DNA of 56,169 bases from Candidatus Aenigmatarchaeota archaeon (lineage in GTDB: Archaea > Aenigmatarchaeota > Aenigmatarchaeia > CG10238-14), in the NCBI GenBank assembly GCA_018920365.1, contig JAHLMM010000003.1, forward strand, positions 1 through 56,169, written 5' to 3'. Made by a program: the position numbers and the translations under genes. Positions 1 to 56,169 of this stretch are shown in pieces (the stretch's first letter is position 1; each line of letters opens with the position of its first letter). A model generated the notes under the pieces. It was not told the origin of the DNA and made no database searches. It worked only from the letters and a program-made list of their open reading frames with translations.

Positions 1-1
1 G

Positions 2-3000
2 CATGGGCAGCGAGTGGATTATCACCGAAGTGTTTCAGATGATTATGGTTTCAAAGATGAAGTTAGCAGCACTTTCACTTTGCAAGAAGATGATACAGAA
101 ATTTTCATATCATCAACAACTGGTTATGAGCTTAACAGAGAAGGATTGGATCAAATTCTTCTAAGTGCACTTGTCACAGATTTGGATAGATATTCTATAC
201 CCGTAGGACAAGATGTGTCTGCTAGAATAAGAGTAACGTACAATTCAAGCGATCCAAATAGTTGGAATGATTTTAATTTACAAACAAACAGCAGCGGTTA
301 TATAAATTATTATTTGGATCCAGACTGCACATATTCAGTTGGCGTTCAGCAATGGAGAGCACAAGTTTATAATGATGTCTGCTATAAAACAACAGCAGAG
401 CAAGATTCATTCATTGTGAAAGGCAGCATTTACAATAATCTTGAGTTGCCTGATTATTTGTCATCTTACCCAACAGGCTCATCAATAGAAATAAGGTACA
501 ACACAACAAGCGATTGTACATATACAAGGGCAGATGAAGCACCATTGATAAATGTGACGCCAACAATAGAGTTAAGCTTAAACGGAGCATCATGGGAAGC
601 TTGTACACCTATAAACTCAACTTATGGCGTTTACAATTGCTCATGGAACAGCTCATTCAAACAGCCAGGATTTTGGGACATAAAATTCACAAGCTCAAAG
701 CAATACTTCAACACAAAACAAACAGTATTCCCAGATTGGTTTGAAATATACAATGCAAATCCAACAAACACAACCATACCAACAGTAACACCAACAATGG
801 GCGGATGGGGAGATGTTTACAACTATTCTGTCTATTTGACAGATTCTGATGGCGATCCTATAACATGTGTTTTGTATACATCAACAGATGATGGTAATAC
901 ATGGAGGAAACAAGGGCAGAAAACAATAGGCAGCTCTGGCTTGTGCAGTTTTGTTGTTTCAAACTTCAATTGCAACGCAACATACACAGATGTTGGCAGT
1001 GATAACTGGTTTAAATTTGAAATAACAGACGGTTATCACACACCATTCAACATTTCAAGTGAAGAAGGACCTATAATAGAAAGAAATAACATAACCATAA
1101 CGCTGCTTTCAGGCAACAACAGTGTTGTAAACAGAACTGGAAATGAATTCACAACACTTAGGGTTTTTGTAAATGATACAACAAAAGGATGGCCTGCAGG
1201 CAATGGTACATCTGGAAATGCAACTGTATATTTCAACATTACAATTGACGGTGTTTCTTACATTATAGATGGATCAAATACAACTGTTAAAGGAAATGTC
1301 ACATATAGATTCAATCCAAGCTGTTCATATGGCGTAGGCGATCAAAAGTGGTTTGCTTACAAATCAGGGTTTATAGGTGGCGATCAATGCTATAATGATG
1401 CTTCATCATCTATTTACAATTTAACAATATTTGGTAATCTTATAAATTATATTGCAATACCAAATGGAGAAAAATACAACAGAGATGAACAAAATGTTAC
1501 AATAAGAGCAAATGTAACAACAGATTGTCCATCAAATGAAGGATTAATAAATAATGCACTAGTCAACTTTACAATAATTCACATAGGCACATCAAATCAA
1601 TATTCATGTACGCTTGGCTCATTCACAAACGAAGGAAATGGTTATTATAATTGCAGTTTTGATACGACATCAAAACCAACACAATGGTACAACATAAGAA
1701 TGAACTCGTCCGGCTTCCAGTACTTTACTCCAAATAATACAATAAAGACTCAAGCATTCTTTGTGTCAACAAGACCTGTTTTAACGAATCCAACAACATC
1801 TCCATTAACAGGTGGCTGGGGTGCACCTCACACATTCAGTGTTTATGTAAGAGATGATGATAATGATGTCAACAATGTCAGTTTATGGATAAGATGTGTT
1901 GGCGGCGGTTGTACTCCAACAAACTTTTGGTTGGCTAAAACATCTTTAATTTCAGCATCATCATCTCCACAACAAGTTCAATTTGTGAAAACAGATTTTA
2001 CAGCTTTAGATATAGGCAACTGGGAATATTTCTTCAATTCAACAGATGGATTGAATTCAGCTAATACAAGCATCAACACATTTACTATAGACAAAGACAC
2101 AATAAACATAACTCTAATAGATGGAGACAATGTTGTAATAAACAGAAGCACAACACAAACAGTTACATTAAGAGTAAAAGTTTTTGACGAAGATAGGAAT
2201 GTAGCAATTTCCCCAGGCGAACCTGGTACAGGTTATTTCTATGTCACAACAGATCCAAACAATCCTAACAGCTATGTCATAGATAAAACATTATCATCAA
2301 TAGAAGGCGGCAGTTATTTGACAGACACATTCCCAACACTTTCAAGATGTACATATGGAATTGGGCCGCAAAAATGGAAGGTTGAATTTGGATCTTACGC
2401 ATACAAAACTACAAACAGTTCTGAATTTTCAATAAACATAACAACACACGAAATAGTTTTGCAAATAGTTGGACCAAACAATCAAACTTTCAGAAGAGTA
2501 ATAGATCCAATACCATTGATAGCTTATGCAAGTGATGATTGTGGTGGCTTGATACAAGCAACAACATTCTTCAAAGCATATCCAGAATATTCATGGACAA
2601 CATGCAATTCACCAACCGATAATTTGAATGGCACATACAACTGCACTTTATATTCTCCTCCAACAGCAGGTTTAACATATTATGATTTGGAATTCAACGC
2701 ATCCAAGCAATATTATAACTCATCAAATACAGCTTACAAACAAGATTCATTTGTTCTTGTCACAAACCCAGAAATAACAGCATATGCTCCAACAACATCA
2801 GATTCTTTATTACCATATGGATGGTCTGAAACATGGAATTTCACCGCATCTGTAAGAGATGTCGATCAGAATGTTTACAATTTTGAAAAATTGAACATTA
2901 GCTTGTGGATTGATTTTGGCAGCGGTTATCAGTTAATAAACAGCACTTTATGCTCATCAACAGACAATCCAAATTGCGCAAGTTGGAAGACAATAACATT

Positions 3001-6000
3001 TTTGTACAATAAATTTTCATGCGGCGATATTGGAATAAAATCATATAAATGGAATGTAACAGATCAATGGGGCTACACAAATGAAACATCATCAACATTC
3101 ACAATTGACAAAAGCGATGTAATAATAGAATTTGTTGACCAACCATCATCCATTTACAGGGCGAATTCAACAACAGGCAGATTCATATACAGAGTGTTAG
3201 ATACAGATAACAGCAGTTATGTTAAAAACACATCAACAAATACTGCAATGTGGATAACAGTTGATGGCAGCAATTATGACAATGGAAGATTTGTGCAAAT
3301 AAATTCAAGCGGTTATGCAAACTATGATTTTGATCCAAACTGCAATTATGGCTATGGAATGCAAAAATGGATAGCAGGTGTTTATGAGGACAGTTGCTAT
3401 AAAAATAAAAATTTATCATTTACACCTCAATTTGAAGTTACAGCACAGCTGAGAAACAATATCTATCTACCAAGCTACAATAGCGTTTATAATGTAACAG
3501 ATTTAATAACAATAAGATTCAATACAACAACTGAATGTCTATCTGAGGGTATAATAGCAAATGCTACACCAACTATTTCATTGAAATCTCCATTAGATTC
3601 ATGGGAAACATGTTCGCCTGTTTACAACGAATACAATGGATGGTATAATTGCACCTGGAATTCAACTCACAAAAAAGAAGGATATTGGACAATAATGCTT
3701 AATAGCACAAAGACGCCGTATTTTGCATTTAATTCATCATTATATACAAACTGGTTCTGGCTTGAAAACTTGAATTCAACATATGACAATGTCAGCTTAA
3801 CTCCAGGCATAGGAGGATGGAGCAGATTATATAATTATACAATAGACATAGATGATCCTGAAAGAGAAGATATAAATTGCAGCTTGTTCATAAGCAAAGA
3901 CAATCAGTTGACATGGGAATACAAAGGAAGTTATTTGCTCCAAAATGGTTTAGGTACATGTTTTGTAACAGTTCATGACTTTGACTGCGATGATATAGGA
4001 AAAGGCATTTACTATAAATGGCAAATCGTTAACGGAGAGATTGCAAACGCATACAACACAACTGCGTATGCTGGCCCAAATATAACAGAATCAACTGTTC
4101 AGATACAATTGCATCAAGGAAACAACACATTTGTTAACAGATCATTCCAGACAAGACCTTTGATTGTAAGAATTTACGATACTGAAAATCAAAGTTATGT
4201 TTACAACGCCAATACAAGCTTTTGGATAACTTATGATTATTATAATTATACGCTTGTAAATCAATCAAAATCAGATCTATCAGGATATGCTCTATATAGC
4301 TTTTTACCAAATTGTATGTATATACCAGGTACACAAAAATGGATAGGTGGAGTTGAAAATGACAAATGCTACACTGACATAAACTCTACAGAATATTTAG
4401 TTCACGTAAATGGTACATTATTCAATAATATCATACAACCAAACGGACAGGAATTTTTGAGAGGAAGCAATGTTACTATCAAAGTAAATGTTTCAAGCGA
4501 TTGTTCAAATGAAATAATGAATGAATCTGTTATGATCAACTTTACTAACATAAAAGACTCTACGCAATATTTATGCAATCCTATATTCAACGAAAATACA
4601 GGGCTTTACAATTGCACATTCAACACTTCATCATATGCTGCAAGATGGTGGAATGTCACAGCGTTTAGCGTCAAAACATTATACAATTTCAATTATACAA
4701 CCAAATCAAATGCGTTTTGGGTAGAGACAAAACCAGAGTTAAACAATCCAACAGTTACAGCTTCTGGTGATGGCGGTTGGGGTGAAACATATATATTCAC
4801 CGTCAATTTTACAGATGAAGATTTAGATCCAAATACATTAAGATTGTGGGTTAACAAATCAAGCGGATGGACTAATTCAAATACAACAACCATATCAGGC
4901 ATAAACCAAACAGTGACATTCATTCAAGTAAACTTGTTCAGCTCAAGCGATTATATAAATTCATTGAACAATTTGACAAAGTATTATTTCAGAACACAGG
5001 ATGAAGTCATACCAACAGAAAACGACACAGATCAGACTCAAGAACTTAATATAACATTGTATAAAGATGATGTGTACATAAATCACACTTATGGAAATTC
5101 AACTGTTGTTAACAGGACAGGCGGTAGTCTTTTCTTCAGAGTAAGAATGTGGGATACTGATAGAACACCATGGGATGATTTGCCATCAGGAAGCAGAGGT
5201 AGATTCTGGTTTACAAAGGATGGTTCAACATTTATCAACACTATAGATAAATTTGCAAACAGCAGTGGTGAAATAGCTCACTTACAGTCATTAGACTGCA
5301 CATTCCAAGTCGGACCTCAATATTGGTTTGCTGAATTATACGGTAACACACCTTACAAAGATACAAATTCAAGTATTTTCAATTGGACAATCGTTACTGT
5401 TGGTTTGACAGCTAACATTACAAATCCAGATGGTATTTCAAGATTGAGAGGAATCGATGATATTGTGTTGCGTGCAAGAGTCACAGACGATTGCGGCGGC
5501 GTGCCAAACGCAACTATTGTATTTTATGTTCCATCAGAGAATTACGAATGTAATAATGTTTATTACGAAGGCAATGGATATTACAATTGCACTATACCAT
5601 ACTCTGCAACAGCTACATGGAATACTGGATGGCATGATGTAACAGTTGATGTTTCAAAGCAATATTACAATGGAACATTTGTAGAAAAGACAAATGCATT
5701 TTATTTGGCAACAAAACCAGAAATATTGCTAACACCGCCACCAACAGCAACACCTGAGCAAGATGGAGGATGGGGAGAAAATTGGTTGTTTACAGCAATT
5801 ACACAAGATTTAGATGGCGATTATTACAACGTGTCACTATGGTTTAATTTGACAGGTAGCTGGCAGTTAGCTGATTCAACAATAGTTAGTGGTCCACAGC
5901 AAGTTGATTTTCCAGACAAAACATTTGCTTGTGAAAATATTGGTCAAAGGCAATTTATGTTCAAAGTGACAGATGTTTGGGGCTATTCAAATAATTATAC

Positions 6001-9000
6001 GTCGCCGTTTAACATTGACAAAGACGATACAACAATTGAATATGTGGCAGGCGCTGGAACACAAGTTGATAGAGAATATAATGATTATGAGCTAATAAGA
6101 GTTCAAATAAGAGATTTTGATAGAGATGACTATCTAGTCGGACCTGGTATAAATGGTTCTGTATGGATAACAACCGATGGAGTTAACTATATTTTGAGTG
6201 CAACTAACACAACTGACTCTTCAAGCTATCTAAGCTATTACTTTAATCCAAATTGTACATATAATGTTGGTATACAAAAATGGAGAGCAGGTACATACAA
6301 TGATGTTTGCTACAAAGATAACAATCCTGATTTTGGATTTACTATAGAGATAACAGGACAATTGAAAAATTATATATTGTCTCCATCATACAACACAACA
6401 TTTGCTGTCGGAAATAATGTCAACACAACATTTGAAGTGCTAGATGAATGCTCAGTTCCTGTAAACCAATCAAACGGAAAAATAGAATTTAGATCACCTT
6501 CTGGATTATATGAGACATGCTCGCCATTGGCAGAAACAGGAAACATATACAATTGCACTTGGAATACAACTTTACATCAAGGTGGTTATTGGGATATAAG
6601 ACTAAATTCATCAAAAACATATTATTATTCTAACAGCACATTGCTTGCACAGTGGTTGTATCTTTTCAACACACCACCTTATGTAGAAAACCTTTCGGTT
6701 ACACCAACAGCAGAAGGTTGGGGTAGAACATTTACATTTAGCTTGGATGTAGATGATTTGCAGAAGGATAATGTTACATGCACTTTGCTATTATCAACAA
6801 ACAACGGATTAACTTGGATGAATAAAGGCAACTCAACAGTTTATAATGGATATGGAAGATGTGAAGTTAATGTATCAACATTTGATTGTGGTGATATAGG
6901 AAATGACAACAGGTATATGTTTGAAGTTTATGACGGTACAAATACGTTTAACACAACAAACAACACAAATCTTGTGATCGAACCCAACGATGTTCAACTA
7001 TATTACATTAGTGGAAATCAAAGCTATGTAAATAGAAGTGGTTCTCAATCAACAAATTTTGTCTTGCAAGTTTATGATTTGGATAGCAACTCATACCCAT
7101 CAAATGTTAATATGTCTGTATATGTCACAGTTGATCAGTTAAGTTTTATAGAAAATTCAACGCCAAAAACAACATTCAATGGAACTTTGAATTATTCTTT
7201 CAATCCATCATGTACATTCAACAATCTTGGCTTGCAATATTGGAAAGTTGGTGCCAATAATAATATATGCTACAAAAACATAAACACAACCGAAAACTAT
7301 ACTGTTTACATAATAGGAGACATAATCAACAAATTGACAGGGCCAACAGGCGATAGCTATTTAAGAGGAGAGGAAAACGTTACATTTGCTTTGGAAGAGA
7401 TTGACGATTGCTCTGCACCTGTTGAATATGCAGATATAATTTTGAATTTGACAAGTGAGTATGGAAATGTATATGGATGCGATCCAATAACAACTATAGG
7501 CGGCGGTATTTATTATTGCGAGAAAAACACTACAGGAATGAGGGCAAGATGGTATAATGTAACTATAAACGCGAGCCAGCAATACTACAATTCAAATACA
7601 TCTTTGCATATCAATCCATTCTTTGTAAAGACAATGCCTGTTGTTCAAAATTTAACTATAACACCAGCGCAAGATTGGGGATGGGGTGAAAGATACACAT
7701 TTACAGCAAATGTGACAGATGAAGATTTAGATGATGTCATTGTAAGTTTATATTACAAACCAATAGTTTTTGACGATTGGAACCAGATCAATTTCACACT
7801 TGTTCCATCACCATTAAATACAACAGTAACATTGACATATCAAGGATTTACATGTGCAGATCAGGATTATGAACAACAATTTGAAATAACAGCTTTGGAT
7901 ACAAGATCTTACTTGACTAACAGTTCATGGGTCGAACAATGGAATAAAACATTTAATTTAACAAAGGATGATGTCATGCTTACATTGGAAGCTGGCAATG
8001 GCGATGAGGTTTGGAGAAATGGAACTGACAGTAGAAGGTTGAGCGTAAGAGTTTATGACAGCGATAAAAACACTTATCCAGGAGCAGGTTACAACGGTAT
8101 GTTCTGGGTAACAACTGATTATCTTTCATTTGATATTGGCAAACAAACAACAACAAACATTTCCAGTTACTTGAATTATTTATTCACCTCAGAAGCACCT
8201 CAACCTGAATGTGATTATTTAACAGGACCTCAAAAATGGGTAGCAGGAGTTTATGATGATGCTTGTTACAAAGACAAAAATTCAACAAATTACACTATAA
8301 TAGTCAAGTCAGAATTGAGGCCACAAATAGATTATCCATATGGTCAAGGATTTATAAGACCAAATCCAGTTCCGTTTGTTGGTAGAGTGTATGATGATTG
8401 TGGTTTAGTTTCAGGTGCTACATCGACATGGACATCCTATATAGGAATAAATGAATATGGATGCTTTAACAAAACAGAAGCAAATGGATGGTACAATTGT
8501 ACATGGGTTTCTACCAACAGGCCGTATGGTTATTATGATCTTCTGTTTACAGTAACAAAGAACTATTATGCATTAAATAGCAGCTTTAGAGATGACGCAT
8601 ACTTCTTAGGTACTTTGCCGTCATTAAGCAACCCAAGAATATTGAACAATCATTACAGAGGCGGTTGGGGCGAGACATATGATTTTGCAGTTAGAATAAC
8701 AGATTTTGATCTTAACATAAACAATGTTTCTGTGTGGAAAAGCTTTGACGGTATTAACTGGACTTTGGTTGACTCAAAAAATGTTAGTAACGCTGTCAAC
8801 CAGGATGTAATATTTTCAAAGAAATTCAATTGTAGCGACATGGGATTCAATTATTTCTATTTCACAACAGTCGATCAGTTCGGTTATTCGACAAACACGA
8901 CTGTAATGAACTTTACACTTGAATACGATAATGTAACTTTATCTGTAGGCTTGTCAAATTCAACAGTTAGAAGAATTGGAAACAATTTAGCCTTGCTAAA

Positions 9001-12000
9001 CTTTACAATATATGATTATGATTATGGAAGATATGCTCCTTTGGCTTCAGGAAAAGTCAACATTACACTAGATTATTTGAATTATTCTTACGTAATGAAT
9101 TGCACAACAGATTCAACAGGTCAATGCTATGTCTATTACAACCCTGACTGCTCTTCTCTTGCAGGCATACAGCAATGGATAGGAAAAACAGATGACATGT
9201 GCTATGAATTTGTTCAGACAAACCCAATTCAGTTGACAGTGATAGCTCAGCTAAATACATCAATACAATCACCATACAACCAGCAAATATTGAACAGAAA
9301 TCAAAATGCAAATCTTACAACGTATGTTTTTGATGAGTGCCTAGTTGCTATCAATGATTCGACTGTCAATTGGTACAATGAGACATTTTACAATATTGCA
9401 AATGGATATAGTACAATATGGCAAATACCAACTTTCTATCAATTAGGTCCAGAAACAATCTACGTTAACACAAGCAGAACATACTATGACAAAAACAGCA
9501 ATTTCACAAATGTATACATTTATGGATGGAGCGGAGTTACAACAGAAAATCCATTGAATGCTTCGAATTATCTTGCAGGATTTTCAATTAATGTGAAATG
9601 CAAAGTGACAGATCAAAACACCACAAGTGATTTGCAAGGTTACACAGTTAATTTCTACAAAAATGGCACATTCCAGGATTCGCAAATAACAAACTCAGAG
9701 GGTGAGGCTGTATGGTTGTGGCAGACTTTGGCAGAAACACCAGGATGGTATAACATAACTTGTTCTATAAATGATAACAACGTGCTTTATTACAATGCGT
9801 CGAAACCGCAAGACGAAGTTCAAGTATTGATAAAAAGACCATTGATAATTCAAACAATACAAAAAGATTCGCCGTTTGTTTATAGAAACAATACTTTTGA
9901 TCCGAATAATGTGAATATAACAGTTAAAGTTAGAGATTCCTTGGTCGGTGACGCTAATGGAGCTAATGTCACATTTTACAATTCAACAGCATTAATTGAT
10001 TATTGCTTGACAAATTCAAGCGGTATTTGTAGCATAAACTTTAACCCAAGCGAAACAGTGACGCCAAACGTTTATACAATATATATTAACGCAACCAAAA
10101 CAGGATTAGAAGATTCAGAAACAAATACAACGACAGTTGAAGTAAGAGGCAAACTTTATTTAAACATATCATCACCACAAAACAATAGTTTCTGGGCAAA
10201 AACAGATAATCTTGTTTTGTCTGCTTCAGTTGTCGATGAATCAAACCAACCCACTTCATCTAATGTAAGATGGTTTAATGAAACAGCTCTAGTTGCATCA
10301 GGAGAAAATGCAAACTGGCTTTTGCTTGAGCAGACAACTGGTAACCACACATTGACATCAAATGCAACAAGAGATTATTATGACAAAGCTGAACAAACAT
10401 TAATAATAACCGTAAGCAGTTTAGCTGATGTTCAATGGATTTATCCAGAAGACGGAAGCATAATGCCATATCCTTTACCATTTAACACAGTGTGCAGAGT
10501 TGTTGATTCAAGCACAGGTGTTGGCATAGAAAACTATTTGGTTGATTTTTGGTATAACTATACTCCGGGATACATATACAATGGCACACTGCTTACAAAT
10601 TCATCTGGTCATGCTACAAACACATTTGAGCCTGTACAAAAAGGAACTATAACATTTAGATGCAATATAACAAACGATTATGTCAAACTTTATACACCGA
10701 ACATCCATGAAGCAATAGCAGTAATAACTGTTAGAGATACAAGGCCACCACAAATACATAATCAAACCATAAACCCAATTTATGGAATTGAAGCTAACTT
10801 GAATTATACAAACATATCAGCAGTTGTGATTGACGACATAGGCGTAAGCAGTGTATTTGCTAGAATAGGCATGCCTAACGGAACATTCATGAATTTGTCA
10901 ATGACTCATATGGGTTCAAATCTTTATTCATTATTTTACTTAGCACCTATAGGCGGCATATATAATGTCACAATATTTTCAATCGATAATCCACCTGAAA
11001 ATAATATCAATAGCACATTTGCCGGATATTTCTATGTCAATGGAAAGACAGATGGCATTGTTACTCAGCCTGATGAAATTCAAATAAATGGCATAACATG
11101 GGTTAACTCAGAGTCAGCAGAAATAACAATAAACTTCACAAACATTGGACCAGCTACAGCATATGGTGTTAATTTAACATTTACAGCAGATCCTTTGAAC
11201 TCTCTAATATTCAATGAGACGATGCATCAATGTGGTGTTGTATACAATCAGAGCTCATGCATATTTGGCTTACTTGTCACAGTTCCAGCTGCAACACCGC
11301 CGTCTGTGCTAAAACTGATAACAGATGCTGTTTGGAGAAACCCTGATCAAAGTTTTGGCATAGATTCAGAAGACACAAACTTCATCATAATATCAAACAA
11401 AATCATAGACATAATTGAAGAAAATGTTACAGCAATAACACCACATGACAAGTTGACAGACATACCTAACATAAATGTAAGTTCAATAGGTAATGATTTG
11501 ATAACAGACATTGCTATAACAACAGTAGGTGGCAACATTTCAACATTATGTCCTGAATGCCAGATAATCATAGTTCCAAATGAATGGGGATTACTTGAAG
11601 CAGGCGCAAGTTTTATTTCAGATTTAAAAGTTCAAGTTCCAAGAGCTCAACCACCAGGAACATATTGGACATATATAAGGGCAGCGTCACCAGAAACAGC
11701 ACCTGATTTAATGCCTTTGTATATAACAGTTCCATTAAATGCCTCATGGCAAAGATCACCAGATAGTTTCGGCATAATATTAGCACCACCAAATACAACT
11801 GGTTATATAGGTGATATAACAACAACAAGTTTTGCAAACATAAGAATAATTTTCAACGCATACAAGCAACAGAACGCTTCACAATTATTCAATATTTATC
11901 CATCAGCTTTCAGTTTGGATAATGGTGCAGTAAGAAACGTCAGTGTCAACTATACAATTCCAGCTTCATATGTGTCAGCGCAAGGAATGTATTATGCCGA

Positions 12001-15000
12001 AATAATAATAACTAATACAACAGCCATGCCGCAAGAATACAAGACAAGCTTCTGGCTAAATGTGACAGACATACCGCCTATTATAAGCAACGTTAGCATC
12101 ATGCCTCAAACATTTGAAATGATTTATGAAAATACAAATGTCTCAGCCATAATAACAGACAATTTTGCTGTATCTTATGCATTCATAAATGTAACATTGC
12201 CAAACGGATCTTCTATAGAGCAGACTATGCAAAAGTCAGGCAACTATTATTCAGCTATTTATTCCACAAACATTCATGGCTATCAAAACATAAGCATATG
12301 TGCAAATGATACGCAATCGTTAATGGCATGCACTAATTTCATACCAGTATTGGCTTCAGGTAAAACTCAAATCAATCAATCATTCAACGTATCAAAAATA
12401 TATGTAGCCAACATAACATTATTTGAAGGCAAGCAATATGCAGTGAATGTTTCAACAAACAACATAGGAAATTCAAGAGCATTCAATGTTTCTGTCAACA
12501 TAACATCACCGCAGAATCTTTCAACAAACATTAACAGCAGCTTTTATAGTTTGATATTGAAAGAGCAGTCATACTCAGATTTAGTTTTAGTTAATGTGTC
12601 GCCTGCGGCAAAACCAGGCACATACATGCTTAACTTTAGCAATTATTGGGTTAATCTGGACAATACAACTGACGAATCTTTAAGCCAGCTAGAATTTGAA
12701 GTTTTGTCAAATCCAAAATTGAATTTATCTTCAAATGTTACTGTATATGTTCCAGACGGAACTGAAAACAATGGCACTTTGACTATTCAATCAATAGGTA
12801 ATGATGATGTTACAAACATAACATTTTCATGCTTGTCTGGAACAGTATGTCAAGATTTCAATGTTTCATTCATACCATCATTCATTGACAGGTTGAATGT
12901 ATCAGACATAGCTTATGCAAACATTTCAGTCGCAGTACCTAGACAATATCCTTTAGGCACATACAACGGAACTATACAATTGAATGCAACAAACATTTCA
13001 ATGAATGTGCCAATATATGTAATTGTACCAATGAATTTGTCTTGGACTCAATCGCCTATAGAAATATACAGAAATGTTTTAGGCGATTCTTATGGATATT
13101 ACGGCGGCATTGATTTACAGAATACAGGCAACACTCCACTGCTTTTGAAAGTTGAAAAGACAGGAAATATATCATCATATCTATCATTGACAGAATCATA
13201 CATTACAATCCCAATTGGAGCTGTCTATACAATTAAAATAAATTACACTGTGCCTAACATAGCTCAAATAAGCAACTTTACAGGTTATATAACAACAGGA
13301 AACACAACAGCAGATCAGCAAAAATCAACATTTGTCAGCTTACATGTTACACCATATTATGTTGACATAAAATATCCAACATCAACAAATCCAATAACAG
13401 GAATAACATTTGGCGACACTATATCTGCTAGAGTTAATGTCACATTCGGTCAAGTGCTTACAGATAATGTAACATTCTTTGTCAGAATTTTCAATGAATC
13501 ATTTTCACAGCCAGTTGTAGTTGATTCTGCTATTTATTCAACTTCAGATCAATTATGGATAGTCAATTTCACAGCACCTATGCTTCCAGAAAATAGGGCA
13601 TATGATTTAAATATAACAGCAAATGATACGTTTGATAATTTGATAAGAAGTGATGTAGAATATAGGTCTATAAACTATAGAGATTCAATACCACCTCAAT
13701 TGACTTTGGTAGTGCCAGCTAAAGTTCCAGCTGGCTATGTTGCAACAGTTGATGGCATAGCATATGAAGAAGGCAATTTAAGAAATGTTTCAGCTGTCAT
13801 AACATACCCAGACAACACAACACAACAAGTTTCATTTGTCTTTTTGAATAGGATTAATAATACGTATTATTATCAGTACAATATAACAAACACAACTTTA
13901 CTAGGTGTTTATACAATTAATGCAACAGCTTGTGATTATTCAAATAATTGTGGAAATGCATCATCAGAATTCCAAATATATCCTGCAGCTCTATTTCACG
14001 GTTATTCAAAAGATTATGAGCACGCAGCAGAGCCTGTAACATTTGTTAATTTCACGTTATATCAGCCTGACACAATCCAAATGTTATTCAATATAACACC
14101 AAATATGGCTAACGGTTATTATAATGCTTTGATAGACGCAAGAAGATATGATTTGCAAGCATCAATTTTCAATTCAACAGTGCTTTCAAGAAATGTTGAA
14201 ATAATAACTGATGTTTTTAACCCGATGATATTTGGTGACATACCTTCCGAAAGAGTAAGCATAGGCACATTGCAAGGACTATATGTTGAAACTGTGTTGA
14301 ATACAACAAACACAAGCATAACATTTGATTACAACGATTATATGAGCAAGACAATTTGCAAGATGAATAATGATTGCAGGCCGGCAGCATTCTTTGAAGG
14401 ATCATTAGCTTTATTCAGGTGCGATAATTGGGTAAGAAAAACAGGATGTTTAGGTTCATGGACAAGATTGACAACATCAATCAATTCTACACTACACATA
14501 GCTACTGCACAAGTATCTGGAAATATTTCAGGTGCATATGCACTAGCTCCATACATATGTGGTGATAGCACATGCGATCATGGTTATGGTGAATCAACAT
14601 TTACATGTCCAGCTGATTGTCCATTACCACCACCAGTTACACTACCACCACAAGCAGGTGGAGGAGCAGCAGGAGGTGGTGGAGGCGGCGGTGGAGCTGG
14701 AGGAGCAGGAATAGGGGAGATAACAGTACCAGGTGTACCATTCTCAATTAAATCAACTTTATTATTTGTAACTTTGAAGCCTGGTGAGGAAGAGATACAC
14801 TCAATTGAAATAACAAACAATGAAGAGAGTGAAAAGAAAGGAGAAATTAAAGTAGAAGGTTTTGCATGGGAGATGATAATGCTTGAAGAATCAAGCTTTA
14901 CAGTTGCGCCTAAATCAACCAAAGTAATCAAAGTTAAAGTGTTTGCATTACCATCAAATCAGCCAGGAATATATACAGCTGACCTTGTTACAACAATTGG

Positions 15001-16597
15001 AGACAAGCAACATAGAACACCAATCACAATAAAAGTTGATTATGGACCAGAACCATTACTTGATGTAAAAGTTGAATCATTGACAAAATCAGTTCAACCA
15101 GGACATCAAGCCAAATTCCAAGTAACAGTTTTAAACATGGGTCAAACTGCAAAAGTTGAAGATATTGTTTTGAATTATACATTAAGAAATCTCAAGACAG
15201 AAGAAGTTATTACAAGATCACAAGAAACAGTTGCAGTTGAAGATGTTTTAACATTCATTAAAACATTTGATATACCAGAAAACACACCAACAGAAAGATA
15301 TATATTAGAAGTAACAGCTTCATACTGGTATGGAAAGAAAGTTGCAAGGGCAGCAACAGCATTTGATGTTGTTTATCTTCCGGCACCATTAATAATATTG
15401 AAAGCTTTAGCAACGAGTTGGATAACTTATGCTGTTTTACTATTAATAGCTCCAGCAACCATAATTGGCTATAGAGCTTACAGATATTACACAACAATGA
15501 AGAAGATAAAAGCAAAGTACATATTCCCAGTTGATGTTAAGAAGCTACCACAACCAGGTCCAAACACAGTACTAGTTGGCAAGGTTGCCGAAACTGATAT
15601 AAACGCTTATACAGACATAAACAAACTTGTTATGCACAGCCTAGCTGCGGGTGGTACAGGTTCAGGTAAAACAGTGTCAGCTATGGCGACTGCCGAAGAA
15701 CTATTAAAGAGAGACATACCAGTAATTGTTTTCGATCCTACTGCACAATGGACTGGTTTCATAAGGCCTTGCAAGGATGAAGAAATGTTCAAGTTATATC
15801 CACAATTTGGCTTGAAGAGAGAGGATGCAAGAGGATTCAAAACAAACATAATAATAGTGAAAGATCCTAATATGAAGTTGAATTTGAAACAATACATGAA
15901 ACCAGGAGAAATAACAGTCTTTGTAATGAATAAATTGTCTATGGCTGAGATAGATACGCTGATAAGAGCATCTATACAGGAAATATTCGACATGAACTTG
16001 CCAGAATCCAAACAGCTAAAGCTATTAATGGTTTATGATGAAGTTCATAGACTACTTCCAAAATACGGCGGTAAAGGTGGCTTTGTAGCTTTAGAAAGAG
16101 GTGCAAGAGAATTTAGAAAGTGGGGTATTGGTTTATTCATGATATCTCAAGTCCTTATGGATTTCAGAGGTGCTATTAGAGCTAACATCGGAACAGAAAT
16201 ACAGTTGAGAACAAAGTATGAAGGCGATATCAACAGAGTAAAGACAAAGTATGGTGCTGATTATGCAGCTAGAATAACAAAACTAACAACAGGTACAGGT
16301 TTAGTTCAGAACCCAGAATACAATGAAGGTAAACCATGGTTCTTATCATTTAGACCGCTATTGCATGATACGCACAGATTGACAGATGAGGAGTTGGCTG
16401 AATATGACGCTACTCAACAAAAGATAAATGAAGCAGATCAAAGAATAGAGAAGTTGAAAGCAAGAAAGATTGATACATACGATGTTGAATTGGAATTGAA
16501 CATAGCAAAAGATAAAATGAAGCAAGGGATGTTCAAGATGGCTCAGACATATCTTGAATCAGTTGACAGCAGGCTAAAGGCTTTGGAAAGGAGGTAG
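2..16597 (+). CDS. Giant surface stalk fused to a transmembrane HerA/VirB4-like ATPase (5' partial)
   Basis: The frame is open to the left edge and begins inside a repeat, so the N-terminus and any signal peptide lie outside; over 5,500 residues are visible. Numbering from the GTG at 14: residues 1 to about 3,000 hold nine GGWG-marked units of about 330 residues with conserved Cys and Trp and many N-x-S/T sequons. Residues 3,000-4,840 are further Ig-like or CARDB-like beta domains. A Cys-rich CGD..CD..C..DC motif (14551-14622) and a Gly-rich linker (14650-14716) follow, then two more beta domains. One membrane helix lies near 15391-15470. The cytoplasmic end is a DUF87/HerA-type P-loop ATPase: HSLAAGGTGSGKT with Walker A at 15650-15673, Walker B LLMVYDEVHRLL with D-E at 16037-16042, and a MISQ sensor. 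It ends in a charged helical tail. I see no frame break. Extracellular stalk with intracellular motor is inferred from topology; the substrate is unknown. Confidence 0.88.
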   Translation, partial: HGQRVDYHRSVSDDYGFKDEVSSTFTLQEDDTEIFISSTTGYELNREGLDQILLSALVTDLDRYSIPVGQDVSARIRVTYNSSDPNSWNDFNLQTNSSGYINYYLDPDCTYSVGVQQWRAQVYNDVCYKTTAEQDSFIVKGSIYNNLELPDYLSSYPTGSSIEIRYNTTSDCTYTRADEAPLINVTPTIELSLNGASWEACTPINSTYGVYNCSWNSSFKQPGFWDIKFTSSKQYFNTKQTVFPDWFEIYNANPTNTTIPTVTPTMGGWGDVYNYSVYLTDSDGDPITCVLYTSTDDGNTWRKQGQKTIGSSGLCSFVVSNFNCNATYTDVGSDNWFKFEITDGYHTPFNISSEEGPIIERNNITITLLSGNNSVVNRTGNEFTTLRVFVNDTTKGWPAGNGTSGNATVYFNITIDGVSYIIDGSNTTVKGNVTYRFNPSCSYGVGDQKWFAYKSGFIGGDQCYNDASSSIYNLTIFGNLINYIAIPNGEKYNRDEQNVTIRANVTTDCPSNEGLINNALVNFTIIHIGTSNQYSCTLGSFTNEGNGYYNCSFDTTSKPTQWYNIRMNSSGFQYFTPNNTIKTQAFFVSTRPVLTNPTTSPLTGGWGAPHTFSVYVRDDDNDVNNVSLWIRCVGGGCTPTNFWLAKTSLISASSSPQQVQFVKTDFTALDIGNWEYFFNSTDGLNSANTSINTFTIDKDTINITLIDGDNVVINRSTTQTVTLRVKVFDEDRNVAISPGEPGTGYFYVTTDPNNPNSYVIDKTLSSIEGGSYLTDTFPTLSRCTYGIGPQKWKVEFGSYAYKTTNSSEFSINITTHEIVLQIVGPNNQTFRRVIDPIPLIAYASDDCGGLIQATTFFKAYPEYSWTTCNSPTDNLNGTYNCTLYSPPTAGLTYYDLEFNASKQYYNSSNTAYKQDSFVLVTNPEITAYAPTTSDSLLPYGWSETWNFTASVRDVDQNVYNFEKLNISLWIDFGSGYQLINSTLCSSTDNPNCASWKTITFLYNKFSCGDIGIKSYKWNVTDQWGYTNETSSTFTIDKSDVIIEFVDQPSSIYRANSTTGRFIYRVLDTDNSSYVKNTSTNTAMWITVDGSNYDNGRFVQINSSGYANYDFDPNCNYGYGMQKWIAGVYEDSCYKNKNLSFTPQFEVTAQLRNNIYLPSYNSVYNVTDLITIRFNTTTECLSEGIIANATPTISLKSPLDSWETCSPVYNEYNGWYNCTWNSTHKKEGYWTIMLNSTKTPYFAFNSSLYTNWFWLENLNSTYDNVSLTPGIGGWSRLYNYTIDIDDPEREDINCSLFISKDNQLTWEYKGSYLLQNGLGTCFVTVHDFDCDDIGKGIYYKWQIVNGEIANAYNTTAYAGPNITESTVQIQLHQGNNTFVNRSFQTRPLIVRIYDTENQSYVYNANTSFWITYDYYNYTLVNQSKSDLSGYALYSFLPNCMYIPGTQKWIGGVENDKCYTDINSTEYLVHVNGTLFNNIIQPNGQEFLRGSNVTIKVNVSSDCSNEIMNESVMINFTNIKDSTQYLCNPIFNENTGLYNCTFNTSSYAARWWNVTAFSVKTLYNFNYTTKSNAFWVETKPELNNPTVTASGDGGWGETYIFTVNFTDEDLDPNTLRLWVNKSSGWTNSNTTTISGINQTVTFIQVNLFSSSDYINSLNNLTKYYFRTQDEVIPTENDTDQTQELNITLYKDDVYINHTYGNSTVVNRTGGSLFFRVRMWDTDRTPWDDLPSGSRGRFWFTKDGSTFINTIDKFANSSGEIAHLQSLDCTFQVGPQYWFAELYGNTPYKDTNSSIFNWTIVTVGLTANITNPDGISRLRGIDDIVLRARVTDDCGGVPNATIVFYVPSENYECNNVYYEGNGYYNCTIPYSATATWNTGWHDVTVDVSKQYYNGTFVEKTNAFYLATKPEILLTPPPTATPEQDGGWGENWLFTAITQDLDGDYYNVSLWFNLTGSWQLADSTIVSGPQQVDFPDKTFACENIGQRQFMFKVTDVWGYSNNYTSPFNIDKDDTTIEYVAGAGTQVDREYNDYELIRVQIRDFDRDDYLVGPGINGSVWITTDGVNYILSATNTTDSSSYLSYYFNPNCTYNVGIQKWRAGTYNDVCYKDNNPDFGFTIEITGQLKNYILSPSYNTTFAVGNNVNTTFEVLDECSVPVNQSNGKIEFRSPSGLYETCSPLAETGNIYNCTWNTTLHQGGYWDIRLNSSKTYYYSNSTLLAQWLYLFNTPPYVENLSVTPTAEGWGRTFTFSLDVDDLQKDNVTCTLLLSTNNGLTWMNKGNSTVYNGYGRCEVNVSTFDCGDIGNDNRYMFEVYDGTNTFNTTNNTNLVIEPNDVQLYYISGNQSYVNRSGSQSTNFVLQVYDLDSNSYPSNVNMSVYVTVDQLSFIENSTPKTTFNGTLNYSFNPSCTFNNLGLQYWKVGANNNICYKNINTTENYTVYIIGDIINKLTGPTGDSYLRGEENVTFALEEIDDCSAPVEYADIILNLTSEYGNVYGCDPITTIGGGIYYCEKNTTGMRARWYNVTINASQQYYNSNTSLHINPFFVKTMPVVQNLTITPAQDWGWGERYTFTANVTDEDLDDVIVSLYYKPIVFDDWNQINFTLVPSPLNTTVTLTYQGFTCADQDYEQQFEITALDTRSYLTNSSWVEQWNKTFNLTKDDVMLTLEAGNGDEVWRNGTDSRRLSVRVYDSDKNTYPGAGYNGMFWVTTDYLSFDIGKQTTTNISSYLNYLFTSEAPQPECDYLTGPQKWVAGVYDDACYKDKNSTNYTIIVKSELRPQIDYPYGQGFIRPNPVPFVGRVYDDCGLVSGATSTWTSYIGINEYGCFNKTEANGWYNCTWVSTNRPYGYYDLLFTVTKNYYALNSSFRDDAYFLGTLPSLSNPRILNNHYRGGWGETYDFAVRITDFDLNINNVSVWKSFDGINWTLVDSKNVSNAVNQDVIFSKKFNCSDMGFNYFYFTTVDQFGYSTNTTVMNFTLEYDNVTLSVGLSNSTVRRIGNNLALLNFTIYDYDYGRYAPLASGKVNITLDYLNYSYVMNCTTDSTGQCYVYYNPDCSSLAGIQQWIGKTDDMCYEFVQTNPIQLTVIAQLNTSIQSPYNQQILNRNQNANLTTYVFDECLVAINDSTVNWYNETFYNIANGYSTIWQIPTFYQLGPETIYVNTSRTYYDKNSNFTNVYIYGWSGVTTENPLNASNYLAGFSINVKCKVTDQNTTSDLQGYTVNFYKNGTFQDSQITNSEGEAVWLWQTLAETPGWYNITCSINDNNVLYYNASKPQDEVQVLIKRPLIIQTIQKDSPFVYRNNTFDPNNVNITVKVRDSLVGDANGANVTFYNSTALIDYCLTNSSGICSINFNPSETVTPNVYTIYINATKTGLEDSETNTTTVEVRGKLYLNISSPQNNSFWAKTDNLVLSASVVDESNQPTSSNVRWFNETALVASGENANWLLLEQTTGNHTLTSNATRDYYDKAEQTLIITVSSLADVQWIYPEDGSIMPYPLPFNTVCRVVDSSTGVGIENYLVDFWYNYTPGYIYNGTLLTNSSGHATNTFEPVQKGTITFRCNITNDYVKLYTPNIHEAIAVITVRDTRPPQIHNQTINPIYGIEANLNYTNISAVVIDDIGVSSVFARIGMPNGTFMNLSMTHMGSNLYSLFYLAPIGGIYNVTIFSIDNPPENNINSTFAGYFYVNGKTDGIVTQPDEIQINGITWVNSESAEITINFTNIGPATAYGVNLTFTADPLNSLIFNETMHQCGVVYNQSSCIFGLLVTVPAATPPSVLKLITDAVWRNPDQSFGIDSEDTNFIIISNKIIDIIEENVTAITPHDKLTDIPNINVSSIGNDLITDIAITTVGGNISTLCPECQIIIVPNEWGLLEAGASFISDLKVQVPRAQPPGTYWTYIRAASPETAPDLMPLYITVPLNASWQRSPDSFGIILAPPNTTGYIGDITTTSFANIRIIFNAYKQQNASQLFNIYPSAFSLDNGAVRNVSVNYTIPASYVSAQGMYYAEIIITNTTAMPQEYKTSFWLNVTDIPPIISNVSIMPQTFEMIYENTNVSAIITDNFAVSYAFINVTLPNGSSIEQTMQKSGNYYSAIYSTNIHGYQNISICANDTQSLMACTNFIPVLASGKTQINQSFNVSKIYVANITLFEGKQYAVNVSTNNIGNSRAFNVSVNITSPQNLSTNINSSFYSLILKEQSYSDLVLVNVSPAAKPGTYMLNFSNYWVNLDNTTDESLSQLEFEVLSNPKLNLSSNVTVYVPDGTENNGTLTIQSIGNDDVTNITFSCLSGTVCQDFNVSFIPSFIDRLNVSDIAYANISVAVPRQYPLGTYNGTIQLNATNISMNVPIYVIVPMNLSWTQSPIEIYRNVLGDSYGYYGGIDLQNTGNTPLLLKVEKTGNISSYLSLTESYITIPIGAVYTIKINYTVPNIAQISNFTGYITTGNTTADQQKSTFVSLHVTPYYVDIKYPTSTNPITGITFGDTISARVNVTFGQVLTDNVTFFVRIFNESFSQPVVVDSAIYSTSDQLWIVNFTAPMLPENRAYDLNITANDTFDNLIRSDVEYRSINYRDSIPPQLTLVVPAKVPAGYVATVDGIAYEEGNLRNVSAVITYPDNTTQQVSFVFLNRINNTYYYQYNITNTTLLGVYTINATACDYSNNCGNASSEFQIYPAALFHGYSKDYEHAAEPVTFVNFTLYQPDTIQMLFNITPNMANGYYNALIDARRYDLQASIFNSTVLSRNVEIITDVFNPMIFGDIPSERVSIGTLQGLYVETVLNTTNTSITFDYNDYMSKTICKMNNDCRPAAFFEGSLALFRCDNWVRKTGCLGSWTRLTTSINSTLHIATAQVSGNISGAYALAPYICGDSTCDHGYGESTFTCPADCPLPPPVTLPPQAGGGAAGGGGGGGGAGGAGIGEITVPGVPFSIKSTLLFVTLKPGEEEIHSIEITNNEESEKKGEIKVEGFAWEMIMLEESSFTVAPKSTKVIKVKVFALPSNQPGIYTADLVTTIGDKQHRTPITIKVDYGPEPLLDVKVESLTKSVQPGHQAKFQVTVLNMGQTAKVEDIVLNYTLRNLKTEEVITRSQETVAVEDVLTFIKTFDIPENTPTERYILEVTASYWYGKKVARAATAFDVVYLPAPLIILKALATSWITYAVLLLIAPATIIGYRAYRYYTTMKKIKAKYIFPVDVKKLPQPGPNTVLVGKVAETDINAYTDINKLVMHSLAAGGTGSGKTVSAMATAEELLKRDIPVIVFDPTAQWTGFIRPCKDEEMFKLYPQFGLKREDARGFKTNIIIVKDPNMKLNLKQYMKPGEITVFVMNKLSMAEIDTLIRASIQEIFDMNLPESKQLKLLMVYDEVHRLLPKYGGKGGFVALERGAREFRKWGIGLFMISQVLMDFRGAIRANIGTEIQLRTKYEGDINRVKTKYGADYAARITKLTTGTGLVQNPEYNEGKPWFLSFRPLLHDTHRLTDEELAEYDATQQKINEADQRIEKLKARKIDTYDVELELNIAKDKMKQGMFKMAQTYLESVDSRLKALERR
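798..8671 (+). repeat. Nine tandem ~330-residue GGWG units within the giant surface protein
   Basis: GGWG-like motifs lie near 798, 1812, 2817 (YGW), 3811, 4773, 5764, 6716, 7676 and 8660, a period of about 950-1,015 bases. Each unit carries in order: a DDT...N/DR stretch, a C.Y..G.Q.W.A....D.CYK block, a second Cys block ending YNCTW, a K.YY/F block, the GGWG motif, and a C.DIG......VTD.WGY...T..F.IDK block. DNA identity between units is low, so the duplication is old and protein-level similarity is maintained. The paired cysteines suggest disulfide-stabilised beta domains outside the cell. Confidence 0.85.
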
Positions 16598-16642
16598 AAT
16601 TTCAAATTTAAAAAACAAAATAAATATATAGGTTGTTAAACT

Positions 16643-18037
16643 ATGGCTGACCTGAATGAACTAATTGAACAGAAAAAAGAAATAGAGAATCTTCTTAAAT
16701 CTCTTGAGGATGAGTATGGCAGAGCTCAGATAAGCGATAACACTTATAATGAAATAAAAAATAAAAACAAGGCAAAACTGGCAGCTATAGAAGCAGAGAT
16801 ACAAAAGTTAGGCGGCGAACCTGTGCAGATTCAGCCAGAAGTTGAGCAGCCTGCGCAAACTCAAACTTTGCAACAACCTCAGAGCCAATCTCAACCATCA
16901 GTGCAAGTGGCTAAGACAGCAGATACAGCAAAAATTAAATCAGAAGTAATATCTGAACTCAATAAAAAAATAGAGACAGAAATAAACAAGATAAATGTTG
17001 AAATGGAAAAAATAAAGGCATTTCTTGACGCTCAAAAAGATTTGAGGGTAGCTACGGACGAAAAATTACAAAGACTGACAGAAGGAATAGGCGAGTTAAG
17101 ATCAATGATATTTCAAAAAGAAAGTGAAATTGACAAGATGAATGTTAAAGTGCAAAAAATAGAGGAGGTTTTCAATGATGTAAAGCCAGAGCAATATACA
17201 AGAGAGCTTCAAAAAAGAGATAAGGAATTAGCTAATCAAAATTTAAGGCTTGAAAAATTAGAAAAAGTCTCTTATGACATGGTTAAGGATGTTAATGAGA
17301 TCAGAAATGTATTCAAAGAAATTGGAAGTGTTGAAAATCTTGTAAATGTCAGCAAGAGAATAAATGAAAAATTTGTGAAAATGGAAAACATGTTGAGAGA
17401 TGTTGAAAAGATTTCTGAGAAAATTGAAAAATTGTTTGTAGAATTGAATAAAAAATTGGAAGAGTTTGAGGAATATAAAAATAAACAAATACAAATAGAC
17501 GGTTTGTCAAAAGACTTGCTCAAAGCTGTTGATGATATAAATGTTAAAATCGGCAAATTGGCAACAGAAGAAGAACTATATAAAATGAAAGAGTTATTTA
17601 CTTCATTCACAAAAGATTTGGAAGATGTCAAAAAATCAGTTTCTAGCGGAATACCATTTTTAGGCCCATTGCCAGAAGAGATACAGCAGTTGCAGAAGCA
17701 GAAGCAAGAAATAAGCACACTGTTGAGCAATATTGATGAACAATACAAAAACAGAGCGATAAAAGAACAAGATTACAAGAAAATCAGAGAAGCTAATTTG
17801 GAAAAACTTGCAAACATTGACAAACAAATAAGGGAAAGCATAGAAAGGATAAAAGGAGTTCAAACCCAACCAGTTGTTCAGCCTGTTATTCAAGCTCAGT
17901 CAGAACCCTTACCACAACCAACACCAGTTGAAGAAGATAAAAGTACAAAACTGCTGAATGATTTGAAAGAGTTGTATAAGAAGGGATTGATTAGTGAAAA
18001 AGCATATCAAAAAACGTCAAGAATGCTGGTGAAATAA
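16643..18037 (+). CDS. Coiled-coil protein with duplicated terminal helical module
   Basis: This 464-residue soluble protein has no signal peptide or membrane helix. Residues 1-57 (EQKKEIENLLKSLEDEYGRA... then a Y-x3-K module) are echoed at about residues 345-395 (QKQEISTLLSNIDEQYKNRA..). A Q/P-rich linker (about 58-95) is followed by a long heptad-rich coiled coil (about 98-335), a second Q/P linker, and a final SHOCT-like helix pair ending LKELYKKGLISEKAYQ. It starts 45 bases after the giant ATPase gene on the same strand, and the next gene begins at the base after its stop, so it is probably in the same operon. It could link the cytoplasmic ATPase to partners. No enzymatic motif is seen, so function is unknown. 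Confidence 0.8.
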   Translation: MADLNELIEQKKEIENLLKSLEDEYGRAQISDNTYNEIKNKNKAKLAAIEAEIQKLGGEPVQIQPEVEQPAQTQTLQQPQSQSQPSVQVAKTADTAKIKSEVISELNKKIETEINKINVEMEKIKAFLDAQKDLRVATDEKLQRLTEGIGELRSMIFQKESEIDKMNVKVQKIEEVFNDVKPEQYTRELQKRDKELANQNLRLEKLEKVSYDMVKDVNEIRNVFKEIGSVENLVNVSKRINEKFVKMENMLRDVEKISEKIEKLFVELNKKLEEFEEYKNKQIQIDGLSKDLLKAVDDINVKIGKLATEEELYKMKELFTSFTKDLEDVKKSVSSGIPFLGPLPEEIQQLQKQKQEISTLLSNIDEQYKNRAIKEQDYKKIREANLEKLANIDKQIRESIERIKGVQTQPVVQPVIQAQSEPLPQPTPVEEDKSTKLLNDLKELYKKGLISEKAYQKTSRMLVK

Positions 18038-18400
18038 GTGAAATTAAATCCAAAAATATGGAAAAGACTTTTTGATTTTGCACCAGACATTTATTACATA
18101 CATGATGATAAAGGTACTTTTGTTTATGCTAACAGAATGGCTGAAAAAATCACTGGTTTATCGTCAAAAAAGTTGACATCAAAAAAATTCATAGAGTTAG
18201 GAATTTTCCCTGATTATGAGGTTGCAAAGATAGGTTGTCTTATCAAGTCTGTTTTGAATGGAAAGCAAATAGGCCCTGTTAATGTTGATGTAAAGAATAC
18301 CAAAACTGGAAAGATAACAACAGTTGAAGTTATTGCTAAAAGATGCTATTGTAACATTAATAAAAAATTTTGTCTTGGGGGTTGCGCGAGATGTTACTAA
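18038..18400 (+). CDS. PAS domain, N-terminal part of a frameshifted PAS-histidine kinase
   Basis: The GTG start directly abuts the stop of the coiled-coil gene. Residues 6-100 fit a PAS fold: LFDFAPDIYYIHDDKGTFVY, then the AN..A..ITG motif, and a beta strand VEVIAKRCYCNINKKF. After the run AAAAAATTTT (18362-18371) this frame gives CLGGCARCY and a stop. The next frame gives VLGVARDVTNKVNAEKKLK, the usual end of a PAS domain joined to a kinase. Removing one A from the run restores one protein of about 370 residues (18038-19151). I therefore read this as the front part of the following kinase gene; the break may be real or a sequence error. Confidence 0.72.
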   Translation: MKLNPKIWKRLFDFAPDIYYIHDDKGTFVYANRMAEKITGLSSKKLTSKKFIELGIFPDYEVAKIGCLIKSVLNGKQIGPVNVDVKNTKTGKITTVEVIAKRCYCNINKKFCLGGCARCY

Positions 18401-19151
18401 TAAAGTTAATGCAGAAAAAAAGTTAAAAGATTCTATAAGAAAATTAAAAGAATTAAATAAAGAAAAAAACATGTTTCTTTCGATTGCAGCGCATGAATTA
18501 AAAACACCAATGGCTGCCATAAAAGGTTTTACACAATTACTTAATAACGACGAATTAATTAAAGATAAAGAAAAAAGAAGTAAATATTTGAAAATAATTG
18601 AAAATGAAGTTGATAGACTGTCATTGCTTGTCACAGATTTACTTGATTTAACAAGAATAGATTTGGGAACTATTAAATTAATAATAGAAGATACAAATGT
18701 TTCTGAAATTTTGGACAGGGTTGAAAAAGAAATGCAGCAATTGGCTAAAGAGAAAAATTTACAGTTAAGTTATGAATGCAAAAAAGAGATAAAATTAAAA
18801 ACAGACAAAGAAAAGCTTTACGAAATATTAATTAATCTTGTAAGTAATGCAATAAAATATACAGAAAAAGGTTTTGTCAAGATTGTTGCCGAAAAAGAAG
18901 GGAAACTGATCAAATTTTCTGTAATTGATACAGGAATAGGCATAGACAAAAAATATCGTAAGAAAATATTTGAAAGGTTTTTCCAAATAGATCCAACATA
19001 TACAAGAGAAAACAAAGGCTATGGGTTGGGATTATCTGTTTGCAAAGAACTTGTTAACAAAATGGGAGGAAAAATATGGTTTGATAGCGAAGTTGGCAAA
19101 GGCACAACTTTTTATTTCACCTTACCAATAAATAGTAGAGTGAAAAGATGA
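18324..19151 (+). CDS. Sensor histidine kinase, C-terminal part of a frameshifted gene
   Basis: All the boxes of a HisKA/HATPase kinase are present: H box IAAHELKTP (His about residue 57 of this open frame), N box NLVSNAIKYTEKG, G1 DTGIGID, F box FERFFQID and G2 GYGLGLSV. It autophosphorylates the histidine with ATP and passes the phosphate to a receiver. It has no membrane segment, so it is cytoplasmic. The nominal ATG at 18324 lies inside the PAS coding region and is unlikely to be the true start; see the PAS entry for the +1 shift at 18362-18371. It overlaps the next gene by ATGA. The CheY-like protein at 20225 is the nearest candidate partner. Confidence 0.82.
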   Translation: MKLLLKDAIVTLIKNFVLGVARDVTNKVNAEKKLKDSIRKLKELNKEKNMFLSIAAHELKTPMAAIKGFTQLLNNDELIKDKEKRSKYLKIIENEVDRLSLLVTDLLDLTRIDLGTIKLIIEDTNVSEILDRVEKEMQQLAKEKNLQLSYECKKEIKLKTDKEKLYEILINLVSNAIKYTEKGFVKIVAEKEGKLIKFSVIDTGIGIDKKYRKKIFERFFQIDPTYTRENKGYGLGLSVCKELVNKMGGKIWFDSEVGKGTTFYFTLPINSRVKR

Positions 19152-19900
19152 AATTAAATCCAATAATATTATTTGTTTTAATAGGTTTAGCTGATATAGC
19201 TTTATATATAACAAAGCCATTTGGCGAAAACTTTTATATCATAGCAGACATTCTTCCAGTATTAAATTCATCTTTATTCTTTTTGTTTGCCTTTTTAGCT
19301 TATAAACCATACGGCTTCAACAGCATTCAAGGCAAATCTTTGTTTTTCATGTTTTTAGGTGCTTTATCATGGTTTTTAGGAGAGGCAACATGGTTTTTAT
19401 ATGAATTAAACGGTATAATGTCTCCTAATATATCAATAGCAGACTTTTTCTGGATTTTAGGCTACCCATTTTTTATTATAGGTCTTTTTAATTTGTTTAA
19501 AATTTCAAAATCAAAGATAACAACAACAAAAATTGTTTTTTCAACTACTATTACATTGTTTATTACAATATTTACATATATCCTTATTGAGTTTAGTTAC
19601 AAGAATATTACATTGGTTGAAGAAATTTTAATTCTGAGCTATGTGTTTTTAGATGCTTTACTTCTTATAAAAACTTTTATTGTTGTTTCAAATATTCGCA
19701 AAAGTGAGTTTTTCAAACCTTGGAGTATAATTCTCTTGTCATTTTCGCTAATTTTGATAGCAGATATAATATATTATAACATTGTTGAAATTTATGAGAC
19801 AGGTGAATGGATAGACTTGCTTTGGATTTTATCATATCTAAGCTTGGGTTATGGATTTTATTATCACTTAAAAACAACAAGAAAGATAATAAAATCTTAA
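19148..19900 (+). CDS. Multi-pass membrane protein, probable sensory 7TM-type
   Basis: This 250-residue protein has about seven hydrophobic helices separated by short loops. The stretch LSWFLGEATWFLYELNG followed by SIADFFWILGYP resembles the W.lGE..W..YE...PS.AD.f.i.GY pattern of 7TM sensor modules found in front of PAS, GGDEF or kinase domains; here the module stands alone. Its start overlaps the stop of the kinase by ATGA, so the two are co-translated and this protein may be the membrane input for the soluble PAS kinase. Its opening bases (ATGAAATTAAATCCAA) nearly repeat those of the PAS gene. Function is inferred from context only. Confidence 0.65.
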   Translation: MKLNPIILFVLIGLADIALYITKPFGENFYIIADILPVLNSSLFFLFAFLAYKPYGFNSIQGKSLFFMFLGALSWFLGEATWFLYELNGIMSPNISIADFFWILGYPFFIIGLFNLFKISKSKITTTKIVFSTTITLFITIFTYILIEFSYKNITLVEEILILSYVFLDALLLIKTFIVVSNIRKSEFFKPWSIILLSFSLILIADIIYYNIVEIYETGEWIDLLWILSYLSLGYGFYYHLKTTRKIIKS

Positions 19901-20094
19901 ACATATTTTTTGTATAACTTTGCAAATTTTTCTCTTGCAGCATCTTCGCCTACAAATTTTGCTAAAAAATAGATGCAATCTTCTAAAAATTCTTTTGGAT
20001 ATCTTTTTGGGTCAGAAAATTTATTTACCATTTCAGCTGCTTCATTGCCTACTGCTTGCTTTATTATGTTTTTAGCTTCTTTTGCTATGTCCAT
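19897..20094 (-). CDS. Small soluble hypothetical protein
   Basis: This is 65 residues starting MDIAKEAKNI, rich in Lys, Glu and Phe and predicted helical, with the stretch KFSDPKRYPKEFL. I prefer the ATG at 20094 over an in-frame upstream start at 20172 because it is preceded by GGTGG, and the upstream extension is hydrophobic and unlike the rest. Its 3' end overlaps the end of the 7TM gene by four bases (convergent). It diverges from the receiver gene at 20225, so the two may share a promoter region. I do not recognise a family with certainty. Confidence 0.55.
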   Translation of the reverse strand: MDIAKEAKNIIKQAVGNEAAEMVNKFSDPKRYPKEFLEDCIYFLAKFVGEDAAREKFAKLYKKYV

Positions 20095-20224
20095 TCTTGT
20101 ACCACCGTTTTTTATGTTGTAGACACTTAATGGCAAAATGACCATACTGAAAGTATCTAGGATTCCTAGCATTCAATCGTTTAATTTAAATTTAGGTTTA
20201 TTTAAAATTATGTTTTGAGTAGAA

Positions 20225-20590
20225 ATGACGAGAATAATGGTAGTAGACGACGAAGAAAGTATATTGATATTAGTTAAAGAAGTATTAGAGCAAGAAGGTT
20301 TTCAAGTAGATACAGCATCTGATGGAAAGGAATGCTTGAATAAATTAAAAACTGTAAAACCAGATTTGATAGTTTTGGACATGATGATGCCAGGAATGAC
20401 AGGTAAAGATGTACTTGAGAAGATAAGAGAAAACCCAGAAACTAAAAAAATCAAAGTAATATTTTTGACAGTTGCTAGAATGTCTGAAGTAGGAAAAAAA
20501 GAAGTGGCTAAACTTGGTATATCAGACTATATAACAAAACCATTTGATAACAACGATCTAGTTGATAGAGTAAAAAAGGCTTTAAAATAA
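20225..20590 (+). CDS. CheY-like single-domain response regulator
   Basis: This 121-residue protein is a complete receiver domain and nothing else. The acidic pair is D8-D9, the phosphoacceptor D52 in LIVLDMMMPG, the switch Thr T82 and the conserved K105 in KPF. It would accept phosphate from a histidine kinase, plausibly the PAS kinase encoded about 1 kb upstream, and act by protein contact because it has no DNA-binding domain. A CheC-like gene follows after 10 bases, so they are likely an operon. A TATA-like TTTAAATTTAG lies near 20185-20195. Confidence 0.92.
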   Translation: MTRIMVVDDEESILILVKEVLEQEGFQVDTASDGKECLNKLKTVKPDLIVLDMMMPGMTGKDVLEKIRENPETKKIKVIFLTVARMSEVGKKEVAKLGISDYITKPFDNNDLVDRVKKALK

Positions 20591-20600
20591 GGCGACATTC

Positions 20601-21215
20601 TTGAAGCCTGATATAACTTCAAGCGAAAAAGAATTGATTAAGAAAGCTTTAGCAATAGCTTCAAAAAACTCATTTTCTGCTTTATCTCAAACATTATCTA
20701 AAAAGATAAAGGCATTGAAAACAGATGTTGACATTTTATCGATAAAAGATTTGATAGAAACATTTTATCCTTACACAGAAAAACCCATTGCAACATGGGT
20801 AAAAGTGGAAAATAAACTTCAAAATACAATATTTGTTCTTTCAAGAGAAAATGACATTCTAAGGCTTGCTGATGTAGCGTTGCACAAAGAGTATGGCTTC
20901 TACAAGTCTTTAAGCGATGAAAATGTATCAGTTATAAAACAAATATGCGATTTGATTATAGGATATTTTATAGATGCAGAAATAAAGTTGTTCGCGGACA
21001 ATTTTGAACAAAGTAAACCAGAATTATCCATAAATCCTGCCAGAGCTGTTGAATTTTTTGGATTTAAAGATGTATATAGTCAAAAATTCCTTGTATTAAG
21101 TACTGGCTTTTCTATAGAAAATAGTATAGAGTGTAAAATATTCTTGATTTTCAAAGCAAATGAAAAAAATGAAATAATCAAGCGCATAGAAGAAAATATT
21201 CATTTGATCAGCTGA
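20601..21215 (+). CDS. CheC-like protein with altered active-site residues
   Basis: This 204-residue protein uses a TTG start 10 bases after the receiver gene. Two helical blocks match the CheC/CheX/FliY signature: ALAIASKNSFSALS near the N-terminus (compare EIGNIGAGNAATALS) and SVIKQICDLIIGYFIDA in the middle. CheC removes phosphate from CheY using an E-x2-N pair in each block. Here those positions read K/A and Q/D, so catalysis is doubtful; it may bind the adjacent receiver rather than dephosphorylate it. No CheA, receptor or archaellum gene is in view. The family call comes from motif shape and neighbour. Confidence 0.6.
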   Translation: MKPDITSSEKELIKKALAIASKNSFSALSQTLSKKIKALKTDVDILSIKDLIETFYPYTEKPIATWVKVENKLQNTIFVLSRENDILRLADVALHKEYGFYKSLSDENVSVIKQICDLIIGYFIDAEIKLFADNFEQSKPELSINPARAVEFFGFKDVYSQKFLVLSTGFSIENSIECKIFLIFKANEKNEIIKRIEENIHLIS

Positions 21216-21477
21216 AAAAGTATTTCATTATTCTATTTGCTATTTCTTTTGCCCTTTCTTCCTTTATGCCCCTTAAAATTATTTTGTTGTTTTTTGTGAC
21301 AGAAATCTTACCTTCATTTATATCTATAATTGTCAGAAACCCAGAATCTGTAACTATTTTACCATTGAACTCTTTTTGTATGGCCTTTATAAGTAGCTTC
21401 CTGCTTATCTCTTTTTGTGGTATTATCTCAAATACAGAATCAGTTTTGCATGGTTTGAACAAAAAATAAACCTTCAT
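21208..21477 (-). CDS. Hypothetical small protein
   Basis: This 89-residue protein starts MKVYFLFKPCKTDSVFEI and ends ERAKEIANRIMKYFFS. It appears to have an alpha/beta pattern (alternating hydrophobic strands KIVTDSGFLTIIDI, KISVTKNNKIIL, then a C-terminal helix), with no signal peptide or membrane helix. Its 3' end overlaps the end of the CheC-like gene by eight bases on the opposite strand. I do not recognise the family. Confidence 0.6.
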   Translation of the reverse strand: MKVYFLFKPCKTDSVFEIIPQKEISRKLLIKAIQKEFNGKIVTDSGFLTIIDINEGKISVTKNNKIILRGIKEERAKEIANRIMKYFFS

Positions 21478-21493
21478 GTAAATAAATAAGCAG

Positions 21494-21501
21494 TTTAAAA
21501 T
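21494..21501 (+). promoter_or_regulatory. TATA box for the zinc-ribbon gene
   Basis: TTTAAAAT sits 20 bases before the GTG start at 21522 with no GGTGA site between, which is the leaderless geometry seen at other genes in this window. Confidence 0.4.
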
Positions 21502-21521
21502 AATAATACATATAATTAATT

Positions 21522-21887
21522 GTGAGGAGAATAGCTTCTGATGATCAGATTAAAAATGCTTTAATGAAAAGCTTACAAAATTCTGTAAAAACTTTGAGCG
21601 AGCTTCACAGAATTGTTAGTAAAAGGCTATACCCTTATGCGGTTTCTTTAAAAAGATTAAAATTGGTAGCCTTGAAAACAAAAGAGATTGACATAAAAAT
21701 AAAGAAGAGAGTTTTGAAAAGTAGATATGTAAAAAACTGCCCTGTATGTGGGAGTGAATTTGAGAAGAAATATGGCATAGATGTTTTTGGTAAAAAGAAT
21801 CATGTTGGTTATGTTTGCAAAGAATGCAAATTTTCAATAGGATTAATGCTTGAAATTCCATATAGGTATATTTTTTCGAGAAAATAG
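21522..21887 (+). CDS. Zinc-ribbon protein, possible nucleic-acid-binding regulator
   Basis: This 121-residue protein starts at GTG. Residues 10-70 are basic and helical and could form a winged-helix-like region. Residues about 73-103 form a zinc ribbon: CPVCGSEF ... YVCKECKFSIG, two C-x2-C knuckles about 24 residues apart. The TATA box 20 bases before the GTG supports this start. No exact family is recognised; binding to DNA or RNA is inferred from the ribbon and basic charge. Confidence 0.65.
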   Translation: MRRIASDDQIKNALMKSLQNSVKTLSELHRIVSKRLYPYAVSLKRLKLVALKTKEIDIKIKKRVLKSRYVKNCPVCGSEFEKKYGIDVFGKKNHVGYVCKECKFSIGLMLEIPYRYIFSRK

Positions 21888-21895
21888 AGAAAGTT

Positions 21896-21903
21896 TTATA
21901 TAC
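21896..21903 (+). promoter_or_regulatory. TATA box upstream of the 71-residue gene
   Basis: TTTATATA lies about 55 bases before the ATG at 21959, far enough for a 5' leader that carries the GGTGA site. This fits a leadered transcript. Confidence 0.4.
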
Positions 21904-21932
21904 TTTACATTCAAATTAATTGAATTGATTTT

Positions 21933-21946
21933 TATTGGTACCAATA
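21933..21946. promoter_or_regulatory. Perfect 14-base palindrome, candidate operator
   Basis: TATTGGTACCAATA is a perfect palindrome about 30 bases after the TATA box and 12 bases before the start codon at 21959, so it overlaps the expected transcription start. A dimeric repressor could bind here. It is also a possible chance palindrome in AT-rich DNA. Confidence 0.4.
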
Positions 21947-21958
21947 TAGGTGATCATT

Positions 21959-22174
21959 ATGACTGAATACCATGTTTCAAGAGGTAAACTGTACAACGGA
22001 AATCCAAATAAACCTTACACGTTTGGAGGAATTAAGGAAGTAAAAGCAATTATTGGCGATAATGCTGAAAAAATCAAAATTACATATTATCCAAATTCAA
22101 CAGGAATAGTATGTCGTATAGTCAATAATTCATGCTATGAAGCTTTAGAAGATGGTGTTAAGGTTACCTTTTAA
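21959..22174 (+). CDS. Small hypothetical protein
   Basis: This is 71 residues starting MTEYHVSRGKLYNG. An upstream in-frame GTG at 21950 is part of the GGTGA ribosome site that precedes ATG 21959 by five bases, so the ATG is chosen. The sequence looks like a compact beta protein (KVKAIIGDNAEKIKITYYP, IVCRIVNNSCYEAL). A palindrome lies in its leader. It overlaps the end of cmk by 11 bases (convergent). Function unknown. Confidence 0.6.
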   Translation: MTEYHVSRGKLYNGNPNKPYTFGGIKEVKAIIGDNAEKIKITYYPNSTGIVCRIVNNSCYEALEDGVKVTF

Positions 22175-22697
22175 TTAATTCAATTACTTTCTCAAAAACT
22201 TGTCTTTCATTCAAGTTTGTGTTATCTATAACTATATCAGCCATCTTTTTTTGAGTAGTATAATCAATACCATAATCCTTTTTCCATTCTTTTAGCTGCA
22301 GTTTTTCCCTTTGTTTCAAGGCTTTCAAAGCATCTTCAAATCTTATCCCATCCCTTTTTGCCGTTCTTCTTGCCCTTTCTTCTAAATCACATTCAATCCA
22401 AATCTTGTAATCAGCAATATCTTTAAGCATTAATATAGAAAGTTTGCCGCAAATTACAATATTACCTTTTTTTGCTAAATTAATCTGCATTTCATCTATT
22501 TTTTTATGAAAGTCTTTGTCAAGACCCTTTCCACTTTGAAAAACATCCATTACTCGCTCTGTTTCATTTCTCCCACTTGAATGACTTTTAAAATATTCGC
22601 CTGGAGAGAAATATTTCAACCCTAATTTTTCAGCAAGCATTTTAGCAAGAGTTGATGTGCCTGATCCAGCCAAACCTGAAATAGCAATAACAACCAT
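22164..22697 (-). CDS. cmk: Cytidylate kinase, archaeal type
   Basis: This 177-residue enzyme phosphorylates CMP/dCMP with ATP in pyrimidine nucleotide synthesis. The P-loop GLAGSGTSTLA is at residues 8-18. It is followed by a short NMP-binding region (KYFSPGEYFKS), a G-K-L-S-I block, and the lid region with ERARRTAKRDG. Length and pattern fit the compact archaeal Cmk rather than the larger bacterial one. Its start directly follows the stop of the ThiS-like gene (TGA then ATG nearly touching), so the pair is one transcript. Confidence 0.88.
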   Translation of the reverse strand: MVVIAISGLAGSGTSTLAKMLAEKLGLKYFSPGEYFKSHSSGRNETERVMDVFQSGKGLDKDFHKKIDEMQINLAKKGNIVICGKLSILMLKDIADYKIWIECDLEERARRTAKRDGIRFEDALKALKQREKLQLKEWKKDYGIDYTTQKKMADIVIDNTNLNERQVFEKVIELIKR

Positions 22698-22895
22698 TCA
22701 ACCACCGCTTATTACTTTGAAAAGTTCAATAACATCCCCATCCTTCAATTTTTCATCTTCAGGAACTATTTTTCCATTAACTCTAACTATATAGTTTGAC
22801 AGCACAATATCATGAGATTTGGCAAGATCTATAATAGTAGATTTTTTTGTATCAATTTTTCTAGCTTTTCCATCAACAACAAGCTTAATTTTCAT
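22698..22895 (-). CDS. ThiS/MoaD/Urm1-like small protein ending in Gly-Gly
   Basis: This 65-residue beta-grasp protein begins with a strand pair (MKIKLVVDG, ARKIDTK) and shows the VRVNGKIVPEDEKLKDGDVIELFKVISGG pattern. The C-terminal GG is the adenylated or thiocarboxylated end used by ThiS, MoaD and archaeal SAMP proteins. It could be a sulfur carrier or a ubiquitin-like modifier. No E1-like activating gene is in this window, so the role is not decided here. It leads the cmk operon and is only 28 bases from a divergent gene at 22924. Confidence 0.8.
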   Translation of the reverse strand: MKIKLVVDGKARKIDTKKSTIIDLAKSHDIVLSNYIVRVNGKIVPEDEKLKDGDVIELFKVISGG

Positions 22896-22923
22896 AAAAA
22901 GAAATTAGTATGAATAGATAAAA

Positions 22924-23301
22924 ATGTTCAAGTTCAGTTTGTTAAGGCAAATTTTTGGATTAATATTAATATTTGCGTCATGGATAGACCCTTTTCAACT
23001 AGGAGAAGAGTTTCAAATAGTTGCATTTATATTAGGGTTTGATATAATGACTATAATACCCAAAGTTATCATATTTGGTATAGATTATTTCTGGGATATA
23101 TCTGGTTACGGATTATTTTTGCTTTTGCAACTAGCAGAAGACCTTGTTTTTCACTTTTTTACCATAGGTAGAATAATAGAACTTGTAGCAAAACCTACAA
23201 TAGTTTTTCTAATAATTTTTGTAAACGGTTTTGGTTTTTGGCTCGCTTTGATAGTTGCACTTATAGATTTAATGCTCAATTTACAAAACAAGGCTATTTA
23301 A
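22924..23301 (+). CDS. Hypothetical membrane protein
   Basis: This 125-residue, strongly hydrophobic protein has three or four membrane helices (about residues 8-24, 44-60, 62-80 and 90-118). No signature residues are recognised. It diverges from the ThiS-like gene across only 28 bases, so each promoter must overlap the other gene or its leader. Its end overlaps the end of the next gene by eight bases (convergent). Confidence 0.6.
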   Translation: MFKFSLLRQIFGLILIFASWIDPFQLGEEFQIVAFILGFDIMTIIPKVIIFGIDYFWDISGYGLFLLLQLAEDLVFHFFTIGRIIELVAKPTIVFLIIFVNGFGFWLALIVALIDLMLNLQNKAI

Positions 23302-23602
23302 TCAAACATAAAGCATTGTTTAATGCTGCTAGTGCTTCTATTAAACCAACAGAATATAAAAAAAGTCTATGTGAATATCTCTGCTTTTTCATATCATAAA
23401 ATAGCAAAGCAGCACCTATTGTTGCTGTTAAACATATGCCAAATATAGTTCTATAAAGAAGATAAGTATCACCATATAAATACAACCCAAGTTTTGTTAA
23501 CGGCCATGCTTCTTCCACTCCTTTATAAATACCAAAAAGTGTAGTCACTCCATCAGCTGCTATAGCTAGTGAGCTGTAAACAAAAGGTTTTAGTCTTTCC
23601 AT
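23294..23602 (-). CDS. DUF5658-like small membrane protein
   Basis: This 102-residue protein has about three helices. AADGVTTLFGIYKGVEEAWPLTK resembles the D..TT......G.EE.NP pattern of DUF5658-type membrane proteins, which are of unknown function. It stands alone on the minus strand just before tRNA-Ser. The family link rests on this one motif. Confidence 0.6.
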   Translation of the reverse strand: MERLKPFVYSSLAIAADGVTTLFGIYKGVEEAWPLTKLGLYLYGDTYLLYRTIFGICLTATIGAALLFYDMKKQRYSHRLFLYSVGLIEALAALNNALCLIK

Positions 23603-23647
23603 ATTTTTATAAAAATTAAATCAATTATTAAAGGATATATCATTTAA

Positions 23648-23731
23648 GCTGGAGTCGCCTAATCTGGTATGGCACAGGCCTGGAAAGCCTGCGGGCGCAA
23701 GCCCTTGCGTGTTCAAATCACGCCTCCAGCG
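23648..23731 (+). tRNA. tRNA-Ser (anticodon GGA)
   Basis: The acceptor arms gctggag and ctccagc pair perfectly with discriminator G. The anticodon stem caggc/gcctg holds loop ctggaaa, with GGA at 23682-23684. The long variable arm (gggc/gccc with loop gcaa) is the serine class II feature, and the T arm is gcgtg-ttcaaat-cacgc. CCA is not encoded and there is no intron. Confidence 0.95.
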
Positions 23732-23744
23732 TTAGAGGGTTTTT

Positions 23745-23894
23745 ATGGTAAACGCTAATGAAGGCAAATTTAATCTTGCTGGTTTTATAATAGAAAATAA
23801 AACTATAGGAAGAATAATTTTAATAAAAAATTCTGGTGCTGACTTTGAAAAAACGCTAGATTTTGTTGAGCATAAAAACATAAAGATGATATGA
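23745..23894 (+). CDS. Very small hypothetical protein between two tRNAs
   Basis: ATG at 23745 opens 49 codons to TGA at 23892-23894: MVNANEGKFNLAGFIIENK onward. It fills the space between tRNA-Ser and tRNA-Pro. A GAGGG lies a few bases upstream. The composition looks protein-like (alternating hydrophobics, a GADFEKTLDFVEH helix), but at this length chance cannot be excluded. Confidence 0.4.
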   Translation: MVNANEGKFNLAGFIIENKTIGRIILIKNSGADFEKTLDFVEHKNIKMI

Positions 23895-23911
23895 AATGAT
23901 TTTTAACAAAA

Positions 23912-23986
23912 GGGGCAGTAGTATAGCTTGGTCTAGTATTCCAGCTTGGGGTGCTGGCGACCCGAGTTCAAATCTCGGCTGCCCCA
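23912..23986 (+). tRNA. tRNA-Pro (anticodon GGG)
   Basis: The acceptor ggggcag pairs with ctgcccc, discriminator A. The anticodon stem ccagc/gctgg holds loop ttggggt, with GGG at 23948-23950. The T arm is ccgag-ttcaaat-ctcgg. CCA is not encoded. The next start codon, of a YbaK-like gene, lies only 10 bases after the tRNA end. Confidence 0.95.
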
Positions 23987-23996
23987 TGGTGATGTC

Positions 23997-24449
23997 ATGT
24001 TAAAAGATTATTTAGAAAGAAATGGTATATGGCATAGATTTATAGAGAAGCCTTTTGAAACTGGTCATACGATAGAATCGGCTTTATCTGTAAACTTAGA
24101 TCCAGAAAGAGTCTCAAAATCTCTTGTTGTTCTTGATAGCAAAAACAATGCTTATGTTATTATAATTCCCGGCAATAAAAAACTGAATTTTACCAAAGTT
24201 AAAAAAACGTTTAACCTAAAAAAAGTTCATCTAGCCTTGCCAGAGAAAGCTAGAAACTATTCGGGTTATGATCCTGGAGAGACGCCGCCTCTAGCATATC
24301 TTAACATAAAATCAGTTGGCTTGGATAAAAACTTCTTAAAATATGATACAATATTTGGGGGAGGTGGCAATAGAAAACTTATAGTAGAATTGAAAGTTGA
24401 AGATGTGATAAGATTGAACAAAGCTATAGTAGACGATTTTTGTGATTAG
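23997..24449 (+). CDS. YbaK/ProX-type aminoacyl-tRNA deacylase
   Basis: This 150-residue protein is likely to hydrolyse mischarged tRNA, typically Cys- or Ala-tRNA(Pro). The conserved lysine lies in RVSKSLVV. The FTKVKK stretch, the GYDPGETPPLAY loop and the FGGGGNRKLIVEL strand match YbaK. The open frame runs back into tRNA-Pro, but ATG 23997 is preceded by GGTGATGTC and is the real start. Sitting 10 bases after tRNA-Pro(GGG), it may be cotranscribed with the tRNA it proofreads. Its end overlaps the TsaC/Sua5 gene by four bases. Confidence 0.85.
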   Translation: MLKDYLERNGIWHRFIEKPFETGHTIESALSVNLDPERVSKSLVVLDSKNNAYVIIIPGNKKLNFTKVKKTFNLKKVHLALPEKARNYSGYDPGETPPLAYLNIKSVGLDKNFLKYDTIFGGGGNRKLIVELKVEDVIRLNKAIVDDFCD

Positions 24450-25051
24450 CTGTTTATAACATCTAGAATATCTTGAAACTTTATAACACCTTCTCTTATA
24501 AGCTTTGGTGGATATGACGAGACGTCAACAATAGTTGATGGCTTGCCGATTTCGCACGGCCCTTTATCTATAACTAAATCTACTTTGTCTTTGACTTCTT
24601 TGTCTATATCTTCAACTTTTGTGGGGGGATTTTCTCCTGATAAATTGGCAGAAGTCGAGGTTATAGGTCTGTTAAAGTTTGTTATTAGTTTTAGCACAAA
24701 TTCATTTTTAGGTATTCTTATACCAACTTTGATGCCGCCTTGATAGATATTTTCATCAATACTATCATCTTTTATGCTTAACACAAGCGACAGAGGACCA
24801 GGTAAGAATTTGCTAGCAAGCTTATCTGCATACTTGTTCCACCACACATACTTTTTTGCCATTTCTACACCAGAAAAAGCAATCAAAACAGGCTTGAATT
24901 TGTCTCTTCTTTTTATATCAAAAATCTTCTTTACAGCGTTTTTGTTTGTAGCATCTGCACCCAAACCATAAACTGTTTCTGTCGGATAAACTATTACACC
25001 GCCTGAATTAAGGATACGTATAGCTTTATTTATCAATATATCCTCGTTCAT
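24446..25051 (-). CDS. L-threonylcarbamoyladenylate synthase (TsaC/Sua5)
   Basis: This 201-residue protein is a YrdC-fold enzyme that makes threonylcarbamoyl-AMP from threonine, bicarbonate and ATP for the t6A modification of ANN-decoding tRNAs. Visible motifs are YPTETVYGLGADA (residues 22-34), KRRDKFKPV (47-55), the basic/hydrophobic FLPGPLSLVL and TSTSANLSGENPP, and the STIVDV strand. It lacks the extra C-terminal Sua5 domain, so it is the short TsaC form. It is last in a minus-strand run of four genes, 12 bases after the previous stop, with GAGGG before its ATG. Confidence 0.9.
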   Translation of the reverse strand: MNEDILINKAIRILNSGGVIVYPTETVYGLGADATNKNAVKKIFDIKRRDKFKPVLIAFSGVEMAKKYVWWNKYADKLASKFLPGPLSLVLSIKDDSIDENIYQGGIKVGIRIPKNEFVLKLITNFNRPITSTSANLSGENPPTKVEDIDKEVKDKVDLVIDKGPCEIGKPSTIVDVSSYPPKLIREGVIKFQDILDVINS

Positions 25052-25063
25052 AATCCCTCAAAA

Positions 25064-25723
25064 TTATCTCTTTTTTTTAACCTTTTTTAACTTATGCTCT
25101 GCAGGTTTTACTTTGGCCATTTGATCAACTAGTTTTTCTGCAGGAGTATGCAATATCTCTTCTATTTTGGCAGGTGTGAATCCTGACTCTTTTATCAATT
25201 CTTCAATATCAATCATTTCCTTTCTTATTTTAGCCAAGCTTTTGCATGCCTTGAACTTGTAAAATGCTGCTGTTTCTTCATCAACACCCCATCCAATGCT
25301 GTCAAATCTGTCTATTTCTTGAGTAAATTCCTTTAGCTTTGTTTTTGCTTTTGAGTATAGATCAAGCAAATCAAATATCTCAGAGCTGCTCAAGCTTATC
25401 TTTGACACAATTGTCTTTATTTCCTTTATCCTTCTTTCAATATCTTCTGCTTCGAGATCTATTTTTATACATAAATTTTCTAGAGTCATGTTTTTACTTG
25501 GTTCTGCTTCTGATTTTGGCATTAATGTCTCTAATGATGCTAACTCGCTTTCAATGCTAGAAATATCTGGTTTTGAAACTTCAACTTTTTCTTCAGTTTT
25601 TGGAAACTCTTCATCTTTTGGAGATTCCTCAATTTGCGGTAGCTGCTCTTCAACTGGTTGATTTTCTACAGGAGGTAATGTATAATCTGAATCCTCCTTT
25701 TTCTTTTTAAATAAGCCAAACAT
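25064..25723 (-). CDS. Charged coiled-coil hypothetical protein
   Basis: This 219-residue protein starts MFGLFKKKKEDSD. A disordered P/E/K-rich segment (about residues 14-75) precedes a helical domain (about 78-205) with IDLEAEDIERRIKEIKTIVSKI and ESGFTPAKIEEILHTP, then a lysine-rich tail. It has no membrane helix. The basic hydrophobic N-terminus could bind membrane or a partner. It sits between the M24 peptidase and the TsaC gene in one orientation. Family not recognised. Confidence 0.65.
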   Translation of the reverse strand: MFGLFKKKKEDSDYTLPPVENQPVEEQLPQIEESPKDEEFPKTEEKVEVSKPDISSIESELASLETLMPKSEAEPSKNMTLENLCIKIDLEAEDIERRIKEIKTIVSKISLSSSEIFDLLDLYSKAKTKLKEFTQEIDRFDSIGWGVDEETAAFYKFKACKSLAKIRKEMIDIEELIKESGFTPAKIEEILHTPAEKLVDQMAKVKPAEHKLKKVKKKR

Positions 25724-25770
25724 AATAATTTTATTCGTTTCCTACTTTAAATAAATTAGAGTTATTTTTG

Positions 25771-26823
25771 CTAGAATTCTTTAAACTCTGAATTGGTTAG
25801 AGCAATGGGTTTTTTTCCTATAAGAAAATCATTTTCTAGTCTGCAGCCACCTATACCAACTTCATAAACCCCAGGTTCCAATGTGACAATCATATTTTTT
25901 TTCAGTCTTTCATTTTTTGCTGATATAGACAAAGAAGGCGGATCGTGTACTTCTAAACCTATACCATGCCCTGCTGCATGCTTGAATTCAAATCCATGTT
26001 TATTTATTGTTTTTTCAGCAACTTTGAAAATCTCGTTGATTGACTGTCTATCTTTCATCATATCTTTACAATTACCATATGCATCTAAAACTGCTTCAAC
26101 TATTGCTTTCTGTTTTTTATTCAAACTATCAACAGAAAAGGGCAGAGTAACATCAGAGCAATATCCTTTATATTTGACGCCAAAATCAATCAACCCCAAA
26201 CCTTTTGATATTTTTTTGTTGCTAAAAGAAGGGTAAGGATGAATAAGAGCAGATCTATTTCCACTAACTATAATTGGATCAAATGAAAAACCATCGCCTT
26301 TTTTCTTTTCAATGACATCTTTTATTTCAAAAAATATTTCTTTTTCATTTCTAAATTTTGAGAATTGTGTTTCTATATGTTTTATGCATTTGTTTGCAAT
26401 TTCACATGCTCTTTTAATATAGCTTATTTCTTTCTTGCTCTTTATAGCTCTGATTGATTGAACTTGCTCTGATATGCTTACAAGTTTGTATCCACGCAAT
26501 GACTTTGCAATTGAATATGGCATTGATGAAAACAATATACCTATTTTCTTTGCTTTTGTTTTTTCTTTGATTATTTTTTTCAAATTATATTTATAATCCT
26601 TTAATTTGATGACGTCCAAACCACTTTCCTCTAACGCTCTTTCATAATCAATTGAGCTAGCTGCAATAAAACTTTTTTTACAAACAATCAAAAATGAAAA
26701 AGTAGGATTTTTAAAATCTGAAAAATAATCAAAATTTACATCTTTACTGTTTTCAGAGCTAAAAAATATGGCTGCATCTAACTTGCTTTGTTTCAATTTT
26801 TTATAAAGAATATCGATGTTCAT
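25771..26823 (-). CDS. M24 family aminopeptidase P / Xaa-Pro dipeptidase
   Basis: This 350-residue enzyme has an N-terminal creatinase-like domain (residues 1-120) and a C-terminal pita-bread domain. The five metal ligands are visible: D213 and D224 (GLIDFGVKYKGYCSDVT), H286 (AAGHGIGLEVHDPP), E316 (LEPGVY) and E330 (CRLENDFL); H195 begins the HPYPS stretch. It removes residues before proline in small peptides, in the cytoplasm. Its ATG overlaps the stop of the M29 peptidase gene by four bases (ATGA), so the two peptidases are translationally coupled. Confidence 0.92.
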   Translation of the reverse strand: MNIDILYKKLKQSKLDAAIFFSSENSKDVNFDYFSDFKNPTFSFLIVCKKSFIAASSIDYERALEESGLDVIKLKDYKYNLKKIIKEKTKAKKIGILFSSMPYSIAKSLRGYKLVSISEQVQSIRAIKSKKEISYIKRACEIANKCIKHIETQFSKFRNEKEIFFEIKDVIEKKKGDGFSFDPIIVSGNRSALIHPYPSFSNKKISKGLGLIDFGVKYKGYCSDVTLPFSVDSLNKKQKAIVEAVLDAYGNCKDMMKDRQSINEIFKVAEKTINKHGFEFKHAAGHGIGLEVHDPPSLSISAKNERLKKNMIVTLEPGVYEVGIGGCRLENDFLIGKKPIALTNSEFKEF

Positions 26824-28151
26824 TTCAAACCAACAGGCATTCCATTTTTCATTATCAATTTTCCATCAGCATAGACATTGCCTTGCCTGCCTTTCATTAT
26901 TTTTATCATATCCTGATGACATGATGCTTTGTTTTTTCCTCCAAACCCTGGGCCTCTGTTGTTTCCTATAGCCACATGAATTGTGCCAAAGATTTTTTCA
27001 TCAACTATTGTCTCACCTACAAATTGTGCTTTTGGGTTAGTGCCTATTGCAAACTCTGCTAGCCTATCCTTGTCGCCTGTATTGCTGTCCAAAAATTTCT
27101 GAAATATTTTTTTTCCATTTCCAGGAGCATTAAACCAAACTACTCTGCCTTTTTCAAACTTTAGCTCCAGATTTTTTATAAATCCATATCCGTGTATTGT
27201 CGTGTAATCAAATTTTATATATCCATTTCCTGATGTTTCAACAGGTGCATAATATACTTCACCGTCAGGTATATTCAACCCATTATCACCATTTCTTATA
27301 TCATCTTCAGACATTATTCCATCAGCTACTTTTATCTTCCTACCTTTAATGCTAAGTGAAAAATCAGTGCCATCTTTTGCTGTTACTCTTATATTTTCAA
27401 CACCTTCCAAAGCTTTTTTATAATAATCACATATTTTTTTCACTCTCGGTGTAAACGTTTCTTTTATTGAGTCAAAGAAAACTTTTTTGTATTTTTCAGG
27501 CGACACATAAAGCTGACTTTTCTTTCTCATGACAGGCCATCCAAACAAGCACCAGTTGACTTTGTTTTTATCTAGTATTTCCCTTATTTTCATTGTAGCT
27601 GGAGCACCTATTTTCAATTTATCTTCCAAACCAACAGTCCAATTTATATCCTCATCACCGCCTATGAAAATCCTAAAATCATATGCCTTTGCCATGGCTT
27701 TTGATGATTCAGGTAATTCTGCAGCCGTGTCAATCGGTATCATTTGTAGATGTTTTCTTGAATCAAATGTGTTTGTTGGTATATCAGCAACATGTGCACC
27801 TCTTTTCCAGCATTCTTCTTTCACATATTCAACAAATTTTATACATTCCTTATCGGTATTGGAATAGAGCAATCTAACTGTATGGCCAATTCTTTTTTTG
27901 ACAAAGTATTTTCCCTTCCATTCGACAATTAAAGGACCGAAATCAGGATCTTTCAACTTTTCGACAATTTTCTTCTCTTTTTCATTCAATTTTTTTGCAG
28001 AAAATGATTTTAACTTTATAATTTTCTTAACAAAACTTGGATATAATTTCATTGCTTTTTTTATTCCAGGATTTTCTTTTGTGCCTATGCCCATTGAATT
28101 TACTACAAAATGCTTTGCCATAAATTTCAAATCTTTATCTTTCATAGCCAT
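26820..28151 (-). CDS. M29-like aminopeptidase
   Basis: From ATG 28151 the protein has 443 residues; a longer open frame through the tRNA-Arg gene is not used. The C-terminal half has the M29 metal-site order: EFAIGTNPKAQFVGETIVDEKIFGTIHVAIGNNRGPG in two steps (GE, DEK, TIH), then ASCHQDMI. M29 enzymes are metal-dependent cytosolic aminopeptidases. A TATA element at 28174-28183 on the minus strand is 22 bases from this ATG, which supports the start. It is the first gene of a four-gene minus-strand run. Confidence 0.87.
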   Translation of the reverse strand: MAMKDKDLKFMAKHFVVNSMGIGTKENPGIKKAMKLYPSFVKKIIKLKSFSAKKLNEKEKKIVEKLKDPDFGPLIVEWKGKYFVKKRIGHTVRLLYSNTDKECIKFVEYVKEECWKRGAHVADIPTNTFDSRKHLQMIPIDTAAELPESSKAMAKAYDFRIFIGGDEDINWTVGLEDKLKIGAPATMKIREILDKNKVNWCLFGWPVMRKKSQLYVSPEKYKKVFFDSIKETFTPRVKKICDYYKKALEGVENIRVTAKDGTDFSLSIKGRKIKVADGIMSEDDIRNGDNGLNIPDGEVYYAPVETSGNGYIKFDYTTIHGYGFIKNLELKFEKGRVVWFNAPGNGKKIFQKFLDSNTGDKDRLAEFAIGTNPKAQFVGETIVDEKIFGTIHVAIGNNRGPGFGGKNKASCHQDMIKIMKGRQGNVYADGKLIMKNGMPVGLK

Positions 28152-28173
28152 AACTATTAATTTTATTTTTGCT

Positions 28174-28183
28174 CTTATAAAAG
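28174..28183 (-). promoter_or_regulatory. TATA box for the M29 peptidase operon
   Basis: On the minus strand this reads CTTTTATAAG and ends 22 bases before the ATG at 28151, which fits a leaderless transcript. It lies in the short gap between this gene and the oppositely oriented tRNA-Arg. Confidence 0.5.
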
Positions 28184-28189
28184 TATAGA

Positions 28190-28264
28190 GCTCCGATAGC
28201 TCAACTTGGATAGAGCAGTGCCCTCCTAAGGCAAAGATTCTGGGTTCAAATCCCAGTCGGAGCA
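28190..28264 (+). tRNA. tRNA-Arg (anticodon CCT)
   Basis: The acceptor gctccga pairs with tcggagc, discriminator A. The D arm is gctc/gagc. Anticodon loop ctcctaa has CCT at 28225-28227, reading AGG. The T arm is ctggg-ttcaaat-cccag. The outer pair of the anticodon stem (27-43) is a G-A mismatch. CCA is not encoded and no intron is seen. Confidence 0.93.
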
Positions 28265-28297
28265 TAAAATTTAGTATTTGCAGATACTACTATTTTT

Positions 28298-28741
28298 ATG
28301 CAATCAATTAGAATAAGCAAAGCAAAAATTTCAGATTCTCAGTTGATTAGAAAACTTGAAAGGAATGTCTGGTCAGAGGATGTCGTTAGTAAATGGGATG
28401 CTTCAGCGTTTGCTAGATTTGGATATGTTTATGTTGCTAAACACAGAGGAAAGATAATAGGCTCGATAGTTGCATTTAAAACAAAAGACGATGAAATATT
28501 TGTCAATGATTGGGTAGTCCATAAAAAGTACAGACGTAAAAAAGTTGGACAAAAACTTTATGAAAGATTGATAAAAGATGTTAAGCAACCGATAATAACT
28601 TTTTTGGATGAGAAAAACACTTTTTTGCTAAAAACACATTTGAAATTAGGGTTTAAATTTGTAAAAAGAATCAAAGGTCCATACAATGTAAACGAATCAT
28701 ATAGGATTTTTGTAAGAAGAAAACCGAAGAAACGCAGATGA
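28298..28741 (+). CDS. GNAT family N-acetyltransferase
   Basis: This 147-residue protein has the GNAT fold order: N-terminal IRISKAKISDSQLIRKLE, strand VYVAKHRGKIIGSIVAFK, strand IFVNDWVVHKKYRRKKVGQKLYERLI with the acetyl-CoA pyrophosphate-binding R/K-x-x-G-x loop, and a final LKTHLKLGFKFVKRIKGPY. The acceptor may be a protein or small molecule. It begins 33 bases after tRNA-Arg on the same strand. The C-terminus is very basic (RRKPKKRR), which may help ribosome or nucleic-acid association. Confidence 0.85.
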   Translation: MQSIRISKAKISDSQLIRKLERNVWSEDVVSKWDASAFARFGYVYVAKHRGKIIGSIVAFKTKDDEIFVNDWVVHKKYRRKKVGQKLYERLIKDVKQPIITFLDEKNTFLLKTHLKLGFKFVKRIKGPYNVNESYRIFVRRKPKKRR

Positions 28742-28745
28742 TCAT

Positions 28746-29203
28746 TTAAGGCACATTATTTTTCTTTATTTTTTCTGTCAACTTTTTCAATTCTTTCATT
28801 TCAACTCTATTCCCTGTGTGTGTTGTTATATATCCAGGATATTTGTCAAACCATACTTTTTCTTTTGTCCATATTTCTGTGAATTTTTTCTTCAATCCAT
28901 GCAATGGATAAAGTTTTATATGCGCATGGTTTATCCCCATACCTTCAATGACGATTGCAACTCTTTTTACTTTCAATCCCTTTTCAAGAATTTTCACAAC
29001 TTTTTTGACAGCAACCATATATTTTTTGTAAAATTCATCATCCATATCAAAAACATAAGAATCATAATGTTTTTTTGTTATAAGCAAAGTCATGCCTTTT
29101 GTATTTGGCATAACATCAAAATTGCTAAAAAGTCATTATCTTCCCAAATTTTCGCACTATCTTCAGATCCATTCACAATTCTGCAAAATATGCATTCTTC
29201 CAT
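28746..29203 (-). CDS. HIT family nucleotide hydrolase/transferase, apparent frameshift
   Basis: Two frames make one HIT protein. From ATG 29203: MEECIFCRIVNGSEDSAKIW, EDNDFLAIL. In the next frame from about 29117: DVMPNTKGMTLLITKKHY onward with the catalytic HAHIKLYPLH motif. The expected junction is AI(F/L)DVMPNTKG. Adding one T to the TTTT run near 29116-29119 restores it. The N-terminal C-x2-C is the zinc knuckle seen in many HIT proteins. HIT enzymes hydrolyse nucleotide phosphoramidates and related compounds. Without the fix, the second frame would start at ATG 29111 and lack the N-terminal strand. Confidence 0.78.
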
Positions 29204-29254
29204 TTTTATAAAATGAATTATTCAGTTTAAAAATTTAATTTACAATTTTGTTTT

Positions 29255-29566
29255 ATGCGTTACATGCTTTTTATTTTGGCATTATCTGATCTTTTTAGCG
29301 CATACTTTCTCATAAAAGGTATAACTCATCCATTGATAGTAGCATTTCTTTGGCTTCATTCAATAAAAGGCATAACATCTTTGATGGGAAGCTTTGCGTC
29401 TGGCTATTATTTTGATTGGATGGGTGTTACAGATGTTCTTGCTGCTTTGTTAATATTGCTTATGACTCTTCCTCTAGTTGGAGTTTTTTTTGCTAAAATT
29501 GCTTTTTATGTAGGTATTTTAATGGCAATCAAAGGAATATACAGCATGCTTTGGGTGTTTATCTAA
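29255..29566 (+). CDS. Small membrane protein
   Basis: This 103-residue protein has three or four membrane helices (about residues 3-22, 25-48, 54-76 and 78-100). It starts at ATG 29255 after a TATA-like TTTAAAAATTTA (29226-29237). It is divergent from the HIT gene and 33 bases ahead of the next secreted protein. No family recognised. Confidence 0.6.
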   Translation: MRYMLFILALSDLFSAYFLIKGITHPLIVAFLWLHSIKGITSLMGSFASGYYFDWMGVTDVLAALLILLMTLPLVGVFFAKIAFYVGILMAIKGIYSMLWVFI

Positions 29567-29599
29567 ACATTTTTAATACAAAAACACAAATACAATTTA

Positions 29600-30145
29600 A
29601 TGATAAAAAAGATTTTGTTCATAATTTTGCTTTTACTATCTATAAATTCTTCTTATGCTTATTTTTGTTGTAGAGATATTGAAACAAATCAGCAAAGATG
29701 TTATTCTTCAGGAAATTGCTGCAACAATTATTGGTATCAAAATTGTAATGATTTTGAAGTTTGGGTAACTTCAACAAAATTTTGGATAGGTAAACAAACA
29801 CCTGTAAATATTTATGTAAGAAACACAGGTGCTTATACATTTTCCTATCAAATAATAGATTATAGGGTTTTTGGAAATTCACAATTAGTTTTGATAGACC
29901 TTCCAGATTCTGATATTAAATTAGCACCATCAACAACAGGATATCTGCAGCCAAAAATACTATTACTTTCTCAGATAAGAGGTGATCCAATTCAAGTATC
30001 GTTTTGGATATCAAATGGATATGCAATAAAAAGAGTAGATATGTTTGTGACATCAGATGAAATGCTCAATTTAAACGAATTTAGTTTTGTGTTATTGTTT
30101 GTTTTGATGTTTTCTAGTGCGTTTTTGATTTATAGAAAAATTTAA
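29600..30145 (+). CDS. Secreted, membrane-anchored Cys-rich protein with beta domain
   Basis: This 181-residue protein has a signal peptide (IIKKILF-type basic start, hydrophobic core, cut near SSYA), then a Cys-rich segment (YFCCRDIETNQQRCYSSGNCCNN), a CARDB/Ig-like beta domain (about residues 50-150) and a C-terminal helix (about 158-178) followed by YRKI. It would be displayed on the outside of the membrane. Function unknown. Confidence 0.7.
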   Translation: MIKKILFIILLLLSINSSYAYFCCRDIETNQQRCYSSGNCCNNYWYQNCNDFEVWVTSTKFWIGKQTPVNIYVRNTGAYTFSYQIIDYRVFGNSQLVLIDLPDSDIKLAPSTTGYLQPKILLLSQIRGDPIQVSFWISNGYAIKRVDMFVTSDEMLNLNEFSFVLLFVLMFSSAFLIYRKI

Positions 30146-30150
30146 ATTAT

Positions 30151-30167
30151 TTACTATTTGATAGTAA
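30151..30167. promoter_or_regulatory. Inverted repeat operator candidate, copy 1
   Basis: TTACTAT-TTG-ATAGTAA has perfect 7-base arms and ends three bases before the ATG at 30171, just after a TATA-like TTTAAATTAT (30141-30150). Identical arms recur at 30983-30999. A regulator bound here would block transcription start of the M50-like gene. Confidence 0.6.
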
Positions 30168-30170
30168 CAT

Positions 30171-30605
30171 ATGAAATCTTTATTTAGAAGCATATCTTCA
30201 ATGATATTGATCAATATATTGATTATACTATCAACAATAACTTTACATGAACTAGGTCATGCTTTATCAGGGAAATTATTAGGATGTGCTCAAGCAAAAG
30301 CTGTTATTTATGATACAGAATCGGCAAATCCTTACACAGAATTGGTTTGTTATGATAAAGTTGATAAGATGTATTTGTCAGGGTTAGCATTAACAACACT
30401 TTTTGGTATATCATTTTTGACCTTTGATGACAAGCCTAACAGATATCTATCAATAGTCATCATAGGATTTGGAATTTTTTTGTCATCTTTAGATGTATTT
30501 GACCTCACAGGATACAATTTTTTCAAGTATTTTTTCATGATTTTTGGATTGATAAGTTTTATTATAGGACAAATTCTATATGGGTTGGAAAAATCCTTAG
30601 AGTAA
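30171..30605 (+). CDS. M50-like membrane metalloprotease homologue
   Basis: This 144-residue protein has about four membrane helices. The first contains TLHELGHALSG, the zinc-binding HExxH (H26, E27, H30) in a membrane helix as in M50/site-2 type proteases. A later LDVFDLTG in a hydrophobic stretch could supply the third ligand. It is short for M50 and may be a minimal relative. An inverted repeat overlaps its promoter. It ends convergent with the next gene with a nine-base overlap. Confidence 0.65.
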   Translation: MKSLFRSISSMILINILIILSTITLHELGHALSGKLLGCAQAKAVIYDTESANPYTELVCYDKVDKMYLSGLALTTLFGISFLTFDDKPNRYLSIVIIGFGIFLSSLDVFDLTGYNFFKYFFMIFGLISFIIGQILYGLEKSLE

Positions 30606-30950
30606 TTGTCTAGCTTTTTCAATTTCAGCATCAGAGGGGCATATAATAACATATTCTGTCAAAATTTCCTCAGATCCTGGTATTTTTGTCTTGTATGACA
30701 CCATACCTTCAATATTTTCAGGTATTATTCCATTAGCACGTTCTTGAGTCTCTTCTTGAGTGATTTCACCTATTCCATCAGGATGCAAACATAATCCGTC
30801 TTTTCTTGTAGAAAATTGTATTGCTACAACTCTTAAAGAATTACCATATTTTTCCACAACTTCTAGCTGTTTACGTGCATCTTCTGGTAATTCATACGGG
30901 ATCTTTGATGCACCTATTGTGTAAACAACAAATCTTACATATAGCGGCAT
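30597..30950 (-). CDS. Hypothetical soluble protein
   Basis: This 117-residue protein starts MPLYVRFVVYTIGASKIPYEL. It has acidic helices (EDARKQLEVVEKYGNS, ITQEETQERANG) and strands (VVAIQFSTRKDG, EILTEYVIICPSD), so it looks like a small alpha/beta protein. A TATA-like TATATTTAAA (30971-30980, minus strand) lies 20 bases upstream and an inverted repeat operator candidate adjoins it. No family recognised. Confidence 0.6.
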   Translation of the reverse strand: MPLYVRFVVYTIGASKIPYELPEDARKQLEVVEKYGNSLRVVAIQFSTRKDGLCLHPDGIGEITQEETQERANGIIPENIEGMVSYKTKIPGSEEILTEYVIICPSDAEIEKARQLL

Positions 30951-30982
30951 AAAAATAGTTTAATAAAACATATATTTAAATT

Positions 30983-30999
30983 TTACTATTTTATAGTAA
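30983..30999. promoter_or_regulatory. Inverted repeat operator candidate, copy 2
   Basis: TTACTAT-TTT-ATAGTAA has the same 7-base arms and 3-base spacer as the copy at 30151. It adjoins the TATA box of the minus-strand gene starting at 30950 and lies in the gap shared with the MinD-like gene. The two copies bracket the 117-residue gene. Confidence 0.6.
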
Positions 31000-31093
31000 T
31001 AAATATAATATCAAAGTAAAATTAAACGATTTTCTGTAAAAATGCAAATCTTAAATTAAATTAACGACAAATATATTTCAATTGGTGAATATT

Positions 31094-31858
31094 TTGACTA
31101 GGGTAATAGGGGTAGTTTCTGGAAAAGGTGGTGTAGGCAAAACAACACTTGTTTCTAATTTAGGTGCAGCATTAGCATCAGTGTTTAAGATAAATGTTAC
31201 AATTGTTGATTGTAATATAACCACATCCCATCTAGGATTATATTTGGGCATGTATTATTCCCCTGTTACAATAAACAAAGTTTTAACAGGCGAAGAACCA
31301 ATAGAAAATTCAATGTATGAGCATTTTACAGGCATGAAAATAATACCTGCTTCTCTTTCTCTGAAAGATCTATCAGGCGTGGATATGTTTGCATTGAAAA
31401 ACGCGATAAAAAATTTGTCAGGTAAAACAGACATTGTAATATTAGATTCTGCTCCAGGACTTGGTAGAGAAGCACTTTCTGCTATAAGAGCTTGCGATGA
31501 AGTTATTTTTGTAACTACACCATTTGTACCAGCTGTGATGGATATAGTAAAAATGAAGAGATTGATAGATGAATTAAATGTTAAAACAAATGGTATAGTT
31601 TTAAACATGGTTAAAAGAGAAAAATATGAATTGACAAAAGATGAAGTTGAAAAATTAGCAGAATTGCCTGTTATATCAATAATACCAGAAGATAAAAACG
31701 TTCCGAGAAGTTTGTCTGCAAAAGTACCTACTGTTGTTTTATATCCAAACTCGCCTGCTTCTAGGGAAATGAAATCATTGGCAGCAATGCTTATAGGAGA
31801 GTATTATGAAAAAACAGATCCATTCACAAGCATAATAAACAGGCTGAAATTCTGGTAA
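31094..31858 (+). CDS. MinD/ParA-type ATPase
   Basis: The deviant Walker A is KGGVGKTT with the signature lysine (residues 11-18 from TTG 31094). It is followed by VDCNITTSHLGLYLG (switch I region) and VILDSAPGLG (switch II/Walker B). The C-terminus SIINRLKFW may be a short amphipathic membrane-targeting helix as in MinD. I choose TTG 31094 because GGTGA lies five bases before it; an upstream TTG at 31082 would add four residues. These ATPases dimerise with ATP and position partners on membranes or DNA. It heads a run with three coiled-coil genes on the same strand. Confidence 0.87.
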   Translation: MTRVIGVVSGKGGVGKTTLVSNLGAALASVFKINVTIVDCNITTSHLGLYLGMYYSPVTINKVLTGEEPIENSMYEHFTGMKIIPASLSLKDLSGVDMFALKNAIKNLSGKTDIVILDSAPGLGREALSAIRACDEVIFVTTPFVPAVMDIVKMKRLIDELNVKTNGIVLNMVKREKYELTKDEVEKLAELPVISIIPEDKNVPRSLSAKVPTVVLYPNSPASREMKSLAAMLIGEYYEKTDPFTSIINRLKFW

Positions 31859-31917
31859 AACCTCATTAAATATTTATTTCAAGATATCAAAATTAGTTTT
31901 AAGTATTAGGTGTAACA

Positions 31918-33171
31918 ATGTCTAAAAAAGCTACTCAAGCAGAGCCGCAACAAAAAACAGAAACAGAAGAGCAATTAAAGAAAAAAGTTGATAGTCTTGT
32001 TGATATAATTGAAGAGTTATCAAGCAATGTTGATAAGAACGGGCTACCTGAAGTTGAAAATTTAATAGACACTAAATTGAAAGAAATGAATGAAAAATTT
32101 GAGCTGAAATTTCAAGATATAAAAACAGTTCTTGATAATATAGAAAAAAAAGCAGGTAGAGGCAAAACAAAAGAAGAAATATCAAGTTTGGTTGATGAGT
32201 TCAAAAAAACATTGGAACCAAGATTAAACACAATAGAGGATAAATTAAAAGCATTAGACACACTTGAAACTATGAATGAAAACAAGGACGATAAAAAAGA
32301 AAAACAGCCAAATCAGAATTTGCAGCCAGGTCAGAATTATGAGATTGAATCAATAAAGAGAAATGTCTCTGAAATAAACCAATCTCTATCATCATTAAAA
32401 GATCAAATGGACACTATAAGAAACGGTGTAAAGGCTCAAGGGTTGCTTGATTCTTCTGATATTCAGAAATTAGAACATATTTTATCATCGCTTGATGAAA
32501 TGATTCCTCAAAAAAATGTTATAGACAATTTCAGAATAACTTTCAGAGAAATCAATGATTTGAGAAATAAAATCAACGAATTCAAATCCGATATGCAGAG
32601 AGTCTTTGAAAAACAAAAAGAATATTATGATGAAATAGATTCTAGAATAGAAACTCTTGTAAAGTTTTTGAATGCTGTTATTGAGGAGAGAGACAGAAAC
32701 TACAATGAATTAAGCAAGACAACTTCTGATACATATGTAAAGTCATTAAATCTGGAGAAATTGTCTCAAAATTTATATTCAGAGATGAGGGAAATAAAAG
32801 AATCTTTGAGAAGACAAAATGAAAAAATAAAGGAGCTTGAAGATACAACAAGAATGCTGGTTAAGTTTTCTGAAAAGGAATTCAAAGAGATCAACGACAA
32901 TATAAGGAGATCTGCTCAAGAAAATAGTAGAAATTTCAAGGATATTTATGCTCATGTTGATAAATTGAACAGTTCAATGAATGGTAGCATTTCTAACATG
33001 AGTAAGAAAATTGATGAACAAATGAAATTGTTGGATAAAACAATTTATGAAGGGTTAGCAAAGAATAATGAGCTAATAAAAATAGTTGCAGAAGAGAAAA
33101 AAGGATTGGAAAAGGCAATTGATTATAGAAAGCAAAAAATAGTTAATATATTAAAGGAGTTGAGGAAGTAA
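31918..33171 (+). CDS. Long coiled-coil protein 1 of the MinD cluster
   Basis: This 417-residue protein is hydrophilic throughout with heptad-like repeats across about residues 18-415. Low-complexity K/E/Q segments lie near the N-terminus (KKATQAEPQQKTETEEQ) and near 118-140. It has no signal peptide, membrane helix or nucleotide motif, so it should be cytoplasmic. It begins 59 bases after the MinD-like gene with an AGGTG site, and its stop overlaps the next start (TAATG). It could be a filament or scaffold; that role is inference. Confidence 0.75.
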   Translation: MSKKATQAEPQQKTETEEQLKKKVDSLVDIIEELSSNVDKNGLPEVENLIDTKLKEMNEKFELKFQDIKTVLDNIEKKAGRGKTKEEISSLVDEFKKTLEPRLNTIEDKLKALDTLETMNENKDDKKEKQPNQNLQPGQNYEIESIKRNVSEINQSLSSLKDQMDTIRNGVKAQGLLDSSDIQKLEHILSSLDEMIPQKNVIDNFRITFREINDLRNKINEFKSDMQRVFEKQKEYYDEIDSRIETLVKFLNAVIEERDRNYNELSKTTSDTYVKSLNLEKLSQNLYSEMREIKESLRRQNEKIKELEDTTRMLVKFSEKEFKEINDNIRRSAQENSRNFKDIYAHVDKLNSSMNGSISNMSKKIDEQMKLLDKTIYEGLAKNNELIKIVAEEKKGLEKAIDYRKQKIVNILKELRK

Positions 33172-35225
33172 TGGACGACCTTGACATTTTAAGCAGCGCT
33201 TTGATTGAGTTAAAGAAAAAAATAGATGATCAGAACAAGGTAATAGAAAAACTGAATTTAGAAAAGCTAGATTTGTTAGAAAAATATAATTATTTAGTAC
33301 AAAAAATTAACGACATTTCTTTAAAACAAAAAGAGAGTGAGAAGTATAACGACAATTTAAACAAAGATTTAGAAAAGTACAGAAAATTGCTGAATGATGT
33401 AGAAAAACTTATTGACATGAAATTTAGCGATCTTTCAAAGAAGATAGACGCAGAAAAGATCAAAGAAAAAATCAAAGATTTAGAAGATCTAAAAGACACA
33501 GACAAGAAAATAACTGATATAGCAAATTTTCAGAAACTATTGGAGAAGAAAATAGAAAATAATTATGCTTTAATTAAAGATTTTGAAAAGAACGTTCAAT
33601 CAATAATAAAACAAGAAGATAAAAAACAAAATTCTAAAGCATCAGAAATAGCAAAAGAATATTTTGATAAATTAACTCAAAATCTTTCTGAATTAAAGAG
33701 CGACTTGAAAGATCAAAAATCACAATTATCTCAAGTTTTGAAGGAAAATGAAAAATTGAAACAAATGAATTCAACAAGATTCGAAGCTTTAATGAAAACA
33801 GATATGGCATTAAATCAGATTTTAAAGAAATATGAAAACTATATTTTAGAGCTTGATAAAAAAGTTGATGATAAAATAAAAATAATAAACGATCATATAA
33901 AATCTTACGAGACTAATTTAAACAAAGTAATTGAAGATGAAAAAGATCAAAACAATATATTAAAGTCAAACATAGAGAAGATAAGTCAAGAGATAAAAGA
34001 TCTGAAATCTAAGCTCAAGCAAGGTAAAGATATAGAAGAAAATTATATCAACAAATTAAAAAGCGATTTAGAAAATAAAATCAAACTCGACATTTCCCAG
34101 ATCAAGAATGATATAAACGATTTGTCATCAAAAATAAAGCAGAGCCAATCATCCCAAGATGACTATATCAACAAATTAAAAAGCGATTTAGAAAATAAAA
34201 TCAAACTCGACATTTCTAGTTTAAAGGAGAACATGATTACTGAGATTTCTAATGAGAAAAATGATATTTCAAATAATTTGGATAAAATAAAATTACTAGA
34301 AAAAAAATATTATGATATTGAAAAATATTATAAAACATTAAACGAAGAGATTGCAACTTCACATAAAAAGCTTATGGATGAAGCTAGAAAAATTTCAAAG
34401 AAAGAAATAGAATCGTCAACAGAATCACTTTCAAATGAAAATAAAATTATAAACCAGAAACTTAAACAAATGGAGATAAGTTTCAATTTAATGGTAAAAG
34501 ATTCTAATAATTTTTATGATTCAATGAAAAAAGATATTAATTATATAAGAGATTTTGTTTTTTCTGTAGACAATTCTGTTAAAGACGAAATTGAAAAGAG
34601 ATTAATTGTTCAGGATAAATTAAGCGATTTGGCTTCAAACTTCAGCAGACTTATGGATGATATAGATAATTTTAAACTTAATGTTGAAGATAGAATAAGA
34701 AAAAATATTGATGAAATATCTTCTTTGGAAAAATCAATTTCGAAAAATCAAAAAGAACTTTATAACTATGTTAATTCGGAACAAACAAAACTGTTCGACT
34801 TTACAGATAAAAAATTCAAAGAAATTAGTAAGAAAATTGATGATTTGAATAAAGAAAGAAATTTAAAAGAAGAGAAGAGAATAGAGAAATTGAACATGTT
34901 GTTAAAAGAATTATACCAGGCAAAATCGTCAATTGAAACAAAAATTGATGTACTTTCATCTTACATTAACAAATTCAATGAAATTAAGAACTCATTTATG
35001 AAGGAAATTTCATCTGAAACAAGACATATCGTTAAAGATATTGAAAGTAAACAGAAGATTCATGATAATAAAATACTTTTGGCAGATAGAGATATAAAAG
35101 AAATGGAGAAGAGAATTGATAAATTGGAGAGAACTATATTAGAACTTTCTAAACAAGTAGAGATATGGAAAGAGAGATATAAACTTCAGCTTGGTAGAAT
35201 AGCAGAAGAAGTTGATTTAGAATGA
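33171..35225 (+). CDS. Long coiled-coil protein 2 of the MinD cluster
   Basis: This 684-residue, almost wholly helical coiled coil is rich in K, E, D, S, I and L. An internal 40-residue segment is tandemly duplicated (YINKLKSDLENKIKLDIS occurs twice; DNA at 34044-34096 and 34164-34216). It has no SMC-type Walker motifs and no membrane helix. Its start overlaps the previous stop by one base and its stop overlaps the next start by ATGA, so the three coiled coils are made together, probably in fixed proportion. Confidence 0.75.
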   Translation: MDDLDILSSALIELKKKIDDQNKVIEKLNLEKLDLLEKYNYLVQKINDISLKQKESEKYNDNLNKDLEKYRKLLNDVEKLIDMKFSDLSKKIDAEKIKEKIKDLEDLKDTDKKITDIANFQKLLEKKIENNYALIKDFEKNVQSIIKQEDKKQNSKASEIAKEYFDKLTQNLSELKSDLKDQKSQLSQVLKENEKLKQMNSTRFEALMKTDMALNQILKKYENYILELDKKVDDKIKIINDHIKSYETNLNKVIEDEKDQNNILKSNIEKISQEIKDLKSKLKQGKDIEENYINKLKSDLENKIKLDISQIKNDINDLSSKIKQSQSSQDDYINKLKSDLENKIKLDISSLKENMITEISNEKNDISNNLDKIKLLEKKYYDIEKYYKTLNEEIATSHKKLMDEARKISKKEIESSTESLSNENKIINQKLKQMEISFNLMVKDSNNFYDSMKKDINYIRDFVFSVDNSVKDEIEKRLIVQDKLSDLASNFSRLMDDIDNFKLNVEDRIRKNIDEISSLEKSISKNQKELYNYVNSEQTKLFDFTDKKFKEISKKIDDLNKERNLKEEKRIEKLNMLLKELYQAKSSIETKIDVLSSYINKFNEIKNSFMKEISSETRHIVKDIESKQKIHDNKILLADRDIKEMEKRIDKLERTILELSKQVEIWKERYKLQLGRIAEEVDLE
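34044..34216 (+). repeat. 120-base tandem duplication inside a coiled-coil gene
   Basis: A 53-base stretch (tatatcaacaaattaaaaag onward) is identical at 34044-34096 and 34164-34216, offset exactly 120 bases, which is 40 codons. The in-frame period suggests recent lengthening of the coiled coil by whole helical turns. Confidence 0.85.
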
Positions 35226-36040
35226 ATTTTGTAAACAAAACAGTTAAGGGTATTAATAAAATAAAAAAAGAGAGAGACGAATGGATGAAAAAATATCAGG
35301 ATTTAGTTAACCATTATGCTACTTCAATACAAACTGCAATTAACGAGGCTAAGAATGCAGAAAATATTGTAAAAGATGATAAAAAAGAACATGAAAAAAT
35401 CCAACAAAGATTGGATGAAATATCGTCGTTTGTTGAAGATTTTTATAAAACAGCAAGCAAGAAGATTGAACAAATAGAAAAATTTGACAAGGAATTGGAT
35501 TATAGCAAAAAAGAAATATTTTCAAAACTTGAAACGCAGGTAAAGGTAAATGAAGATATGCATTATGATATACGTCTTTTAAAGGAAAGAATAAAAAAAA
35601 TTGAAGAAATCCAGGATAGACAGGAAAAACTAATAAAGGAAATGAATGACTCCATAAAAGAATTCAAGAATTATGTTGTTTTACACATAAACTCTGCGAA
35701 TATAGAGTATGAAAAAAGGTTTGAAAAGTTTAAGGAAAGATATGAGGATTCTATGCAAATTTCCAATGAATTGAGGAGAGATGCAAAAAAATTAAACAGT
35801 TTTGCACAGATTCTTGAGAATTTTCACAAAAGAATAAAGAATATAGAATTAAAAATAGACAAAATTGAAAATATGTTGTCTGCAAATGAGAAGAGAATAG
35901 ATATTGTTAGGAGAGAAAAGGAAGTTATAAATGATAGGATATATGATGTGAAGGAAGATATAAGTTTAAAACTGAAAGAAATAGAAGATCTTGTTTATAT
36001 GTTAGAAGAAGATATAAAAGAAATAAAAAAATCTAGATAA
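35222..36040 (+). CDS. Long coiled-coil protein 3 of the MinD cluster
   Basis: This 272-residue coiled-coil protein starts MNFVNKTVKGINKIKKERDE and is helical to the end (IEDLVYMLEEDIKEIKKSR). It has no membrane helix or signal. The ATGA overlap ties it to the 684-residue gene. It ends eight bases into the end of the minus-strand surface gene at 36033. Function unknown; the operon suggests a partner of the other two coiled coils and the MinD-like ATPase. Confidence 0.75.
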   Translation: MNFVNKTVKGINKIKKERDEWMKKYQDLVNHYATSIQTAINEAKNAENIVKDDKKEHEKIQQRLDEISSFVEDFYKTASKKIEQIEKFDKELDYSKKEIFSKLETQVKVNEDMHYDIRLLKERIKKIEEIQDRQEKLIKEMNDSIKEFKNYVVLHINSANIEYEKRFEKFKERYEDSMQISNELRRDAKKLNSFAQILENFHKRIKNIELKIDKIENMLSANEKRIDIVRREKEVINDRIYDVKEDISLKLKEIEDLVYMLEEDIKEIKKSR

Positions 36041-37265
36041 AGGACCATCTTTTTATTGGAATCAACTCTCTTTCTTTTCTTTTTTTCTTATAAATTATAA
36101 ACAGCAGCAAAGCTAACGCAGTTGTTATAAAAAATATTATAAGGTAATTGTAGCTGACAGTCGGCAATTGAATTTTTTTTGAGTATTTTTCTGCTTTTGA
36201 AATTTCTATTATAGTTTTTTCTATATTATCTTTTACTATGTCTATCTGTTCAATGCATTCTTTAAACCAACCTAACTTGTAATAGTCTTTAGCATCATCA
36301 ATCGATTTTTTAGCTTCATCTAAATATTGTTTTGCTATTGTAACATTCTTTTCTTTCTCTATTATATTGATTTCATTTTCAAGTTTTTTAATTAAATCAG
36401 AATAATAATTCAAAAGTTCTTTTGCCTTTTCTTTCAAACTTAAAACATTTACTCTTACATTTATAGTATCATTGAACTTGATTTGGTTTGAGACAGCTTT
36501 TACATCAACTTTATATTCACCTTCTGGTAACCACAAAGGAGCTTTGATTATTCCAACAAATATTGATGTTTCGCCTGGTTTTAGAATATCCACTTTTTCC
36601 GGATAAATTATTCTTGCATCCAAATCTTTTGATATCAAAATAGCATATATACCAGTTAAATCAGAATCACCAAAATTGCTTATTTTTATAGGAACAACAT
36701 ACTCTTGATCTTGTGTTATGTTTATGTTTTTTTGAAATTCTACATCTATTTTATATCCAGGGCTGAACTGGGATATGCCTGATAATTGATTGACAGGAAA
36801 TTTCTCAGGTATTGTTTCAGGTGCTCTTGTTACAAGAACACTAAAGTTATGTTGCTTGTATTTATCAGCAAAATATGTTTTTGCTATTATAAAATGAACT
36901 CCAGGACTGTTCATAATCCATGAAAATATAAAAACATTCCTGCTACCAGGATTAACATAGCTGTATTTTGTCTGGTTGAATTTTGCTATGTAAAATCCAT
37001 CTTCGTTCAAAACATCTATTTCCTGCCATATATCTAATGTTGTACTCCCACAATTTACGATCTCCAAAGTCATATTTATTTGACTTCTTTGCATTACTAT
37101 TTGTTCTGGCGATTTTATTACATACACACAAACGTCATCATATGCACTATTGCTTAAAAATATCTCGACAACATCTGATATTAAACCAGTGATTTTATTA
37201 AAGAAAATTTTAACTAATGCGACTAGAACTATTAAAATTATCAAAAAAACTATTCTTTTCATCAT
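36033..37265 (-). CDS. Membrane protein with two extracellular beta domains, coiled coil and C-terminal anchor
   Basis: This 410-residue protein has an N-terminal hydrophobic helix (residues 4-22), a CARDB/Ig-like domain (about 45-145), a second beta domain (about 165-275, with ISNFGDSDLTGIYAILISKD and LPEGEYKVDVKAVS), a coiled-coil segment (about 278-365), a membrane helix (about 375-395) and a basic tail KKKRKERELIPIKR. Topology suggests an extracellular sensor or stalk base. It is third in a minus-strand run with two other surface genes. Confidence 0.72.
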   Translation of the reverse strand: MMKRIVFLIILIVLVALVKIFFNKITGLISDVVEIFLSNSAYDDVCVYVIKSPEQIVMQRSQINMTLEIVNCGSTTLDIWQEIDVLNEDGFYIAKFNQTKYSYVNPGSRNVFIFSWIMNSPGVHFIIAKTYFADKYKQHNFSVLVTRAPETIPEKFPVNQLSGISQFSPGYKIDVEFQKNINITQDQEYVVPIKISNFGDSDLTGIYAILISKDLDARIIYPEKVDILKPGETSIFVGIIKAPLWLPEGEYKVDVKAVSNQIKFNDTINVRVNVLSLKEKAKELLNYYSDLIKKLENEINIIEKEKNVTIAKQYLDEAKKSIDDAKDYYKLGWFKECIEQIDIVKDNIEKTIIEISKAEKYSKKIQLPTVSYNYLIIFFITTALALLLFIIYKKKRKERELIPIKRWSFI

Positions 37266-37298
37266 TAAAAATTATTTATAAAAACGAGATTTTAACCT

Positions 37299-37838
37299 TT
37301 ATTTAAAGACTATAAATGCGGCAATTATTATAGTTATTATTATCAAAGTAGTTATAACTATGTCTCTATCAATTTTTAACACACTTTCATTATCTTCATT
37401 GACTATGTTTGAAGGAACTTTGCCGATGACATTAATTTTTATATTGTTTATTCTTTCCTCTGAAACAGATATACCATTTTTATCGTTTTGAGTTGTTATT
37501 TTAATCTTTACACTATAATTTCCATATTTAATGTTTTCATTCAATTTTAATGCGACTACTACATTACAAGCATGTTTGTAATCATTGTTTATATATACAT
37601 AACTTTTGCAATTTTCATTAATTTGAAAAACACTCTGATTTAATACAACATATATATCTTCAGGCTTTTCATATACATCAACATGAATTTTTGAATTTTC
37701 TTCACCCCAAATTAAAAATTTATAATATATAGACTCGCCAGGATTGGCTTCAAAATAGTTGCTATCTTCAAGTATTCCTAAAGCGCTCACTTCTGAAAAT
37801 ATAAGTATAGTGATTAATGCGAAAATTTTCAACATCAT
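37299..37838 (-). CDS. Secreted beta-domain protein with C-terminal anchor
   Basis: This 179-residue protein has a signal peptide (MMLKIFALITILIFSEVSA), one CARDB/NEW3-like beta domain (about residues 22-140) with two Cys, a short linker and a C-terminal membrane helix (about 157-178). It overlaps the stop of the upstream 766-residue gene by ATGA, so it is co-translated with it. It probably sits on the cell surface; no partner is known. Confidence 0.72.
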   Translation of the reverse strand: MMLKIFALITILIFSEVSALGILEDSNYFEANPGESIYYKFLIWGEENSKIHVDVYEKPEDIYVVLNQSVFQINENCKSYVYINNDYKHACNVVVALKLNENIKYGNYSVKIKITTQNDKNGISVSEERINNIKINVIGKVPSNIVNEDNESVLKIDRDIVITTLIIITIIIAAFIVFK

Positions 37839-40135
37839 TCACCTGTTTCATTTGCCATTATTGTTATATTACCAAAATATCTTCCAGCATAAACGATTGG
37901 TGAGTCAATCCAGTAAAATGTTGTAATTATATCATTTTCTTTCACGTTTTTCTTGAGTAGGCTAAAATCATTTTTCATTCTAAATGAATTTGAATAATTC
38001 CTTTCTAAGCTCCATGAAATGTTTTCTGCTTTTATTATACTAGATCCATAAATATCAGTACTTTTTATCCATACATCGCTGTTACAGCTACCACTTGACA
38101 ATGTTATATTATATATAGCATCTGAATTGCCTAAAGCTTCATTTCCAAAAGTATTTGGAAAAATTTCACCAAACTCTATTTCATGCCAACTTAAATATAT
38201 ATCAATTGCACATTCATATATTGTCAAGCTCACATTTTCTGTATGATTTTTTAATTCACTTGACATAAATAAAACACCTATTGAGATACTTTCTTGAATA
38301 TTACCAGTAGCATTCACAACCCATGTAATATTACAAAAATCATCTTTTGCAAGACTATTACAGTATTTTGTTGAATGAGGAGATGGTTCATTAATAAAGA
38401 GGGGCGAGTCACCATAAATCTCGCTTATAGGTGTATCTGGATAATTGGAAGTTACGTTGTACATTATTGTTGCATTGATATCACCACAATTATCTTCTCT
38501 GCAAAAAACAGTAGCATTTACAAAAAAAGTTTTGTTTTGAGCCACATTAAAATTTCCAGGAGGTTTTACTAATTTAACCTCAAGATAAGCCGATGATGTT
38601 GTATTGAATTCAAATGGACTTAAAACAGCACTGTTATTCCAATTACCCTTTTTGTCGCTTGCGTTTACAAACCATTTTATATTGCAATTTTTTGTTTCAT
38701 TTATAATAGCAGTAAAATTGGACCATCCGTTTGAATTGAAACTATTCAAAGGAGTTACATTTACAAAGTATCCTGTACAATTGTCTAACCAGCCTTGCCA
38801 TTGTCCATCTGTTAAATTTATGTTGTCCTGCCATAATAAAGAAAATAAAACGGCTTTACCTGCTATTGTGGAATTTGTCTGGTTTAAATAATATCTAGGA
38901 GGTGTAAAGTCTTCTGAAAAATTTGCCAATAAAAAAATACTATCAACATATAGAAACGCATTGGGCATACCGTCGTTATCCTCTCCTCTAATTCTTATTA
39001 ATATGTTATTAAACTGCGTCACGTTGATGTGAGATATGTTGCAATAGCTTTTTGTTGGTAATGAAGATGCAATTAAACTTTGACAATTTATCCATTCACT
39101 TCCATTCCAATAATCAATATTTATATTGTTAGCACCAAAATCTACATCTGTGTACCACTCTATTACTGCAAGAGATTCTTTAATTTCTTTATCTATATTA
39201 ATATCATTATCCCACAAATTTACTTCTATCCATCCAAAAGGGAATGTCATTATATCTATTGATTCAAAGATATTATCAGTTTTATTTATTCTTTCAACAT
39301 CACAATCACCATCAGAATCTGTACAGTATATTGGTGTTCTCCTAAATTGAATGTAAAAACTCATCATATTAGTTGAATTTTGCTTTCCAGTAGTGTCATT
39401 AAAGTGAATTCTCCATGACACAAAGCCAGATGTTAAATTGGAAAAAATGAAACTTGCATTTGTCCATGTATTTCCAACACCATTTAAATTAATGAAGCTG
39501 TAATTTTGCCATAAGCCACTGTGATTTGTTTCAAGCCATGCATGCGAAAGGCCTATATCGTCAAATAATTCTGCACTTAAATTTATACTTTGATCAGAGT
39601 ATATGTAATCACTGCTAGAAAATTGACTTCTCCATAAAGGCGGTGATGAATAATTCAATTTAAGTACAATACTATCTACATATAAAAATGCATTTGGCAT
39701 TCCATCTAGATCATTTCCTCTAATCCTTGTTTTTAAATTAAGTATTTTTTGTTTTTCAAGTGATGTTATGTTGCATTCATTCTCTTGTATAATATTTGTT
39801 TCTGTCATGCTTTGTGTGCAACTTATCCATTCACTTCCATTCCAATAATCAATATATATGTTGCTGGCGCCATAACCAACATCACTGTACCATGTTACCA
39901 GTATAACACCGTCATCTATTTCTTCTTGATCTTCAAGACTGATATTAAAATCAGCTTGTATAAAACCAAATGGATATGTAAGTATATCAACAGCTTCAAA
40001 ACTACTGTCACTTTCGTTAATCAATGCTATATTACAATCGCCATCTGAATCAATGCAGCTATAAGGTGAAAACGCTTTTACACAACTTAAGCTTAATAAA
40101 AAGGCCAAAAATACATAATTGGTTAATTTTGACAT
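37835..40135 (-). CDS. Secreted multi-domain surface protein with duplicated DSDG module
   Basis: This 766-residue protein has a signal peptide (MSKLTNYVFLAFLLSLSCVKA). Two copies of a 130-140 residue module follow (about 25-165 and 270-412): DSDGDC..., PFG, W-Y-(S/T)DV, IDYWNGSEWI, C-N-I, RIRG-x-D-x-DGMPNAFLYVDSI. Each is followed by an Ig-like domain; further beta domains make up the C-terminal half. The end has no clear membrane helix. It has many N-x-S/T sequons. It heads the minus-strand surface operon and diverges from the 3,339-residue gene. The module recurs alone in the 164-residue protein at 50250. Confidence 0.75.
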   Translation of the reverse strand: MSKLTNYVFLAFLLSLSCVKAFSPYSCIDSDGDCNIALINESDSSFEAVDILTYPFGFIQADFNISLEDQEEIDDGVILVTWYSDVGYGASNIYIDYWNGSEWISCTQSMTETNIIQENECNITSLEKQKILNLKTRIRGNDLDGMPNAFLYVDSIVLKLNYSSPPLWRSQFSSSDYIYSDQSINLSAELFDDIGLSHAWLETNHSGLWQNYSFINLNGVGNTWTNASFIFSNLTSGFVSWRIHFNDTTGKQNSTNMMSFYIQFRRTPIYCTDSDGDCDVERINKTDNIFESIDIMTFPFGWIEVNLWDNDINIDKEIKESLAVIEWYTDVDFGANNINIDYWNGSEWINCQSLIASSLPTKSYCNISHINVTQFNNILIRIRGEDNDGMPNAFLYVDSIFLLANFSEDFTPPRYYLNQTNSTIAGKAVLFSLLWQDNINLTDGQWQGWLDNCTGYFVNVTPLNSFNSNGWSNFTAIINETKNCNIKWFVNASDKKGNWNNSAVLSPFEFNTTSSAYLEVKLVKPPGNFNVAQNKTFFVNATVFCREDNCGDINATIMYNVTSNYPDTPISEIYGDSPLFINEPSPHSTKYCNSLAKDDFCNITWVVNATGNIQESISIGVLFMSSELKNHTENVSLTIYECAIDIYLSWHEIEFGEIFPNTFGNEALGNSDAIYNITLSSGSCNSDVWIKSTDIYGSSIIKAENISWSLERNYSNSFRMKNDFSLLKKNVKENDIITTFYWIDSPIVYAGRYFGNITIMANETGE
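39088..39855 (-). repeat. Pair of 33-base exact repeats marking the duplicated DSDG module
   Basis: The sequence beginning ttatccattcacttccattc is identical over 33 bases at 39088-39120 and 39823-39855, encoding the IDYWNGSEWI part of each module copy. Flanking DNA has diverged more, which points to conservation or local gene conversion of this segment. Confidence 0.8.
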
Positions 40136-40225
40136 CTATTATTATATTTTCATTAAACTTTTTATTTTGAATTAAAAAGAATCAGATAAATATTTTTATT
40201 TATAATAAATTTAAAGGTATTTTCT

Positions 40226-43200
40226 ATGAATTTAAAAAAGATGGTTACTATAATTCTGTTTTTAATACCCATATCTTACTCAATAAGCATAATAGGCTTT
40301 GATGATACGGAAAACTCATTTTTTATTGAAGCAGATAATATAAGAAATGCTGTTTTTGAAATTGACGGATATAACTACACCGCTGGCAAAATAGACAATC
40401 GTTATTATGTTTTTTTGAACGACTTGAAAGGTGATAAAAACTATAGCTGGTATATAGAAGACGTTAATAAAAGCTTTAAGATAGATGGACTCTACAACGA
40501 CACTAAAATTAAAAAGTTTAGAGAAAGAGGGATTAAAGCAGATTTTTCCGAAGGTGTGTATAGATTATCTATAGATAAATCAACCAAAAAAGTGGAAATA
40601 GAGTCTGAAGAAGTTACAGGAGATGAAAATATAGAGGTATTCGATAATTTTAATGTTAATGATTTTGCCTCTATAAATAAAATTCAAGTAAGGGACATGA
40701 TTTGGGTTGAGGCAAACGATTTTGAAAATTGCAATGGAAAGATTTATCTCCCAAGCGTATATAACAAAGTCTTTTATTGCGAAGGTGATATGAATAATCC
40801 TTATTGTTATTTTATTGACAAATGCGGTGTAGAACCTTGCTTTAAAATAGAAAATTCATCAACAGTGATTTATCTTGACCATTTTTCTGGAGGCGGCGGA
40901 GGCGATCCTGTCTTGCAATTCAATCAGACTCAAACAGCAAATTTAACAGGAAATGCATCAACATTGAATCAAGAAGCAATAGATTCATATCTAAATTTTA
41001 ACGATGGATTGACATGGGATGTCAGCGAATCATCTTATGAAAAAAAATGGATATCTGAAAATCAACTTTCAAGCACTTTGCAGTTAAAACAAATATCCAG
41101 AGAGCAAAAAACAGTTGAATATTATATTTATCAGGGCATGACACAGCAAGCAGCAAACACAGATTTGAATGGTACCTTTACAATTTACATTCCTGAAAAA
41201 AATCCTCAGATAAAAAGTGCTTATGTTGAAGTTAGAAACATTGTTTATAACACACAGATCACTGCTGGGCAGACGATAATAATTTGGAATGGAACTCAAA
41301 ATACAACTCTTTTAACAACAAACACAGGATTTGCTGCAACAGGAGAGCAAATGGTTTATGTAATAACCGCAAATGCTACACCTGCTTTGGATTTTATAAG
41401 CTCTTCAGGTCAGTATACATTTACTTTGTATACAAGATTAAATGCCATAAGACAAGGAGAATCTGCAAAACTTGTTTTAACATATGAATATGATTCTGAC
41501 TCACCAAGACAAATTAAGACAGTCAAATTTTTTGTAGGTCAATTAACATCACCTTTAGCTGTCGGATCATCAACAAATTTTCAAATATCGCCATTAAACT
41601 TGCCTGAAAAGAATGTTCAAATAAGGGATAGTTTTTTTGAGACTTTTATTCATTTGCAGCCCGGTGGGACTGTTGACGAAGGTATAAACATTAACTTGGA
41701 TGGGGTTAACGCTATATCAGGCACACCAATAGACAATGCTGGTGCAACAACTATTGATTATATGTTCTTATACAAAAACATCTTTGATACAAATACTGCG
41801 CACACATTCAATTTTCAGCCAACAGCGGGATATGCTGTTCATGCTGTAGGTACAGAGTTGACATTAACATATGAATATGATGCAGATTCGCCATATCAAC
41901 TTAAAACAGTGAAATATCTTATGGGTCAAAACCCTAATATTTATACAACAGCAAACACTTTTAGTTTTTCAAGAATAATAGACATACCAAATTCCTCAAG
42001 TATAATTTCAGCCTACAACAAAGTAAGGTTTTCCATAGCATATGGAAGTGGCACGGGCACAGCAGCTTATACAACAACTATTGGCGTCAATTCTTCTGTT
42101 CAAGGCCAGAGTCAGCCACAAGCTTCATACACATTGGGCTTGAGGGATGAGCAAGTGAGTGTATCAACTATTTTGTATAATGCGTCTGGTTTGTACAATA
42201 TTGCTGATGGATCAAATGTTATATGCACAATATATAGTAGCGCAACAAACACAAGCTTTTATACTTCATCCAAAGGTTGTGAGTTGACATTGACTTATTT
42301 GCACTCTTTGCCAAGCAGAATAAAAACAGTGAGTTATTTTGGAGATCAAACTTTCAAGAGTGCTTTGAACTTGTCTGCATTGCTAAACTTTTCATTTTAT
42401 TTACCTGAAGAAAATTCTAAAATCAAACAATCATACATTGACATAAAAGGATTTACAGGATATACAACAGCTGCAAATATTTTGTTAAACTCTAGCATAA
42501 ATTTCCCAGGGAGAGTGATTCAATCATGCTATTTTAGAAACACAGGAGAAAATAGATATGACACTTGTTGGGATGATGTTACCGACAATGTGACTTTATC
42601 AGGAAACTATCAAATAATAGCTGGTTCTGGTACAGCAGCCACAGTAACAAGATGGTATAGTGCTTTGACATATTTCACATATAATTATACAGGATCTTTA
42701 GAGAAAAACACAACTTGGCATCAATATAGTTTTTCAGGTGAAGATTATAGCTCTGCAAGTTCTGTTTCAGCCATAGTTGGTATATCTTTTTATAATCCAT
42801 CTGCTTCAAATTCAACTTTCAACAGCAATAACAGACCTGACATAGAAGTTTCATTTTGGAATGGTACAGATTTTACAACCAGCAGCTACTGCAACTTATA
42901 TCAGTTAGGCGATGCTCCATATCAAGGCGATTACAATTGCACAATAAAATCATTAGATGTTTCTATATTAGACGCTTGGAGATTTTCTTCAAACAGAACA
43001 ATTAGAATAAGAGGTGTATGGTTTGATGACTCTGATTATTATTCAGATGAAATAAACATATCATCTATATATGTTGAAATAAACAGGACATTCTATAGGC
43101 TTTCCATAGAGCATAATTCTTCTTTATCTTTTCCTGGCTCGCTTATAAGCATAAACGCGTCAATAAACTTTTCTTCATCAACAGGTGGTATTTACAACAT

Positions 43201-46200
43201 GTCAATTTATAATTTTGCTGAAAGTAGGTGGGATTCTAGTTTTTGCCAGAATATTTCAGCATCACAAAACAACTTCTATGTGATTTCATGCAATGTCACT
43301 TCTAATCCAAACTATTATGTTTCTAGCGGAATAGCTAGAATAAGGATTGAATCCACTTCAGATGACGTTTACAGCACATTGAGGGAAGATTATGTTCAGT
43401 TTTATACAAATTCCATGGAAACAATGCCACCTCAAATATTTTTACATTACCCTGAAAATCAAGCTAGATTTTCTATTCAAGACATTGAATTCAATTTTAC
43501 TGTTAGTGATGATTATACACAACAAATGACATGTGATTTATATTTGGATGGCGAAAACACTAGCACCACACAAGCAAACAACGACACTGTTTCTTCTTTT
43601 TCTTTGACAAACATACCTTTTGGAAATCACACATGGTTTGTTAATTGTAGTGATGGTGAGGTTTACAACTCAAGCGAGCAAAGATTTTTCAATATAGGAA
43701 CGCCGCCATATGTTAAAATAGAGCATCCTATTTTTGAAAGTTTTGATGAGCACTACACAGTTCCTATAATTGCAAACATAACAGACCCAGATGGAATAAA
43801 ATCAGCCTATGCAAAAATTCTGACACCAAACCAATCTTTAATATTCATAGATTTTACAAAAACTCAGCAGAATGATCAATTCAGCAACAACATTGAGTGG
43901 AAGAAAGAAGGCGATAACTTTGACGGTAGAGAGTGTGTTTTTAACATAAACCAGGATTATGCTGGTAAAGCCTTTACAGGATTAAGTGGCAGTGGCCAGC
44001 CAAACACACAAATCAACGGATTTTTGTGCTCAGCCATTTCAAAATCAGTTTTATACAGAGATTTTGACATCAATATTTCATTTGAGGTTTTGCAAGAGCA
44101 AGGAAATGATTACGCAATCAACTTTCAGATAATGGAAAATCCGTCTTCATTGTATGCATCAAAGTTGGCATTCATTTCTTTGTCAAAATGGACTGGCTAT
44201 GATAGAGTTTATGAAGTATACGTAAATGATGGAAGCACAGAAGGATATTTATCTTCAAGACCGACAAATGATACAGAAGGTAAATTCAGAATAAAAAGAA
44301 CAGGCAACAATTTTGAATTTTACACGTGGAATTCAAGCTCGTGGGTTTTGGAAGCATCTTCAACATTAAATTTTCTTGAGACTGTCTACATAGCATTTGA
44401 ATCAGAAACATCATATCCGTCTTGGGGAGTTTTAAACGCCACATGGGATGATTTTGGTGTATTGTCTTCAAACTTTTCTGTTGCTTTTTTCAATTCAACA
44501 GAGATAAATGGTGAATATGAAGCAAATGTTGTTGCAATAGACATTTATGACGCTGTAAATGATACTGAAAAAACAAACTTTACAATTCAGTTTTCAAACG
44601 ACCGACCTTCAGTACCGTTTATTATAAAACCAACTCCAAATGAGATAGTTAGCGGTGTATATGAGATAATTTGGTCTAATGTTTTTGATTATGAAAATGA
44701 CAATCTTAGATATAATATTACATTATTAAATTCTGATTATACATATAATCAAACAATAGTTGAAAATTACGGCAATTCCACAACAACTTCATATTTATGG
44801 AATACTTTGCCTTTTGCAGAAGGAAATTATTCTATTAGAATAGTCGTTTATGAAAATGAAACTTTAGAAATGTACAACAACAGCTTCACTCTGCCAGGAA
44901 TTTTTGTAATAAACAAACCTCCGTCTGTTATAATAAATTCGCCAAAAAATGATAGTTATTGCGGCCAATGTGTCCCAATATCAATAAACGCCACTGATCC
45001 TAATGGCATAGATAAAGCTATAGCTGAAATAACTTTGCCTAATGGCACTGTAGAGAATTTATATTTAGATTATGCAATTTCAGACGATAGTTTTGATGAG
45101 GGAAATAACTGGTTTTTGGAACAAACTATTGATGAACAGCAAAACTGTACTTCATATGTTGATGGAAAGGCGTTTTTATCAATCCAAGGAAACGGAACAT
45201 CTTTAACAAATACTGTTTGTACATTAATCTCTAAAAAAGGTGTTGATGGAGATTTTGATGTTAGCGTTGATTTCAACATAACAAATTATACAAATAACGA
45301 TAGTGCTGTAAATTTTTTAATTTTGCCGAGAAACACGTCGTCAGAATCACCATTTTACATGTTTATTTCTTTATCAGAATGGTCAGGTATGGGTAGGAAT
45401 TATGAAGTTTATGTTAGCAATGGAACATTTAGCGATTATATTTCAACAAGGCCGACAAATGATACAGAAGGTAAATTCAGAATAAAAAGAACAGGCAATA
45501 ATTTTGAATTTTATACGTGGAATTCAAGCTCATGGCTGTTAGAATCATCAGGAGAGTTTGCTTTTCCAAGAATTGTTTTTATAGGACTCGAAGTTGAGAA
45601 TGCTTACCCTATGTGGGGCAGCATAAATGCAACTTTTGACAATTTTATGATTCAAAGAAATGATTTTCTTTTTAATATTTATCATGCTGACTTAGAGGGC
45701 TTGCACAATATAACATTTTTCGTTAATGATACTTTTGGTGGAATAAATAATACCGAAAAAACAAACTTTACATCTTTGCACATAAATATTCCACCTACCC
45801 AACCATTTATTTTGTATCCATCTCCAGGAACGATTGTAGGCAATACAATAACAATAGTGTGGTCAAACGTTTTTGACTTTAACAACAATACTTTAAGATA
45901 CAATATAACTTTGCTTAATTTAGACTATTCTGTTAATGAAACATTGGTGACAGAATATGGAGATGCTTCAATCGCATATTATTCGTGGAATACTCATGGA
46001 GTAAAAGATGGAAAATATCTTCTGAAAATAGATGTTTATGAAAACGAAACCCAGCAAAAATTAAGCAACAACTATACAATGTCAGATTACTTTGTGATAG
46101 ATAACACAAAACCTTTGGTGTTTTTCAATTATCCAACACCACAAAACAATACAATAATCAACAAAACTTTTATTGAGATTAATGTTACGGCTATAGACGA

Positions 46201-49200
46201 AAACATGAATTACATAGACGTTTTTGTTTTCAATCAAAGTGATGATATGATATACGACGATGAAATGTATGGAAAAGATGCGTTTTTCAATGTGACTAAT
46301 TTAGATGAGCAAAATTACAGTTTTTATTTAATCGCATATGATAAATCTGTAAACTCAAATTCAACTGGATATTCAAATGTCGAAATAGATTTAACGCAAC
46401 CATTTATTTCAATTTCAAGCCCACTCAATCAAACATACAATTATCATTTGATTTTACTTAACATAACATCTCAAGACAAGAATTTGAACAAGACATTTTA
46501 CAAATGGAATTCTTCTGGATTTTTCGAATACAGCGGAGAAGCTCAAATAAAATTTGACGAAGGCGTCAATTTTGTCGAAGCTATAAGTTATGATCAATCA
46601 GGGAATTCCAATAAGACAAATGTTACATTCACTGTTGATACTTTGCCGCCGTATATAGTATTTCACAACCCTACACCTTTAAACAATACAATAGTCAACA
46701 AAAACTGGGTATATGTAAATCTAAGCTCTGATGCAACAGATGTATATATGGAGTGGAATGGTTTCAATGAAAGCATGAACTTTGATAATTTTTGGTATAT
46801 AAACAAGACAAATTTATTAGACGGAATATATTATTACAGAATATTTTCAAAAGATCAGTTTGAAAATTGGAATTACACAGGATTCTATTATGTTTTTATA
46901 GACACTAAATCTCCTCAGTGGTATGACAACAAGTCATCGCCTTTGTCGTTTGTTCAATATAATCAAAGAAATTATATTTTCAATGTTACATGGCAAGATG
47001 AGAATCAAATATCTAATGTATTTATAGAAAGCAATTTCACAGGTAATCTTGAAAACAATAGTGTCAATAGCAATATGAATGAGTATTATTATACTATCAA
47101 TGACTTGAAACCTGGATATTATGTATGGAGATTTTATGCGAATGACACTGCGAATAATTGGAATAAGACTGATCAGTGGGTTTATGTTGTTGAAAAAAAC
47201 AATACAGAAATAAAACTTTACATAAACGGTAGCGAATCTGACATAACTTTACCTTTGAATTCTTTTGTCAACATAACCTCGTACATCAGCATAAATGAAT
47301 TGATAAAGATATATTCAAATCTTACAGGTTGGCAGACACAAGAAGGCGTAAGTTTAATTGAAAATATAACCCAACTGTCAGAAAAAAGAAAATATAATAT
47401 TACTGCTGAATTTCTTGGAAATGAAAACTACACATATTCATCAAAAACGTTGTTTTTAACAGTAGAAGATTTTTCATATCCATACTATACATATTTAATT
47501 CAAAACAACAGTTGGGTTGGTGTTGGTCATTCAATATTATTAGCTGCAAATTGGTCAGACAATTATGATTTGGATTATGCGTGGCTTGAAACAAATGAGA
47601 CAGGTTTTTGGAAGGCACGTTCATATATTGACATAAACCTGACAAGTGATCAAACATGGTCAAATTTTTCATGGTCAAATTCATCCATTCCAGCAGGAAC
47701 TGTCATAGCGTGGAGAATATATGCAAATGACACAAGTGGTAATGAAAATTATACAAATGAAATGACATTTGCAGTCAATGCTAGCGAGATATGGAAGTTT
47801 TTGACAAACGGCTTCATCTATTCTTCCCCGGCGATAGGCGATGTTGATGGTGACGGCAATATAGACGTTGTTTTTGCTTCTTATGATAGGAAATTATATT
47901 CATTAATTGGATATAATGGTACGAAACTGCTTGAATTCTTGACAAACAACAGCATAGCGTCATCGCCATCTTTGCTGGCAACTCAAGAATCTTACATGAA
48001 AATAATAACAGCAAGCTATGATGGAAATGTTTATGCAATTAACGGAAGTGATGGTAGCAAGCTGTGGAATTTCACTACGGGAGGTTTGATATTTTCATCC
48101 CCTGCAATATATGACATAAACAATGACAACGTACAAGAAATAATCATAGGCTCTTATGACAAGAACATATATGTCTTGAATTCAACAGATGGGCAAAAGA
48201 TATGGAATTACACAACCGGAGGCAGAATAATATCATCACCTTCTGTCGTCATCTTTAGCGGAGATGTATTAATAATAGTAGGATCACATGACGGAAAATT
48301 GTATGCATTTAATTCAACCGGCGATCTTTTGTGGCACTTTTCAACACAAGACAAGATTGAATCATCACCTGCTATAGATGATTTGGATGGAGATGGAAAT
48401 TATGAGATTGCTTTTGGTTCTTATGACAACAAAACATATCTTATCAATGCAACCAATGGACAGCTAATATGGAGTTATACCACAGGAAATTGGATAACAT
48501 CATCTCCTGTCATAGCAGACATTGCAGGTCATAAAAAAGTAATCATAGCTTCACACGATTCAAAAGTTTACAGCTTAAATTCAGACGGCACATTAAATTG
48601 GACTTTTACAGTTTCAACAGGAGGAAGAATACAATCATCACCATCAATAATTGATTTGAATCTTGACGGCGTAAATGACGTTTTGGTTGGCTGTTCTGAT
48701 TCAAGAATTTATGCGTTAAATGGATTGAATGGGAATGTTATTTGGAGTTATAAAGTGAACGCATATATCTTTTCATCACCAGCAATAGCTGACATCAATT
48801 CAGACGGCACAAATGATTTTTTATTCGGCTCTTTTGATAAATATCAATATTCTCTTGATCCGCCAACATGGTCTGTATTTGGTGGCAATGAAAGAAGGAC
48901 AAGAATATTTGACAATGCTGAACCAGAATTGATTCACTTTGAAATAGACAATGAAACCAACAGTGTTTATAGTTTGTGGAGAGAGAGATTTTCAAATCTT
49001 GATTACGCAATAATTTCTGAAAACTCAACAGGCTATAGCAACGAACATTTTGTAAAATTGAAAGGAACACATGATTGGGTTAATTTTACATTTTATTCAA
49101 AAGGTGTTTATTTTGATATCAAAGTATTTGACGAGTACAACAATAGCAATTTTATTCAAGGTTTCATAGAAGGCGAAGCTGATAAAAAACCACCTCAGTG

Positions 49201-50245
49201 GCATGGCAATCAATCAACTAATTTTGTTTATAGAAAAGGAGCTGAATATAATTTTATTTTGAACTGGACAGATGAATCTGGTGTTGAAACGATTTTGTTT
49301 GAAAACAATTTTACAGGTTTGTTGATCAATCAATCTGATCCAAGCTTCAAAGATCTGGCGGCTGGAGTATATAGATGGAAGAGTTATGCAAAAGACTATT
49401 TGGGTAATTGGAATTCAACTGAAGAATACTATTTGATAATAAGCAAGGCCGATGCTATCATCAATTTTACAGTTGAAAATGTCACATATCCTGCAAAAGT
49501 CAATGCTTCTTGCAAAGGCGATTATTTGTATAGAAATGGCACTATAATTTCAAAAATTGACAATTCATCTCTTCCAGCAGGTGTGTGGAATTATACTTGC
49601 ATTAAAAATGAAGATCAAAATTATACATACATTCCTTCAACATCTTTTGTTTTTGTATCCAAAGGGTCACCTAAATTGGATTTGAATGCAAAATATGATG
49701 AATACTGCCCATCTAATGTTAAGATAAATGCTTATGAGATAAATGTAGGCGACAATGATGTTTACTACAAACTTTCAAACTCAACTCATGAATTTTATGG
49801 AAGCAACATTACTATATCATTCAAATCCTTGTCAGCTAATCATACATTCAGTTATTCATCATCAGGCGGCATGAATTGGACAACTAGCCAAAAATCAATT
49901 AGCTTTGTTGTAAAAGACAATAAACCTCCTGAAAAGGTTTATACAAAAGTCAAATTTACAAACCAAACATTTGTTATTGAATCTCTTTGGAATGACAGAT
50001 GCTCTGCCATAGCAAAATCAATTGTTACAGAAAATTCTTTAGGTTTTTTGAGGAACCACACAATTTATGGAAACGACATAAAATATACTTTTGACAAAGA
50101 TGATTTAAGAGATTTAAGAGGATGTAAAATTATAGCTGGATTGATATGCGTCAAATTGATAAATTATAAAATAACTGCTTTTGACAGCTTTGATAACTTT
50201 AATTCTGACAATGGATATATATTTTACTATTTTTATTTAAGGTGA
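40226..50245 (+). CDS. Giant secreted protein with eight-bladed PQQ/FG-GAP-like propeller
   Basis: This 3,339-residue protein begins with a signal peptide (MNLKKMVTIILFLIPISYSIS). Residues about 290-850 contain four repeats marked by (R/Q)xxKTVxYF. Two related jelly-roll or laminin-G-like domains lie at about 1221-1417 and 1618-1811, each preceded by an Ig-like domain. Several Ig/FN3-like domains follow, then eight repeats of SSP(A/S)I-x-D at about 2530-2885, some with DVDGDGNID calcium-type loops, forming an eight-bladed propeller. More Ig-like domains end at FYYFYLR with no membrane anchor. Sequons are abundant. It is probably an adhesin or binding protein held on the surface by a partner, perhaps the small anchored protein that follows after four bases. 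Confidence 0.82.
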   Translation: MNLKKMVTIILFLIPISYSISIIGFDDTENSFFIEADNIRNAVFEIDGYNYTAGKIDNRYYVFLNDLKGDKNYSWYIEDVNKSFKIDGLYNDTKIKKFRERGIKADFSEGVYRLSIDKSTKKVEIESEEVTGDENIEVFDNFNVNDFASINKIQVRDMIWVEANDFENCNGKIYLPSVYNKVFYCEGDMNNPYCYFIDKCGVEPCFKIENSSTVIYLDHFSGGGGGDPVLQFNQTQTANLTGNASTLNQEAIDSYLNFNDGLTWDVSESSYEKKWISENQLSSTLQLKQISREQKTVEYYIYQGMTQQAANTDLNGTFTIYIPEKNPQIKSAYVEVRNIVYNTQITAGQTIIIWNGTQNTTLLTTNTGFAATGEQMVYVITANATPALDFISSSGQYTFTLYTRLNAIRQGESAKLVLTYEYDSDSPRQIKTVKFFVGQLTSPLAVGSSTNFQISPLNLPEKNVQIRDSFFETFIHLQPGGTVDEGININLDGVNAISGTPIDNAGATTIDYMFLYKNIFDTNTAHTFNFQPTAGYAVHAVGTELTLTYEYDADSPYQLKTVKYLMGQNPNIYTTANTFSFSRIIDIPNSSSIISAYNKVRFSIAYGSGTGTAAYTTTIGVNSSVQGQSQPQASYTLGLRDEQVSVSTILYNASGLYNIADGSNVICTIYSSATNTSFYTSSKGCELTLTYLHSLPSRIKTVSYFGDQTFKSALNLSALLNFSFYLPEENSKIKQSYIDIKGFTGYTTAANILLNSSINFPGRVIQSCYFRNTGENRYDTCWDDVTDNVTLSGNYQIIAGSGTAATVTRWYSALTYFTYNYTGSLEKNTTWHQYSFSGEDYSSASSVSAIVGISFYNPSASNSTFNSNNRPDIEVSFWNGTDFTTSSYCNLYQLGDAPYQGDYNCTIKSLDVSILDAWRFSSNRTIRIRGVWFDDSDYYSDEINISSIYVEINRTFYRLSIEHNSSLSFPGSLISINASINFSSSTGGIYNMSIYNFAESRWDSSFCQNISASQNNFYVISCNVTSNPNYYVSSGIARIRIESTSDDVYSTLREDYVQFYTNSMETMPPQIFLHYPENQARFSIQDIEFNFTVSDDYTQQMTCDLYLDGENTSTTQANNDTVSSFSLTNIPFGNHTWFVNCSDGEVYNSSEQRFFNIGTPPYVKIEHPIFESFDEHYTVPIIANITDPDGIKSAYAKILTPNQSLIFIDFTKTQQNDQFSNNIEWKKEGDNFDGRECVFNINQDYAGKAFTGLSGSGQPNTQINGFLCSAISKSVLYRDFDINISFEVLQEQGNDYAINFQIMENPSSLYASKLAFISLSKWTGYDRVYEVYVNDGSTEGYLSSRPTNDTEGKFRIKRTGNNFEFYTWNSSSWVLEASSTLNFLETVYIAFESETSYPSWGVLNATWDDFGVLSSNFSVAFFNSTEINGEYEANVVAIDIYDAVNDTEKTNFTIQFSNDRPSVPFIIKPTPNEIVSGVYEIIWSNVFDYENDNLRYNITLLNSDYTYNQTIVENYGNSTTTSYLWNTLPFAEGNYSIRIVVYENETLEMYNNSFTLPGIFVINKPPSVIINSPKNDSYCGQCVPISINATDPNGIDKAIAEITLPNGTVENLYLDYAISDDSFDEGNNWFLEQTIDEQQNCTSYVDGKAFLSIQGNGTSLTNTVCTLISKKGVDGDFDVSVDFNITNYTNNDSAVNFLILPRNTSSESPFYMFISLSEWSGMGRNYEVYVSNGTFSDYISTRPTNDTEGKFRIKRTGNNFEFYTWNSSSWLLESSGEFAFPRIVFIGLEVENAYPMWGSINATFDNFMIQRNDFLFNIYHADLEGLHNITFFVNDTFGGINNTEKTNFTSLHINIPPTQPFILYPSPGTIVGNTITIVWSNVFDFNNNTLRYNITLLNLDYSVNETLVTEYGDASIAYYSWNTHGVKDGKYLLKIDVYENETQQKLSNNYTMSDYFVIDNTKPLVFFNYPTPQNNTIINKTFIEINVTAIDENMNYIDVFVFNQSDDMIYDDEMYGKDAFFNVTNLDEQNYSFYLIAYDKSVNSNSTGYSNVEIDLTQPFISISSPLNQTYNYHLILLNITSQDKNLNKTFYKWNSSGFFEYSGEAQIKFDEGVNFVEAISYDQSGNSNKTNVTFTVDTLPPYIVFHNPTPLNNTIVNKNWVYVNLSSDATDVYMEWNGFNESMNFDNFWYINKTNLLDGIYYYRIFSKDQFENWNYTGFYYVFIDTKSPQWYDNKSSPLSFVQYNQRNYIFNVTWQDENQISNVFIESNFTGNLENNSVNSNMNEYYYTINDLKPGYYVWRFYANDTANNWNKTDQWVYVVEKNNTEIKLYINGSESDITLPLNSFVNITSYISINELIKIYSNLTGWQTQEGVSLIENITQLSEKRKYNITAEFLGNENYTYSSKTLFLTVEDFSYPYYTYLIQNNSWVGVGHSILLAANWSDNYDLDYAWLETNETGFWKARSYIDINLTSDQTWSNFSWSNSSIPAGTVIAWRIYANDTSGNENYTNEMTFAVNASEIWKFLTNGFIYSSPAIGDVDGDGNIDVVFASYDRKLYSLIGYNGTKLLEFLTNNSIASSPSLLATQESYMKIITASYDGNVYAINGSDGSKLWNFTTGGLIFSSPAIYDINNDNVQEIIIGSYDKNIYVLNSTDGQKIWNYTTGGRIISSPSVVIFSGDVLIIVGSHDGKLYAFNSTGDLLWHFSTQDKIESSPAIDDLDGDGNYEIAFGSYDNKTYLINATNGQLIWSYTTGNWITSSPVIADIAGHKKVIIASHDSKVYSLNSDGTLNWTFTVSTGGRIQSSPSIIDLNLDGVNDVLVGCSDSRIYALNGLNGNVIWSYKVNAYIFSSPAIADINSDGTNDFLFGSFDKYQYSLDPPTWSVFGGNERRTRIFDNAEPELIHFEIDNETNSVYSLWRERFSNLDYAIISENSTGYSNEHFVKLKGTHDWVNFTFYSKGVYFDIKVFDEYNNSNFIQGFIEGEADKKPPQWHGNQSTNFVYRKGAEYNFILNWTDESGVETILFENNFTGLLINQSDPSFKDLAAGVYRWKSYAKDYLGNWNSTEEYYLIISKADAIINFTVENVTYPAKVNASCKGDYLYRNGTIISKIDNSSLPAGVWNYTCIKNEDQNYTYIPSTSFVFVSKGSPKLDLNAKYDEYCPSNVKINAYEINVGDNDVYYKLSNSTHEFYGSNITISFKSLSANHTFSYSSSGGMNWTTSQKSISFVVKDNKPPEKVYTKVKFTNQTFVIESLWNDRCSAIAKSIVTENSLGFLRNHTIYGNDIKYTFDKDDLRDLRGCKIIAGLICVKLINYKITAFDSFDNFNSDNGYIFYYFYLR
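44261..45535 (+). repeat. Pair of 84-base near-identical repeats in the jelly-roll domains
   Basis: The stretch starting ccgacaaatgatacagaagg at 44261-44344 recurs at 45452-45535 with 81 of 84 bases identical; all three differences are silent or third-position changes apart from none seen in the protein (PTNDTEGKFRIKRTGNNFE is identical). Sequence on either side is much more diverged, so gene conversion between the domains is likely. Confidence 0.8.
47815..48885 (+). repeat. Eight propeller blades inside the giant secreted protein
   Basis: Eight SSP-type blades follow one another at roughly 40-45 residue spacing (SSPAIGD, SSPSLLA, SSPAIYD, SSPSVVI, SSPAIDD, SSPVIAD, SSPSIID, SSPAIAD), each with a (Y/F/H)D(x)KxYxLN-type strand and most with W-(N/S/H)-(Y/F)-T. 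They end at SLDPPTWSVFGGNERRT. Confidence 0.8.
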
Positions 50246-50249
50246 ACGA

Positions 50250-50744
50250 ATGAAAAAAGCATATTTGTTCGGCTTGATTATGATTTTCTTTCTTGTGGTT
50301 TTTTTAACTGCAAAAAAAGAAACATATTATTTGAAGCCGCAAAATGCGACAGACTCTGATGGAACTGATGCCGCAGATATAATAAATAATATTGAAAGCG
50401 GCTATGAAATAGTATCTTTAAAAGCAAATCCATATGGTTATGTTGAGGTCAGCAACTTCAAACCAAAATCAATTGTCACCAACGCTTATGCAGAATTTGA
50501 CTGGAAAGCTTACAAGGACACAGGTGCGAGCAACATTTACATAGGTTACAGTTTTGGGAATCAGTATAAGGAAATAGGACCGTTTGATTATTCTACTATG
50601 CAGACAATCAAAATCCCTGTCAACATATTCACAGATTTTTCAAAGCTAAAGCTGAGAATAAGGGGCGAGGATTCTGATTTTGGTGCTGATGCAATAGCAG
50701 AAGTAAGCATTAAATTGCAAGTCACAGAGTTGAAGATTTTGTAA
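50250..50744 (+). CDS. Single DSDG-module protein with N-terminal anchor
   Basis: This 164-residue protein has an N-terminal hydrophobic helix (about residues 5-20), with no obvious cleavage site, then one DSDG-type module: ATDSDGTDAADIINNI, NPYGYVEV, GASNIYIGYSFG and LKLRIRGEDSD. It matches the two modules of the 766-residue protein on the other side of the giant gene. The ribosome site GGTGA spans the stop of the giant gene, so the two are co-translated. It could tether or cap the giant protein. Confidence 0.7.
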   Translation: MKKAYLFGLIMIFFLVVFLTAKKETYYLKPQNATDSDGTDAADIINNIESGYEIVSLKANPYGYVEVSNFKPKSIVTNAYAEFDWKAYKDTGASNIYIGYSFGNQYKEIGPFDYSTMQTIKIPVNIFTDFSKLKLRIRGEDSDFGADAIAEVSIKLQVTELKIL

Positions 50745-50777
50745 GATATTAATATTTGGAATTTATTAAAAAGTTAA

Positions 50778-51404
50778 ATGTACGATGAATTGAAGAAGAT
50801 TCATGAAGAAAAAAAACATGAGATAAGGAAAAGATTGGAAGAGTTTAAATGTATAAGGGACGACAGAGAACTTTTTTCAGAATTGACTTTTTGCTTGTGT
50901 ACACCTCAAAGCAAGGCGGTTGAATGTGACAAGGCTGTTAAAATGCTTTCATCAAACGGGCTTCTTTTTAATGGCAGTGAACGACAAATTCAACCTTTTC
51001 TTAACAAAATAAGGTTTCATGAAAACAAATCAAAGTATATTGTTGAAGCTAGAGAAAAATTTTTCAAGGATAATGTTTTTTCATTAAAAGAAAAAATCTT
51101 TTCAATGCCTGCTGAAAAAGCAAGAGAATGGCTTGTTGATAATGTAAAAGGGTTTGGCTATAAAGAAGCGACACATTTCTTGAGGAACATTGGTTTAGCA
51201 AAGGATTTGGCAATCCTCGATCGCCATGTATTGCGTTGTCTTGTTGATTTCAAAGTAATAGACGAAATACCAAAAGCACTTACACCAAAAAAATACATTG
51301 AAATAGAAAAAAAGATGAAGGAATTTTCAGAAAAGATTGGAATATCAATGGAAGAGCTTGACTTTGTCTTCTTTTACAGACAGACAGGAGAAATTTTCAA
51401 ATGA
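50778..51404 (+). CDS. ogg: Ogg2-type 8-oxoguanine DNA glycosylase/AP lyase
   Basis: This 208-residue protein excises 8-oxoguanine and cleaves the abasic site. The helix-hairpin-helix and catalytic region are visible: VKGFGYKEATHFLRNIG with catalytic K129, then LDRHVLR with D148. The N-terminal ELTFCLCTPQSKA block and final FFYRQTGEIFK agree with the archaeal Ogg2 family, which is about this size. It follows the surface genes but is probably separately expressed. Confidence 0.9.
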   Translation: MYDELKKIHEEKKHEIRKRLEEFKCIRDDRELFSELTFCLCTPQSKAVECDKAVKMLSSNGLLFNGSERQIQPFLNKIRFHENKSKYIVEAREKFFKDNVFSLKEKIFSMPAEKAREWLVDNVKGFGYKEATHFLRNIGLAKDLAILDRHVLRCLVDFKVIDEIPKALTPKKYIEIEKKMKEFSEKIGISMEELDFVFFYRQTGEIFK

Positions 51405-51417
51405 ATATAACTCTGAA

Positions 51418-51432
51418 AAAGGTTTATAAAAA
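51418..51432 (+). promoter_or_regulatory. BRE/TATA promoter box, copy 1
   Basis: AAAGGTTTATAAAAA lies 21 bases before the ATG at 51454. An identical 15-base element precedes the MFS gene at nearly the same distance. Confidence 0.6.
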
Positions 51433-51453
51433 TACATTCACAGATAATATTGA

Positions 51454-52041
51454 ATGCCAAATATCAAAGTTCATACATTTTTCATTGCTTTATTTTCATT
51501 GGTATATTTTTCAGTTAAAACATTTGTTGAGCCTCAAAGACAAATAGTGTTTTACGTTAGCACATTCGGTTTTCTTTCGTTGCTTTCAATAATTTTTGTT
51601 ATATCAATTCCAGTGCTTGTGAAGATGAAAAACACGAAATTCACAACATTCTTAATGGTTGAAAGAAGATGGATAGGCATATATACATTTTTTCTAGCAC
51701 TAACACACATGCTTCTTGTCTACAATTTCTTTTTTGGATGGGACATAAACAAGCTTTTAAATCATCCGAACAAAGTGTTTTTGTTTTTAGGCAGTTTAGC
51801 ACTTGTTATATTGGCGCTGCTTGCAATAACATCAAACAATTATTCGGTTAAAAAACTAGGCAAGAATTGGAAAAAGTTGCACGCTTTGATCTATTTGGCT
51901 TTGCTGCTTGTTTTAATTCACTCTTTCAGAATAGGATTGATTTATTTGAAGCTTGATTGGGTAAAGATATTGATTATAGCATTATTAGCTTTAATGCTAT
52001 ATCTCAAATTTATAAAATTCAGAAAGGTTTATAAAAAATAG
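51454..52041 (+). CDS. YedZ/MsrQ-like ferric reductase-type heme membrane protein
   Basis: This 195-residue protein has about six membrane helices. The core resembles the MsrQ/YedZ family: RRWIGIYTFFLALTHMLLVY, then LAITSNNYSVKKLGKNWKKLHALIYLALLLVLIHSF, with spaced His residues (in LTH, KLH and LIH) suited to bind heme b. Such proteins pass electrons across the membrane. MsrP is not seen nearby, so its electron acceptor is unknown. A strong TATA-type box precedes the ATG. Confidence 0.78.
   Translation: MPNIKVHTFFIALFSLVYFSVKTFVEPQRQIVFYVSTFGFLSLLSIIFVISIPVLVKMKNTKFTTFLMVERRWIGIYTFFLALTHMLLVYNFFFGWDINKLLNHPNKVFLFLGSLALVILALLAITSNNYSVKKLGKNWKKLHALIYLALLLVLIHSFRIGLIYLKLDWVKILIIALLALMLYLKFIKFRKVYKK
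52023..52037 (+). promoter_or_regulatory. BRE/TATA promoter box, copy 2
   Basis: AAAGGTTTATAAAAA lies within the last codons of the heme-protein gene and 22 bases before the ATG at 52060. This gives the MFS gene its own leaderless promoter and supports that start. Confidence 0.6.
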
Positions 52042-52059
52042 TTGTTAATATATTTGGCT

Positions 52060-53232
52060 ATGAAAAATTCAAAATACACTATAATATTCATAATAATATT
52101 TCTTGATCTTTTTGGAGCCGGATTAATATTGCCGCTATTGCCTTTTTATGCAGAAAAGTTTACAGCAAGCGCATTGACAATAACAATGCTGGTTTCAGCT
52201 TATTCCTTGATGCAGTTTGTCTTTGCTCCTATATTGGGTCATCTTTCAGATAAGCATGGTAGAAGGCCAATATTGATAATCAGCCAGATTGGCTCGGCAA
52301 TAGGTTATTTGATGTTGGCATTTGCTTCAAGCATTTACATATTATTTGCTTCAAGAATAATTGACGGAATAACAGGGGGCAACATTTCAACAGCTCAGGC
52401 ATACATATCTGATGTAAGCACCAAAAAGGATAGAAAAAAAGCATTCGGCATTGTTGGCGCTGCTTTTGGTTTAGGTTTCATCTTAGGTCCTACTATTGGC
52501 GGGTTACTTGGACACATAAACATAATCTTACCTGGCATATTTGCAGCTTTAGCCGCATTGTCAGCTTCATTGCTTGTCTTTTTCAAACTACCTGAAACAA
52601 GAAGACATAAACAATCAGATCCATTCAAGTTTAAAGAAATGTTCACTGTTTTGAAAAATGATTTTATGTTTTCAATATTTGCAACAGCTTTTCTTTTCAG
52701 CATGGGGTTTGCTTCAATGCAATCTGTTCTGGCATTGTATACTCTAGATCAGCTTAAATTTCAGGAAAGGGAAAATGGCTTGCTTTTCGGCTATATTGGG
52801 TTAATAGCTGTTATAATGCAGCTTGTTGTTTTGAGAAAGTTGGAAAAGAGATTCAATGACAGCCAACTTTTGAAGATATCTATATCTGCAAGCATCATTG
52901 GTTTTATAATACTATCTTTGCTTCCTTTTGTTTTGCTTGATCAACACATGTTTATAACAGAACTCTACATTAAATCAATTTTGCTATCGATTGGTGTAAC
53001 TCTCATAGCATTTTCAAACGGAATCTTTAATCCAGTGATAAGGGCTGTGCTAACAAAAAATGTCAAAAATTACGGCAAATATCTGGGCATATTGTCATCT
53101 TACATAAGCTTGACAATGATAATTTCGCCATTAATAGCAGGATTTTTGTTTGAACATACAACTGTTTACATGCCGTTTTTGGTTTCATGTTTGTTTGGGT
53201 TATTGGCGACAATTGTAATTTGGAAAACTTAA
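52060..53232 (+). CDS. Major facilitator superfamily exporter, DHA1/Tet-like
   Basis: From ATG 52060 the protein has 390 residues and about twelve membrane helices. Motif A is GHLSDKHGRRP in loop 2-3; the LDLFGAGLILPLLPFYAE first helix and SRIIDGITGGN helix 4 to 5 pattern and AAFGLGFILGPTIGG (motif C) mark a drug:H+ antiporter of the TetA/DHA1 group. An upstream in-frame TTG at 52042 would add six residues but falls after the TATA box, so the ATG is preferred. Substrate unknown. Confidence 0.88.
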   Translation: MKNSKYTIIFIIIFLDLFGAGLILPLLPFYAEKFTASALTITMLVSAYSLMQFVFAPILGHLSDKHGRRPILIISQIGSAIGYLMLAFASSIYILFASRIIDGITGGNISTAQAYISDVSTKKDRKKAFGIVGAAFGLGFILGPTIGGLLGHINIILPGIFAALAALSASLLVFFKLPETRRHKQSDPFKFKEMFTVLKNDFMFSIFATAFLFSMGFASMQSVLALYTLDQLKFQERENGLLFGYIGLIAVIMQLVVLRKLEKRFNDSQLLKISISASIIGFIILSLLPFVLLDQHMFITELYIKSILLSIGVTLIAFSNGIFNPVIRAVLTKNVKNYGKYLGILSSYISLTMIISPLIAGFLFEHTTVYMPFLVSCLFGLLATIVIWKT

Positions 53233-54026
53233 TGTTGTTTACTTGGGAATTCGCAACAGATGTAAATTGGAGGTATTTCTGAAGGAGACACTACTAAACC
53301 AACATTAATTTTAACATTAGAAAATGGGTTATTAGGACCCATGACACTATATTCTTTCATCCTTTTGTTGATTTCGTTACAAAGATCAGGATCCATGGCA
53401 CCTACATCAGAATAGTCTTTCATCCTTTCCCTTAAAGAATAAGGTATTATTTTTTTAAATCTTTTCAAAGTAAGATTAATACCTTTTACTACTTTATCTA
53501 ACATTAAATCATATAACTTGCATGCTTCATCATGAAAATCTGATTGATTAGGTAAAGGTGATCTTTCTTCATCAAATAAAAAATCGCAAAAATCGATATA
53601 ATTCATTGCTTCATTTAAAGCGTTAAAAACAAGTTCAGATTGCTGATATTCTTTAACATATTTAATTTGTTGATCTACAAACCTTTTAGCAAGTCTCATC
53701 GCTTCAACTAATAATTCAGGAGATAAACGACCTTCAAAAATACTGCCAATTTTCTTAATTTCTTTGTTTTTATTTTTCATTGATCTGTATAAACCTTCCA
53801 TTTCATCATAATAATCACCATCAATCTCAATTGGACACAGCCACATTATGTAAAATACTCTTAACGCTTTTTGTTTATCTTCACCGCTAAGAGAACAACG
53901 AGATAAATATGATTCGCATGCTCCAACAATTTCTTTTGGCGAAACCGAATTTTCGTATAATTTTAATACACCTTCGTAAGTTACTTGTTCAAAGTATTTA
54001 TTGTGTATGCCGGAGGATTCATGCAT
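53229..54026 (-). CDS. Hypothetical soluble helical protein
   Basis: This 265-residue protein starts MHESSGIHNKYFEQVTYEG and is mostly helical with many charged residues (LVEAMRLAKRFVDQQIKYVKEYQQSE, NALNEAMNYIDFCDFLFDEE). It carries several Cys residues and no membrane helix. A TATA-like run lies 24 bases upstream (54051-54060 on the minus strand), next to a short inverted repeat at 54061. Its codon use and composition do not differ obviously from neighbours. No family recognised. Confidence 0.6.
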   Translation of the reverse strand: MHESSGIHNKYFEQVTYEGVLKLYENSVSPKEIVGACESYLSRCSLSGEDKQKALRVFYIMWLCPIEIDGDYYDEMEGLYRSMKNKNKEIKKIGSIFEGRLSPELLVEAMRLAKRFVDQQIKYVKEYQQSELVFNALNEAMNYIDFCDFLFDEERSPLPNQSDFHDEACKLYDLMLDKVVKGINLTLKRFKKIIPYSLRERMKDYSDVGAMDPDLCNEINKRMKEYSVMGPNNPFSNVKINVGLVVSPSEIPPIYICCEFPSKQH

Positions 54027-54060
54027 AAAGGTTAAATGAATAGTTAAACATTTAAATATA

Positions 54061-54072
54061 TACTATTTAGTA
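54061..54072. promoter_or_regulatory. Short inverted repeat, possible third member of the operator family
   Basis: TACTA-TT-TAGTA directly adjoins the TATA box of the minus-strand gene starting at 54026, in the same layout as the 30983 site. It shares the ACTA/TAGT core but has a shorter spacer, so membership is tentative. It overlaps the end of the agmatinase gene. Confidence 0.35.
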
Positions 54073-54899
54073 GTTAAATCTCTATATAATAAAGTTTTGA
54101 AAATCAACCTAGCAGCCAATATCTCTGTATTCCTGTCTTCTAATGGCCTGACTTCAACAACATCCATTCCTAAAACTTTGCCAGCCTTAGCTATCAACTC
54201 AATTAGCGGTAATACAAACTCAGGTATCATTCCAAAAGGTTCTGGCGTCCCTACGCCAGGAGCATAAGCAGGATCAAACACATCCATGTCTATTGTAAGA
54301 TAGACGCTGCTGTCTTTAACAAACTCAGCCAACTCTTCTATTGTTGGATTAACCAGAAGATTTTTACCAAATTCATGTTCAAACTCGTCGCCTGTTCTTA
54401 CACCAATTAAACATATGTTTTTTTCACCTACCAGTTCAGCAGCCCTTCTCAGCCACGTGTTGTGCGTATATTCAGATCCCTCCCACCTCTCTTTCAAATC
54501 ATAATGCGCATCAAAACATACAATCTTTGTATTTTTAGGCAAAGCCTTAACAGCACCTAGAGTTATGCTATGCTCCCCTCCCAGCATCAAAGGAAATTTT
54601 TTAGCGTCAATTATTTGCTTAACCATTTGCTTAACCCTTTTTATTGTATCCTCAGAACTGCCTCTAACAGGCTCAATATCGCCTGTATCAAATATTTTCA
54701 CTTCATCGAGCAAATTCTTCTCAAGCTGAACATCAAACGGCTCTATGAAGCATGCTGCTTCCCTGATTATTTTCGGCCCAAACCTAGTGCCGACAAGAAA
54801 ATCAACAGTTGAATCAAATGGAACGCCAAATACAACTACTTCTGCATCTTCAATTCTTTCAACATTACTAGGAAACCTGTTTGTTATGTGATCTTGCAT
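54063..54899 (-). CDS. speB: Agmatinase / ureohydrolase
   Basis: This 278-residue ureohydrolase probably converts agmatine to putrescine and urea in polyamine synthesis. All metal ligands are seen: H110 (GGEHS), D130, H132 and D134 (DAHYD), D204 and D206 (DMDVFDPAYAPGVGTPE). The THN at 145-147 helps bind substrate. The length fits archaeal SpeB. Agmatine versus related guanidino substrates cannot be settled from sequence here. No arginine decarboxylase is in view. Confidence 0.9.
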   Translation of the reverse strand: MQDHITNRFPSNVERIEDAEVVVFGVPFDSTVDFLVGTRFGPKIIREAACFIEPFDVQLEKNLLDEVKIFDTGDIEPVRGSSEDTIKRVKQMVKQIIDAKKFPLMLGGEHSITLGAVKALPKNTKIVCFDAHYDLKERWEGSEYTHNTWLRRAAELVGEKNICLIGVRTGDEFEHEFGKNLLVNPTIEELAEFVKDSSVYLTIDMDVFDPAYAPGVGTPEPFGMIPEFVLPLIELIAKAGKVLGMDVVEVRPLEDRNTEILAARLIFKTLLYRDLTTK

Positions 54900-54924
54900 G
54901 AATTAAAAATTAGAGTAATCTTAT

Positions 54925-55135
54925 TTAAGCATTTATTTCAATTAGCTTTTCTCTTGCTTTCAAACCTTTTACTATTTTTATGCAGCCTTTCTTGACATTA
55001 TAAAAATCAGCCAGCATCTCAATCACAGCTTGATTTGCCTTGCCATCTTCAGCTGGCTTGCTAACGTAAATTTTGACTGTTTCGCCATCAACAACCTTGC
55101 TTTGAATTGGGATAAATTCTTGCTTTTATCATCAT
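54925..55135 (-). pseudogene. DUF167 (YggU-like) gene, apparent frameshift
   Basis: From ATG 55135, MMIKARIYPNSKQ reads in one frame and then meets a stop at GGT-TGT-TGA. The next frame continues KVVDGETVKIYVSKPAEDGKANQAVIEMLADFYNV onward to GLKAREKLIEINA, the conserved DUF167 end. Together they match one whole DUF167 protein of about 70 residues. The shift lies near 55095-55105. The downstream frame has a stop just before and no good start codon, so the gene is broken as given. It starts one base after the aIF2-gamma stop, in an operon with it. Role of DUF167 is unknown. Confidence 0.72.
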
Positions 55136-55136
55136 C

Positions 55137-56168
55137 TCAATCAGCAATGTTGCCGTAACCAATCAATCTCCATCTGCCCAATATTTGCCTTGATATTACA
55201 GCCCTTTCACCTTTATCAGCATAAACAGGTATTTTCAACTGAAGCTTTATCTTATTCCCTTTTATCATTGTAACAGTGCCAACAGATCTGCATGAGCCGA
55301 CGTTTAGCATAAGCACTTCATTTTGCTTTATGTCCTGCATTCCCTCCATCTCTTTTGTTCCAACAACCCTTTCAAGCAATTTTGTCTCAAGCGTTACCTC
55401 ATATCTCTCTTTCGGATATTTCTCAGGCAAGCTTAATATATTGCCAGCTAAAGAATCTGCCTTTGTCAAATAAGGATCAAGATCTGTCATTACTCCTAGC
55501 AACCCTCCTGGGCCTGCTTGCTTGAGTTTTTTCCCTGCCTTTTCAAGCGACACAATCTTTGTCTTTATCTTTCTATACTGCCCGTCTATTCTTATTCCAG
55601 GAACAATCTCAACTTCTTGACCTACTTCCAATACACCTTGAACAACAGAACCGCCTAATATGCCACCAACAAGCTTTTCAATCTCTGAGCCAGGTTTGTT
55701 TATGTCAAAACTTCTTGCAACAAACATCTTTGGCTGCTTTTCCGTGTCCCTTTTTGGAGTTGGTATATTCTCTTCTATTGCTTCAATTACATATTCTATG
55801 TTTATCTTCTGCTGAGCTGATATTGGTATTATCGGAGCCTTTTCAGCTATAGTCCCTTTGAGAAATGATTTTATCTCATTATAACTTTCTATCACCCTTT
55901 CCTTGCTTACAAGGTCAATCTTGTTTTGCACAACTACAATCTTGTTTATTCCCACAAGCTCAAGAGCTGTGAGATGTTCTCTTGTTTGCGGCAGTGGGCA
56001 TTTTTCTGTTGCTGATATGACTAGCACAGCACCATCCATTAATGAGGAAGCAGTCAAAACAGTGGCCATCAAGCTTTCATGCCCTGGCGCATCCACAAAT
56101 GAAACAGTCCTTGTTGGTTCTGCCTCAGACATGCATTTTATGCATTTATTCATCGCAGAATAGCTTCC
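55137..56168 (-). CDS. Translation initiation factor aIF2 gamma subunit (5' partial)
   Basis: About 343 residues are visible; the frame stays open (GSYSA before MNKC) to the window edge, so the P-loop end is missing. MNKCIKCMSE is the zinc knuckle region. GTPase motifs DAPGHE (G3), NKID (G4) and SAQQ (G5) follow, then domain II with GGILGGSVVQGVL and domain III ending RWRLIGYGNIAD. This GTPase carries Met-tRNAi to the small ribosomal subunit. The CPKC-type knuckle and domain order are diagnostic of a/eIF2-gamma over EF-Tu. Confidence 0.93.
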   Translation of the reverse strand, partial: GSYSAMNKCIKCMSEAEPTRTVSFVDAPGHESLMATVLTASSLMDGAVLVISATEKCPLPQTREHLTALELVGINKIVVVQNKIDLVSKERVIESYNEIKSFLKGTIAEKAPIIPISAQQKINIEYVIEAIEENIPTPKRDTEKQPKMFVARSFDINKPGSEIEKLVGGILGGSVVQGVLEVGQEVEIVPGIRIDGQYRKIKTKIVSLEKAGKKLKQAGPGGLLGVMTDLDPYLTKADSLAGNILSLPEKYPKERYEVTLETKLLERVVGTKEMEGMQDIKQNEVLMLNVGSCRSVGTVTMIKGNKIKLQLKIPVYADKGERAVISRQILGRWRLIGYGNIAD

Positions 56169-56169
56169 G

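Follow-up and report, generated by a model that had tools for sequence, protein, structure and literature searches.

Several MinD/ParA-family ATPases are known to place structures within the cell. In Haloferax the archaeal MinD paralogs MinD2 and MinD4 position surface machines and not the division ring, and the MinD proteins of H. volcanii are without effect on division (PMC11588486). In Myxococcus the PomXYZ system positions FtsZ using the MinD-like ATPase PomZ and coiled-coil proteins (PMC7993993). One of these has a basic N-terminal activating peptide and PomX forms a meshwork (PMC7993993, PMC13170346); ParA/MinD activators with such a peptide are known (PMC13170346). On the cell surface of DPANN archaea, giant SPEARE proteins with a VirB4-like ATPase have been proposed to mediate host binding or attachment (PMC10266531, PMC6642349), and related cytoplasmic domains were reported in Aenigmarchaeota by Hamm in 2019 (PMC6642349).

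We have analyzed a stretch of 56,169 nucleotides (the window) from an Aenigmatarchaeota archaeon, the DPANN origin being confirmed by our analysis, in which a MinD gene is followed by three genes for coiled-coil proteins (ccA, ccB and ccC). This cassette very probably belongs to a SPEARE-type locus. The relevant genes are as follows.

14..16597, + strand: c16, giant surface protein of predicted SPEARE type, with a C-terminal transmembrane (TM) segment and cytoplasmic HerA/VirB4-type ATPase; 5′ part cut by the contig start
16643..18037, + strand: c8, cytoplasmic coiled coil of 464 aa containing SHOCT-like repeats; c8 HMM 270 bits; constant neighbor of c16
31094..31858, + strand: MinD ATPase of the archaeal type; deviant Walker A motif, predicted C-terminal amphipathic helix
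31918..33171, + strand: ccA, 417-aa coiled-coil protein (coil scoring, C-terminal HMM, blastp, all-helical AlphaFold2 model)
33171..35225, + strand: ccB, 684-aa coiled-coil protein (N-terminal HMM; family in 18 of 156 genomes of the phylum)
35222..36040, + strand: ccC, 272-aa coiled-coil protein (N-terminal HMM; basic conserved N-terminal peptide MNFVNKTVKGINKIKKERDEW)
36033..37265, − strand: c1-type membrane protein, 410 aa, convergent with ccC; c1 stalk HMM 114 bits, the sequence being part of that model
37299..37838, − strand: c7, 179-aa membrane-anchored secreted protein; c7 cluster in 6 loci, where c6 and a MinD are the usual neighbors
37835..40135, − strand: c6, 766-aa secreted surface protein; c6 cluster in 6 loci

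The MinD reading frame spans 31082-31858 on the forward strand and could open at 31082; it is from the TTG at 31094 that the protein aligns with its orthologs. The protein scores 221.5 bits against the NCBIfam archaeal MinD model TIGR01969, exceeding the curated cut-off of 201.75, and matches A. fulgidus MinD (PDB 1hyq) with E = 4.8e-46. Its deviant Walker A motif, SGKGGVGKTT, includes the signature lysine (KGGxGKTT) and is kept in the cassette-linked orthologs. The C-terminal TDPFTSIINRL has muH = 0.67, the highest of the 11-mers in the protein (top 0.4%), on a scale where the E. coli MTS gives 0.55. The tail is thus predicted to be an amphipathic helix of the membrane type, in agreement with the original prediction of a membrane-type MinD with such a tail; PomZ, by contrast, binds DNA. 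The archaeal MinD structures 1hyq, 1ion and 1g3q share the fold family and archaeal subfamily, but these are single-protein structures without a partner cassette, whereas the MinD of the window has one. No MinE or MinC partner gene of the bacterial MinCDE kind was found among the scanned neighbor proteins.

The three coiled-coil genes overlap, the ccA stop and ccB start forming TAATG and ccB and ccC sharing ATGA. Scored with a COILS-type matrix, 43% of ccA, 62% of ccB and 71% of ccC residues exceed 1.4, compared with 0% for most other proteins of the window. Some 1,370 coiled-coil residues in three coupled genes had been predicted; the coupling holds, but only ~800 of the 1,373 residues score as coil. 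In AlphaFold2 models both ccA and ccC form extended structures made of helices alone, at low confidence (mean pLDDT 60 and 73 respectively). Pfam scans of the three proteins returned no HEAT or other domains. HEAT repeats are a feature of PomY, and no homology to PomX or PomY was found. A search of solved structures with ccB gave a single marginal coil match, to a chain named Moevan (E = 0.008).

Because composition blurs blastp comparison of whole coiled coils, relatives were sought with HMMs of the protein termini, built without the window's genus and controlled by 4,000 heptad-block shuffles. The HMMs of other families find the correct protein at the correct terminus and in register, mostly above the shuffles. 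Residues 1-58 of ccB are matched with 18.4 bits, and residues 5-29 of ccC with 15.9 bits against 8.3 for the best shuffle. The C-terminal evidence for ccA is the weakest; residues 359-416 are matched with 19.5 bits, and the best shuffle reaches 15.7 bits compared with real scores of 15.0 and 19.5. In blastp, ccA matches its counterpart at one locus of family f30 (L048) with E = 1.4e-8. A whole-protein search with ccA had matched the window's genus alone, yet the terminal HMMs match other families and we have rejected a genus-restricted oddity. The ends of these rods are conserved, while their middles differ in length among relatives. The conserved N terminus of ccC carries a net charge of +5 in its first 25 residues. 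Known ParA/MinD activators are likewise basic there (PMC13170346), and the ccC peptide may be an activator of MinD.

A conserved-neighborhood search, suggested with the original prediction, found that further families of Aenigmatarchaeota have the MinD-ccA-ccB-ccC cassette with its order preserved. Between the window's genus and families belonging to other orders, each of the three coiled-coil proteins matches its counterpart at the exact termini, and the genes are ordered alike. The gene order of families f28 and f31 is c16-c8-c1-c3-MinD-c5-ccA-ccB-ccC, where c16 is the giant surface protein with the HerA/VirB4-type ATPase, c8 the SHOCT-like coiled coil, c1 a second giant surface protein, c3 a winged-helix-like (wHTH-like) protein and c5 a small membrane-anchored coil. 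The whole nine-gene order comes from joined overlapping loci in five genomes (G105, G107, G108, G109 and G143); in others it is truncated at contig ends. The c5 protein has 90 aa with a TM segment and a short coil; its 10 strong matches are found only with the cassette. SHOCT-like motifs occur in both c8 and the tail of the giant c1. Gene content, order, homology, domain identity and co-occurrence are all shown here by computation. c3 is present in 18 of the 18 genomes with ccB but in only 6 of the 138 others (Fisher 8e-19), and c16 in 15 of the 18 (Fisher 1.3e-5), both values ignoring shared ancestry. One of those six is the window's own genome, where c3 lies on another contig (G000:C18), unlinked to the cassette; its second giant c1 is likewise on another contig. 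MinD lies within ~10 kb at 12 of the 29 high-scoring c16 places, where 2 would be expected. There are departures from the standard arrangement. In the window's genus 13 kb with unrelated genes separate c16-c8 from MinD (in the window the giant lies ~14 kb upstream), and members of g78 (f30) seem to be without ccC. In G106 (72% complete, single contig) MinD-c3-c5 and ccABC are at two separate places, c1 is a remnant only and no c16 was detected.

The open reading frame at 14-16597 has the sequence features of a SPEARE-type giant, i.e. a long ectodomain, a C-terminal TM segment and a cytoplasmic ATPase. The 5,527 aa in the window are incomplete at the contig start; open reading frames of sister species have 11,249 and 11,262 aa. 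The TM segment is at 5119-5137 of 5527, and a Pfam scan of the C-terminal 465 aa gave PF01935 (42 bits) and also PF05872 and PF02534, with intact Walker A (GGTGSGKT) and Walker B (LMVYDE) motifs. This is the published plan of SPEARE in Nanohaloarchaeota and other DPANN archaea, with its huge ectodomain, C-terminal TM segment and cytoplasmic VirB4/TraG/HerA ATPase (PMC6642349; PMC10266531). The c16 tail HMM gives 314 bits for the window's protein and finds relatives in other archaea, including open reading frames of 8,592-9,433 aa in small single-contig genomes, with sizes and arrangement as published for SPEARE giants. Of 20 loci outside the phylum, 17 have a gene of the c8 type after the giant, and a contig end cuts two of the remaining three. 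MinD lies beside c16-c8 in two genomes there (L201 and L210), and most such loci have no MinD nearby. The cited accounts of SPEARE make no mention of MinD, ccA-ccB-ccC, c5 and c3 (PMC6642349; PMC10266531), partners that are conserved in part of Aenigmatarchaeota only.

A surface-protein cluster had been noted as the neighbor of the coiled coils, and c1, c7 and c6 at 36033-40135 do adjoin them. They are nevertheless a separate recurrent module with its own MinD in other genera, in the order MinD-c6-c7 at three loci (L055, L058 and L067), and conserved neighborhoods favor the giant at 14-16597 as the partner of the cassette. The 410-aa c1-type protein has an N-terminal TM segment, beta domains, a helical stalk and a C-terminal TM segment; its membership of the cassette is uncertain. 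Its stalk HMM was trained on MinD-adjacent copies, which biases its rate of MinD adjacency, and we have excluded that rate as a statistic.

Given that MinD and the three rods share a conserved cluster with a giant surface protein, they may place the host-contact device. With confidence evenly balanced, we propose that MinD and ccA-C serve a SPEARE-type host-contact machine as its cytoplasmic module for positioning and scaffolding. For the mechanism, haloarchaeal MinD and the PomXYZ system of bacteria are the analogs, and we infer every interaction in it, together with filament formation, ATPase stimulation, location and polarity. ATP-bound MinD dimers would attach to the membrane via the C-terminal amphipathic helix and recruit ccA-ccB-ccC, whose rods would join end to end as a submembrane scaffold; in other families c5 would fasten it to the membrane. 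A basic N-terminal peptide, the best candidate being that of ccC, would stimulate hydrolysis by MinD, and the scaffold would therefore be shifted or restricted to a single site, possibly a pole. Through c8 the scaffold would hold the cytoplasmic parts of the giants (the HerA/VirB4 domain of c16 and the tail of c1), so concentrating the device at that site. Compared with PomXYZ the locus has three rods and a SPEARE-type giant. The Haloferax MinD2 and MinD4 have other cargo, and no coiled-coil partner cassette is mentioned for them (PMC11588486). More tentatively, ccA-C could co-assemble into a previously unknown MinD-patterned archaeal cytoskeletal scaffold, dedicated to placing and holding a giant-protein host-contact and secretion machine. 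The recurrent cluster favors the suggestion of an undescribed cytoskeletal or polar positioning system as regards a conserved MinD-coil module. The unit originally described is, however, a fragment, since the conserved one adds c16, c8, the second giant, c3 and c5. Filaments and polarity are the conjectural part of the suggestion.

It is unlikely, though the strongest of the alternatives, that the rods serve the giants as a static mechanical anchor or spacer in the cytoplasm, with MinD acting only in the assembly or turnover of the rods. Conserved ends with variable lengths would suit a spacer, as would the TM-coil c5 and the SHOCT-like motifs of c8 and the c1 tail, but the MinD conserved beside the rods has its nucleotide-binding motif intact and a tail of the membrane type, and members of the MinD family generally position cargo. 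We consider it improbable that MinD and c3 are a DNA or chromosome partition pair, the coils connecting the chromosome with the place in the membrane where the surface machine sits. c3 adjoins MinD in f28, f30 and f31 and accompanies ccB throughout, yet the MinD tail is of the membrane type, DNA binding by c3 is putative (it has no Pfam match), and its place beside other giant surface-protein genes in the window's genus fits a regulator. Slightly less probable again is a role in positioning the division site or pili, with the surface-protein neighborhood incidental. PomXYZ is a precedent (PMC7993993), and above cut-off the genome has three proteins of the FtsZ/tubulin family and five ATPases of the T2SSE type. 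None of these genes is on the contig of the cassette (C13; the T2SSE genes are on C11, C12, C14 and C15), where c16 and c8 are found, and no archaellum or pilus ATPase gene is at the locus. Moreover, other families repeatedly have c1 and c3 next to the cassette, and the H. volcanii MinD proteins do not affect division (PMC11588486). An SMC/ScpA condensin, a Rad50-like factor or an SMC-type defense system (Wadjet, Lamassu) is highly improbable, as the matches of ccA-C to SMC, Rad50, JetC and LmuB models are confined to coil regions and far below cut-off (36 bits against 729 for SMC), with no ABC ATPase head or hinge. The original argument against a condensin is thereby upheld, and homology of the coils to SMC/ScpA or an archaellum component is in neither case supported.

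Positioning by MinD/ParA proteins is a known kind of system, and it is the coiled-coil partners that are apparently undescribed; we found no description of the MinD-ccA-ccB-ccC cassette in the literature, including work on the SPEARE giants. DPANN archaea depend on hosts, and giant SPEARE-type proteins are a leading candidate for the contact device. The cassette of MinD and three rods in a SPEARE-type locus provides named genes for what may hold or place that device inside the cell. If the proposal is correct, host contact would join the cargoes of MinD/ParA positioning, and these coiled-coil proteins would join the short list of archaeal cell-organizing components.

The original prediction had placed a MinD-like ATPase ahead of three coupled genes for long coiled-coil proteins (ccA, ccB and ccC), and this arrangement is borne out. 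The 56,169-bp window is one entire contig (G000:C13) of an Aenigmatarchaeota genome totalling 752 kb, and carries these features.

14-16597: ORF of c16, a SPEARE-type giant
16643-18037: c8, coiled-coil protein
18324-19151 (+): histidine kinase (HisKA + HATPase_c), just downstream of c16 and c8
30171-30605 (+): 144-aa membrane protein, HELGH motif, weakly Peptidase_M50-like; kept upstream of MinD within the window's genus
31094-31858: MinD, upstream of ccA
31918-33171: ccA
33171-35225: ccB, coupled to ccA
35222-36040: ccC, coupled to ccB
36033-40135 (−): c6-c7-c1 surface module (766, 179 and 410 aa)
40226-50245 (+): secreted protein of 3,339 aa, PQQ/FG-GAP-type beta-propeller region (PF13570, PF13360, PF13517)

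The window MinD exceeds the archaeal MinD family cut-off; its nearest PDB relative is A. fulgidus MinD, and its most amphipathic segment is the C-terminal end. The reading frames of the three following genes are coupled by TAATG and ATGA overlaps. Their products are outliers among the window proteins in coiled-coil score, the values being relative only. No transmembrane (TM) segments were found in ccA, ccB or ccC. The N-terminus of ccC is basic, with a net charge of +5 over 25 residues.

A whole-protein search with ccA gave matches restricted to the window's genus. MinD has relatives with 50-64% identity in other families, and in most loci of two of these (f28 and f31) it is followed by 2-4 long coiled-coil genes; in f30 such genes lie near MinD in part of the loci. 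Clustering groups the window ccA with the proteins that hold its position elsewhere. By eye, the termini of ccA-C show conservation and the rods show none, and we therefore used terminal HMMs, built only from members outside the genus and run against the genus proteins and 4,000 heptad-block shuffles of them. The ccB N-terminal model matched residues 1-58/59 of the genus proteins with 18-22 bits (best shuffle 14.2), and that of ccC matched from residue 5 with 14-16 bits (best shuffle 8.3). The ccB C-terminal model scored 18.9 bits at that end of one genus member (best shuffle 14.7), and the ccA C-terminal model 19.5 bits in the window ccA (best shuffle 15.7). Each of the models found the protein and the end for which it was built. 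In a three-way comparison within the genus, ccB is 70% identical over the first 30 residues and 43-53% identical close to the C-terminus, with stretches of the rod at 0-10%.

At E<1e-10 the ccB N-terminal model detects 18 of the 156 phylum genomes, and none among the searched genomes outside the phylum. In all loci with readable flanks ccA and ccB are neighbours, and in one genome (G106), where all three genes are remote from MinD, they still stand together in the same order. In the MinD tree the coiled-coil-linked proteins fall into a clade of 15 rows, of which 13 have the cassette close by, and the four-row clade of the window's genus; the tree does not fix the junction of the two.

The cassette belongs to a larger locus. 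In f28 and f31 MinD is directly preceded by c3 (~220 aa), which appears wHTH-like by eye and has no match in Pfam, and is followed by c5 (~90 aa, one TM segment and a short coil). Upstream of c3 lie c1, a surface protein of ~2,000 aa with a stalk, TM segment and tail; the coiled-coil protein c8, sharing with the c1 tail a motif that we read as SHOCT-like, with no Pfam call; and the giant c16, which has a HerA/VirB4 ATPase at its C-terminus and a length of 2.5-4.7 thousand aa or more. The window's genome has c16 and c8, a c1 giant of 1,921 aa (G000:C5) and a c3 relative (G000:C18), and no c5 is detectable there. All parts of the locus but a detectable c5 are therefore present. The c3 relative is grouped, in L136:3-7510 (G000:C18), with a coil-wHTH protein of 134 aa, a membrane protein bearing a wHTH at its N-terminus and a giant surface protein of 1,765 aa; L137-L139 are arranged similarly. 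A shorter c16-c8-(c1)-MinD set without ccA-C occurs in f4, f7, f25 and one sister genus of f1.

Ignoring shared ancestry, c3 is present in 18/18 genomes with ccB versus 6/138 without, and c16 in 15/18 versus 40/138, assuming that the c16 tail search set took in all 156 phylum genomes. MinD lies within about 10 kb of 12 of the 29 strong c16 places, where ~2 would be expected (shared ancestry again ignored).

The c6-c7-c1 module in other genera directly follows its own MinD paralogue (L055, L058, L067), or lies near one (L145). This recurrence suggests a second MinD-linked surface complex.

SPEARE proteins were introduced by Hamm et al., who remarked on relatives in Aenigmarchaeota (PMC6642349). 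Our c16 tail model has hits in 55 Aenigmatarchaeota genomes and in 34 from other archaea, the longest ORF having 12,145 aa. In three small single-contig genomes, ORFs of 8,592-9,433 aa adjoin a second ATPase of ~620-680 aa. The Nanohaloarchaeota giants SVXNc_0300 and BNXNv_0298, for which host binding and VirB4-driven secretion have been proposed, likewise lie beside a second ATPase (PMC10266531); the match is one of size and arrangement. Of the 20 loci from outside the phylum, 17 have a c8-type gene after the giant, and in two MinD adjoins the c16-c8 set. In one c16-c8-c1-MinD locus there, at L201:8192-10330, a 452-aa ORF between c1 and a second MinD matches MinD and weakly c1. The window's genome has a second c16-type ATPase tail (G000:C11:27359-27844), of a lower-scoring subtype (221 bits), within a 2,211-aa ORF.

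The constant partners, membrane-type MinD, basic ccC N-terminus and rods with conserved ends suggest that the system may be a MinD-patterned scaffold for a SPEARE-type machine. Two analogies are available. In PomXYZ the ATPase is activated by a basic N-terminal peptide (PMC13170346), and Haloferax MinD2 and MinD4 position surface machines and not division (PMC11588486). The original prediction of a possible undescribed cytoskeletal or polar positioning system is supported in part. The cellular role is one that we infer and that can be tested; what makes the finding valuable is the conserved module, together with its tie to the SPEARE-type locus.
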